NCBI RefSeq assembly: GCF_026151205.1
Contig: NC_087074.1
Coordinates: 16,441,962-16,505,961 of the forward strand
Direction: 5' to 3'
Source of the DNA: Bolinopsis microptera
Lineage: Eukaryota; Ctenophora; Tentaculata; Lobata; Bolinopsidae
Length of the DNA stretch: 64,000 bases
This document shows positions 1-64,000 of this stretch, one piece after another (the stretch's first letter is position 1; every line of letters begins with the position of its first letter). The position numbers were made by a program, and so were the translations under genes. The notes beneath the pieces were generated by a model. The model was given only the letters and a program-made list of their open reading frames with translations, had not been told where the DNA came from and made no database searches.

Positions 1-465
1 GGGCCGCGCTCAGCCTGTCATTCCGCCAAATCTTTATTATGTTAATGAACATGATAGCCTGAGGTCCCCAGGTAAGGAAGTGTCAAATATAGTTTTAGCA
101 AAAATAGAGGGTGTAAATTATATCGAAAAGAAGAAGCAACAAGTTCAATATTTATATAAAAATCCGTGTGTTGCCAAGAGAAAGGGAATAAATATCTCAT
201 GAATCTGTTTTTATTTTATTTTTTAATTAAGGGTTTTTAACTTTTTAAACTTTTTAAATAACTTATTAATTTAATTTCTACTATATATATATTCTAATAT
301 GTAAATAAATAATGACAATTATGTTAGATATAGAATTTGTTTGTTTTGAATGACGAAGGCTGTGAAATGTTCACAGTTCTGATAATGAGGAAATCAGAAA
401 GAATGTTTATAACTAGTGATGATGTATATGTCATTATTCTTAATCTAATCTAATCTAATCTAATA
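1..465 (+). repeat. Dispersed repeat A, copy 1
   Basis: The first 85 bases (GC-rich start, then a CCCCAGGTAAG-type block) recur at 19,757-19,850 and, reversed, at 56,767-56,855. The end (about 360-465: a TTCACAGTTCTGATRATG block, then a short TCTAA-type pentamer run) recurs at about 20,140-20,275 with a TGATT-type run. The shared head and simple-repeat tail suggest a non-autonomous retroelement family; the middle is AT-rich and not conserved between copies. No coding function is visible. Confidence 0.6.
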
Positions 466-695
466 TCAACAAAGTTCTTTTTCGCACCTTTGTCTGCCCG
501 TAGGGGAATCACTGTTGTTCTTAGGATTTCGAAACGAAGGCGCTTCCTTATGTAACCCACAGCATCTGCATACCTTTGCCCTGTGTGGTATTCCATCTTA
601 CTAGCCAGCTTCTTTACTAGTCTTTCAGCTTCACCTCCCATTCCACCAGACGTTGAGAAAACTAACGGCGTGAAGCTTCCTTTCTCTACTTCCAG
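450..695 (-). pseudogene. Retroelement polyprotein C-terminal remnant
   Basis: The minus strand reads a short tail with a PLVFSTSGGMG-type motif followed by a basic KRLRFEILR-type segment. From general knowledge this resembles the conserved C-terminus of many invertebrate retroelement polyproteins. There is no start codon and no upstream reverse transcriptase or other domain, so it is a 5'-truncated relic. It overlaps the end of repeat A. The precise clade cannot be read from so short a piece. Confidence 0.5.
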
Positions 696-2119
696 GTATA
701 ATCATTTAATGATAAAGGTTATTTCGATTCTTTAAACAAAAAGTAAAGTGAAGTAAAGTAAAAATTATGACATAACATCATCACACATGTCTACAAAGTA
801 TCAGATCACTATATAGAAAAATATAAATATCTTACCACCAAAATTAATAAATTATTAGGAAAGAAAAAATTTTTAGGAAAGAAAAATTTTTATTTACCAC
901 AAATAATCAATACATAATGTTATATTCATAAATAAATTCAAATTTCAATTTCAAACACATATACAGTACGCCGCGCACACAGCCACAATTTAAAATTGTT
1001 CAGAAATTCGTAGGTCAGCTGTAGGCGCCGCGCACAGGATCTATTTAATTGTTAACTTACAATTACATGTCACATTTCTTAATTACTAGAGCCAAAATTT
1101 CAGAAGCAAAATAATTTAAAAGATATTTCTGTCGTTCACGCAGTACAGGCCGTGAGCACTGCGATATAATTAATATAATAATGGAGAGATTCCAAAAAAC
1201 CGCGCGCTCGTTATTTATTGTGATTAAATTGAGTGCGCGCCACTGTGAACAGCAGTACCGCTCAAGCATGAATTAGTACTGAGCGGTACGCAGTTCTGCG
1301 TGAGGCGTAGACATTTGTAGCACACGTTTCATTCAACTAATCCATTAATCCATGTGACATGTACAATGTAATTATATTAAAGCAAAAAGAATATTAATTT
1401 TAGTAATAATTGACGTAAACATATGTGTTTAAATAACATCTATAATCTAGCGAGTTACTAATACCGTTCGCGTTTGTTTGTATTCTTGATTATATATCTT
1501 TACACTAGCCTATATTATGATGGAGATATACATTATATAATTGCTCCAATATTCAACACTGCTAAACAACAAATACCTACTCGCCCATCGATGAAGCAGT
1601 CGCCAAAACAAAGCTCAAAGTTAATATATCTTCATACTTCGTTTTGGAAACTGTAGAATTCCAATAAATAATTAGTCTTTCAATCGTGTATTCGATGGGC
1701 AAGCACTCGCCACTTGAGGCCGAGACAAACGGCACCAGCTCCGCCCCGCAACCGTGAAGTAAGGCGGGGCGGTGGTGTGCGCCGTTTGTACGTCCCACAG
1801 CACGAGACATTTTGAGCTCCAAGACTTAAGACTATAAAAGTCCCGAATTAAACGTAGCGACTTACCATCGTCAGCCGTCAAAAATTTAGAATTTGTATGT
1901 TATAAACTCTACACCTGCTATCAGTCTAACATGTAATTTAGTTTGTTATTGGCTAAATTTTCAACTCGATTAAGCGATGCAGACGGATGAACTAGGCTTC
2001 TCCTCCGTCAAAAACACAATGAGAGGGGATTGTGGAAGGACACGAACACTATTCGTTAACTCGTACCCCGGGTACCCCCTAGAACTGTGTCCCATCAGAG
2101 AGAGCCCATCACCCGTCAG
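696..2119. other. No gene seen; AT-rich with repeat scraps
   Basis: Only short ORFs without recognisable motifs occur here. Positions about 735-790 hold a reversed AGTAAAG-type pentamer tail matching the one near 20,965-21,030, so a small LINE or SINE tail is present on the minus strand. The rest is AT-rich and unassigned. Confidence 0.5.
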
Positions 2120-2410
2120 TAGTGGCGTAACGAAAGGCCCTGCTGACCCCGCTGTGCAGGGGGGCGCCGTCTTAGGGGGGCGCCAAATCGTCGTTTGAAT
2201 GTGGGACAATTTCGAAAACTTAACTAAAGTACTAGCAAAACTGCGCGTTTTGCTCTAGATACACACTTTTTTAGAGATTTTACCGGCGTATTCTCTAAAA
2301 TCACCTAATTTGTTCAATTTTAGGGAGGGGCACCAAAAGGGGAGGGGGCGCCAACAGGGGGGCGCTTTTTTCGGCAGGGGGGCGCCAACAGGCAACGTTA
2401 CGCCACTGCG
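2120..2410 (+). mobile_element. hAT-type MITE, copy 1
   Basis: This 290-bp unit has terminal inverted repeats TAGTGGCGTAACG and CGTTACGCCACTG and an interior rich in GGGGGGCGCC blocks. It is the reverse of the unit at 23,889-24,170, which shares nearly its whole length. CAGTGGCGTA-type termini and the 8-bp duplication at the other copy point to hAT. The flanks here share CCGTCAG (2,113-2,119 and 2,412-2,418), an imperfect duplication. It encodes no transposase. Confidence 0.75.
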
Positions 2411-3005
2411 GCCGTCAGATCGAAAACAGTGTTTTAGTTTTGATATATGCTGTACCAATTACAATAAATGGTAAGTCAAGGCTGACGTTGGTAGCAAAGT
2501 ATAAAGTGACACGTCACAACAAAATAACCACTACACACTACACACACTATACGCTATAAGTATAACTATTGTACACAGTACACAGTATAACTAAAATATA
2601 AAATATAAACAAGTTACAAGAGACAAAAGAGTTTACAGAAGAGTTTTACATCGGCTCAGCACCGCCAGGACATTGGCTATACACGTGGGTCAATTAGTTT
2701 GATTTGGTATGGCTCGACCGGGAAAGTGGTCGAAATTAGTGCTCTTAATGAGTCATCACTGTCGTCTGAATATTAGAGCGGGAACTTCCCAAGTTTCGGC
2801 CGACAATGCAACGCGCACAGCATGGGCGCGCAATGCTATGCGCGGTCTCATATTACTAGACTGTGTCATTCGGCGGTTGCGCTCAGCGTTACTGGGAATG
2901 AGTTGTATGTTGTTTACCTAAATTCAAGCATGGTATTCATAGATAAGCTTGTCAGTCAGTAAGTGCTTAAGTGGGAATAACAGGCAAATGAATATCACTT
3001 CATAA
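2411..3005. other. No gene seen
   Basis: There is a short run of CACTACACA-type repeats near 2,530-2,580. One 70-codon plus-strand ORF at 2,709-2,921 has no recognisable motif and is treated as chance. Confidence 0.5.
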
Positions 3006-3560
3006 TCAGAATTCAGTGAAATTTCTGTCACACCACTCAGTTCCATACCGGTTTTGAGCTCTTAGAAGTGACTGTTTAAGTAAATTCTTGACAGATCCGC
3101 ATGTGGAGGTGAAATTTAACGGGCCAACTTTACGGAATTCGTTCCACAGCCATGCAGATTTATAAATAAATTGATTAGTTGGAGAGGGTGTAATGAACAG
3201 ATTATCTTTCCTATTTGATATGTTGAATAAGTAGTATAACGAAATTGGTACTCGTGACTTAATGATCATAAAAAGTTCCATTAAACAACGGTATCGGTAC
3301 AGGTTCTCTGTAACAAGTAATTCATGTTTTGTGAATAGAGGCTTAGTGGACTCTTTAACATAGAATTCAGATCCTAGACGTTGAGAATTAATTGGTCTTG
3401 CTCTAGCACATGTCTTGAATTTGTCTACATAAGCTTCATAGTCTCCAAATAGAATCCTGATACACTTCTTTTGAGTAATAAATAGTGGTTTTAACTGATT
3501 ATTGGGAATACCCAATAACCACAACTTTAATAAATAAAAAAAAATTTCAAATAAATTCAA
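3006..3560 (-). pseudogene. LINE reverse transcriptase C-terminal fragment
   Basis: A 184-codon frame begins next to A/T-rich sequence and encodes a piece resembling the region downstream of the palm in Jockey/CR1-type LINE reverse transcriptases: a hydrophobic WLLG stretch, an LFITQKKCIRI-type motif, and a tail with WNEFRKVGPL. The catalytic palm (YADD) and endonuclease are missing, so it is a 5'-truncated dead copy. The frame itself has no stop, which suggests a fairly recent insertion. The clade assignment is tentative. Confidence 0.6.
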
Positions 3561-4302
3561 TTAAAAGCATTCCCAAAAGACAAAAGATAACCCTACAAGT
3601 GGAACATATTATTGATTGTATAAACACCAATACTTGTGTATAATGTAAGATAAAAGTAAAGCAAATAGGCATAATAAATATGCATGTCACACCAAGTAGG
3701 TCGACCAACTAATAAAGTAAACTGACATAAGACATGGGCCTTCCTGTATCATGTACTACGTGCTCCCTTGTTTCATTATTGCAAGCGCGATCAAGGATTT
3801 GGTATAGTAAGAGAAACCGTTAACTCAACCCTTGTTGTAAATTTTGTGTGCTGTGTAGCTACTTAGTAAAACAACAATAAAAATGGACCACGCCGCGCAT
3901 CAAAAAATGCATCTCGCAACTGCAAAGGAATCATTATTTGATGCGCGGCGCGGCCCAGTAGTGCATCACGCTAAAATTCAGGAACGTAATAAATTTTATC
4001 TCACAAATGATAAATTTAAATTGGCATTCGCACAGGAGGGGCAAAGTGCAAAGAAATTGCTGCTAACTGATGCTCACTGCTGCTTACTGCTGCTCACTGC
4101 TGCTCACTGCTACTAACTGCTGCTAACTGCTGCTCACTGCTTTCACATAGCCATGTGTATACGCGTACTGCGTAACGCGCTTGTTTCACAAGTTGAATAG
4201 ATACCGCCTCCGCCTTTTCCGCCTACAGCGGTCGCGCGCTAGACTGCAAGTGAAAGGGTTCTGGTTAAAGCAAGCGGGAAAGCACATGGTTAGGTGAAAA
4301 AT
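3561..4302. other. No gene; GCTGCTCACT microsatellite
   Basis: Positions about 4,060-4,140 carry a TGCTGCTCACTGC/TGCTAACTGC-type tandem repeat. The 77-codon ORF at 3,883-4,116 ends inside it and has no recognisable domain. An inverted GCCGCGC motif occurs near 3,890-3,955. Confidence 0.5.
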
Positions 4303-4350
4303 GTCCAAGACCATTTTGAGAATTCTTGCTGATCCAAGCAGAGCTGTTTT
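4303..4350 (-). pseudogene. Orphan 3' end of RLE-type LINE coding region
   Basis: The minus strand closely matches the last codons of the RLE LINE that ends at 18,592 (the SARILRMVLDI region), including the CAGCTCTGCTTGGATCAGC-type DNA block at 18,544-18,562. Only about 48 bp survive, bounded by an AT microsatellite. It is a second, almost wholly lost copy in the opposite orientation. Confidence 0.6.
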
Positions 4351-4430
4351 CTTATTATTATTATTATTATAATAATATAAATTAATATAATATAAATTAT
4401 TATTATTATTATAATAATAATTATAATAAT
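4351..4430. repeat. (TTA/ATA)n microsatellite, partly palindromic
   Basis: About 80 bp of TTA and ATA triplets in both orientations separate the orphan LINE fragment from the 5' region of the large RLE LINE. Confidence 0.85.
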
Positions 4431-5384
4431 AAGGCCCCCGCTCAGAACACCAGAGCTAGTGAGTAGTGGGTCCGAGGCTGATACTCGTGGTCAGCACCCC
4501 CGGGGTCGGTAACGGCAGCAGTCCATTGGATGGCTGCCGGCTAGAGCTACTCACTCCCTGGCATTGCCAGATGTCTTCTTCCTGAGGTTCAGTTATAGCA
4601 CAAAGTTTAAACTATTAACACTGTTAGTTCCCCCGTTACTAGTCCAAGTAACGGGCTAGAACTTGACCAAACAGCTGGTGAAACACCTGTAGACCACCAG
4701 AACCTCAGGCTCTATTGGCCTTCTCAACATCATTAAATGTTATCGTGAGATTTTGTAATTGCTTAAAATTCATGTTTAGGAAGGAACAAAAAAAAAAAAA
4801 AAAAATTACAAAAAAAGTTAAAAACAAAAAAGCACAAAATGGAAAAACCAAGAAAAGTATCTGTGACTGAAACAGCAGTATTTTAAGATTTATCCCCTTA
4901 TTATATATTTATTCGTTATCATAGCAGCATAGACTGTCAGTACTGAAAGATTCTCCATCCTTAGTAAATAATTACTATTTATAGTGTTACCATTTACCAT
5001 ACCCATTGTATTAGTAATTACATTGTAATTGAAATTATATTATATATATCCTTGTATTTGGTGTTACTTGTCCCCCGGTTAATTCCCTTTCTTGCCTCTC
5101 GTTGGTGAAAATCTTTTATCCTTCTGCTCTAGCTCTTGGTTTCTTGACTAGGTGCAATTGACACCTAGTGGTTTTCTTTCCGGGCATGGACTGACCCGCA
5201 GATGTCCCCCAATCTTAAGTTGTGGACTCGTGACAAAAGGATGTGTGGCCATGGGTTAAATGGTTACTAACGGGTCTACTACCCAGGAGGTAGCTACCTG
5301 GGGAGCTGGGCGACGCGGGGCAACGCTCAGTGCTCTGTTTTCCCTGCCAACTCTCTAGGGGGTGTTTAGTCCCCCAGTTATGAT
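4431..5384 (+). other. Presumed 5' untranslated region of the RLE LINE
   Basis: There is no ORF of note. It contains a GC-rich block (4,431-4,570) with short inverted repeats, an A-rich tract at about 4,788-4,810, and a GC-rich stretch just before the ORF start at 5,385. The poly(A)-like tract could be the tail of a separate short element; no duplication was found to prove that. Confidence 0.4.
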
Positions 5385-5672
5385 ATGAATTCTCTCCCAA
5401 ATTTTTCAAACTCTCCTACTCTCCCTACTAATGGGTCAGAGCAGGATCAACAACCTAACATCGCCCCTCCAGCTCGCCGTGAGAGGAAGGCTCGCACTGA
5501 GACTTCCACTCGTCACACGTGGAGCAAGGAGGACAACATACAGCTCATGACGCTGTATTACCAGAGCCAACCATCCCGCTCTGGTTACAGAAGGAGACTC
5601 CGGTCACTGTGGGATGATGCCGGACTCTTCACTTGTACAGAACAAAGATTGGCAGACCAAGCAAGGTCAATC
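5385..5672 (+). pseudogene. RLE LINE ORF, N-terminal fragment with Myb/SANT-like domain
   Basis: From the ATG at 5,385 the frame gives a Ser/Pro-rich leader, a basic stretch (RRERKAR), then a segment from about residue 45 with TWSKEDN, YRRRLRSLW and TEQRLADQARSIR. The tryptophan spacing and basic helices look like the Myb/SANT-type DNA-binding region near the N-terminus of some RLE LINE proteins. The frame is cut at about 5,672 by the A/T-rich 3' end of the CR1-like LINE and resumes near 16,076. The domain assignment rests on motif memory. Confidence 0.6.
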
Positions 5673-6101
5673 AGAAATAATAATTTTTTTTATTTGAAAA
5701 TTCAATTAATCATTATATATATAAATCAAGCGTTACATTTCAGCCATGCAAAATTACAATGACATATTTTGATATACTAAATGATAAATGGTACTGCAAT
5801 ATAAGTTGCTTAATGTTTGGCCGGATGACAACTAACGAGAAAAATAAACTTGATTATATAATAATTAATTCGGCTGAACCAACACATAGCAAGAGCCACA
5901 TTAACGTTGGGGCCGTCTACCAAATTTGAATGACAAACATTAACAAGAAATCAAACATATCATAAATAATTATAAGGATTTTGTTCATTACAATTCCGTC
6001 ACAACTGATAAAGAAAAAAGAAAGGACAAGCAGATAGGAAATTGGACGGACAGAATTGTAACCAACAAAAACAAATTTCTGAGACTCATAAGACTGATGA
6101 A
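5673..6101 (-). other. 3' untranslated region of the CR1-like LINE
   Basis: This non-coding stretch follows the ORF2 stop and ends in an A-rich, ATT-repeating tail. The junction with the RLE LINE coding frame at about 5,672 is abrupt. Confidence 0.6.
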
Positions 6102-9100
6102 CTAATCTGGCCAGACTGTATCGGCAGCCCAGAGGTACTTGATCAGTTTGGCCTTAAAAGTAGAAATCCGCTCTGACTGCCGGATACATACTGGTAGACT
6201 ATTCCATTTCAGCATAGATCTATGAAAAAAGCTATTTCGGAAGGCATCCGAGCAGGGCACAGTGGTACTCATGTAAGTTGAAGTATCCGACATATCAATT
6301 ATTTGAGCATTGTGCCTAGTGTATCGGGTGCCCTCTGGACGGCATAGGACTATATATGTAGGGAGCGAAACTGGAATTATGCTATTCACTATTTTATAGA
6401 AGGTCATAAGATCGTTATAAATAAACTTCTGTTTAACAGGGAGAATATTTAGTTTCTTTTGCTCAGTAGCAAGTTTATCGTCATTATAACTGGAGTAAGG
6501 TTCACCATTGATCCATTTAATAGCCCTCTTTTGGATAGCAACAAACTGTTGAAGATGAGTTGCAGATTGAGGGGACCATATGACAGAACAATGTTCAAAT
6601 ATAGACCTAATTAACGCTAAATAGAACGATCTTTTCTGCCTTTTATCAGTAGTGAAATGACATGTTCTCTTAAGTAGTCCAAGTCTAGAGGTAGCTTTGG
6701 AAACAAGCGCTTTACATTGTGCACCCCAATTAAACCTGGAGTTTATTGCGACTCCTAAATCTGACTGAGAGGGCACCAAGTCAATATCACTTCCAGAAAG
6801 TTTATAAAAGAAGGTATTGAATGGCAAGTTATCCAGCACGTTTCTTTGCAGGGACACAGAGAGGGCTTTGCACTTTTGTGGGTGGAACTTCATTCGATTT
6901 CTCACTGACCAATCATATAATCTATTGATGTCATTTTGGATTATGTGATGGTCAGGGTAACCAAGAATCTCCCTCCAAATTTTAGTGTCATCTGCATAAA
7001 GGGCGATATTGGTGCCTTCAGAGACACAGGAGAACATGTCATTTATAAATATTACAAACAATAAAGGGCCAAGTATAGAACCTTGAGGGACACCAGACCG
7101 AACTGGTAGAGTAGAAGACGTTTGGCCTCCTATCACTACTTGTTGTTGTCGCCCCTCAAGATAGGACTTAATAAATTTAAGCATTAGTCCATCAACATTA
7201 AAAATATTCTTTAATTTACTTAAAATAAGGTCATGCGAAACGCTATCAAAAGCTTTCGCAAAATCAAAATATATTATATCAGTCCTGGACCTGTTATTCA
7301 GTGCAAGTGCAAGATTGTCCGTGAAAGGTATCATTTGGGTTGTGCATGAACGTTCATTAACAAAACCGTGTTGTCGGTCATCCAACAGATCAGAACATGC
7401 AGCGTATAATGCAGTCTTTATGCACCTTTCAAAGACTTTCATTACAAGAGATGTTAACGAGATAGGCCTGTAGTTCTCAACCGAAGACTTATCGCCCTTT
7501 TTGTGCACTGGTACTACAAGTGCCAGCTTCCAATCAGGGGGTATGCATCCGCTCGAGAAAGACAGGTTAAATAGAACACTAAGTGGGTATGCAAGGCTTT
7601 GGGCACAGTTTTTGAGGACTCTCCCATGAATCCCATCAGGGCCAGGGGCCTTGTTAGGATTTAACTTTTTAAGAATCAACAGAACATCTTCTCTACTAAA
7701 CACAAGACTTGAAAAACAATCATCACGAAAATCTATGTCAATGCCATAATCGCTCTCTTGAGAAAACTGCTCATAAAAATATTCGTTAAAAAGGGCAGCT
7801 TGATCAGATGGATTGTTTCGAAAGCGATTATGATATTTGACAGTTTCAGGGATCCTGGTTGACTTTGATTTAGATTTAACGTAGGTCCAGAATTTCTTGG
7901 AGATAAGAGCATCATCGGAGTCATCCTCAACACTGAGTCTCATTCTTTCGTCCATCAAATTTTTAAATTTTGTGCGAAATGCACGAAACTTTTGTTTATG
8001 AGACTCAGAGTTGCTCCCCTTATGCCTTATTCTCCATTTCTCCTTATTTCGTAGGAGACGATCACATTCGGAGTCATACCATGGGGGCTGGAACTGAGAC
8101 TTAATGGTCTTTTTAGGGATCCATCGGTCACAGGCTGCACCGAGAACTCCTCTGAATCGACTCCAGGCAAGATAAGGATCATTACTCTCAAATATACTAT
8201 CCCAATCGATGCTAAATAACTCAGAATTCAGGCCCCTAAAATTACCTTTACTATAATTAAAGATCTTTCTTTTAGGCTGCTTAATATACTTGGTCTTAAT
8301 ATCAATGTCAAATGTGATACAAAAGTGGTCGGACATACACATTTCGTTTTGATCTAAGACTTTAACATTCTTAATAAGGTTTTGAATGTTAGTGAACACA
8401 AGATCTAAGGTGTTGCCTGACTTGTGAGTAGGGGAGCTAATAAGTTGTGTATGTCCGAGGTCATCAGTGAGAAAATTTACAAAGCTAGAATGTAGCTGGC
8501 AAGATGACTGACCATCTGGCCAGGAAATCGAAGCCAAATTAAAGTCACCTACCAGAATGTGCCTTTGCAATTTTCTGGCAGATGCTAAAGTAACAAAATG
8601 TTTCTTGAAAGATTCAAAATTATCTAAGCCAAGCGTTCCTACTCTATAAAATGTTGATATACAAAAGTTTCTTCCACACTGAGTCTTAATTATGATGGAT
8701 AATAATTCAGCTTGAACACTAACTTTAGAGAACTTTAGACTCGAGATATCAATGTCTGTTCTATGGGCAATCAGAACACCACCACCGTTTTTTCTGAATT
8801 TCTTGGGCTGGGTTGCATCCACTGGATGCGATCTTAAGGATCGGTCAAGCCTAAATACTTTGTATTTGTCAGGGAGCACCTCATTACTGAGAATGGAATT
8901 TTTCAGCCATGTCTCGTTTAGAATAATGATGTGAGGCTTATGTTTGTAGATATAACCATGGAATTCATGTATCTTGGTCATATTTAGTGGTGGTGTTCCT
9001 GATGCTAAATCGCGTGTATTTAGGAAACCATGGACATTATTGTAAACAACGGATAGATTTGGTCCAGGATTCAGTAAGGAACAATTACAAATTACTATCA

Positions 9101-9365
9101 GGGAAATATTAAGGAGAGATAGAAAAACCAGACCACACCTAGACATGACCCCAAGCCAGCTGCTGGTAATACCGAAAAGTAACTTAACAGTCTGTTTCGG
9201 TGACATGGTAGGTGACAGTTCGGTTTTTGTGGTAGATAGCAATTTTACAGAAATTGCAGCTAAGGCTGTCCCAATGCCCCTCTCCCCCCTATACACAAGT
9301 TTAAAGTGTCTGAGAAAAATGGTACAAAATATTACCATAAAGTAAAGATTTATGGATGACCTCAA
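6102..9365 (-). CDS. CR1-like LINE ORF2: endonuclease-reverse transcriptase
   Basis: This is an uninterrupted 1,087-codon frame. Residues about 100-350 form an apurinic/apyrimidinic-type endonuclease that would nick target DNA: NNVHGF (109-114), NETW (150-153), GDFN (273-276) and SDH (345-347) supply the usual Asn, Glu, Asp-Asn and Asp-His catalytic positions. Residues about 555-800 form the reverse transcriptase, with NKAPGPDG, NYRPISL, DFAKAFD (701-707), a GVPQGSILGP block and the catalytic YADD (790-793). A C-terminal region of about 290 residues follows. The start at 9,365 is the first upstream ATG; hydrophobic residues precede the endonuclease, so a later start is possible. With no stop or frameshift this ORF could be recently active, although ORF1 of this copy is broken. 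It lies 438 bp downstream of the ORF1 stop. Confidence 0.88.
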   Translation of the reverse strand: MRSSINLYFMVIFCTIFLRHFKLVYRGERGIGTALAAISVKLLSTTKTELSPTMSPKQTVKLLFGITSSWLGVMSRCGLVFLSLLNISLIVICNCSLLNPGPNLSVVYNNVHGFLNTRDLASGTPPLNMTKIHEFHGYIYKHKPHIIILNETWLKNSILSNEVLPDKYKVFRLDRSLRSHPVDATQPKKFRKNGGGVLIAHRTDIDISSLKFSKVSVQAELLSIIIKTQCGRNFCISTFYRVGTLGLDNFESFKKHFVTLASARKLQRHILVGDFNLASISWPDGQSSCQLHSSFVNFLTDDLGHTQLISSPTHKSGNTLDLVFTNIQNLIKNVKVLDQNEMCMSDHFCITFDIDIKTKYIKQPKRKIFNYSKGNFRGLNSELFSIDWDSIFESNDPYLAWSRFRGVLGAACDRWIPKKTIKSQFQPPWYDSECDRLLRNKEKWRIRHKGSNSESHKQKFRAFRTKFKNLMDERMRLSVEDDSDDALISKKFWTYVKSKSKSTRIPETVKYHNRFRNNPSDQAALFNEYFYEQFSQESDYGIDIDFRDDCFSSLVFSREDVLLILKKLNPNKAPGPDGIHGRVLKNCAQSLAYPLSVLFNLSFSSGCIPPDWKLALVVPVHKKGDKSSVENYRPISLTSLVMKVFERCIKTALYAACSDLLDDRQHGFVNERSCTTQMIPFTDNLALALNNRSRTDIIYFDFAKAFDSVSHDLILSKLKNIFNVDGLMLKFIKSYLEGRQQQVVIGGQTSSTLPVRSGVPQGSILGPLLFVIFINDMFSCVSEGTNIALYADDTKIWREILGYPDHHIIQNDINRLYDWSVRNRMKFHPQKCKALSVSLQRNVLDNLPFNTFFYKLSGSDIDLVPSQSDLGVAINSRFNWGAQCKALVSKATSRLGLLKRTCHFTTDKRQKRSFYLALIRSIFEHCSVIWSPQSATHLQQFVAIQKRAIKWINGEPYSSYNDDKLATEQKKLNILPVKQKFIYNDLMTFYKIVNSIIPVSLPTYIVLCRPEGTRYTRHNAQIIDMSDTSTYMSTTVPCSDAFRNSFFHRSMLKWNSLPVCIRQSERISTFKAKLIKYLWAADTVWPD

Positions 9366-10438
9366 ACATGGTACAGAGTGTATTTAAGGTTGTAGGGGAG
9401 CACCAGGGAGTATATTAGCATCGATAGTCAAAGAAAATATATACAAAATAACATAAAAATAAAATATACCCAATAGAGCACATAACATATGACGAGACAG
9501 AAGACAGGACAACAAATTTTCCCCGTTACCTCTATTACTTTTACTGATGATAACATACCTAGAAAACATACCAGTTGCAACACGGTGTTGTTGAGCCGAT
9601 ATTCCCATGGAACTTTAAAGTATATTATTAACAGAATTGTGTCTCGCCGTTGTGTTTTGTTAGGTATTGTGCTATAATATGAAGTAACATACATTATGCT
9701 ATCACTTCGTTTGAATACATATAAATAACATCCAAATGATCAAATCCAATAGGATACTGATGCAGACAATGAAAAATTTAAATATTGAATTGAATTACCA
9801 CATCAGTATCCCAATGGATTAAACCACTTTGAGTGTATGATTCTGAGATAGAACTTTGCCAACACTGGCATCCCAGCCTTAGGGCTGGGATGAATATCAT
9901 AAAAGCCCCTAATGTCACATTTAGGAAATAATCTCTCGTTTCTGTTTCCATAGCGGTCTAAGAAAGCCCAAAAACATCAAGGTAAAACAGTTTATGCCTA
10001 GAGCAGCGATCAAAGATCAAATTATTCATAGCACAAACATTACCAGGGATTTTATCTTGTCCGTTGGGGTGGACTGGTGGAATAGCTTGTACAAAAACAC
10101 GTGCATTTGGATAAAGTTTTTTTGCTGTCTTCATAAGGTCACTCACAGGGGTCTCGAGATGATCGACACCCTGGGTACAGTACCGGATGTCGTTGGCACC
10201 GAAGCTTAAGAACAGTTTCTTTACCTGCACAAGAGGGTTCTTTGTATGAAAGGCCTCAATAGATTTCTGTATAGCTGATATCTTAAGCCCACCCTTAGCG
10301 ATGTTGGTGACAGTTTCTTTACCTCTACTGAGGCGATCTGCGTCCAATCGAGCAGCAAAGGAGTCACCAGCAATGAGAATGATAGACTTCTGGTGTTTTT
10401 GAGAGTCTGTGATGGGAGCTTTTGGGGATACTTTATTT

Positions 10439-10486
<48 letters not shown>

Positions 10487-10985
10487 GAGGAACCTGCCAA
10501 ACCCCAGGACACCAGGAGGATACCACCGGCAAAGCGGCTAATAGTACCCTCCGGTCTGTGTTGTACCGAAGAAGCTGAGTTAATCGATCAAGACTCGGCT
10601 TACCAGCCAAGAGGCAAAATCTGAGCGGCACCAAGGGTTCAGAGAGTGTCATTTCAGCTTCTCCGGTGCTGGATGCCCTGGGGTTTCACATGCGCCGTAG
10701 CAAAATAAATATAAAAACACACGCACACAATTTTTTTTATTCTTTTAGATAATACGTCGAATAAAGTCAGTGGATATAGAGTAATAAATAGCACATAAGA
10801 TGGAGAGAAAAAGGAGAGATACTACTGGTTTTAAATGTGACTCTATATCAATACTAGTAGTGGAGATAACTCCACTGGCTACAACTTGTGAAATAGAGGG
10901 TAAAGGTAAGGCACGGCTGTAATTTCGAGAGAATAAATAAACAAGAGTGTATAGTGGATCCAGTACTTTGGGTATAAAATGGTCA

Positions 10986-13900
10986 TCAAGGTATAACGTC
11001 TTTAAGGCACCGTATAATATCCGGTTTTTCACCTAATAAGAAAAGCTTAAGATGTTTAAGATATCGCTCCCAGAATAGGGGTTCCTTGTTCTGGAAACTC
11101 CTTCCAATAAACCAACAGCAAACCGAATTTATGAAGTTAACACTTTTATCTCTGTGATTTAAGCAAATCAAATAGTGGCGATATGGGTCGTCATAATTTG
11201 CGTCAATATTCGATCTAATAAACAGATTTACTCCCTGTAGGAAAGAGCTTGTGGCTGGACAGTCAATAAATATGTGAGAGATAGTTTCGAGGTTGTGATT
11301 ACATAACGAGCAATTTGGACTATCTTTTTCAATCTTCATTTTATATCTCATGTACCGACAAGTACTAATCCGGTGAAGGAGCTTATATTGGTACTGAATA
11401 AGTTTGAAGTTATTTGAGAAAGAAGTAAAAATATCCGTAAAAATACTAATCCAATCAATATCCGTTAAGGAGAGGTTAGCACTCCAGTTCCTCATTGGAG
11501 GAAGGGTGCTGGGATCTAAACGCTTAGACATGGTATCTCTAATGTTTCTACCTTTGATAGTGAGAGGAGTATCTCTAGAGTTGGGGGTATTCCTACCTCC
11601 CCAAAAGCGAAGTGAAAGTTGGGTATCGATAAATGTAATGTTACTTGTAAACGTATCGGTATTATTAAATCGACGTATTCCCAATTTTATACTCGCATAT
11701 TGAGTCGAAGAGATTATACTACTTGTTTGGCCCCACTTTCTCAGAAATTGCTGAAAACTTAAGAGGTTACCTTCCTCTGAAACGAAATCAGAAAGATAGA
11801 TGATATTTCTATCAATAAGAATATCGTTCCAGAGCTTGGAGCCAATGTCCGTTATTACGTCGCTTCCCCACACACAGTGGTTGACTGTACTCTTACTTGA
11901 CTGTGAAGAAATAGACTTCCAAAGCTTATAATGGCGAAGAAGGTTAAAGGTAAAACCAGTATTCTTTAATGTGAGACAGTTTTCTATACACACAGTTGGT
12001 ATATTTGGGTGTAAAAGCTGATTGATGATAATATTTTTCCAGGCATGTTGGAAATTAGGATCGATAACTTTTCCTATAAGTGACACTTTTAAACCTATAA
12101 TAAAATCGTTAGTATAGAAGAGACCTAGACCCCCACATTCACGAGGAGTCCCTTGTGTTAGTCCTCATCAACTAACACGCCTTGCTACTGCAAGAAGAGA
12201 CGACGGGTGGGGTGCCTAGTCTGAGCACGGCTTTCACAACCCCGCCCGCTCTGGGGTGGCTAGCCAGCAAACTGCAGGGATCACTCACTCCATCCCCCCT
12301 GTTGTTTCTGGACCCACTAGCAACCTCAGAGTGACCTCCACGTTGGTAAGGGATGGTAACTGCCCCTCATTGTCCGGCAGGCTAAACGTCGTCTGGCTGG
12401 ATCAGATCAAATACCAGCACATACCTGGCCTCTCTCCACTCCACCTCACTCACACAGGAGCCCGGCAAGCTCCTTTCCGCTACGGACAGTAGAATATTAA
12501 AACGACCCAACCATGGACAAATGGTACCTAAAACCCACAAATATGCCAAAACAGTACAATAGCTCGTCACATAAACAGAGAGAACGGCAACAGGGGTCTA
12601 CTGAAAACACGGAACGCGCGGACAAAGACATACATAGTAAAGAAAGCCACAAATTTATCACCAAACTGGTGCGCGCGCGACCAAACAAATCACGGCAAAA
12701 CAACAAACATCAAGCACAGTAAATATCGAGAAACACCTAGCGGAGCTGTTAGCCAGATAACAGTGGAAGTGGTAGTTTCTCGCATTATCAAACCCAATTT
12801 TCCGGGAGGCTGTTTCGACAGTTGACTTTCTATGGACTCAGAAAGTCCCCCGATGACGGAACATATGGCAGATACTTTTAGGGGTATCGCCGTTCCACCG
12901 GGTCATAACAGCAATGTTATGTCCATTTGGTTCGTGCCGGCTCAGCGAGTCCCCATCCCAGCCGAGCTTTCGGTACACCTCCGCAACCAAAGGAGCTCCA
13001 AGAGACGTTAGCCACAAGGCGGACGTAGCCTCCCCGCAAACCCGGGGAGGTAGAGTGAGCGCCCACCGACAAAAAAAAAAAAAAAAAAAAACATTCACGA
13101 GGAGAAGTAACAATATCACGTTTCAACTTATCCCTCTTACAACCCCACAAGAAGTGAAATATCATAGTGTCTATTTTACTGATGGTGTTAGTATCAGGAG
13201 TTTCTAGTGGTATGATAAGGTAAGTGAACTGGGAAAGAATAAGAGATTTAATAATTGTACACTTTCCTATCAGAGTTAAGTCTCTCTTACTCCAGGTGTT
13301 GATAGCGGAGCTGGCGTTACTAAGTTTACTGTGGTAGTTCATTTTGCAGAGATCAGCTCCACTAGACGTGTTGTCGAACTTGACTCCTAATGCTGTAAAC
13401 TCGTTAAGTCGTTAGCTACCATGTCTTCCCCGTATGTACTGGTAAGGTAATTTCGGAGACTAGTGTTGTCTCTGGTAGCTCCTAAAGGTATGCACTTAGT
13501 TTTACTGATGTTGGGCTTACAGCCTGAGTGCTGACCGAACAGGTTGAGCTCTAGGATAACTGCATCTACGCAAGCCTGGGAGGGATCCAGGTACAGATCC
13601 GTGTCATCAGCAAACAGACTCATGAGTATGTTGATACCATTAATGCTGAGGCCTTTAATATAAGGGTTATACTGTAGCTTATTACTAAGTACCTGGGACA
13701 CTAGGAGGAAAAGAATTGGGGAAAGGGGGCTCCCCTGATGGACGCCACGAAGTATGTGAACAGGGCTGCTAAGGTGTCCGTTAACGTTAGCGTAACTCAT
13801 ACCAGCGTGAAATGCCACTCTCACCAAGTTGATTAAATAATTTCCAAACCCCATACCTTCCAAGACACTGAAAAGAAACTTATGTTCGACCGAGTCGAAA

Positions 13901-15097
13901 GCCCGTTGGAGGTCGACCTGCATAATCATACCAGTATCCTCTTGGTTATCATGGTAATGTTCTAAGGTTAGATACATTAAGATCAGATTATCGCTGGTAC
14001 TCTTCCCTTTTTGAAACCCGGATTGGGCTGTACTAATAAGTGTTGGAAGTGAACTTAAGATCCTATTTTTTATAATATGAGTGAATATCTTATAGTCTAC
14101 ATTCAAAAGGGTGATTGGTCGCCAGTTCTTTATATAGTTTAACTCAATGGGGGTTTTAGGTTTCGGGATAAGTGTTATAATTCCTAGACGTTGTGAAGGT
14201 GACATAACCCCATTATCAACCGACTCTAAAAAGGAGTTAAATAGGATATTCTTAATGTCCTCCCAGAATACTTTGTAGAATTCAGCAGTGAGGCCGTCCC
14301 ACCCTGGAGATTTATTTTTCTTAAATTTACTGATAATACTATCCATCTCCAGGAGGGAAATTGGCCTATCTAACCTATCAGCGTTCTCCTGATCAATAGT
14401 ATCTAGGTTACTGGAATTAATATAATCGGTTATTTCATGCTCGTTTGGATTCGTAGAGCTAAAGATGTCCTGATAAAAGTTAACTACGTGCTCAGAAATA
14501 TCCTGCTGTGTGCGTAGTACACTCTGATCGCTGTTAATAAGTTTGGTAATAGACTTTTTTTTAGCTCTACTTTTCTCCAGCCCGAAGAAATATTTGGTGG
14601 ACCTTTCACCCTCCTCTGTCCACTGAATCCTAGACCTGGTCATGGCCCCGTTAACCTCAGCTTTAATGATACTATCAAGCTGGGATTCCAAGTCATACAA
14701 TTTTTTGCGCAGATCATCTTTCTGCATAAAATCAGTTATCTTTTTAACCTCTTCAATATCAGAGGATATTTTTTTCTTTTTTGCAACTTTTTCTTTCTTT
14801 TCTTTTTTTCCGAATCTGATCGCAAAATCTTTAATTTTCATTTTAATCACGTCCCAGAGTCCCGAGTACGAATCAAAATTACTGTCAGCAGTTTCATTGA
14901 TAATCTCCCGTACATTACTCAAAAACGACTCATTATTTAGATGGCTATTATTAAGTTTCCAATATCCTATTCCACGTTTAATGGGGGAACCCTGTAGAGA
15001 TAATGAAATGTAGCTGTGATCAGATCGAAAACCATGACTAATATCTGCGTTACAGACCGGATAATTAACCAGACTATCATCTATAAGGAAGAAATCT
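10986..15097 (-). pseudogene. L1/Tx1-like ORF2 remnant (EN tail, RT, zinc-knuckle)
   Basis: The frame opens with the last part of an endonuclease (an IDFFLIDD then RSDHSYI motif, equivalent to SDH). From 14,922 to 13,387 it gives the reverse transcriptase: WTEEGERSTKYFFGLE, KSPGWDGLTAEFYK, NWRPITLLNVDYKI, DLQRAFDSV, GVHQGSPLSPILF and FADDTD. A frameshift near 13,390-13,430 moves the frame into 13,342-13,105, where the poly(A) element interrupts it. It resumes from about 12,134 to 10,986 with WSANLSL and a CSLCNHNLETISHIFIDCP zinc-knuckle-like motif. GERSTKYFF and FADD are typical of the L1/Tx1 group. Truncation, frameshift and insertion show it is dead. Confidence 0.82.
12149..13090 (+). mobile_element. 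Poly(A) non-autonomous retroelement inserted in the L1
   Basis: The plus strand ends in a run of about 20 A (13,071-13,090) and is flanked by a perfect 14-bp duplication ACATTCACGAGGAG at 12,135-12,148 and 13,091-13,104. The 942-bp body is GC-richer than its surroundings and contains only short ORFs (12,256-12,492, 12,513-12,722, 12,914-13,207) with no recognised motif. It may be a SINE-like unit or the 5'-truncated end of another LINE. Confidence 0.85.
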
Positions 15098-16075
15098 ATA
15101 CTTTATTAGGACTGTCGGATGTAGGAGAGGGAAGAATAGGAGATGAAGGGGAAGAGGAAGGAGTGGTTAACTTTCTGAAGGAGAGACTATACCTCCAACA
15201 AATTTCATTGTCAGAAGGTGCAACTCCTGGGGCAATCCTGTGCCTCATGACTTGCTGTGCACCAGGCTTCATGATGTTCAGTGTGCCATTGGTGGCAGGA
15301 AGGGTGAAGTCTGCGTTAATCAACTCTTGGGCTGGCCTTGACCTAGAGGCCCTAGTTGTGCGTTGTTCTACTTGGGTTGTATCGAGCACAAACTCAAGTG
15401 ACCGTGGAGCCCCTATTGAGTAAGTGCAAATGGAGCTAGACTGTGATATTATTAGGTCTTCATCGTCTTTATGGAGGCTTAACTTAGCTTGCTGAGTGTC
15501 GTACCTAGTAACAAGGCAAGCATCCATGTTGTTTGTGGTGGAGGGGAGGTCATTAATAAGTCCCATCAACTTAAAGATGCTAGGGAAGTTGTTGATGGGA
15601 TGTGGCTTGTTAACTATGTTACCAAAGCAGTAGTCTTCTGATGAAGGGCTTAGCCATAGGGTGTGGACTTTTTTAGATTTGCCTTCAAGATTCATTGAAT
15701 CTAATTCTTCTGTGATTTTCATGAATAGATTTTCGTTCATCCCAGGGAGGACTGGAACGTGCTCTATGAGCGCATGTGGGCTATACGAGACATTTTGAAC
15801 AGTAGTTTCCTTCTTCGTTTTCTTTTCCTTCTTCTTTTCATCTATACGTTCTATTTTAGAAGCAAGCTTTTCCTCTTTCAGACTGTCCAGGATACTCTGA
15901 GTGAGGAGGGTATGCATGTGTTGCTTTACTTCAAGAGATAAGTTTTGCAGTAAGGCGAGGAAGTTGGCGGGCAGTGTTGGCATCTTGTTGTGAAGTGTGG
16001 GAGGATCGGGAGGAGACTGGGTGATCCGGATAAGAGATCAACAGCAGGATGTTTCAGTGGCACCGTTGTAAACCC

Positions 16076-18592
16076 TAGCAATCTGGACATAGAACTACTC
16101 AGACATAGAACTACTGGAGATTCGAGGTACTCTTCCACCTAGTGTAGTGGAAGAGGCTCCAACAACAACAACTCAAGCTCTACCCACAGTCTCCCAAGCA
16201 ATCAGGACGTTGAGGGATGCAACTATCCCAACTGTTGCTGCCGAAGAACTCAACCCCACCGCAACGGTACCTGATTTTGACAAGGAGGCAATCATTGAGC
16301 GGCTAAAAACCCTCTTAGAAGACCCTTCAGTGATAGAAACCAAGCCCCTGAGACATGTGAACAGAAAGAAGCTTATGGAGGAAACATCTCTCATCAACTC
16401 ATGTATAGCAGAGATTCCTACTTCTTCAATCACTGAAACCAACACTCTATTGCTTGCAGGAGCACATTTAGTCAGCGAAAGACAACCGGATTGCAGATCA
16501 ACTTATGAATTGCCTAACCAACGCTGATATCCCAGACTGGATGACATTGGGACGCACGTACCTGCTCATAAAAGACCACTCCAAAGGACCCATCCCAGGC
16601 AATTTCAGACCTATTACATGCTTATCAGCTATGTGGAAACTGTTCACTGGTCTAATCTCAGATTCCATATACAACCATTTAGACCAGCAAAAACTCCTCC
16701 CCCCTGAGCAGAAAGGGTGCAAGAAAAAGAGCAGAGGATGTAAAGAACAGTTAATGATAGACAAACTCATTCTATAGAACTGTAAACGAAGGAAGCGGAA
16801 CCTGAACATGACGTTTATAGACTACAAGAAGGCGTATGATAGCGTCCCACACTCTTGGATTCTGTCTTGTTTGACCATGTGTGGTATCTCTTCATCCATC
16901 ATAGATCTGTTTGAAGCCTCCTTCAAACAATCGTATGTTAACCTGATGCTTGGTAAAGTTTCCCTTGGGAGAATTAAAATTAATAGAGGTCTATTCCAAG
17001 GAGACTCAGTATCACCTATTCACTTTATCATTAGTCTTATACCCCTGTCCATTCTTTTGAATAAGCATGACATAGGATACTCTCTGGAGAAGGGAGGTCG
17101 ACCGAAAGTGTCACATAGGCTTTACATGGACGACCTCAAGTTGTATGCCGAGAGTGAAGACGAAATGCAAACACTGGTTAATACCACAGCAGAGTTCAGC
17201 AGTGACATAAAAATGGAATTCGGGCTAGAGAAATGTGCCGTGGTGAAGGTGAAGAAGGGAGCAAGAGCCGTTTTCGAAGGCATCTCCCTACCCACAGGTG
17301 AACAGATCCATGAGTTAGAGGACGAGGGCTATAAGTATCTGGGAATACTAGAAGCCAATGATATACTGCACAAAGAGATGAAAGCACTGGTTACAAAAGA
17401 GTATATCAGAAGAGTTAAAAAGGTTTTAAAATCCCAGCTTCATGGCTGGAATAGTATACAAGCAATTAACACCTGGGCTGTACCTGTGATAAGATATGGA
17501 GCTGGAATTCTCTCATGGAATGCTGGAGAGACCAAAGCCTTAGATGTCAAGACCCGGAAACTGATGAGGATAAATGGAGCTCACCACCCCCAAGGAGATG
17601 TTGATCGGTTATACGTAAGCCGTCAACTGGGTGGCCGTGGGCTACATAGTATAGAGGAAGTCGTAAAGAGAGAGGAGAATGCACTCACCACTTATGTGGT
17701 GAGAAGTAGAGACCCAGAACTGATTGCTCTGAAGGACTACTTTGTCAAAGACAAGATACTCTTGGGTGAAGAGATAGAGAAAGATATCGACCGAACACAA
17801 CGCGAGGAAATCCGCAAGGAGAAGTGGACTGCTAAAGTGATGCACGGACAGTTCCCAAGGCAGATGGTGGGTATAGCGGACCCGTTAACCTCTTGGAACT
17901 GGCTCACTCAACAAGACTTGAAGAAGGAGACAGAAGGATTGTTGATAGCAGCCCAAGACCAAGCACTTAGGACGAATTATGTGAAGCACAGGATTGACAA
18001 AACACCTGGCTCTTCTCCCCTCTGCAGACTCTGCAGAAATCATTACGAGACAATAGACCACATACTGAATGGGTGCCCAAAACTTTCACAGACAGAATAT
18101 AAGTGTCGGCATGACAAAGTAGCTGCCGCATTGCACTGGAGTCTGTGCAAGGAATACGGCTTCCCACGCAGTAAAAGGTGGTACGAACACCGGGCAGAGA
18201 AGGTGCTGGAGAACGAAAAAGTCAAGATATTGTGGGACTTCCATGTCCAGTCGGACCACGTTATCGAACACTGCAGACCGGATCTCCTCCTGGTAGACAA
18301 GGTAACCAACGCAGCAACCATCATTGACGTTGCAATCCCAGGAGATACCCGGATCCTGGATAGAGAACAAGAAAAGATACTGAAATATCAAGACCTAAAA
18401 AGAGAAATTAAGAAGAACTGGAATTTACGAAAGGTCACAATCGTCCCTGTGGTGATAGGCGCATTAGGAACTATCACCATTAACTTTCGTAAACACCTCG
18501 ACGCAGTCCACTGCAATCTGAGCATCTCTAATCTCCAGAAGACAGCTCTGCTTGGATCAGCCAGAATTCTCAGGATGGTCTTAGACATATGA
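16076..18592 (+). pseudogene. RLE LINE ORF: reverse transcriptase and restriction-like endonuclease, broken
   Basis: Coding resumes near 16,076 with NLDIELLEIRGTLPP-type sequence, disturbed by a 16-bp duplication. It runs to about 16,480, where a frame change and probable deletion remove the region before the reverse transcriptase. From 16,505 it continues with GPIPGNFRPITCLS. A TAG at 16,775-16,777 interrupts the frame, and from 16,808 it carries FIDYKKAYDSVPH, GLFQGDSVSPIHF and the catalytic YMDDLKLYAES. A CRLCRNHYETIDHILNGCP zinc knuckle lies near 18,025-18,080. The C-terminus has a restriction-like endonuclease signature, HCRPDLLLVD followed by IIDVAIP, and ends SARILRMVLDI. These features place it with site-preferring RLE LINEs (R2/R4 superclade). 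Confidence 0.8.
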
Positions 18593-19380
18593 TATTATTG
18601 AGAGTATAATACACTGTAGATACTCTATATTTAGTTTATTCTTCACTGGATACTGTAATAAACACTTTTTACCTGGTCCTCTTATATCTCTTCCCTTGCT
18701 ATGCAAGCCCTGTCTCTTGTTTATACAATTTTTAACCCGTATATTGGGTAGACTGTGTATTTGTTACGTATTTTATATTATACAGTTTTGTGTACAAGTA
18801 ATTATTGTTATTTACTGGACTAAGGGGTATACATGTGTTGGAGTTTTTCTCTTATTTTTCTTCTCTTGCTCTGCATGCCCTGATTCTTGTATAAACATGA
18901 TGTTTGTTTAAATATTGTATATTCTTGCATTGATTGTGGTATTTTGTGGGTCAGATTCAGCAATACCCAATGGGTACTTGCTGAATCACTGTTTTATACA
19001 CTCTGTAGCCAGTCCCTGTGTTCCGTCCCTTGCCCTGCAAGCCCAGTTTCTTGATTATACAGCATTTATTTATCGTGTATTACATTGTAGTATGTAATAA
19101 ACATTTGTAGTAGTGTAGGATTGATTGAATTTCTTTTTGCTAGGTTTTATAATATTTATTTGTATAATTTGTGATTGTTTCTCCCGGTTTTCTTCCCTTG
19201 CGTAGCAAGCCCTGTCTCTTGTAAAAACAACCTCGAAAGATTTGTAGATTCACATAGTCTCTACACCTTTACCCTCTGGTCCCTAGGGTCAGCTGATCCC
19301 GGGCCAGAGGAAAACTACCGACTGCCAAGGTTTGACGCCTAGGCAGTCGAGACCTCTTATTGAGACCCTTTATAATAATA
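18593..19380 (+). repeat. 3' untranslated region of RLE LINE with four tandem units of about 165 bp
   Basis: A CCCTTGCTATGCAAGCCC-type block recurs at 18,691, 18,861, 19,023 and 19,191, spaced 160-170 bp, each followed by CTTGTTTATACA-like sequence. After the last unit a GC-rich hairpin-prone stretch (19,260-19,360) leads to the presumed 3' end. A tandem array in a LINE 3' region may come from template jumping during reverse transcription. Confidence 0.75.
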
Positions 19381-19756
19381 TATGGAACAAATATTTTACG
19401 AGTCGCCCGTTAAGCGCGGCGTCTTGGTATGAACTATAAAATCAATTTTTAATTTAATTATTGACTATGAATTGAACTATTATGTATTATGAATTATAAT
19501 AATATCATATAATAAATATAAGTAAACATCCGATAATAAACTTGTTTATAGAACCAGTTTGTACTTTGTATTACGTCATCATGCATGGCCCCCATTGTCA
19601 TTTTACTAGTATTGTTGCGAAAGCCAAGATACAGCTGCGCACTCGTGCGCGGCAGGTCTACAATTACCTGGAGACCTCAGGCTATCACGTTCAGAAACAG
19701 TAAGTCTACAACTAAAAAACATGTGACAAGAACCACAAACTAGTACACAGTATAGC
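19378..19756. repeat. Dispersed repeat X and inverted scraps of repeat A
   Basis: The block ATATGGAACAAATATTTTACGAG at 19,378-19,402 followed by CCCGTTAA recurs at about 56,605-56,645 and, weaker, at 57,309-57,355. A palindromic GCGCACTCGTGCGCGGC-type motif at about 19,636-19,655 recurs at 57,150-57,175 and 57,480-57,502. A reversed piece of repeat A lies at about 19,665-19,700. No gene is seen. Confidence 0.55.
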
Positions 19757-20275
19757 TTACTGGGCGCGGTGCTCAGCCTGTCATTCCGCCTAATCTCTAT
19801 TATATGATTATGAATATAAATATAATAGCCTGGGGTCCCCAGGTAATAAAATGTTTCACGAAATCAAAAAGTTCCGCGAACAAAATTCAGCGAAAATCTC
19901 AGAATCAGTGGAATAAAATCGAGCGCCATTATGTCCGATTTTTCGCTGAAGTTTGCCGACTTCATGACATCATTTAGCGCACACATGTATGATGTAATAT
20001 TGAGTTTTGTATTCATTCAATTGATTTCAAACTGTGGTATACTTTTTTGTCAGGAGATACGAATATATTGTCATGAGATCAAGTTAAGCCTAAATTTAAC
20101 TGCTTTAAGTCAGATATAATATGACAAAAACATATAATATGTTCACAGTTCTGATGATGTAGAAATTAGGAAGAATGATTAAATTCAAAGTTGTGATGAC
20201 AAAAAGTAGTGATAATAAAAGGTAGTGATGATGTTTGTGTCATTATCCTTGATTTGATTTGATTTATTATCCAAT
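19757..20275 (+). repeat. Dispersed repeat A, copy 2
   Basis: It has the same head and tail as 1-465, with a TGATT-type pentamer run ending at about 20,275. The middle differs. A 62-codon ORF at 19,931-20,119 has no recognisable motif. Confidence 0.6.
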
Positions 20276-21184
20276 TCAAGTCTTTTGTTTCAAGTTTTCA
20301 TGAAATATGTGCCTAAATTTGGCCATAACTTTATTAGTTCCCCAAACTTGGTGATTTTGTGCAGATTGTGCTTGCGGGCAATGTACCGTCCCACAAGTGC
20401 AATCAGAGACTCGCCATTCCCTGTGCTTTCTTTGGCAATTACATGGACGACATCTAAATTTAATTACCGTGTATCATGTTCAACAAGCTCGTATGATCCT
20501 CAAAATTTCTAGGATGACTAGGTAATAACAAGCGTTAACCCTCTATGTATCATCACCGATGTGACAGAAGATCTCTGTTAGCAGCCAAGAGACTCAGCTA
20601 CAAATTGGTGCTTGAACGCTGCCAAGTATTCTGTAGTAATAAAGGATCCCTTCTGTTTGTATTGTTGAACATTAATTTGCCAACATCATCAACAATCAAT
20701 CAGTAAAGTATTTGCAGCTCCAATCTTTCGAGCTGTCATGCACAAGTGCAAACAATGCAAAAGGAGCTAAAGGGGTCGGATGTTGTGAGCAAAGCTATGA
20801 GGTCTAAGTTCTATGACTCACAAATCGAGGATGAGATCATTGCTATTGTCAAAGATCTTGTCCCTGCTCCTGTTACTCTGTTGCCTCCACCAGTGCCACT
20901 GTGGACTAGAACTATCTACGGAAACCAGAAAATAGCTCTGACCCCTAGCAGTGCAGTTAATATTTTGTAGACTTGTGTGATCATGATGTGATGTCATAAA
21001 TTTGACTTTACTTTACTTTACTTTAAATGGCTACGAAGACAGTCTAGGACGAACAATGAGTTGAGAGATACTGTAAGCCTGTAGTCTGGGGCAATGATAG
21101 ACAACTGAGTATAGTGAAAGTGTGTTCGAAGAATTATCACAGGAACTTGTAGATAACAATATATCCTGAGAGATAACAAAGTTA
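20276..21184 (+). other. Unassigned stretch ending in a CTTTA-type LINE/SINE tail
   Basis: A 74-codon plus-strand ORF (20,746-20,970) containing PAPVTLLPPPVPLWTRTIYG sits just before a TTTACTTTACTTTA run at about 21,003-21,025. The reverse of that tail occurs near 735-790. The ORF looks like the C-terminal scrap of a repeat-encoded protein; I cannot name the family. Confidence 0.4.
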
Positions 21185-21348
21185 AGGGGGCAAGGGGGGT
21201 CTTCATGAAATTTCAAGGTGATTGCTCAAAAAATGTAGGAGAAGATAGATTTTCAGGGAGAGCGATTGAAAATCGCTCGCGCAATACAATTACGCATGAG
21301 CACTGACCTTTGACCAGCGATAACTTCGGCTAGGAACAATATTTTTCC
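21185..21348. mobile_element. Fragment of the long-TIR MITE Y
   Basis: Sequence from TTAAGGGGGCAAGGGGGGTC through GATTGCTCAAAAAATGTAGG and a GAACAATATTTTTCCATGGGA block matches the element at 30,853-33,125. Much of the middle is missing relative to that copy. Confidence 0.65.
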
Positions 21349-22453
21349 ATGGGACCAAAAGCAGCAGATAGATATCACTCTCCTCTATCAGAAACAACTA
21401 TAAAATCAATTTCGAGAAAAGAAAGAAAAGTATATAAGCCAAAGGTCCTATAATATAAACTAAAGGCGTAATATATAAAACTGGAAATATATAGCCTGAC
21501 AATACCCATATGTTTCCATGGGACCAAAAGCAGCAGATAGATATCACTCTCCTCTATCAGAAACAACTATAAAATCAATTTCGAGAAAAGAAAGAAAAGT
21601 ACAGGGTGGGCCAAAAGTCAGTGTGCAAACGTTGGGTCTTATACCTCCGCCGTGTTTTATATTTGAGAGCTGTTGCTTTGCAGATGGCATACTGTACTTA
21701 CTGGTTCGAGGATTCCGTCGTCAAAATTTGAAAATTCGAATAATTTAGACCACGCCCATTCAATATTAAAACACCTATATTGTTTTCTCTGAACATGCTG
21801 AACGCCTAATTTTTTTAGAGACGGTAGATTATCAAATGTTGCATATGATCTGAAAACATGAGGCAAAACGAATTAGAAATGACGAAGTTATCAAGCATTT
21901 TGTGTATCTTGTTAACAAAATTGACTGGGTGATTATGTGACACCGTGACACGACACCTTAATTGGGCACCCTTAACAATTCCCATAATGTTTAACGGGGT
22001 AGTTAACGGGGTCACCTTATCACGTGATTAGGTAAACCAATCACCTGATCACACGTAATGAATAAACTCGTTATGCTTCAAATCTCGGTCATCTGAGAAG
22101 CTACAGTTCTAATTCTTTCAGGACAAACGTAATTCGAATGGCCAAACACAATTCAATAACATTTAGCTTGATCCGACTATCCAAACTATCAAATAAATGT
22201 GAAAATGAACATCCATTTGAAAAAAATGAACGCAAATATTTTTCGAGTTGACAAATTCCTCGAACCAGTGGTGGTACTAAGTCATACCAGAAGGAAGTAT
22301 TTCAATTGGGCACTCAGTGACTGAGCTATTAAGGCCAACGTTTGCACACTGACTTTTGGCCCACCCTGTATATAAGCCAAAGGTCCTATAATATAAACTA
22401 AAGGCGTAATATGTAAAACTGGAAATATATAGCCTGACAATACCCATATGTTT
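21349..22453. repeat. 166-bp tandem duplication split by a mariner MITE
   Basis: Unit one is 21,349-21,514. Unit two is 21,515-21,601 plus 22,369-22,453. The two halves (CCATGGGACCAAAAGCAGC and TATAAGCCAAAGGTCC blocks) are nearly identical. The intervening 767 bp is a transposon insertion at TA. Confidence 0.85.
21602..22368. mobile_element. Tc1/mariner-type MITE
   Basis: Terminal inverted repeats of about 32 bp begin CAGGGTGGGCCAAAAGTCAG and are flanked by TA on both sides (21,600-21,601 and 22,369-22,370), the hallmark TA duplication of Tc1/mariner. The 767-bp interior has no transposase frame. Confidence 0.88.
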
Positions 22454-23768
22454 GAGGACAAACATATGGAATTTTTCGAAAGGAGCCCCATAATGTCGTC
22501 CCCGATCATTTCAAATATATTACAAATTTGAGTGTTTTTGAGAAATTAGTGTCCTAGCAATGATAGTATTGGTACGAATATGACAAATTAAATTATTCTT
22601 TCAGTCCGAGATCGAGATAGAGAAGTTGCCCTCTCAGAACTGAAGCAGTCGTTTGACACGCTATCAGGTGACTTGCCTGAGGACTGATGAGGAGTTAGTA
22701 GACCTGCGAGTCCTATCAGAACTCAGAAGAGGACTTGGACTTCGTTGGTTCAGAAAAGTCTGCCAGTAACAGTGATAAACCAGACTATAGTTCACGAGAA
22801 TGTCCACAGGTATAAGCACAACCTCCTTTGCACTCACCAAAACGCTAGTTCAGGTGAGTTTTTGAAGGCAAGGCTCAGTAAGCTCATATAACAATTGTTG
22901 GCAGAGATAAAGGGTTCTGTTTAGGGTTGTTACTATGGAGTGCAGTCTTATTGTGACAGAAAATCTATGCTATAATATGCTTAAATTTATGTTGTGTAAC
23001 ATTGCCATACAGCAGGTTGGAAATTTCAATATTAGTAGATCAGGCATCAATATTCAATATTGTTTCAAAGATAAAGTGCCGTATTAAAAGCTCTTAATTA
23101 GGGACTCTTTAAATAGTTTAAACGATTTGAAGATAAACCTATAATTTAAAAAAGTACAGTTTAAAAAATGGAATTTACTGTGATTGCTGGAAAGTGTCTG
23201 ATGAGTAGAATTGAAGGAGATAACTATTTGCAGAATAAGAGTAAGCATTATGGTTTTATTTAGCAAAGAAGAAGTTTACTAACTTGAACGTTTGGTTTAG
23301 TTTATTGAATTTATTTATGAAAATTTACAATTTAAATTATTACGGTAAGATTTTTTAATTAATATTTGTGATGATATAATTATGTATCATTATTTGATTT
23401 GATTTGTAACTCGAGGATATAGAATACAACTTGAAAGTAGATATATTATTACCTGTTAAAGCATTATATTGCTTGCTCGACGGGGATAACATATTGACAC
23501 CGAAAATAATTGCTTTATAGCTTATGATTTTTATTATATAATTTGATTATAAATAAGAGAGCGAATTTGAATTTGTTTGTGTTCCTCTGGTTCATGTTTA
23601 TGGTGGGGTGCAGTATCTGTTACGTTCAGTCACAGGTAAATAGTAAACCACTAGTCAGATTAACTAGAGCTCTTATATCAATGCATCAGCTAATACTATT
23701 ATTATACTACATATATATATATGAATAATAATCCCACAAACCTTATGATATCCCCGTTATTTGATGTG
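22454..23768. other. No confident gene; possible exon-like scrap
   Basis: Around 22,603-22,690 an acceptor-like TTTCAG is followed by a short frame (RDREVALSELKQSFD) ending in a stop. This could be a decayed exon or transposon remnant. The rest is AT-rich with no recognised element. Confidence 0.3.
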
Positions 23769-23884
23769 CCTAAAAACTTGTTTCACTAAAAACTTGTTTT
23801 ACTAAAAACTTGTTTCACTAAAAACTTGTTTCACTAAAAACTTGTTTCACTAAAAACTTGTTTCGCTAAAAACTTGTTTCGCTG
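23769..23884. repeat. 16-bp minisatellite
   Basis: About seven copies of CTAAAAACTTGTTTCA lie directly upstream of the hAT MITE and about 0.5 kb upstream of RAD51. Confidence 0.9.
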
Positions 23885-23888
23885 TAGT

Positions 23889-24170
23889 CAGTGGCGTAAC
23901 ATTGCCTGTTGGCGCCCCCCTGCCGAAAAATCGCCCCCCTATTCATGGCGCCCCCTCCCCTTTTGGTGCCCCTCCCTAAAATTGAACAAACTAGGTGATT
24001 TTAGAGGATACGCCGGTGAAATCTCTAAAAAAGTGCCTATCTAGAGCAAAACGCGCAGTTCTGCTAGTACTTTAGTTAAGTTTTCGAAATTGTCCCACAT
24101 TCAAACGACGATTTGGCGCCCCCCTAAGACGGCGCCCCCCTGCACAGCGGGGCCATTCGTTACGCCACTG
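23889..24170 (-). mobile_element. hAT-type MITE, copy 2, with perfect 8-bp TSD
   Basis: The termini are CAGTGGCGTAAC and GTTACGCCACTG. The flanks GCTGTAGT at 23,881-23,888 and 24,171-24,178 are identical, an 8-bp target-site duplication diagnostic of hAT. It is the reverse-oriented sister of 2,120-2,410. It lies 210 bp upstream of the RAD51 start codon and may overlap its promoter region. Confidence 0.9.
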
Positions 24171-24380
24171 GCTGTAGTGTACTGACTGTAAACTATACTA
24201 TGCGTTTGAATTGACTACTTAGTTTGTTTATAGTGTGACAATTATTATGATACACTTTGGTCCCCAATCCCCATCTATGTACAAAGCCTTTTATCAAGGC
24301 GTGTATATTGTGGTGCATGATGAATCAAGAGTTTTATTGATAAGATGAAGCAAAACCTCTAAATAATATTATCCACCAGA

Positions 24381-27157
<2,777 letters not shown>

Positions 27158-27554
27158 GGCAGATATAAAATATTATGTTAAATTCTGTTTTTAATAAGTT
27201 TGATTTTGGATTAAAAGAGAGACCATTTATATGACCATTATGGATTCCGTACAGACGATCAAAATCTGAGACCCTACCATGTATGGATTGAACGATGGTG
27301 CATCTTTTGTATATAATTATAGGCTGACATGAGTTTTACAAATTGGAATACAATAAACAATTGCTTTGTTTTTCATTACATACAGAGGTCGCACAGGATA
27401 ACAGAGTTTCAAGATTAATATTTTCTACATTGTTGAGTTGACTTTTACGGCGGAAAAACTTTGTCTGACAACTGAATGAGTAATTATTGGTAATTACTGT
27501 AATTACCCAATTACTACATAATTACCCAAATACTGCCTATGTTATTTATATTTA

Positions 27555-28004
27555 GGGGTCGTTCACACATTGCGTTATCAGTGGAGGGGGTTCTCAAATG
27601 ATTACGGTTGATAACGAGGGGGGGGGGGGGGTTTGGCTGTTGATTACGTAATCAACATTTTCTTTTTTACCCTCTAGAATTTGACAATATTTTAATTAAA
27701 ATGTCACTCAATTTCACTCTGATAGTGATAAAATTTAGGAATGGATCAGCTGCTAAAGTAGTTTGGAAGGTGCTTGGCCGGATATCATGGCATTGATTTC
27801 GGCTCATAATGATCAGGGTAGCATGAAACGTAGAGAAAAGTGTTTTCCAGGGGAAAAAGTCAAAAAGTGGGGGGGGGGGGGGGGTCAGGCCATGATTACG
27901 TAATTTTGCTGTCAGGAGGGGTGGGGGGTGGGTCTTGATTACGGTTGATAACGGAGGGGGTAAAAATTGCTAAAATATTGATTACGTAATATGTGAACGA
28001 CCCC
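27555..28004. mobile_element. MITE of the GGGGTCGTTCACA family, copy 1
   Basis: The ends are GGGGTCGTTCACACATT and AATATGTGAACGACCCC, with subterminal GATTACGTAAT and GATAACG motifs and two poly(G) tracts (27,619-27,632 and 27,870-27,883). Related copies are at 54,171-54,326 and 55,453-55,559. The target duplication is not clear, so the superfamily is left open. It lies downstream of RAD51. Confidence 0.8.
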
Positions 28005-28180
28005 TGATTTCCATTATCTTTGAATAATAAACAAACCAATTGTAAATGTTTCAAGATTGACATATCTTAGATGCCTTACTTTTAATTTTAGGTCAGGAAT
28101 GAGAAGATTAACGTTAAAACAGGACAAGGGAGCTGTTAGGTGTGAGGAGGCATTACCTGATTAGGGGCCATTGCATTATG

Positions 28181-28385
28181 ACGTCCGGCGTATAGGGAGG
28201 GAGGGGAGGGGTCCATCTACCCAGGACGTCCGGCGTATAGGGAGGGAGGGGAGGAGGCCATCTACTCAGGACGTCCGGCGTATAGGGAGGGAGGGGAGGA
28301 GGCCATCTACCCAGGGCGTCCGGCGTATAGGGAGGGAGGGGAGGAGGCCATCTACTCAGGACGTCCGGTGTATAGGGAGGGAGGG
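28181..28385. repeat. 45-bp minisatellite open on both strands
   Basis: There are about 4.6 copies of a GACGTCCGGCGTATAGGGAG-type unit. At 45 bp (15 codons) it stays open on the plus strand (VRRIGREGRRPSTQ) and on the minus strand (LPPYTPDVLSRWPP). The enclosing ORFs (28,171-28,554 + and 28,153-28,422 -) have no other support as genes. Confidence 0.85.
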
Positions 28386-29068
28386 AAGGGGCGGTTTTGG
28401 AAATTCGGACAAACCCAGGCAAGAGGAGGGGGCGCCAGCAATGACAGACACCACGGTTGGCGTCCTAAGTCCTTATACAATTTGCCCTTACACAATTTGT
28501 CGAAAACTGGTCTCAAAAAAGGTAGTTCTCATAAGAGGGCGCTCCAAAAATTAGCAGTAATTGACAGTTAAGGAACTGTGGTGACAAAGAATAGAGCGAT
28601 TTGTTTGAAAAAGTTAACAACCCAACTATGAAATGAAAATGTTTTCTATATATTAAAACCAAAACACAACGTAATAGTCTACATTCTGAAAATTCTGACA
28701 ACAGAAAGTACACTAAAAAATCGTGATAATATTTGAAATTGATTTGGATTGAAAATACACAACAACAGGGAAATGGTTTACTCCGTAATCCAAGAATCCT
28801 CTAAATTAATATAATAATACAATTGACAATACAAAATTTTAGTAAATCCATAAAAAGTTCTCATTTTAGTGATCACAGATCACATCGACGGCATGATATT
28901 CTTATGCATAATATGACAATATCACAACACAGCTAATTAATATACTCATAAAATGTCTGGTATTTTATCGTTATATGTATGATCCAGATTTGTACAGGAA
29001 TGGTTCTGGCCTGGTCTCGTTAAAGTTGTCTCATTTCTAAACTGGTGCATGGAGGCTGGCTACTGAAG
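28386..29068. other. No gene seen (RAD51 to gene A convergent interval)
   Basis: This is AT-rich non-coding sequence between the 3' ends of two converging genes. No recognisable element occurs until the TIR at about 29,069. Confidence 0.5.
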
Positions 29069-29426
29069 GTCGCTCCTACTAAATCGCTCGCCCAAATTTT
29101 AAGAAATTTCTTGTGAAAAGGCCCTTTGGGCATGAAAGTGATCTAAATCGGTGTATTTATGGACGCTGATTCCGAATCACCCCCATGACGTAAGGTTAAA
29201 ATGCTTCCCTGGAGAAATATCGGCAAAAAACCGTTTTGGTCACGTGACAGGCTAGTAAAACACGAATTCGATTGTTTAGGACTCGGGTTAGGGTTAGGGT
29301 TGTGGTAAGGGTTATGGTTAGCTTCGGGGTTATGGTTAGGGTTGGGATTAGGGTTTATGTAAAACCGTTTTGTACGGCTGCAAAACCATAAAAACCGAAG
29401 TCACGTTAAATTTTTGGGCGAGCGAA

Positions 29427-29438
<12 letters not shown>
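29069..29438. mobile_element. TIR element with internal telomere-like repeats, overlapping the gene A stop
   Basis: The ends GCTCCTACTAAATCGCTCGCCC and GGGCGAGCGAATTAGTAAGAGC form inverted repeats of about 22 bp. The interior includes GGGTTAGGGTTAGGGTTGTGG-type sequence (29,282-29,355) and a block shared in reverse with about 56,200-56,340 (CGCTGATTCCGAATCAC, the GGTTAAAATGCTCCCTTGG-like region, CACGTGA). The right terminal repeat contains the last codons and stop of gene A. Confidence 0.65.
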
Positions 29439-36404
<6,966 letters not shown>

Positions 36405-36643
36405 CTGATCTTGTAATTCCAAGGGGACTACTTTGTCCTCACGGTAGTTCTTATACCCCTTACAAAACCTGCTGACTGTTTTGCAAGTTAGTCCGGAGTA
36501 TTCACAGGAACAATTTTCTCATAATTTAAAAATCTTAGAATCGTATTTTATTTCTGTCCTCTTATCTTAACAGTGTAAAAATAAGTTGCAGTCAGCATTA
36601 TTATATTCAATGTATATAATGGAAAAAAAATTGAAGCGCCTAT

Positions 36644-37456
36644 TCATGGTAACTGACACATCTTTTTGAAGAGATGAAACTTATCAGCTGACTGATTTAT
36701 TTCCACACTCCTAAATTCGTCGAAAAACTCTTTTAGGTTTGGATCTTCTTCGCGCTGAGACTTTCTGCTGACACTCTTTAACAAATTTTCGCCGTGTTCT
36801 GAATCCCATTCAACATTACCCAAAATGCCATCTTGAACAAGCCCAAGAAATTGTTCAGCCACATCCTCCATGCATCCCTCTTTAAGCAGTTTGGCATAAA
36901 CTGGTGGATATGTCATAAGATCAATATCAACGTATGGGTCGTACTCCACAGATAAGGGGATAGAAGGACGGTTTTCTTTTTTAAAATTAACTGCCACTTT
37001 TTGCTTTTCTGCAGTGGGCGAATGATTTTCTTGAAATTTTGAATTGAATGTGTCTTGTTGTTTAAAAGGAGACTTCCCTGCAGCCCTCAGTTTGTACTCC
37101 CTATCTATCTCATCAAAGTAATCATCGTTCAATGAATGTGATTTGTTAGAGTCTTTTTGGACATTCTCCTGCTCTGTGCTGTAAAGCACGTCATCAGGGA
37201 CATTATCAATGTCTTCTTTGTAATGGTTTGTTACTCGAGGCTGGAGTTGAAACATTCCAACACTTCTAGACTCAGCTGGGAGAAACATTGCACCATCCAA
37301 ACCAGGAATACGTTCCCGTTTTGTCATAAAACTGAATTTGGAGACGGAACTTTTACTCCCATTTCGCAAATTATCTGCAGGAGCTGTTCCATAATAATTA
37401 GCGGCAATGTCGCCATAATCGTCTGGTTTTCTTAAGTCAGAGTCACTGTTATACAT
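36644..37456 (-). CDS. Unrecognised 270-aa protein, single exon
   Basis: The frame runs from the ATG at 37,456 to a TGA at 36,644. The product is acidic and hydrophilic, with no signal peptide or membrane segment. The N-terminal 160 residues are Ser/Asp/Lys-rich and probably disordered. The C-terminal part (about 165-270) looks folded, with DPYVDIDLMTYPPVYAKLL, AEQFLGLVQDGILG and a helical tail. I do not recognise a family. It lies 240 bp upstream of the first recognised exon of gene A on the same strand and about 1.3 kb downstream of MAPKAP1. Its length and its position in a run of minus-strand genes support a real gene. It could be an additional exon of a neighbour. Confidence 0.6.
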   Translation of the reverse strand: MYNSDSDLRKPDDYGDIAANYYGTAPADNLRNGSKSSVSKFSFMTKRERIPGLDGAMFLPAESRSVGMFQLQPRVTNHYKEDIDNVPDDVLYSTEQENVQKDSNKSHSLNDDYFDEIDREYKLRAAGKSPFKQQDTFNSKFQENHSPTAEKQKVAVNFKKENRPSIPLSVEYDPYVDIDLMTYPPVYAKLLKEGCMEDVAEQFLGLVQDGILGNVEWDSEHGENLLKSVSRKSQREEDPNLKEFFDEFRSVEINQSADKFHLFKKMCQLP

Positions 37457-38741
37457 GTCACTCCGTCTTGACTGACTTCTGCGTAGTTACTGTCAGATCT
37501 TACAAAAACATCTTACGAGAAAGTTTGGGAACTGTCAGATCTTACGAAAATATCTAATTTTTGGAGATTTTTGGAAGATTCAAAAATCAATTTTGGTCCG
37601 TGAATTTAGAACGAAAACTCAGTAGTAAACTTAATATCAAACAAGATCAATTAAAAAATATACAGAAAATCAAAAACTAAATGGCATTGTCAACGCATCA
37701 CAATCTTGTATCAAAACAACAAATATAAAGAATCAAACTGCAAAAATCAGAATATTGCCAGCCCAGAATCAAATTAGCGCACAAAATACATAAAACACAG
37801 TGGACCACTGAATCAGTTCCGAGATGACAGACAAACTTCAGTACAACACAATCTTACTATGAGGCCAGCTTTTTACATATGCTCCTTTATAAAATAAGCT
37901 TTTACCATATTTTTATTAGTCAATAAATCATGTCCTTAGCATTGAATCTAGCTTTACAAGAAAATTCCTTAATCAATTTTTAAAAGTTTTTAATTAAAGC
38001 TCCTCGACCTATTTTCAATTAATTAGAATCACAGCCTAAAAACCATCCAAATTATCATAAGAATCGAGTTTATAAACTTTTCAAAAGCTATGTCATATAC
38101 CTATGCCTCGTAAACGGTAAAATAATAATTGGCGACTAATGAACAAACTTATGTCGACAGCATTAAATCTGAAATTGCAGCATTGTTGAATTATCTATTC
38201 ACATACACAAACCACTAAATTCATTTTCATTGTATCTATTGAATTTAACAGAAACACCGAAAATCGGACCAAACTAAAGCTGGTCCGCAATTAGAGGTTT
38301 CATTATTATCTCAGATTACATTATTCACTTGATTCGAATTTGTCGACAAAATAATGTGATCAATGGCATTACCATCACAAGCACGTTATCAATTGCAAGT
38401 TTTCGTTCAATTGACTTTAAGAACTTAGATTTAAAGAAAATACAGAGGGAAAACAGTTGTAAGTAAACAACAGGAATGCTCTAATTTATATGTAATGGAA
38501 TCAAGGCAGCCTTATAGCTTTATAGTTCATTGAATCATGTTATGAACATAAAACAATGTAACTATTGAATGGACGTGGAAAAGGTATAAAAACTTATTGT
38601 TATGAACCTCTGACTCAATTTCATTGGTCACAGACCAGCCAACTAAAATAAGGAGAAAACCCTTCTCGAAACAACGTCACACCAAGCAAAAATTAAATAA
38701 AACTGCTAAAATCAAATCAAAGAACTTAAAATCGTGGAGTC
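37457..38741. other. No gene seen (upstream of the 270-aa ORF, downstream of MAPKAP1)
   Basis: This is AT-rich sequence. A short direct duplication (CTGTCAGATCTTAC at about 37,489-37,503 and 37,530-37,545) lies just upstream of the ORF. It presumably holds the MAPKAP1 3' untranslated region and the promoter of the downstream gene. Confidence 0.5.
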
Positions 38742-40945
38742 TCATCGAGGCGTACCAAACGGCGCCGACAAGAACGAACTTAACTTACTAGCACTACTGC
38801 TAGACTGTGTGTTATACTTCCTGTACAAGAAATAGTTCTGTCTTATTTTGCTTTGCAGCTGATTTATGATGAAAGTTATCTTGCGGTGAATGTGGTCACC
38901 CTTTGAGGGGGCTTCGAAAATGTAATCTTTCGGGTCTTGATTATCGTTCAGGTAAATTAGTTTAAGTTTCAATCGGTCACCGCTGAATCTGTCAACCAAA
39001 ATCTCAGAAGAGATCAAATTTTTGCAAGGAATGCTCTCTGCTTTCAGCTTAAAAGGCGGCAGAGGTGATTTTGTAAGCGGGTCAATCTCGATCTTATCCC
39101 CTGAAATACCCAACTGAACATCAATTTTCTTTTTAATAACCCTTGCCTCGATCTGAACCACAAACACCTCGTAGTTAAGGGACTCAAAGCGACTGTACCC
39201 CATCACCGTGTCAGCCTCCATCTCTACCTGACTAGTTCTCTTGGAATGAGTCCTCACCAGCCTGAATTCTAACGTGTTCATGTCCTCCAGGAAACCCTCT
39301 AATTTCACAGAATCCCCCGGAGAGGTAAGTTTTTCTAGAACATATTTCCCGCTCATTCGAGCTAAGTTTTTCTCGTCTCGTTGGCTGCTCTGCTCGTTAT
39401 ACACCCCTGAAGTTGCCCTGAACTGAGTTCTTTTCTTCACAGCACGTGTAAAAATATCCTTCATTTTCACTTTCGTGTTCCGGAAATGGAAGGTGGTGTG
39501 AGTCTTATCATCGAAATGTATCTTCACAATGATCTTCTCGTCCTTATCCTCCTTATAAAGGGCCAACTCAAGCGCTCCATACCCAAAATGATAAGAGTAA
39601 TACTTCTTTATAAGGTCACGTGATGCTAACGGTTGGAACATCAGAATATCGTCATCGTCATCATCATCTGTCTGAAGATGCCTCAAACAGTAATCATCAA
39701 CAGTGCCCCCCAACTGAGGTTGCCTCCCCTCGGTACAATACTGAAAGAGGATCAGACCTATAGCTTCATCTACTGTGGCCGCTGATATCACATTCATATC
39801 AATAGTGTCCTCAGGGTTCTTAGCCATGGTTAGAGTCACTCTCAGTTTAATTGTGTGTGAAGATTTTTGAGCGTCGAACTTAACGTACTTTACAAACGGA
39901 TTTTTAACGTTTTTAGTTTTAGCCATGAGAAGAGAAAAGGAAGAAGAGCGCCCCTTGGTGGAAGGTGCACTGTTGAAGGGTACGGGTTTGAAGACCGTAT
40001 CCGCGTCAATATTCTTGCTAACTTTACTGGTGTCTAGAGAAACTACCTGCGTCTGACTCACGTTGGAAGTGTTGCGAGCCACTGCCCTCTGAAATAGTAG
40101 GAAAGAACATTAACTAGATTGCTTAAATAGAGAAGTTAATTGTTTCCCCGTATTTCATGCATACATACTGATCATATTAACAAAGTTTCCAGAACATAAT
40201 GAAGCGTGATGTAGCTTACGTGTTTCTGTGTGCGCACGTCTTCATTAGCTACGAACATATCGTAACTGCCAAACGGCTGCGGGTTCTGAAACCTTTCAGA
40301 GGACCGTATTGAGCTGAGTCTCCTCGTCCATTTCCGGTTAGAGAGTGTGTCCTCTGTCTGTGTGTCCAACACCTGTCAAGGATGTTATTTAGTGTGTAAC
40401 CGTGTTATTATGTTATTACATCGTACCTGAGTCTTGGGAGAGATTCCAGTGGAATTATACTACTACTGCTAGTACTACTATTTGATAAAAGGTACAAGGC
40501 AGCGCATAGCACATAGTCCGACACCGTGCCTCATGCACATATTGTGCTAGGGTGCCAACTTGGCACTGTGCCAAGTGCTTTAAAAATATTAGAGTGTCAA
40601 ACTGTAGTTAATTGCACATTCGGAACATGAAGACTTGTAGACAGTTGCATTTTTCAAACATGTTGGTGAAAATTCCTTTTCCATCCATCAACAAACGCCA
40701 GTCGACGCACTAAAAACCTCTAGGTAATTTTGTATGGCTTTTCATGGCTAGAAGTGCGATGTACCCATACTATTCTGTATTCTTATATTTATATTTGCAC
40801 TCTTTTACACAAAATCCAGATAAGATAAACATTTAAGTAAGTGCGTTGTCATAGTTACCATTTCAGAAACAAGACTCGTATCATTCGTTACAAATACATT
40901 CTTTATATGTCTTTGAAGGAGATCAAAATCATCGAGTAGTGCCAT
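38742..40945 (-). CDS. MAPKAP1: SIN1/MAPKAP1, TORC2 subunit
   Basis: SIN1 is an essential scaffold of TOR complex 2; its CRIM domain presents AGC kinases such as AKT. Three exons, all joined in phase 0: 40,945-40,859, 40,372-40,220 and 40,088-38,742, giving 528 aa (human 522). Exon 1 starts MALLDDFDLLQRHI, the usual SIN1 N-terminus. The CRIM domain begins near residue 143 (NPFVKYVKFD), with ILFQYCTEGRQPQL and an Asp-rich loop at about 219-227. A Ras-binding-like domain lies at about 265-360. A PH domain begins near residue 404 (VQLGISGDKIEIDPLT), the best-conserved segment. The family is known to bind Ras and phosphoinositides. No break is seen. An acceptor-like ATTACAG lies 2 nt upstream of the ATG, so a 5' leader exon or trans-splicing is likely. 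Confidence 0.94.
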
Positions 40946-41828
40946 TCCTGTAATGTACTGTAATTAGAGACAATTGTAAGTAAAATTACTGTTAATAAGT
41001 CTTGTGATGTAATTAAATGTTTAAGTTCTCCTAGTCCTAGCAAATTTAAGGTTCCGTAGTCTATACGACCGAACAGATGACACTTATACAGTGTATAAGT
41101 GTATAAGTGTATAATATACACGTTTAAGATATTATATGGAACCAAGTTAACTTAAACAGGTGCCAGTAGTTCTAAGTCTTGTGTAATACGGAGGTTTTAA
41201 AAATAAAACATTTGCAATTTAAAATGGAAACCCTCAATGAATATTACAATATATTTAATGAAATACAATTCAATTATCAATGTGAACCCCAACAAATACA
41301 TGATGCATAAAAATCCCATAAACTATGAACATAATAAAAACGAAATACATAATACAAGTTACGAATAAATTCTGAAATTAATGCAAACAAAACATGAGAA
41401 CTAAACATGATCACACACATTTGATTAAGATTAAAGCATTATGAATTACCACTGAATTAAACTCAAATAAGGTATTATTACAAATCCTGAACAAATAAAA
41501 ATCCGACCTGCGTAAGTGACCTAGACGAATGTTGAACAATCCTAAACTCTCAGTTGCCGATTTAATCTGATATTTAAGTAGTATTATATCCTATCAAATT
41601 ATAGCGAGCACTCTTGTCAAAGTGAACCATTGCTACTTCCCGAGCGTTTATAATATCATGTCTCATAATCAAGTTATAATCCATATAGTCATAATATAGC
41701 CATAATTATGTAATCAAGTTATAATTAAACCAATCGTTTATAATCGTTTATAATACCCTATCTTGTACAATATTCTATTATCAAGTTACAAGTCAAAATG
41801 CAACAATTTACAATATATCTTTAAGTAC
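40946..41828. other. No gene seen; AT-rich upstream region of MAPKAP1
   Basis: This region has short GTATAAGT and ATAATATAGCC-type repeats and no ORF with recognisable content. It grades into the 26-bp minisatellite at about 41,829. Confidence 0.5.
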
Positions 41829-42140
41829 ATGATCAAGTTACAATATAATATCTTCTAACCAAGTTACAATATAATATCTTCTAACCAAGTTACAATATAA
41901 TATCTTATAACCAAGTTACAATATAATATCTTATAACCATGTTACAATATAATATCTTCTAACCAAGTTACAATATAATATCTTATAACCAAGTTACAAT
42001 ATAATATCTTATAACCAAGTTACAATATAATATCTTATAACCAAGTTACATATAATATCTTATAACCAAGTTACAATATAATATCTTATAACCAAGTTAC
42101 AATATAATATCTTATAACCAAGTTACGATATAATATCTTA
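41829..42140. repeat. 26-bp minisatellite, block 1
   Basis: About 12 copies of AACCAAGTTACAATATAATATCTTAT with CTTCT and CTTAT variants. It is separated from block 2 by 230 bp of non-repeat sequence (42,141-42,370). Confidence 0.95.
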
Positions 42141-42370
42141 TAATGATTCTTCGGAATTTCGCTGGATTGTACAACTTTCGTCTTGGTAGATTCCAAACAC
42201 AAGGAAATTTTTCCTTTGGTTGGTAATATACTCAATGATGGAAGTATAGTGTATTGGCTATGCCCCGCTTACTAGTTTAGCTCTTTCTAGTCCCCTGCTA
42301 CACGGCATGTAAACAGGGATTGGCTAGTTAGAGGCGGTCCGTGTAGGCCTTACACTGTGCTTTCAGCAAT

Positions 42371-42826
42371 ACTCATAACCAAGTTACATATAATATCTTA
42401 TAACCAAGTTACAATATATTATCTTATAACCAAGTTACAATATAATATCTTATAACCAAGTTACAATATAATATCTTATAACCAAGTTACAATATAATAT
42501 CTTATAACCAAGTTACAATATAATATCTTATAACCAAGTTACAATATAATATCTTATAACCAAGTTACAATATAATATCTTATAACCAAGTTACAATATA
42601 ATATCTTATAACCAAGTTACATATAATATCTTATAACCAAGTTAGAATATAATATCTTATAACCAAGTTACAATATAATATCTTATAACCAAGTTACAAT
42701 ATAATATCTTATAACCAAGTTACAATATAATATCTTATAACCAAGTTACAATATAATATCTTATAACCAAGTTACAATATAATATCTTATAACCAAGTTA
42801 CAATACAATATCTTATAACCAAGTCC
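42371..42826. repeat. 26-bp minisatellite, block 2
   Basis: About 17 copies of the same unit, ending 5 bp before the ATG of the GIY-YIG ORF. Some units have lost one or two bases. Confidence 0.95.
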
Positions 42827-42831
42827 TTGGC

Positions 42832-43614
42832 ATGGAAAGAGTGTTAGTCAGGAAGAGTACGGTCGAGCCTAATGAACAATCCCCGCTATCAGCCATACCA
42901 ATCAGAGTCATCTCCAGTTATGGAAGTGACAATGACTTGGTGAATGTTGTCCAGAAATACGAAGGTCACTTGAGACGAACTCGTAGTTTTAGTGAAAGTG
43001 AGAGTCAGCAAGCCACAAACTCCACCACAGCACCGAAAGGAAAAAATAAACTGTTTCAGTTTGTGAAGAAAACGGGATCTACGCTCAGATCTCGCCTCGT
43101 TACATCTAAACAGCTTGCCTTAGGTGCTAAACATGGTAAAACTGAACCCTGTCACAGAAGAAACTGCAAGTGTTGTAAAATGATCATGAGTAAGGACTCC
43201 ATCACATCAAATGGCAAAAAGATCAAATCAGCCCCTGGTTGTTGCAAGACCTATAACATCATCTACCTTGTACAGTGTTCGATTTGTAAGAAAAACTATG
43301 TGGGTAGGACTATTAATAGCTTGCATAAAAGGATGGACGCGGACGGACACAGGTCCAAATTTTATGAAATCGTTGATGGTAGAGCATTTGATATTACTAG
43401 TGATGAGTATAGCCTAGGAGTTCACTTGATTGACCACGGTTTAGGAGTACATACAGATTTTAATGAAACTTTTAGAACTTTTATTTTAGAGAATTGCAGT
43501 CCCAGTGCACTTGAAGTAAAAGAAAATAACTACATACATTTGCTTAATTCTCTTAGACCTTTTGGCCTTAATACTGTCAATCCCTTTGGATTACCTATAT
43601 TCCATAAACCTTAA
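42832..43614 (+). CDS. GIY-YIG endonuclease-like protein (Penelope-type) inside a minisatellite
   Basis: A 260-codon intronless frame. Residues 1-100 are Ser-rich and basic with no known domain. Residues about 100-260 hold a cysteine cluster (CHRRNCKCC) and a GIY-YIG-like core: YNIIYLVQC, CSICKKNYVGRT (the paired motif), LHKRM, and a downstream ENNYIHLLNSL-type segment. This resembles the Cys-containing endonuclease of Penelope-like elements without reverse transcriptase. It is not the copy at 31,728-32,801, which is clearly different in sequence. The frame is intact and opposite in strand to its neighbours. It is enclosed by the 26-bp array on both sides, which suggests that array and ORF moved or expanded as one unit. 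Alternatively it is a domesticated host gene. Confidence 0.72.
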   Translation: MERVLVRKSTVEPNEQSPLSAIPIRVISSYGSDNDLVNVVQKYEGHLRRTRSFSESESQQATNSTTAPKGKNKLFQFVKKTGSTLRSRLVTSKQLALGAKHGKTEPCHRRNCKCCKMIMSKDSITSNGKKIKSAPGCCKTYNIIYLVQCSICKKNYVGRTINSLHKRMDADGHRSKFYEIVDGRAFDITSDEYSLGVHLIDHGLGVHTDFNETFRTFILENCSPSALEVKENNYIHLLNSLRPFGLNTVNPFGLPIFHKP

Positions 43615-43821
43615 TATGATCTTTTTACCTTTTTCGGATTCTTAATTTTGTAAAGGCTTGAGTTTCACTAACCTTTTAACATTTTTTAGGTTCAATGTCA
43701 CTGGAGATGACTACAATCGAAATATATTTGGCAAGAATCTGAATGTTTTCGGTGTTGAAAGTTTAGTTTCTTAAATCCTGGAGTAGTCATTCGTGTCCCT
43801 GATATTTGGGTTAATTCCAAC

Positions 43822-43943
43822 TCTCCAAGTTACAATATAATATCTTCTAACCAAGTTACAATATAATATCTTCTAACCAAGTTACAATATAATATCTTCT
43901 AACCAAGTTACAATATAATATCTTCTAACCAAGTTACAATATC
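43822..43943. repeat. 26-bp minisatellite, block 3
   Basis: About five copies, mainly the CTTCT variant, ending 3 bp before the stop codon of the TMBIM gene on the opposite strand. Confidence 0.95.
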
Positions 43944-43946
43944 CAA

Positions 43947-44684
43947 TCACTGATTACCCCCGCCACACAGCACCAGCACATAAGAGAACAGCATTATGAT
44001 ATCCACGTACAAGTTGAGTGCAGCAAACACATACTCCTCCGGATCCAGCTGCACTGTTTTACCTGACATCATTATCTGTGTGTCCACCACTATGTATATA
44101 CTGATCAGACAGGCTCCTAGGGTAGCGTACACTAGGTAGAGTACTCTGGAGTGGAGGAGCACCACCAAGATTACAAATACCAGGAGGGAGATGCTCACAC
44201 AGAACAGAATTCCTGTTAGAATTGTGAAGTCGTACTTTGTCTGGAACGCGAATATGGTGAGTGCGATGACGATGCCAAGAGTAGTTGCTATGGCGACGAG
44301 GACGATGAATGGTTTAGAGTAGCTAGCTGTGATACCCAGAGCGAATGAGAATATAAGAGTCATTACAACCAGGAATATAGCGTTCTGAGGGTAAGATCTC
44401 CTCAGAGACTCATTACATATCAGAACTATCATGAGGACAATAGCTGATAACCACAGAACTACAAACACTAACAGAGCCACTCTGGTCTGGCCCCAGGTTC
44501 TCAACACAGGTATTGTGGTGAAGGCTATGATAACAGTGAATGTTAACGTTAACATGGCTATAAGGATAGCATATACCTTGCGGATAAAGCCCCTCCTGAC
44601 ACTTTGGTCATCAAAAGCAGTTGAGGCACCGGAGATAACCAAGTTACTCTCCTCATCGTAGTGTCCCCCCTGCAACTGTGTCAT
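43947..44684 (-). CDS. Lifeguard/TMBIM family membrane protein
   Basis: An intronless 245-codon frame for a seven-pass protein of the Bax-inhibitor-1/Lifeguard (LFG, FAIM2/GRINA-like) family. These proteins sit in ER or Golgi membranes, influence calcium leak and protect against cell death. Visible family marks are the short acidic N-terminus, VRRGFIRKVYAILIAMLTLT at the first membrane segment, and the C-terminal DTQIMMSGKTVQLDPEEYVFAALNLYVDI with its conserved acidic residues. Seven hydrophobic stretches can be counted. Family members usually have a longer N-terminus and introns; the lack of introns could indicate a retrocopy, though the frame is intact. The subfamily is not decided. The stop is almost in contact with the minisatellite. 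Confidence 0.92.
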   Translation of the reverse strand: MTQLQGGHYDEESNLVISGASTAFDDQSVRRGFIRKVYAILIAMLTLTFTVIIAFTTIPVLRTWGQTRVALLVFVVLWLSAIVLMIVLICNESLRRSYPQNAIFLVVMTLIFSFALGITASYSKPFIVLVAIATTLGIVIALTIFAFQTKYDFTILTGILFCVSISLLVFVILVVLLHSRVLYLVYATLGACLISIYIVVDTQIMMSGKTVQLDPEEYVFAALNLYVDIIMLFSYVLVLCGGGNQ

Positions 44685-44963
44685 GTGGTCATGTGTGGAA
44701 CATGTGTGGGACTAGCTTAGGGGGAGGGAGTATTGTTAGAATGTCAACATTGTTAGAATGTTAACTATGTTAGAATGTTAACTATGTTATCGTTAGAATG
44801 TTAACATTGTTATCGTTAGAATGTTAACAACTTTAAGAAAAGGACGAAGGCGGCAATACTGTTGAATAACTTTTCAAATGTTTCAAGTTTGAATTTTGAC
44901 AACAATTGGAACAGTTCCTGATAAACAAAGAATAAGTATTTTGATAAATTGTTGAGTTTCACT

Positions 44964-45898
44964 CAGGGATCGACCGGGGACGAAATTTAGCCGGGGCCGG
45001 GACAAAGTTGAATCAGCCGGGGCCGGGATTAACCGGGATTTTGAAATGTTGCCAAGGCCGGGCCGGGATTGGCTAAAATATGCCGGGGCCGGGATTTTTT
45101 AGTCTAATTTTGAAAATTTTTGAAAGTTTTCGGAAACTCGTATCAATGTGAGCTAGCTTCAAGGTCAACCTAGAAGGCAGCTACACAATATTTAAAGGAT
45201 GAGGAACGATTATTTCTCTTTAATAGTTGAATGTAACTCAGAAAGGCTTTCTTGTAGCCGGACATAGATATTTCGGACACTGAAGGCTTCAGTGTCCGAA
45301 ATATCTATGTCCGGCTACAAGAAAGCCTTTCTGAGTCTGAAGCTGACACCGGAAACGAGTAGTCATCTGTGATCTGATGACTATCATCATCATCGGCATT
45401 GAGTCGGCCTCACTCTCTACTGTTTTTTGCTCTTGAACTAAATTGTTTGACGTTTGTACTAACTTATATGAAAGAAAACGGTACACGAACACATGACTTT
45501 ACTCGAACTTTTTAATCAACCTCGAACTTTTTAATCAACATTAATATTTTACATTCTTTGTAAATTCAAAGTTGAAATTTTCTGAATATCAACTGGAATG
45601 ATGTCACGCCATGTATTTATATTTTTCACTCGATCTCATGTTACGAAAATTTTTGTGTTTAATTTAAGTCAAAAAATCAAGATAAATTCTGATAATCTAT
45701 CGGTTTCAATTGAGGCAGAAAATACGAGAAATCCCGGCAAAATCCCGGCACAAAATTGACAAAAAGCCGGAGGCCGGGATTGGGGGCCTCTGGCCGGGGC
45801 CGGGATTTTGAAAATTGTTTTGCCGGGGCCGGGGCCGGGGAAAAAGCACAAATCCCGGCCGTATCCGGGGCCGGGGCCGGGATCCCGGTCGATCACTG
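44964..45898. mobile_element. hAT-like MITE with CCGGGGCC-rich ends and a perfect internal palindrome
   Basis: The ends CAGGGATCGACCGGG and CCCGGTCGATCACTG form the inverted repeat; subterminal regions are full of GCCGGGGCCGGGAT units. The flanks share TTTCACT (44,957-44,963 left, 45,902-45,908 right), consistent with an 8-bp hAT duplication bearing one change. The 935-bp interior has no transposase frame. Confidence 0.75.
45236..45336. repeat. 101-bp perfect palindrome
   Basis: The 50-bp arms 45,236-45,285 and 45,287-45,336 are exact reverse complements around a single G. The RNA would fold into an uninterrupted hairpin. Confidence 0.95.
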
Positions 45899-46254
45899 GA
45901 CTTTCACTGCAGAAATATTCAGTTTTTGTGAGTAGTCAATAAAATTCATCTTCGTTGGGAAATAAGAAAATAAAATTGAATTAAAATTACTGAACATACT
46001 AAAAATTAAAATTTTCAAAATACATATTTTACAAATGTTTGATAGGTACTGCAGCAATAACTTGGGCGGACGTAGTCTCAATATGTTAATATGAAGGTAG
46101 TTCAGGTGCCCCAAAACCAAACGAAAAACTGTGGTCAAATGCAAATAATTTATGATAGAACCGAAAATTACACGAATTGAGTTTAAATTAAAATTATCAA
46201 ACTAATGGTAAACTTTTCTAACTAATTAAGAGAACACCAAACTTGTACACAAAG

Positions 46255-49200
46255 TTACGGTTTGACTTTGAAGTTAGTGTAGAGAAGGAAGGACTCTTCT
46301 GGCCCTGGTATCGCCAACTCAAGAGAATCTTCGGGTCCAATAGATACTGAAACAGAAACTGTGATTAAGAAACTGCAACAGAAACTGTGATTAAGAGACT
46401 GAAACAGAAATTGTAATTAAGAGGTCTACCAACGCGACGACCAACATGTCAAAGTGAACTATATTCTCAACTATTAAAATTGTACTGAACTCTGAAGTGC
46501 TGACATGTTGCAAGAAAACTAGGTAAATAAGAAGGGGATCATGAGAATAAGAACACATTTACACCTTCTTATCTCGTCATCTGCCCGTTAAGATAACCAA
46601 ATACAGTAAAACCTCGATTTACCGCGGAGTTTGGGGAAAGGTAGAAGGCACGGTAAATCGGGGTTTTGATTGTGATGATTGTTTACATTTATAAATGAAC
46701 ATATAAATATGTTCATTTCAATCTAGGAAATGGCCGCAGTAAATCAGGGTTTGCAGTAAATCGGGGCGCGGTAAATCAGGGTTTGCAGTAAATCGGGGCG
46801 CGGTAAATCAGGGTTTCACTGTACAGCTCTGATGACAGAAGACTAACCGATATCACCAGGTTGCATGGTGTAGATATTAGGTTTATTCTGAGGACAGTCC
46901 AGGTCCCTGACAGTGATGGTGGAAGTGCCTATCACTTGTGCTAACCACGTGAAACCGTACTCTTGGTCACGCTGTCCGTCCTGATCGTACAGTCTTACCT
47001 AAGGGTAATGTAGAATAGTAAAATGTAATCTTTTTCACTTTCACTTTCACTTTCACTTTCACCTTTAATTTATTTTCACTGAGAGAAATGGGAAATTACG
47101 AAAATCACAACATAGTTGTTTTTCTTGAAGCGAAATCTCAAATAGCGGTCCGTCATAAATAACTTTGTGGACTTACAGTTACTTTGGCTGAAGTACCCTT
47201 CGGTATACCCTTGGCGGTAATGGCTTTTACACTTTGCAGTGATTCAATGTGGGGATCTAGGAAGATGGGTCGCTTGGTCAGACCTCTCAGAATCTTGTTA
47301 CTTGGTCTTGTGCACCCGTCCCTGGCAACAGTTCGGTGAGTACATGTGAAAACATTATAACATTATAACATTATAACATTATAACATTATAACATTATAA
47401 CATTATAACATTACCAATAATTGTCAAATGTTGAATTATTTATTGTCAAAAATAAAAATGATCTAACTAAAGAAGTCTTACTAAAATTTAGTTTAAATAT
47501 CGAGAAGGTAATATTTAATCAAGTCGTTATTCAATATTATATCAATAAAACACTCACATAAAGATGAGATGAAGGGGGGTTCCATCTTCCTTGGCAAGTT
47601 GCCCATCTATAAGAGCCCTGAGGGGGTCACGCGAACAGTCAGGTCCGGCCTGAGCATCACCCATGTAGTTCACACACGGGTAGTTCTTATCCGGGTTAAC
47701 TGATAATATCTGGAATGGAGAAAAAAGGTTGTGATTACGAAATTTTGATACGTGTTAGGATGGATGAAGCAAAATACTTTGCCAAGTACATAATTTAATT
47801 TAACTTTGCCGTGTACATAATTCAATTTTTCACGACCGAAAGAGTAAGCTTAAAGTCTTTGATTGTCATTTAAAATTAAAGAAGGCTCAAATTCCCTGTA
47901 CTGTTCAATTTGTGCACCTCAGAGGCCACAGAACTGACCGACTCATTGAAGTTCCTAAGAACAAACACCTCCTATCTAGCTATCTCTGTTTCACAGTTGA
48001 ATGATACCAATAAACAGATGGCTACATCATGTGAAGTGTGAACATCATAGATACCTCTCATAAACTCACAGTGGGCACAGTAAATATATTTTATTGTGTT
48101 GAAACAGGTTCCTGGTTCATTATTAGTATTTTAGAGATAAATACCACAGATACAAACGCTAGATTTAGTTTGGTGCTGCATATCCAGGAGCTCCCAACCG
48201 GAAATGCGCTAACAAGATCAGTAAACTCTTAAACAATGCCCTCCATAACAACTATCAAATTAGAGAAGCATAACCGGAACCTTCTTCCTTATAAAGGTAA
48301 CAACTTTGCCACTTCTCCTCATCAAACCACATCTTCATTACTTCTCATTGCATTTGTTAGAGATGAAGCTGTTTTGCCTGATACTCCTGGTGTGTTTGTC
48401 TGGAGTCTCCTCATTCGGACTCGGTTATGAGGAGGATGAGGGAAGTCTCCAGGGTTGTGCGTGTGAAGGTGCAACTGAGCCTGCTGATAAACTTCAGTGC
48501 TGTTGGAGTCTTTCTAGAATCATCAGAACTCTTCGCCGAGAAAGTAAGTTTCTAGATTTAAAGTATTAGATTTTAAACAATCGGAGACATAAAAGATTGG
48601 TCATTCCATCGCTTTAAAGATTTTCCATGAAATCTCCTAGATAAAGAATTCACATTTCACACAGTTTGACATTAATCTATTATCAGGCCTTCATTTCGTC
48701 TGCACTGCAACTGTAGTGGACCTATTAGCCTACCTCGGACTTAGAAACAAGTACTCGTACAGATACAAAGTATATAAAGCTCAGAGATACATCTGCAAAG
48801 ATTTTATACCAACAACAGCTCCCCCAACATTACCACCGACTACACCCCCTGCACCAACAACAACACCTCCAGCTCCTACAACGACCCCTCCTGCACCAAC
48901 AACAACACCTCCAGCTCCTACAACTACCCCTCCTGCACCAACAACAACACCTCCGAAACCAACTACCACTCCACCAACGCTGCGACCTGAGACGACCACC
49001 CCACCCCAACCCACTACCACTACTGTCCCAACAACTCAACCTCCCACTCCGACCAAACCTACTCCTTTCTTATTATAAAACACAGTTTTAAGATAAAGAT
49101 GGTAAAATTTCCGGCAATTCAACAACTTTGTTTTATTTTGTCTCACAAAATTATTATTTTTCGCCCCTTTAACTCTCTAGAAAATAACCAGTTAGAATAT

Positions 49201-50805
49201 TCTGCTGGGATCCGTTTAAGCCCCCCCCCCCCCCCCCCCTCTTATAAGCCCCCGGCCCCTATAGGATTAGTACACTAGGTTTAAGCCCCCACCCCCCCCC
49301 CCCCCCCCCAGGATTAGTACACTAAATTTAAGCTCCCCCTGCCCCCTTCCATATAATATTAGTACACTAAGTTAAAGCCCCCCCCCCTTTCCCTATAAGA
49401 TTAGTACACTAAGTTAAAGCCCCCGGCCCCTATAGGATTAGTACACTAAGTTAAAGCCCCCCCCCCCCCCCCCCTATAGGATTAGTACACTATGTTAAAA
49501 CCTCCCCCCCTATAGGATTAGTAAGAAGTAGTGACTAACCTTGTGAAGGTCGTCCAGTGTGAAGTTAGCCCTGATACTCCAACCCTCTTGTGCTTCATTG
49601 AGAACGAGAGGCAAAGGGAACTTCTTACTGTTAAATATACCTGAGAAATACCATGATCACGTGACCCGGGATTTAGAAGTTAAAAGATAACAATAGATAA
49701 TAAGTTATTTTAAATGCTTGTGTAGCAGCTGTTCTCAATGATGTATTTTACAAAACTTACCATTGTAAGAGGAAGCATAAGAATGCTGTGTATTTTACAA
49801 AACTTACCATTGTAAGAGGAAGCTGTGTATTTTACAAAACTTACCAGTGTAAGAGGAAGCTGTGTATTTTACAAAACTTACCAGTGTAAGAGGAAGCTGT
49901 GTATTTTACAAAACTCACCAGTGTAAGAGGAAGCTGTGTATTTTACAAAACTTACCAGTGTAAGAGGAAGCTGTGTATTTTACTAAACTTACCAGTGTAA
50001 GAGGAAGCTGTGTATTTTACAAAACTCACCAGTGTAAGAGGAAGCTGTGTATTTTACAAAACTTACCAGTGTAAGAGGAAGCTGTGTATTTTACTAAACT
50101 TACCAGTGTAAGAGGAAGCATAAGAAAATGTAAGTTCTCTGGCAGCGTTCTCACAATCAATCTCTGGAGCATCATTAGGGTGAGTGAAGAAGTAGTAAGG
50201 GTTGTCAAGGTAACACTCTCGATTGAATAACACATTCCAATCAAACCAACCAAGACACTGAAAAACTTGTCATTAAATACTTATGTCAATTATATCTTTA
50301 AACTTATAATTTAAAATACACCCTATCCAACGACACCCTATCCAACAACAGATTGAAACTTCAAGCAACAACTCACACTAAGCTGCCAGTGTCTCAGCAG
50401 GGCAGACATCTCAAACTGCCAGGGCTGATAATCCTGGTACCCCCTCCTGGCCCTGAACTCGTTCACCACCACGAACCCCAACAAGCCCAACACCACCACC
50501 AACACCACCACTCTCAGCTTGTTCCTCCTCAGCAGCTCTATTGTTCTCTGTATAGTGTCTAGGATAATGGTCTCCAGAGGGATGTCCTGAGCTAGGAACA
50601 GGGAGATCAGTTCGTCCTGGCGGTCACGTGATATTCCGGATAACTCAGATTGTTGGAGGAAATCTTCAAATCCTTCCTTTGTGTATACTAGTTCAGGTGG
50701 GGAGTTGTTGGTGTTACCAGCGTTACCAGCGTTACCAGCGTTACCAGGGTTACCAGCTAGGCTGTCCTCAGGTTCATCATCAGAGGTAGTATATGGCTCT
50801 GACAT
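46255..50805 (-). CDS. Unrecognised single-pass type II membrane protein
   Basis: Seven minus-strand exons with consistent phases: 50,805-50,377, 50,257-50,104, 49,640-49,540, 47,709-47,558, 47,321-47,177, 46,998-46,848 and 46,346-46,255, giving 407 aa. Residues 1-95 are acidic and cytosolic-looking with a NAG repeat (about 20-31) and helical segments. Residues about 97-114 form one membrane span (VVVLVVVLGLLGFVVV). The rest is extracellular or lumenal, with cysteines in pairs-like spacing (CLGWFDWNVLFNREC, DNPYYFFTHP, YPCVNYMG, DCSRDPLRALIDG) and a C-terminal beta-rich part ending TNFKVKP. I do not recognise the family. Intron 3 contains a nested plus-strand gene. Intron 2 starts with a minisatellite that repeats the splice donor. 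An acceptor-like ATTAACTATAG lies 12 nt upstream of the ATG. Confidence 0.82.
46604..46821. mobile_element. Tigger/pogo-like MITE
   Basis: The ends CAGTAAAACCTCGATTTACC and GGTAAATCAGGGTTTCACTG are flanked by TA on both sides (46,602-46,603 and 46,822-46,823). Internal GCAGTAAATCGGGGCGCGGT units are tandemly repeated near the right end. It sits in intron 6 of the membrane-protein gene, 27 bp from exon 6. Confidence 0.85.
47347..47412. repeat. (CATTATAA)n microsatellite
   Basis: About eight units lie in intron 4 of the membrane-protein gene, close to the exon 5 acceptor. Confidence 0.9.
48363..49078 (+). CDS. Nested secreted Cys- and Pro/Thr-rich protein
   Basis: Two exons, 48,363-48,543 and 48,687-49,078 (GT-AG, phase 1), encode 190 aa. 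Residues 1-17 (MKLFCLILLVCLSGVSS) form a good signal peptide. The mature N-terminal part contains CAC and CC cysteine motifs and two further cysteines in exon 2, suggesting a small disulphide domain. From about residue 95 to the end it is a Pro/Thr tract made of PPAPTT repeats, a mucin-like region likely to carry O-glycans. The gene lies wholly in intron 3 of the membrane-protein gene on the opposite strand. The start lies 2 nt after an acceptor-like TTTGTTAG. Function is unknown; a matrix, mucus or cuticle component would fit. Confidence 0.72.
49220..49530. repeat. C-rich minisatellite (TATAGGATTAGTACACTAAGTTAAAGCCCC)
   Basis: About six units of 45-55 bp have poly(C) runs of varying length. 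They lie between the nested gene's 3' end and exon 3 of the host gene. Confidence 0.9.
49740..50120 (-). repeat. 37-bp minisatellite carrying exon end and 5' splice site
   Basis: About ten copies of a unit that reads, on the minus strand, CTTCCTCTTACACTG followed by GTAAGTTTTGTAAAATACACAG. The first copy on that strand is the real end of exon 2 (Y-T-G) and its donor at 50,103. Each later copy repeats 15 nt of exon plus the donor within intron 2. Unit length is not a multiple of three. Confidence 0.92.
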
Positions 50806-51465
50806 GGCTATGGTATTCTATAGTTAATAAAACTACGTCTTGTTGATAATCTATAACTGGTGGAAAATTAGAACTTAATTAAATTTACTGTTGACAAGAA
50901 AACTGTTTGCAGGATACGATAAAGCAAGTTCACATTTTACAAATTCAGTAAAACTCTGATTGTATCATGATTTAAATAAAAATAAGCCGCAGCACGCTGC
51001 ACTGAAAATTTAATTATTATATATCAGTCATTCTGACTTGAAAACAAAGATTTATGCCAACTCGCATTTGAACAGGAAAAATACAGATATTTCAGAATAT
51101 CTGAAAATAATATAATTCATTCGTACAACCTTTTAAGTTCAACCATGAACATGATCATATTACTGCTTTCAATAGATTAATAAAATATAACTCTAATAGT
51201 ATGAATAAAAATGTGCATAATTAATTGTTCACACCACAGCTGTTCGTGTAAGATTATCTTTTTATTTTAATATTTTTAAGTTTGCATCTTTAATTGCTGC
51301 TTTTCATATGACCAAATTCTGTCAATAATATAAAATAAATAAAATCGTAAGCACATAAATTTAGCATTGATGACGGAAAATGAAAGCTCACAACTCCAAC
51401 ACAGTACACACACATATAATATTGATTAATTAACTTATCAATTACTTAATTCTAGTTTATATTGT
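50806..51465. other. Intergenic: membrane-protein 5' region to gene B 3' end
   Basis: AT-rich, with no ORF or element recognised. It must contain the gene B 3' untranslated region and any promoter of the membrane-protein gene. Confidence 0.5.
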
Positions 51466-54400
51466 CTACCACCAGTTGCCTCCAGCGTTACCGCCCACCT
51501 GGTCCGCTACGTTAGGATCCAACCACTTCTCTTCCGCTTTTCTCTCCTCATTTGGTTTCCTTCTTTTCGTCATCCACACCCCTGAACCTCCTCCCCTGAT
51601 CACAGTAATTATAGTTATAATTACTATTAATTAGCGCTCAGTATTTATTTACCCTAATTATCTTTTAACATAAATCTGATCAGTAAAAGTAAATCCAGCT
51701 TAAATATTGGCGGTTATGAGGCCGAGGAAAATACAAACAGACAAACAGACTGAAAGACACAAGCTCCCAGGTGACAAGCAATAACGCACCTGCCTCTACC
51801 AGCCCCGCTGTAGTTGTCATAGTAACCACCACCACCTCCTCCGTACATATCGTACCCGTAGTCGTACCCGTCCATATCACCCCCACCGTACGTAGGGTCC
51901 CCGTAGTAATCAAAGTTGGGATAGTAACCACCGCCTCCCCGACCTCCTCGGTAACCACCACGACCTCCACGTGATTTCCTCTTTTTGGCGGGAAGTCTCG
52001 GCTTGGCAAACGATATTTCAATCTGGTAAAGTAGGACGTGAGGAAATGAATATTTTGCCTTAATCCAATGTCAGGGCATATAATCAGATATATCTTTAGT
52101 CAACTGAAATCAATAACTCTAGTACTAAGCAGATGTTAAATAACCTCTGCTCCATTTAGTGTTTTTTCAGCGGTCTCCTTCGCCTTCACAGCCTCCTCCC
52201 TAGTGCTAAGATGCACAAACGCGTAGTCCCTTATCTTCTGAACCTTCTCCACTGTTCCAAACTCTCCAAACTTCTCTTTGATCATCTCCTCTGTTGTTTC
52301 ATCTGTTACGGGGGCTATGTGCAGAGACTTGACCTGGTGAGAATATTCATCACTTTTATGGTTAATTAACTGCAGTAAATTCACACATAACAAAGTTAAA
52401 CCCCCGGCGCTAGCACTCAACTATATTTAGTACAGAAAATATTGGGTATAATCAAAATATAACTTACACGTGTTATTAATAATGACCATTTTAGTACAGT
52501 AGTACTAAATTACAGTGCACAGGTAAACCACTTTACTCCAGGTAATAACAATTTCACTACAACATGTTAAGATATTACGCGACTATTGCTACCCAGTAGG
52601 TACTAACTATTGCTACCCAGTAGGTACTAACTATTGCTACCCAGTAGGTACTAACTATTGCTACCCAGTAGGTACTAACTACTGCTACCCAGTAGGTACT
52701 AACTATTGCTACCCAGTAGGTACTAACTATTGCTACCCAGTAGGTACTAACTATTGCTACCCAGTAGGTACTAACTACTGCTACCCAGTAGGTACTAACT
52801 ATTGCTACCCAGTAGGTACTAACTATTGCTACCCAGTAGGTACTAACTATTGCTACCCAGTAGGTACTAACTATTGCTACCCAGTAGGTACTAACTATTG
52901 CTACCCAGTAGGTACTAACTATTGCTACCCAGTAGGTACTAACTATTGCTACCCAGTAGGTACTAACTATTGCTACCCAGTAGGTACTAACCGAATCAGG
53001 ATCCGGCTCACTGTACCCTTGTTGAACATCAGCCCAGTCCACATTACGAATTTGTCTCCCAAAAAGAATCTTACGGTCGGTTGCACACTGACGTCTTATG
53101 TCTACAGCTGTCTTGTGATCGGCAAAATCAACAAACGCATACCCTGTACGAGTGGAGTGTTATATTTTTACAACATTTACCTGCTTTTTATAACTTATAA
53201 CTTAACTTTAAAACTTAACTTTGACATGCTTTATAACTTTTATACGTGAAATAAGGGGTCATTTATTTCAGATATCAGATCGAGATTGGTAAAATAATCC
53301 AGTGATGTCTGAAATTGAATGAAATTATGATTATAAAACATGGTTACTTTGAAAAAATATTATGATAACGACTCGACAATTATCATAAAAGTAAAATTAA
53401 ATTCTGTCAGTGATTCGCGATGTCCAGTATCCATTTCAATTGCAAAACTCAGAAGAGTAATGAGGGGAGGCAAAGGTGCAAACATTGATAAACTCCACAG
53501 TTTCAAACAACCAACAATCCCACAAACCAACCCTTGCCTCTAAAGAATCACGAGGAAGTGTTTGCAATTTTATGGATCACCTGGTCGCAAATATGAAAGT
53601 TTGGTTACTATGACAACTCTTGAAATTTGGCTAAGTAGAGTGGGTAGTAGAGGGCAGGTGTTCTGAAATCTCACGAGCATATCATCAGATAGTTTGATAA
53701 AGGAGTAATGTTTACTTTAGTACCCTTCTCTTCTCAGCGAAATTTTAGACTTAAATATTTCAGATTATACCTATGATGTGTATTCTACTCTTTGTACCAA
53801 ATTACGCCCCACACTCAGAGAAGCTGCTGAAAATGCTTTTCTTTAGACCTCGAATCTTCTTGAAGACGTCCATATGGGGACTCTTATCGTTGACCTGTTC
53901 ATTTTCATACAACATCAGGATTTATGGTTGTACTTCACAAAAATTTAATTGAATAGCAAGAGAAATAATCAGGGATTCTTGAAAGCCATGCTTGACTATT
54001 ATGATCATTACATTGTATAACCATGAAATTTGAGTCGTTGCCATCGGACATAACAACATTGGGCAAGATGGTGTCCGGTTACAGGTTACGATTATGCACA
54101 TTTCATATGCACAATATTGTTATAATAGTATTAAATTGTAACTTTTATGGGGGCTGAAAGAACACGATAAGGGGTCGTTCACACTTTACATATTACGTTA
54201 TTTTTGGCCAAACTCCCCCCTCCGTTATCAGTTTTATACATATTAGCTATTGTGTTAAAATTGCACTAGCGTAATGATTTAGCAACCCCACTCTCCCCCT
54301 GGTCTCAGTGATATATGAACGACCCCTAAAATAATATTAACATTGAAAATTATGAAAGTAAACTTATTAGTTAATCTTCGATATAATTGTTTACTATAGA

Positions 54401-55427
54401 AACCCAATAAAAGCAATAAAATCAACAACGACAAGACATGAACTCTCAAAAACGTGACACAAACCTCGATTATGGCTAGGTTCATTAAGATCTTGCTGAA
54501 CAAATACACTCTTGACCCCTGTGAAGAGTATCTGCAACTCATTCAGCAACTCTTCCTGTGTTTTCTCTTTGTGTATGTTTCCCATGTACAGCCTCTTGTT
54601 GCCCTCAGATTTAGACACGGCTATGTTAACACCTGCTCTGATCTCGTGGCCATTTAGTTCTGTTATAGCTGTAGCAGCGTGTTCTGGTGTCAGGTAACAC
54701 AGAAAGGCATATCCCCTGAATATATTATTATCAATATCATAGTATTGTTAATTTGATTGGCGTTAAGAGGAACAGAACAGTCACTTGACCTCAGGTGCCA
54801 AGTGACAACACTATAGTCATTTTGTAAAGTTTTGATGATGCCAAGTCACTAAGAATGATCTGTTGACCTTTAAAATCTGTTATATAAATTAACTACAGAA
54901 AGTTTAGATAAACTATGAATTGATTTAAGTGAGACTTTAATACATACCGGCTATTTGTAGAGGGAAGTCTCTCCATTATCAACCGCATGACATAAATTTT
55001 ACCAATCTTCTCAAAAACTGGGATAATTTCGTCTTCCTTCATCTCAGGGGGCAGGCGACCAATAAAGACCTATATAAGACAGAATTAGAATGACAAATCA
55101 GTTGGCTGTGTGATTAATTTTCAACACAAAAAGACAGCAATGGAGTGGAATGTGACAGAGGAATATTTCATAAGTCTGCCAGAGCAGATTCAAGAATTGA
55201 ACAATTTACAGTAAACAAAATATATAAATATAAAATATCAATACCTGACACTCCTCCTTAGGTTCATCTCCTGTGAAGTCTGGTGGAGGACCTCCGTAAA
55301 CACGGCTGGACGGGAATACTTCAAGTTTATAACCAGTGCGGCCTAACAGCTCCTGTATAGCATCTGAATGAGGACACTCTTCAGTTTCAGTCTTCTCATT
55401 TTCATCATTTGCTTCATTCTCGTCCAT
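51466..55427 (-). CDS. Gene B: SYNCRIP/hnRNP R-A1CF family RNA-binding protein
   Basis: Seven minus-strand exons: 55,427-55,245, 55,069-54,948, 54,715-54,465, 53,143-52,992, 52,333-52,145, 52,022-51,790 and 51,595-51,466, giving 419 aa. The N-terminal ELLGRTGYKLEVF...YGGPPPDF motif is the family signature before RRM1. RRM1 has VFIGRLPPEM and RGYAFLCY, RRM2 has LYMGNIH and RGYAFVDF ending NVDWAD, and RRM3 has SLHIAPV and DYAFVHL. The tail is Arg/Gly/Tyr-rich (RGGRGG, YDYGYDMYGGGGGG), then a basic nuclear-localisation-like KRRKP, ending GGNWW. Family members control mRNA stability, splicing and localised translation. It is shorter than vertebrate SYNCRIP. Intron 4 starts inside a 24-bp minisatellite. 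Gene A is its divergent paralogue. An acceptor-like TTTTAATCAG lies 6 nt upstream of the ATG. Confidence 0.92.
52580..52991 (-). repeat. 24-bp minisatellite carrying the gene B intron 4 donor, in frame
   Basis: About 17 near-identical copies of GTTAGTACCTACTGGGTAGCAATA (minus strand) begin exactly at the 5' splice site of intron 4 (GT at 52,991-52,990). Each unit repeats the GTTAGT donor hexamer. At 24 bp the unit keeps frame, and the exon 4 frame stays open through all copies as STYWVAIV repeats before a stop near 52,575. Confidence 0.95.
54171..54326. mobile_element. MITE of the GGGGTCGTTCACA family, copy 2
   Basis: The ends GGGGTCGTTCACACTTTACA and ATATATGAACGACCCC, with an internal ATTACGTTAT motif, mark a 156-bp unit in intron 3 of gene B. 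Confidence 0.8.
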
Positions 55428-55452
55428 ATCTACCTGATTAAAATTAATTATG

Positions 55453-55559
55453 AGGGTCGTTCACATATTAGGCTTACATAATCAGCCGAGGGGGGGGGGG
55501 GGGTGTCCAAGGGTTAAAAACTGTCCAAAAAGTGATTAAGTAATATGTGAACGAACCCC
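55453..55559. mobile_element. MITE of the GGGGTCGTTCACA family, copy 3
   Basis: GAGGGTCGTTCACATATTA and TAATATGTGAACGAACCCC bound a 107-bp unit with a poly(G) run, 25 bp upstream of the gene B start codon. It occupies the 5' flank and could affect promoter or leader sequence. Confidence 0.8.
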
Positions 55560-55999
55560 AATGTAATTTTTTCTTTGTTTCAAGTTCCACAAAGCGCAGT
55601 ATTTTATTAATCATTATTAAGTCTTTTTAGATCACTAGAATAATCAAGGTATTCAAACGATATACCAGAGGCAGCTGTTGTGGATGCCATACAAATTATT
55701 ATCTGGTGCTTGAAAAAAGAAATGGCATTTGGAAATATCTCGATATAAAACTTGTTATTTTACTCGTTCGAACGTAAGCGCTGAGCGCAAGTATGACCTT
55801 TGTTTTTTGATTGAAATAAATTTTCGTGCACATACAGAATGAATGGTTAATAATTTAATATATACTAGCAGGAACCTGTATAACCCAAAAATGCCTACAC
55901 ACAACCCTATAATAACTCACGTAATTCATAATTCATGTCAGAATTGCACATAAATTTTAGAGTTTACAGATATGGGTCAAAGTTCAAACTAAGATTCCC
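55560..55999. other. No gene seen
   Basis: AT-rich sequence upstream of gene B with no recognised element. Confidence 0.5.
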
Positions 56000-56400
56000 T
56001 TAAATTTTTGGGATGATGATTAATCACTCTACACTCGACTGTCACATGAATTCTTCAACCCGTTCTCTAGCTGGCCCTGAACGACTATTCAAAACCCTGA
56101 CCCTCTAATCTGATCACAACCCTAACCCTAACCCAATCCTTAACAAAAGCATATGCTGAAACCCTAACCCTAACGAGAAATTAGACTAACTTCCTTATAC
56201 GGTCATATCACGTGATCGAGACAGTTTTTTGCCAATATCTCGCCAAGGGAGCATTTTAACCCTATGTCATGGGGGGGGGGGGGGGGGGGGGGGGTGATTC
56301 GGAATCAGCGTCCGAAAATACATCGATCGAAGTTGGTTTCAAATGTAGGGGGCCCTTTTAGAACAATCTCGAAGATAGACTGTAAAGTGATTTAGCATGC
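56000..56400. mobile_element. Second copy of the element with telomere-like repeats
   Basis: CCCTAACCCTAACCC-type tracts (56,110-56,175), CACGTGATC, a GCCAAGGGAGCATTTTAACC block and GTGATTCGGAATCAGCG match 29,090-29,360 in reverse. A poly(G) run (56,272-56,295) replaces the CCCCC of the other copy. Clear terminal repeats are not preserved. Confidence 0.65.
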
Positions 56401-56599
56401 TCGAAATTTTTGTAAAAGTTTGTAGAGTACATGTTGTTCACTTAATTTTGTATAGTGAAAAAACTGGTGGGTTAGCCACTGTAGCACTCCAGCTAAAGTG
56501 CAGTACACAGTCAACAGTAGAGGATCTATGATCAGATTTTGTAGGTTTAGAAACCTACCAGGCCCAGGACGCGCGCCGAGTTGAACTCGTCGACGGTCC

Positions 56600-56860
56600 T
56601 ATTATATATGGAACAGATATTTTACGAGTATCACCCGTTAAATCAGATCGAGCAGTCAGTCTGGACTTAATATTTTGTCACTTCAAATAAAGTGCAGTAA
56701 GTCTATAACAATTTGATCCCATTTGTATTGATTGAGTTTATATGTTATATCAACTGAATTTACCTGAGGAATTTACCTGAGAACCCCAGGCTATTATGTT
56801 CATTAACATACGAATATAGATTTGGCGGAATGACAGGCTGAGCGCGGCCCAGTAACAACT
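56600..56860. repeat. Repeat X and reversed repeat A, copy 3
   Basis: ATATATGGAACAGATATTTTACGAGTATCACCCGTTAA (56,600-56,640) matches repeat X. Positions 56,767-56,855 are the reverse complement of the repeat A head. X and A are also neighbours at 19,378-19,850, so they may be parts of one element. Confidence 0.55.
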
Positions 56861-57002
56861 GAATAAAAATGATATACTCAATAGGCATAGGAGATGAAAT
56901 TCTTGAAAAATTACAATTCTATTTTACTTATCTACGGGGAACAATAGCATATATACATAAAGCCTTTTTGCATCTAGTAACGCGTTGTAGGTTTATGACC
57001 TA

Positions 57003-57241
57003 CGATTAACATCCGTTGCAATCAAATATTAAACCGTCGACAAGTTCATCTTGGCGCGCGCGTCTTTGTAGACGCGCGCGCCAAGATGGACTTGTCGTTG
57101 TATCACGTGGTGACCCCCACGGTCGCTTCACTATAGTCTTCGACGCTACAGGGAGAGCCGCGCACTTCGTGCGCGGCGGGTCATACAACGTATGACAAAC
57201 TTGTCGACGGTTTAATATTTGATTGCAACGGATGTTAATCG
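57003..57241. mobile_element. Fold-back element with 44-bp perfect inverted arms, a hairpin and an inserted MITE
   Basis: The arms 57,003-57,046 and 57,198-57,241 are exact reverse complements. Inside, 57,038-57,096 is a hairpin with 28-bp arms and one mismatch. The 95 bp at 57,096-57,190 form a separate unit with CGTTGTAT/ATACAACG ends and a GCCGCGCACTTCGTGCGCGGC palindrome, repeated at about 57,424-57,515. Confidence 0.8.
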
Positions 57242-57423
57242 TTTAAATTTCTTCGAAGTAGCGCTTGCCACTTACTTTTCGAAATGGCCCGGGCTACTCC
57301 ATTAACAATGGACAAATATTTGAAACAAGCATTTTACGAGTATCTATCACCCGTTGCGTAAATTATATAGCACGCTTACTGTTCGGTGCGTGGCAAACAA
57401 GCGCGCAACATGAAATAATTAAT

Positions 57424-57515
57424 AATTGTATCACGTTGTGACCCCACGGTAGTTTCACTATCGTTCTTACGATACAGGGGAGCCGCGCACTCGTGCGCGG
57501 CGGGTCATACAACGT
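57424..57515. mobile_element. Short palindromic MITE-like unit, second copy
   Basis: It matches 57,096-57,190 (TTGTATCACG ... GTCATACAACG) with the perfect palindrome GCCGCGCACTCGTGCGCGGC at 57,481-57,500. A related motif is at about 19,636-19,655. Confidence 0.7.
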
Positions 57516-57625
57516 ATGAAAAATTAATCATATACGCGAAAACTCATGGTTGATTGAGTGTATACTCATACAACGTATGAAAAATTAATCATATACGCGA
57601 AAACTCATGGTTGATTGAGTGTATA
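57506..57625. repeat. Tandem duplication of about 58 bp
   Basis: Two nearly identical copies contain ATACAACGTATGAAAAATTA, CATATACGCG and TCATGGTTGATTGAGTGTATACT. Confidence 0.9.
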
Positions 57626-59646
57626 CTGTATCGGCTTCGCTTTCGATTAAAATTTTGCTGCATTGAATAAATTTAACATAGCTTGCTGCGCTATTGATTG
57701 ACGATTGACGGTGACGATGCGAAGCAAGAATGCTAAGTTGCGTGGAGCGTCGAAGTTCTCCAAACTGCGCTAGCATAGTTTTAGGTGGTATTCCATCTAA
57801 AATTGATATGTTTGTTTCCCAAAATTTTTACACCGTCGCGTTTGTATGGTCATCCTGACGTCAATTTTAAAATATGAAACGTCTATTCTTTAATTTAAAT
57901 TAATTACTGCACTTATAAAATCACAAAAAAAAATTAAAAACGGTCCCATCAAAACTTGAATCGGCGCAACGCGCGCCGCGATCAAAATGTTTTTGCGCGC
58001 GCAAAATGAGAAATTTATAGATTTACCGAATTTAGAATCGATGCTGGTGGAATCGAGCGCTACGAAGTAAAAAATTTCCATGATAGCGTCCTTAAGAAGA
58101 AGTGTTCTATAAGGCCGATATGAGTGTAACTGTTCCGTCTTAATAAACTTGTTTTGATTTCATGTTAGCAATAGCAACCCAATTTATCTATTAGTATTAC
58201 TGTTAAAAGAATTTAAGTATTATCATGGGGTATTCTAAATATACATGAAATTGCTGTAGTGTCCTTCTGAACTTGGTTTAAAATATCATAGGGTCTGTGT
58301 TTCAGGATATTTCATATGGTGTCAATCAGTTCACGGTTTTCGTCACTGATGGCTGACACCACTTAAAGTGTAGAACTATGTGTAGAATGTATCATGGGTG
58401 CCGGGTGAGAATGCAAATCGTCACACTTGACACCACATTAGTTGTGAAACTACTTCACTGGAAACTTTTTGCTAGAATGCATTTAGATTTGCTTGACACC
58501 ACACCTTAAAAACTAGAATCTTGTTATTCCAGACCACTCGATACCTTTAGACTAAATATAAGTTATAGTATCTATTCAGGGCCGGGCCTTTGAAGTTTTC
58601 ATAGTTCATGGAAACAATTGTGAGGGATCAGTTGCATGAGATATCACTAATTTTATCTTTACGAGCAAAGTCTAGTGATGACGTGAATTAACACTAGGAT
58701 CAACTTTACCCCTCAAACCTCATCAAATCCCACATTTAGGTGACCATCCCAACTCTTGCACCCCACTGTCAGAACTCAGAGAAGAACTCAAGCTTGGCTT
58801 CGAGTTTGACCAAATTGTAAAGCCTCCATAGTCTAGACTAGATGTAGCATTGATTTTAAAGTTCCTATGCAACGTCAGGCCACTCAATTTTTTTCACATT
58901 ACATAGAAGGGATAAGGGATCTAATCACTTATTTTACCAGCCACATTTTCCAGGGTACCTGACATGTGAAATATCCTGTTTATATGGCCTTAACTATGCT
59001 GTAGACAGTATGGTATTAAGTTTTAAAAGCTTAGGATAAGATGGCCTTAAAGTTCTTTTATTTGCACATTTGATATAACAGACCCTGATCTCTTCTTTTT
59101 CATTGTATTGGCGGAGACATTGAACACATGATGAAAACTCTTCTGGGTTATATCCAAATGGCTACTTGTGTGGAGGTAATTTATCCCACGACGGCATGAA
59201 TCTAAGTAAACTTGTTATTTAATGCTGGTGCTGAAAATACTTTTGCTGACAAATTACTGCTGTTTACTTTTAATCACTTTCTGCTGGTAATGGAGTGTAC
59301 TATTTGTGGGGAGCGAGCGCAAATTTGTTTTGATACCTTTTATGGTATTATCATTGGTAATTATACGTTATAAGGTATCAGAAATAAAAATAGATTAGCA
59401 ACCCCTCCCCACAAATAGCACACTATAGAGTGCACTATTTTTTGGGAGGAGGACCAATACAATTGATTTTACCACGTGAAAGCTACTCACTGAGTTGATT
59501 GTTTTGCTCTCCTTCCCTCAAATACTACACTACTTTGCTTTTGATCATAGCGTTGCAAAAACATCTATACCTACTTTTAGATAACTTCTGAAGCTCCCCA
59601 TGAATTGGTATTTCATGTTTGAATCCTTATTCTATGATATTTTCAG
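57626..59646. other. No gene recognised; possible 5' region of the downstream gene
   Basis: Several short ORFs occur without motifs. A loose repetition of TGACACCAC phrases occurs at 58,310-58,510. A CACAAATAG-type inverted pair lies around 59,300 and 59,410 (stem arms CTATTTGTGGGGAG and CTCCCCACAAATAG), suggesting a small fold-back element. Upstream exons of the next gene could be hidden here. Confidence 0.4.
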
Positions 59647-59657
59647 AAGAAACATTG

Positions 59658-62600
59658 ATGAGCAAGTTTGATATAAAAACAGTGTTGACAAAGTTCCTTG
59701 TTTGTACTATTAAAGAAAGTTGGTTAAACTGTCCTGAGGAAATTCCTGAAGAATTGCTTCAAGGGAAAAATGTAACAAATGAAGTGGTTATTGCAATCAA
59801 TCGATGGAAAGCAGGGGTTCAGAAGAAATCAAGGTTGTTTAACAGACTGCTGAAAGCTGATGGACAATACTACAGCTCTAAAAAACTATGCAAGGATCTG
59901 GATAACATCTACAAGAGGAAGGGTGCTAGAGGAGTTAAGCTGACAGATGAGTTCATCATCCCAAACAAATCACCTCTTCCTGGTCCATCAACCCAGCTGA
60001 CACCCCTACTTAAGAAGCTGAGAATGGTGCAAACTCCAACAAGACCTAGAGAAATCACTTCATCTCGGTTACAAGGCACCAAACCAGTGACTCGTACAGT
60101 TGTTCGGGTCATTAAAGTTCAGTGCAATAAGACTGAACAAAACAGGAGAATGTGTCGACTGAAGAAGAAGATCAAATGTTTGAAAATTGACATTCGATCC
60201 TCCAAACAGATTGCTGAACAGAAATTGGCTGCAGAGAAGGTATGTGACAGTTGCTTGTTTTTTTGTATACAATCCATTCACCTCTTGGTCAGAATATATA
60301 TATAGAATTATGTCTCATCTTAATAACATTTTCATTTTTACTCAAAGGCCTAATTTTGTAATTAAAAACTTCTGTTCATGGTTGTGTATAAGTAATTTAC
60401 GAAATTCTTCTCAGGTTCAAGTTATTCAGCTTAAGGATAAGTGTGCTGTGCTTGAGGAGAAAGTTCAATCTCTACAAATCAAGTTGCAGCGTGCTGAGGA
60501 TGACATGGCTCATTCTGAAAGAGAGCTGAGTGCTAAAGAGGATGTAGCTGCTCTCCAAAGTATGTCTGAGGAGAACTTAGAGGACCTGCTTAAAGATCCA
60601 CAGACAGAGATTCCTGAGGTCAGTTTTTGCATTCAGTAATTTCATTTTTCAGTGTCTGCACTTTCTGTGACCGATTGATCATACAATGAAACATGACTTT
60701 TTTATCAAGAATGTTCCTAAGAAGTAACAACTTTTAAGTAAGTTTGTATTATAAATCAACACAAACAACCTCAGATACCAGTCAGAGATTCTCTGAAATC
60801 TATTAATCCACACCTGACGTCAGTGATAACTCAGCTGAGGAACGTTCATAAGCTGAGTTATTCAGCTTGTTTGGAATGTTTTGTGTGTGTAGGAAATGGG
60901 TTCTTCAATCAGAACTATAAGTTGGGTTAGTAAATCATAATTTCACTGATTGTAAAATTTTACAGGAAAACCTCTATTTACCTCTATTTTTTATCAAGCG
61001 TGCCCCTCTATTTACCGATGTTATTTACATCATGTATAAAATGTATGTATTTACATCATGTATAAAATGTATGTATTTCAATGTATACAACGTATACAAT
61101 GTATGTATTTAAATGTATATAATGCGACGTATACAATGTATGTATTTCAAAGTATACAACGCAAAGAGAACCCAAATAAACGGGCTCTCTTAGCCCACAA
61201 CTAGATGCGAGAAATTTGGACTAGCAAAATGTAACAAGAAACATTTGATGAAAGTGTGTGGCGTGTGCACCTTGTTTACAGGAATTGGGCCAATAAACGA
61301 ATCGTATTTGTATGCCTACTATGATATCTTAGCAGCATGTTTATTTTAATCGCATTGTTATCCAACTATGAGTTCTACATTGATTATGGTATATTGTATA
61401 TTATTAGGTACAGCATAACATTAACATTCCTTTATCACGACTTAACTTTACGTACATTAAGTACTATTACCGTTTACAATATACATTAGTTACTCTTATT
61501 TTACTCAATACTTTCATTTCGTGTTCTACTTTTTTTTCATGTTATATTTCCTTGACCTCTGTGCTCTAAGGTGGAAAGAGAGAGAAGGGCAACGATCCAG
61601 TGTATCTATAATTGAATCAGTTACACTATTACACCATTTTGTTACCATTACTCAAAAAATTCGAATGTTGGTTGGATTGGATGATCAAATTAGAATAATG
61701 ACTGGGCTCCCTGAACCGGCCCTGACTGGAATCTAATTAGGGCAAATTCCAAGCAATTTTGGGAGAAATCCCATCCTGTAACTGATGCCTCACGTAATTG
61801 TAATAAAATAAATTCGCTGCACTCCTACTAACCATGGGGGATCTTAATTAATGGGAAAATGGTTCCGTTACAGATGGTATTACAAAAATTACATGATCAT
61901 GCATCGGCCAAGAAGCGAATATCAGCGATATAAATTTTGGAACCGAGAACCGTTTAAAAGTTGTAGGACAAATTCAAGACACACTAGGCTACTCTATACT
62001 ATGGCCATTCCTAATGGTAAATTAGCAATGGTGCAAAGATGGCAGTGAAAGCTCAATAGTTAGGCCGTCATTATCTTGAAAATGAATCTGAGAGATTGAT
62101 TTGAGATGCCTGTCACAATTATTCTAATTGTGCGACTCATGTTTCACTGCCATTAGAATCTCGCTATCTCTGTAACATTTTCTGTGGGCCTCCATTTACC
62201 ACGGGGTTTTCTGTCTTCTCTTTAATTTTGAGTAAATACTTACTAGGTAATGCAAATTGTATTTTATTTCCCAAGTACCTCTATTTACCGTTCTGTTCTC
62301 TCGTTTGCAATTGTAGCTTAAGTCAAACAATCTGTATTCTTGACGGCTCAACGAAATGTATAGGTTCATTTTAAAAGCCAAAACGCTTAAATTTTGTCGC
62401 ATACACACTGTTCATGATCATGTGATTTGTCATTGAATTTCAACATTATCCTATTTCAGGGCAGTCGGCCGGGAAAACAAGAAGAGCGAGAGACATAATC
62501 CCGAAAACGTGTACCAATGATGGTAGTCAGATAACACCAGATCCTGACGGACCTTCAAGGAAGAGAAGACGAACGAAAGTAGATTCATCCACGATGGTAT

Positions 62601-64000
62601 CGAAATCGTTCGTCAAAAAGAATCAAGAGGTCCAGCAGCTTCTTGCATTGAAATCGATTGGCGAGGACGTAAGTCTAAATTATATGTACATTATGCATCC
62701 TCAGTTTTGTAATTTCAATTTTGTTAATCGTACTACTGGATTTTTATAACGACCTACCGTTTCATGATACATTAGAACCACACCCCTGTCGTGCGATTCA
62801 AGCACTAATAAAACTAGCGTGTCAAACTCGCTTGGTTGATTAGTGCACTCAAACATATTGGCATTGTCTTAATTTATTTATAATTATATCATGTAATGAT
62901 TCAGTTTTCGCTTCAGAGCAGTTAATCAATAATCACATCACAATTGTTTAGATCAAGAAGTCTGATCATGCAACGGGTCAAGTCGATGGCTTCTCGTCAG
63001 ACCGAGATAAAGGGATCGTTATGGGTGCCATGATAAAGCAGGGAGACACAGTGAAGCATCATCCCATTAGTTGTGAGCCATCCCCTGGTGGTGATGCTGA
63101 GACTACTGCTGAGCACATCAAGTTGAAGATGAGAATTCTCGCTTGTCTCACTGCAGGTTTAACTCTTCAATTTTCAAAATTAAACCATAATTATACAGAA
63201 TTTTGATTCTCATCAGATTTTCACTTCAATATTCAAGAACTTGCTTTGATATTCAATTTCACTCATTCTAGAGGACCTAACCCCTGAGAAACTCCTGAAG
63301 AGTGTGAAAGAAGTCGCTGATAAGTTCAAATTCTGGGTAACTGATGGAGGTTTGTAACTCGTTATTTATCAAAATCCGAATTCAATTATAATGCTTTCAT
63401 TACTATGACTAATGGCTATTGTACATGCCATGCTACTTGTATTGAATATGTAACTTGAAAAGTCAGTAAGTAAAGAAACCGTTCCAGCTGCTCAGAATGC
63501 GTTAGTAACATAGGGAATGTATCGTGAAAAGTCGGCAGCTGAAGGTTATCTTGGCACAGCGAAATTAAATCCATTATATTCTCATATATATTATATCTTA
63601 GGCACAGGTTAGCTTGGTTGATATTAAGTTCTATTACACTGCTCGCAAACATTCACAAAAATTTGAACTTACAGGACCTCAAATGAAACCAGCAATGGAC
63701 CGGTTGAAGGAATGGAAACGGGACATGAATCTTGTTTTTGATGACATTTGGGTTCACTGCAATGCCCATATCGAACCCGCACTTGCAGCAGCTCTCACTA
63801 AAGTTTTGTTAGAAATCGAGGAGGTGCTTGGTGAGTCTGAATCCCCTTTCCTTTCCCCATGTTTTATTTCGGATATTATTTGAATCCCACAAGACTGCTT
63901 TGATCATATTCTCCTATGACGTAATGAAATTATGGCATGATCATAATCAAGTAGTTCCTGCTTTCCTGTTAATTTCTTTCAACTAGATTTCTCATCAGGA
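59658..64000 (+). CDS. Unrecognised multi-exon gene, 5' part only
   Basis: Exons with consistent phases: 59,658-60,239, 60,415-60,618, 60,775-60,925, 62,460-62,668, 62,952-63,156, 63,272-63,349, 63,675-63,830, and the start of another at 63,987 running off the window, about 533 codons in all. An acceptor-like ATTTTCAG lies 11 nt before the ATG. Visible are a helical N-terminus (KFDIKTVLTKFLV), a basic middle, a coiled coil (about residues 165-245, KIDIRSSKQIAEQKLAAEK then VIQLKDKCAVLEEKVQSLQ), a Cys-containing segment (YSACLECFVCVGNGFFNQN), a basic stretch (RKRRRTKV) and an acidic/hydrophobic C-terminal part. The third exon was chosen because it alone supplies the phase needed by the fourth. 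I cannot name the family. The arrangement recalls long multi-exon transposase-derived genes, but that is a guess. Confidence 0.6.
60963..62210. mobile_element. Possible Tigger-like MITE remnant in an intron
   Basis: CAGGAAAACCTCTATTTACC at 60,963-60,983 and CATTTACCACGGGGTTTTCTG at about 62,190-62,210 form an imperfect inverted pair like the ends of the unit at 46,604-46,821. No clean TA duplication is seen on the right. The interior has a 25-bp tandem block (TTTACATCATGTATAAAATGTATGTA, 61,021-61,080) and no transposase. Confidence 0.4.

Follow-up and report, generated by a model that had tools for sequence, protein, structure and literature searches.

In the genome of the ctenophore Bolinopsis microptera, an AlkB dioxygenase and an SGNH hydrolase are encoded together in one open reading frame, the ORF1 of a mobile unit, and the arrangement recurs across many copies and across related ORF1 types. 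The copy described here lies in a window of 64,000 nucleotides, by which we mean the whole stretch of DNA analysed. Little is understood of LINE ORF1 proteins, and a literature search gave no nucleic-acid-modifying enzyme described in one; a sequence-only reading of this DNA had known of no described precedent for the AlkB-SGNH arrangement, and the search found no AlkB in a LINE. On balance, the best explanation overall would be a LINE with an AlkB-SGNH ORF1 whose AlkB domain clears methyl lesions that block reverse transcriptase (RT).

Anatomy of the window copy

The element lies on the minus strand and begins with a 5′ untranslated remainder (15984..16087); the alignment to most of the other copies read ends at 16087, and the element is 5′-truncated here. 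The first part of ORF1 (15098..15983, residues 1-295) consists of an N-terminal helix-like, Lys-rich segment followed by the AlkB-type 2OG-Fe(II) oxygenase domain (15174..15611), which was detected by Pfam in frame 16037-15096(-) as PF13532, 2OG-FeII_Oxy_2 (E 3.3e-10; score 40.9 bits, above the cut-off of 31.2). Two copies of a 10 bp target-site duplication, ATACTTTATT (15098..15107 and 10428..10437), flank a nested L1-like LINE, also on the minus strand (10438..15097), which has RVT_1 and zf-RVT matches, a poly(A) and its own further insert at about 12.15-13.10 kb. The second part of ORF1 (9803..10427) encodes a linker and the SGNH hydrolase, with a Pfam match to PF13472, Lipase_GDSL_2, inside its frame (9967..10350, in frame 10437-9958(-); E 5.7e-8). 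Downstream lies ORF2 (6102..9614; Exo_endo_phos_2 2.7e-11, RVT_1 4.3e-30), encoding an APE-type endonuclease (PF14529 match, 8316..8654) and a reverse transcriptase (PF00078 match, 6855..7505); one stop at 9384-9386 splits its frame into 76 and 1093 aa. The 3′ untranslated part (5684..6101) shares its end with copy L033, where a long poly(A) tail follows it. A target-site duplication of more than 7 bp for the window copy itself was looked for and not found.

The sequence-only reading held that the nested L1 interrupts a single ORF1 without a change of frame, and this is borne out: the frame exits at the first duplication as ...SPNKV and enters at the second as NKVSPKAP..., and because the two frames are the same, the insert splits one ORF. 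Without the insert, one ORF1 frame runs from the AlkB-type Fe(II)/2OG dioxygenase to the SGNH hydrolase and is followed by the endonuclease-RT ORF2. The AlkB residues it had named (H171, D173, H248, R264 and R270 of ORF1) are in place, and an alignment of 12 ORF1s, all counted from the same Met, shows no variation at them; the SGNH blocks GDS, GAND and terminal D-I-H are present as described, and the break that it attributed to a T-run slip is a single-base length difference from copy L002 in a T run near 9975, a stretch in which the frame stays open in 17 of 19 other copies. The window element is almost certainly a dead, 5′-truncated copy of a non-LTR (LINE) retrotransposon into which an L1 has inserted. 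With the same near-certainty, its ORF1 protein starts with a helix-like segment, continues with an AlkB dioxygenase of ALKBH2/3 type and a linker that varies, and ends in an SGNH hydrolase.

Intact copies, related ORF1 types and Helitrons

Elsewhere in the genome, 17 of the 19 other near-identical copies read have an uninterrupted ORF1 of 503-508 aa, and an ORF2 frame lies downstream in 16 of these 17. The single frame of the intact copies rules out two abutting separate ORFs, the outcome by which the claim of a single ORF could have failed, and chance homology is ruled out by the Pfam and PDB profile E-values. ORF2 is open for 1170-1185 aa in 15 of 25 other copies starting at query residue 1. 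For 21 of 26 ORF2 copies beginning at that residue, the same strand carries AlkB upstream at a distance of no more than 8 kb (AlkB positions being taken from 37 typed matches out of 130). Two of the five ORF2 copies lacking AlkB were read: in L051 the element starts at the last AlkB codons and the preceding 700 bases hold no element sequence, while in L052 it starts in the SGNH C-terminus after 738 unrelated bases, a pattern that fits 5′ truncation. Ten copies (L010 and 9/9 compared with it) begin at a common 5′ terminus, 253 bp ahead of the ATG. The LINE hallmarks found comprise 5′-truncated copies (L051, L052 and the window), this common terminus and the poly(A) of L033.

The AlkB domain also occurs in 13 further ORF1 types, with 21-51% domain identity to family A, the family of the window element, and SGNH is matched as well in all but one of them (12 of 13). 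AlkB is also encoded in three Helitron ORFs, of which two have SGNH. The HxD motif, distal His and R-x5-R are kept in 14/14 LINE types and 3/3 Helitron frames, the domains having been cut out by a motif pattern to which every one of the 20 rows conformed. Endonuclease and RT follow on the same strand in A, F and J (Pfam) and in B, C, E and H (tblastn); the endonuclease is found downstream in K, K2, M, N, O and Q (Pfam), and N2 has split endonuclease-like frames by eye, the sequence read in these seven covering the endonuclease and not the RT. Several families of this one ctenophore genome carry the AlkB-SGNH fusion in ORF1.

The window copy is interrupted and repeat-rich, and the AlkB of one element, L049, groups with host ALKBH2/3, as might be expected had a host AlkB exon or gene been nested by chance beside an SGNH ORF in the window copy alone. 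The 17 uninterrupted copies elsewhere, the recurrence of AlkB with its catalytic residues in 14 LINE ORF1 types sampled, the repeated unit with a fixed 5′ end around AlkB and the purifying selection seen in most comparisons argue against this, and the probability left to it is negligible; a single host-exon capture, the other outcome against which the sequence-only reading had set its claim, is refuted by the uninterrupted copies.

The SGNH half is conserved in its catalytic Ser, Gly, Asn and His blocks, with G316, S318, G372, N374 and H475 invariant in 12 ORF1s (A, B, C, E, F, H and J). The start of block I is altered to GTS in J and to ISSS in K, K2 and M, all four retaining the Ser; the block's pattern is unmatched in Q, and O stands outside the count. 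Block V of SGNH hydrolases has an acidic residue before the His as D-x-x-H, a spacing seen in J, K, K2, M and N2; the residue at -2 is Asp in A, B, C and H, and Gly in E and F. The N-terminus of ORF1 is helix-like and Lys-rich in A, and coiled-coil-like stretches are seen by eye in K, N and O.

Identity, selection and phylogeny of the AlkB domain

A profile of the 14 LINE AlkBs matched ALKBH3 best among PDB entries (1.1e-31), then ALKBH2 (8e-23), and 13 of the 14 cut-out domains matched PF13532 at E 0.01. Scans of whole ORF1s gave PF13532 in three of seven families (E, F and H) and none in A, B, C and J at E 0.1; with the AlkB half scanned alone, A and B match (about 40 bits) and J does not, and we ascribe the missing whole-ORF1 matches, without proof, to the speed filters of HMMER. 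Single-sequence PDB searches returned no AlkB entry for the window AlkB half or for the whole L002 ORF1, the latter reaching only 4c1b at E 0.51. Searches of IMG/VR and GTDB genomes found no relative, and phage tblastn gave weak AlkB matches only (best E 0.05).

The element domains share HxD, H and R-x5-R with ALKBH3 and ALKBH2, but differ from them in the last motif, where R-x-S replaces R-x-N, in their fusion to SGNH and in being mobile. N120 and N206 of E. coli AlkB, which we take to be secondary 2OG contacts and did not treat as defining, align with T/S/I/L in families A-J and with S in all 17 element AlkBs, respectively. These replacements would suit a fold that serves ORF1p as a nucleic-acid-binding module, coating RNA or single-stranded DNA, with catalysis incidental; SGNH-type ORF1 proteins, as described in the available part of PMC3905857, are without a known structured RNA-binding domain, and a binding fold would fill that gap. 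The iron triad and both arginines of R-x5-R are, however, invariant over 14 types, which seems beyond the needs of binding, and makes the binding module an improbable account. The domain is quite probably catalytically active, and nucleic-acid demethylation is a reasonably likely candidate for the function under selection.

The AlkB domain is under purifying selection in most comparisons. Between the two subfamilies of A, dN/dS is 0.18 for AlkB and 0.18 for SGNH, while within subfamilies of A it is 0.35 for AlkB versus 0.15 for SGNH. For the N-terminal part plus AlkB, values of 0.16-0.17 (E-type copies versus F) and of 0.10 and 0.15 (two single pairs of A) were obtained; two comparisons between barely diverged copies came out near 1 (0.91 for E/E2, with 13 changes, and 0.93 for the J pair, with 9). 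The 17-copy count used for dN/dS excludes L012, which has an in-frame stop, L014, whose frame is broken, and the window copy with its insert; a mis-started L026 frame was also left out of dN/dS use.

Host genes of both ALKBH2 and ALKBH3 type are present in the genome, and in the AlkB tree the split between element AlkBs and host ALKBH2/3 is moderately supported (90/95, not starred), L049 falling with the host proteins on a long branch. The grouping of E with F is starred in the AlkB and SGNH trees alike (the SGNH tree being built without L049); A, B and C group in the AlkB tree (93/99, not starred), and A and C in the RT tree (starred). Because most deeper forks of the RT, SGNH and AlkB trees are open, co-inheritance is not proved for every family.

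Candidate roles and known systems

The sequence-only reading suggested that the element shields or edits its RNA or RNP, and this is plausible. In the scheme that we favour, ORF1p would coat the element RNA, and its AlkB domain would oxidatively strip Watson-Crick-face methyl lesions (m1A and m3C) that would otherwise block the element's own RT; the substrate would be the RNA template and possibly single-stranded cDNA too, and the SGNH domain may anchor the RNP at membranes or lipids, a role already proposed in the case of ZfL2-1. Both m1A and m3C are removed by AlkB, and in tRNA sequencing, where modifications often block RT, AlkB lifts the block (PMC7968990, in the part available). Unblocking of RT specifically is a tentative proposal, somewhat less than evenly likely.

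Helitrons move as DNA. That they carry AlkB too, that the closest solved relatives are ALKBH3 and ALKBH2 and that host genes of both types exist would suit a domain that guards element cDNA or host DNA, rather than the RNA template, from alkylation during integration, in the manner of ALKBH2/3 repair; the domain lies, however, in ORF1, the expected RNA binder, rather than in ORF2, and we regard protection of DNA as rather unlikely. The domain might instead erase a mark by which the host finds or silences the element, either m6A in its RNA or 6mA in DNA, a regulatory role that has been proposed for the AlkB ORF of orchid Ty3/Gypsy elements. An AlkB encoded by an orchid Gypsy element is reported in PMC9289625 to bind RNA and to have m6A demethylase activity in vitro, and the available text of PMC12730594 interprets TET/JBP dioxygenases of fungal DNA transposons as countering host silencing. 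The LINE profile nonetheless matches ALKBH3 and ALKBH2 best, with no ALKBH5- or FTO-named entry among 36 matches at E 0.01 and with DNA N6-methyl adenine demethylase entries matching only at 9e-4 to 5e-3, and erasure of a mark is accordingly unlikely.

Clearance of RT-blocking methylation may extend further: an entire radiation of animal LINEs, with Helitrons alongside, could encode its own ALKBH3-type demethylase for full-length target-primed reverse transcription, a view that we hold as doubtful. If true, it would define a new functional class of LINE ORF1, in which ORF1p carries a template-repair enzyme, and imply a host-transposon arms race over Watson-Crick-face methylation. If the AlkB is active, these elements would also be a ready system for testing if retrotransposition is limited by methylation damage to RNA and if early-branching animals use methylation as a defence. 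They may further be a source of natural demethylases, tethered to an RNP, with which modified RNA could be copied into full-length cDNA.

Among known LINEs, the closest in plan are ZfL2-1 and the CR1/L2 elements (type IV ORF1), in which an ORF1 with an SGNH hydrolase is followed by an APE-RT ORF2; the profile of A1, the alignment of 12 ORF1s, matches 4c1b, the esterase of the ZfL2-1 ORF1, at 9.3e-8. CR1/L2 elements have a short microsatellite 3′ end instead of poly(A), and the ctenophore LINE is not filed as CR1 or L2 because its single clear-tailed 3′ end (L033) has poly(A). In the available parts of PMC4120745 and PMC3905857, type IV ORF1s comprise an esterase, sometimes with a coiled coil or a zinc finger/leucine zipper, and were confined to vertebrate groups in a 2014 survey; unlike the ctenophore proteins, they have no AlkB domain in these descriptions. 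The orchid Ty3/Gypsy element is likewise a retrotransposon with an AlkB-family demethylase, but it is an LTR element of a plant, and its AlkB is a separate extra ORF, named ALKBH5-like, with no SGNH described in the available text of PMC9289625.

In plant RNA viruses, AlkB is part of the viral replicase polyprotein and works without reverse transcription. These viruses (Alpha- and Betaflexiviridae and Closteroviridae, as cited in the available part of PMC9289625) resemble the LINE in that a mobile RNA replicon has its own AlkB, for which RNA repair is postulated. The fungal TET/JBP proteins, in the text available on them, are also transposon-encoded 2OG-Fe(II) dioxygenases, but of another family. 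The text of PMC5408684 on the GDSL ORF3 of bdelloid LTR and Penelope-like elements never mentions 2OG or dioxygenase; what that ORF3 has in common with the ctenophore ORF1 is SGNH, which is shared by unrelated retroelements.

ORF1 in the window copy and its mobile unit

In the window copy, an AlkB-type domain (frame 16037-15096, minus strand; PF13532, E 3.3e-10) and an SGNH hydrolase (frame 10437-9958, minus strand; PF13472, E 5.7e-8) are separated by an L1-like LINE that has a 10-bp duplication on either side. The sequence-only reading had proposed that the two form one ORF1 split by the insert, and the reading frame is indeed identical on both flanks; the slip that it placed in the SGNH frame is a single-base break near 9975. 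ORF2 of this copy is divided by one stop codon into pieces of 76 and 1093 aa; among the matches listed, it is open for 1170-1185 aa in 15 of 25 further copies whose match begins at the first query residue. With an L1-like insert, a broken SGNH frame and a stop in ORF2, the window copy is dead.

Further copies were sought in the B. microptera assembly (264,652,675 bases, 232 contigs), where most matches sit on 13 contigs of 15.2-26.2 Mb each, suggesting 13 chromosomes; excerpts of PMC11184263 give this count for Beroe ovata and Hormiphora. A six-frame search with the AlkB half returned at least 130 matches (133 of 568 candidates scored). The best 19 other loci (L002-L020, identity 96-99%) were read, and in 17 of them AlkB and SGNH lie in a single open ORF1 of 503-508 aa that begins at a shared Met and closes with the C-terminus of SGNH; L012 carries a stop and the frame of L014 is broken. 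Counting frames of at least 200 aa, the start of ORF2 lies downstream of 16 of the 17 intact ORF1s and is missing at L018.

A search with the ORF2 protein (42 of 6949 candidates scored) listed only matches to the window's family. Of the 26 copies among these whose match begins at the first query residue (the window copy is one of them), 21 carry AlkB on the same strand no more than 8 kb upstream. Two of the five AlkB-less copies were read: L051 begins at the last AlkB codons, with no element sequence in the 700 preceding bases, and L052 begins within the SGNH C-terminus, starts that fit 5′ truncation. All nine compared copies begin at the same base of locus L010, 253 bp before the ATG, and a long poly(A) terminates a copy in L033. 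The shared 5′ terminus, the poly(A) end, the position of AlkB upstream of ORF2 and the apparent truncation of AlkB-less copies together place AlkB inside the mobile unit.

Recurrence in divergent elements

The order of short N-part, AlkB, linker and SGNH is common to the divergent ORF1s of families B, C, E, F, H and J, which are 26-48% identical overall to that of the window's family, A. This recurrence argues against the alternative that AlkB is a host exon captured once. Whole-ORF1 scans found PF13532 for E, F and H only, and not for A, B, C or J; with the AlkB half scanned alone it matches A and B, and not J. It matches 13 of 14 domains cut out from the 14 LINE types (family A and 13 further AlkB-bearing ORF1 types).

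A PF13532 search of the assembly gave at least 151 matches (150 of 587 candidates scored), the majority of those listed falling within open frames of 350-900 aa. Thirteen loci were read: seven long-ORF (L041-L044, L048-L050), three Helitron-type (L036-L038) and three host-like (L045-L047). Pfam detects SGNH in six of the seven long-ORF loci, several below the curated cut-off; in the seventh, L043, the trace is a GDS-type block I, by motif. A downstream endonuclease (EN) domain is likewise detected in six of seven, and L055, downstream of L048, holds split EN-like frames by eye. The AlkB-bearing ORF1 N-termini of L043 (weak PHD-finger match, E 0.0065) and L048 (Cys-rich finger by eye) have PHD-like fingers, and Cys-rich fingers occur at the start of ORF2 in L043, L048 and L054. 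Between E and F (L025 and L028), identity is 96% in RT, 90% in EN and only 81-83% in the ORF1 domains; ORF1 may evolve faster, or exchange may have occurred.

The Helitron-type open frames (2225, 3226 and 2459 aa; contigs C9 and C12) all have AlkB upstream of DUF6570 and Helitron_like_N, with an N-terminal SGNH match in L037 and, below cut-off, in L038. Both domains thus recur, in another order, in an unrelated transposon class.

The open-access literature searched, mostly as titles and abstracts, yielded no AlkB-bearing LINE among items pairing AlkB or dioxygenase with retroelements, which upholds the lack of a described precedent within that scope; among the titles and abstracts listed for ctenophores or Helitrons together with AlkB, there was none of this kind either. 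The ORF1 types named in the excerpted survey are RRM, CCHC, PHD, Tnp22 and esterase (PMC4120745). Within the reach of these searches, this is thus a new ORF1 architecture in a known kind of element.

Conservation, kinship and proposed function

HxD.E, S.G..R, the distal His and R-x5-R are kept in all 14 LINE types and all three Helitron frames. Between the two subfamilies of A, dN/dS is 0.18 for both AlkB and SGNH; within subfamilies it is 0.35 and 0.15, respectively. E-type copies compared with F give 0.16-0.17 for N-part plus AlkB and 0.10 for SGNH. For N-part plus AlkB, values of 0.10 and 0.15 were obtained from two individual pairs within A; more distant pairs are saturated. Two very close pairs, E/E2 (13 changes) and J (9 changes), have values of about 0.9, as would decaying copies, although relaxed constraint could also underlie them. 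Counting against full confidence, families A-J have other residues at the positions of N120 and N206 of E. coli AlkB, which are secondary 2OG contacts.

In a tree of 20 AlkB domains, the seven short-ORF families group together (99/97), as do the Helitrons (98/97), and support is moderate (90/95, not starred) for a division between element AlkBs and host ALKBH2/3; L049 is the exception, a long branch placed with host proteins. By best PDB match the host-like L045 is ALKBH2 (E 4.5e-58) and L047 is ALKBH3 (E 6.8e-40); L046 resembles ALKBH3 by eye. A profile of the 14 LINE AlkBs matches ALKBH3 (1.1e-31), ALKBH2 (8e-23), E. coli AlkB (2e-8), ALKBH8 (1e-5) and, at 9e-4, entries titled DNA N6-methyl adenine demethylase; none of its 36 matches is named ALKBH5 or FTO. 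The ORF1 profile (12 sequences of families A, B, C, E, F, H and J) finds other SGNH esterases first (6njc, 2.7e-10) and then the esterase of ZfL2-1 ORF1 (4c1b, 9.3e-8), a LINE that likewise has an SGNH esterase-type domain in ORF1.

Beyond the architecture, recurrence and conservation demonstrated here, a most likely mode of action may be proposed. ORF1p would bind the element RNA, and its ALKBH3-like AlkB domain would remove m1A and m3C, lesions that halt reverse transcription; this block is the basis of AlkB-assisted tRNA sequencing (excerpts of PMC7968990). The SGNH domain may tether the RNP to lipid, following the anchoring proposed for ZfL2-1 (excerpts of PMC3905857). Alternatively, AlkB could serve as the nucleic-acid-binding part of ORF1p, filling a gap in SGNH-type ORF1ps, which have no known structured RNA-binding domain according to the same excerpts.

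Neighbouring features of the window

A separate RT element (16093-18592, plus strand; RVT_1 3.8e-20) immediately adjoins the 5′ end of the LINE. Within the L1-like element, an insert of about 0.93 kb (12148-13100) ends in poly(A), and CATTCACGAGGAG is repeated, apparently on both of its sides, by eye. ORFs at 31728-32831 (minus) and 42793-43614 (plus) resemble Penelope-type GIY-YIG or RT pieces by eye, with no Pfam match at 1e-3. Two minus-strand genes mark the window as metazoan: SIN1 (MAPKAP1) at 38742-40109, whose product has CRIM, Ras-binding and PH domains, and one of Bax-inhibitor type at 43947-44711. The tandem arrays at 41834-42824, 49785-50119 and 52582-52991 repeat every 26, 37 and 24 bp, respectively.
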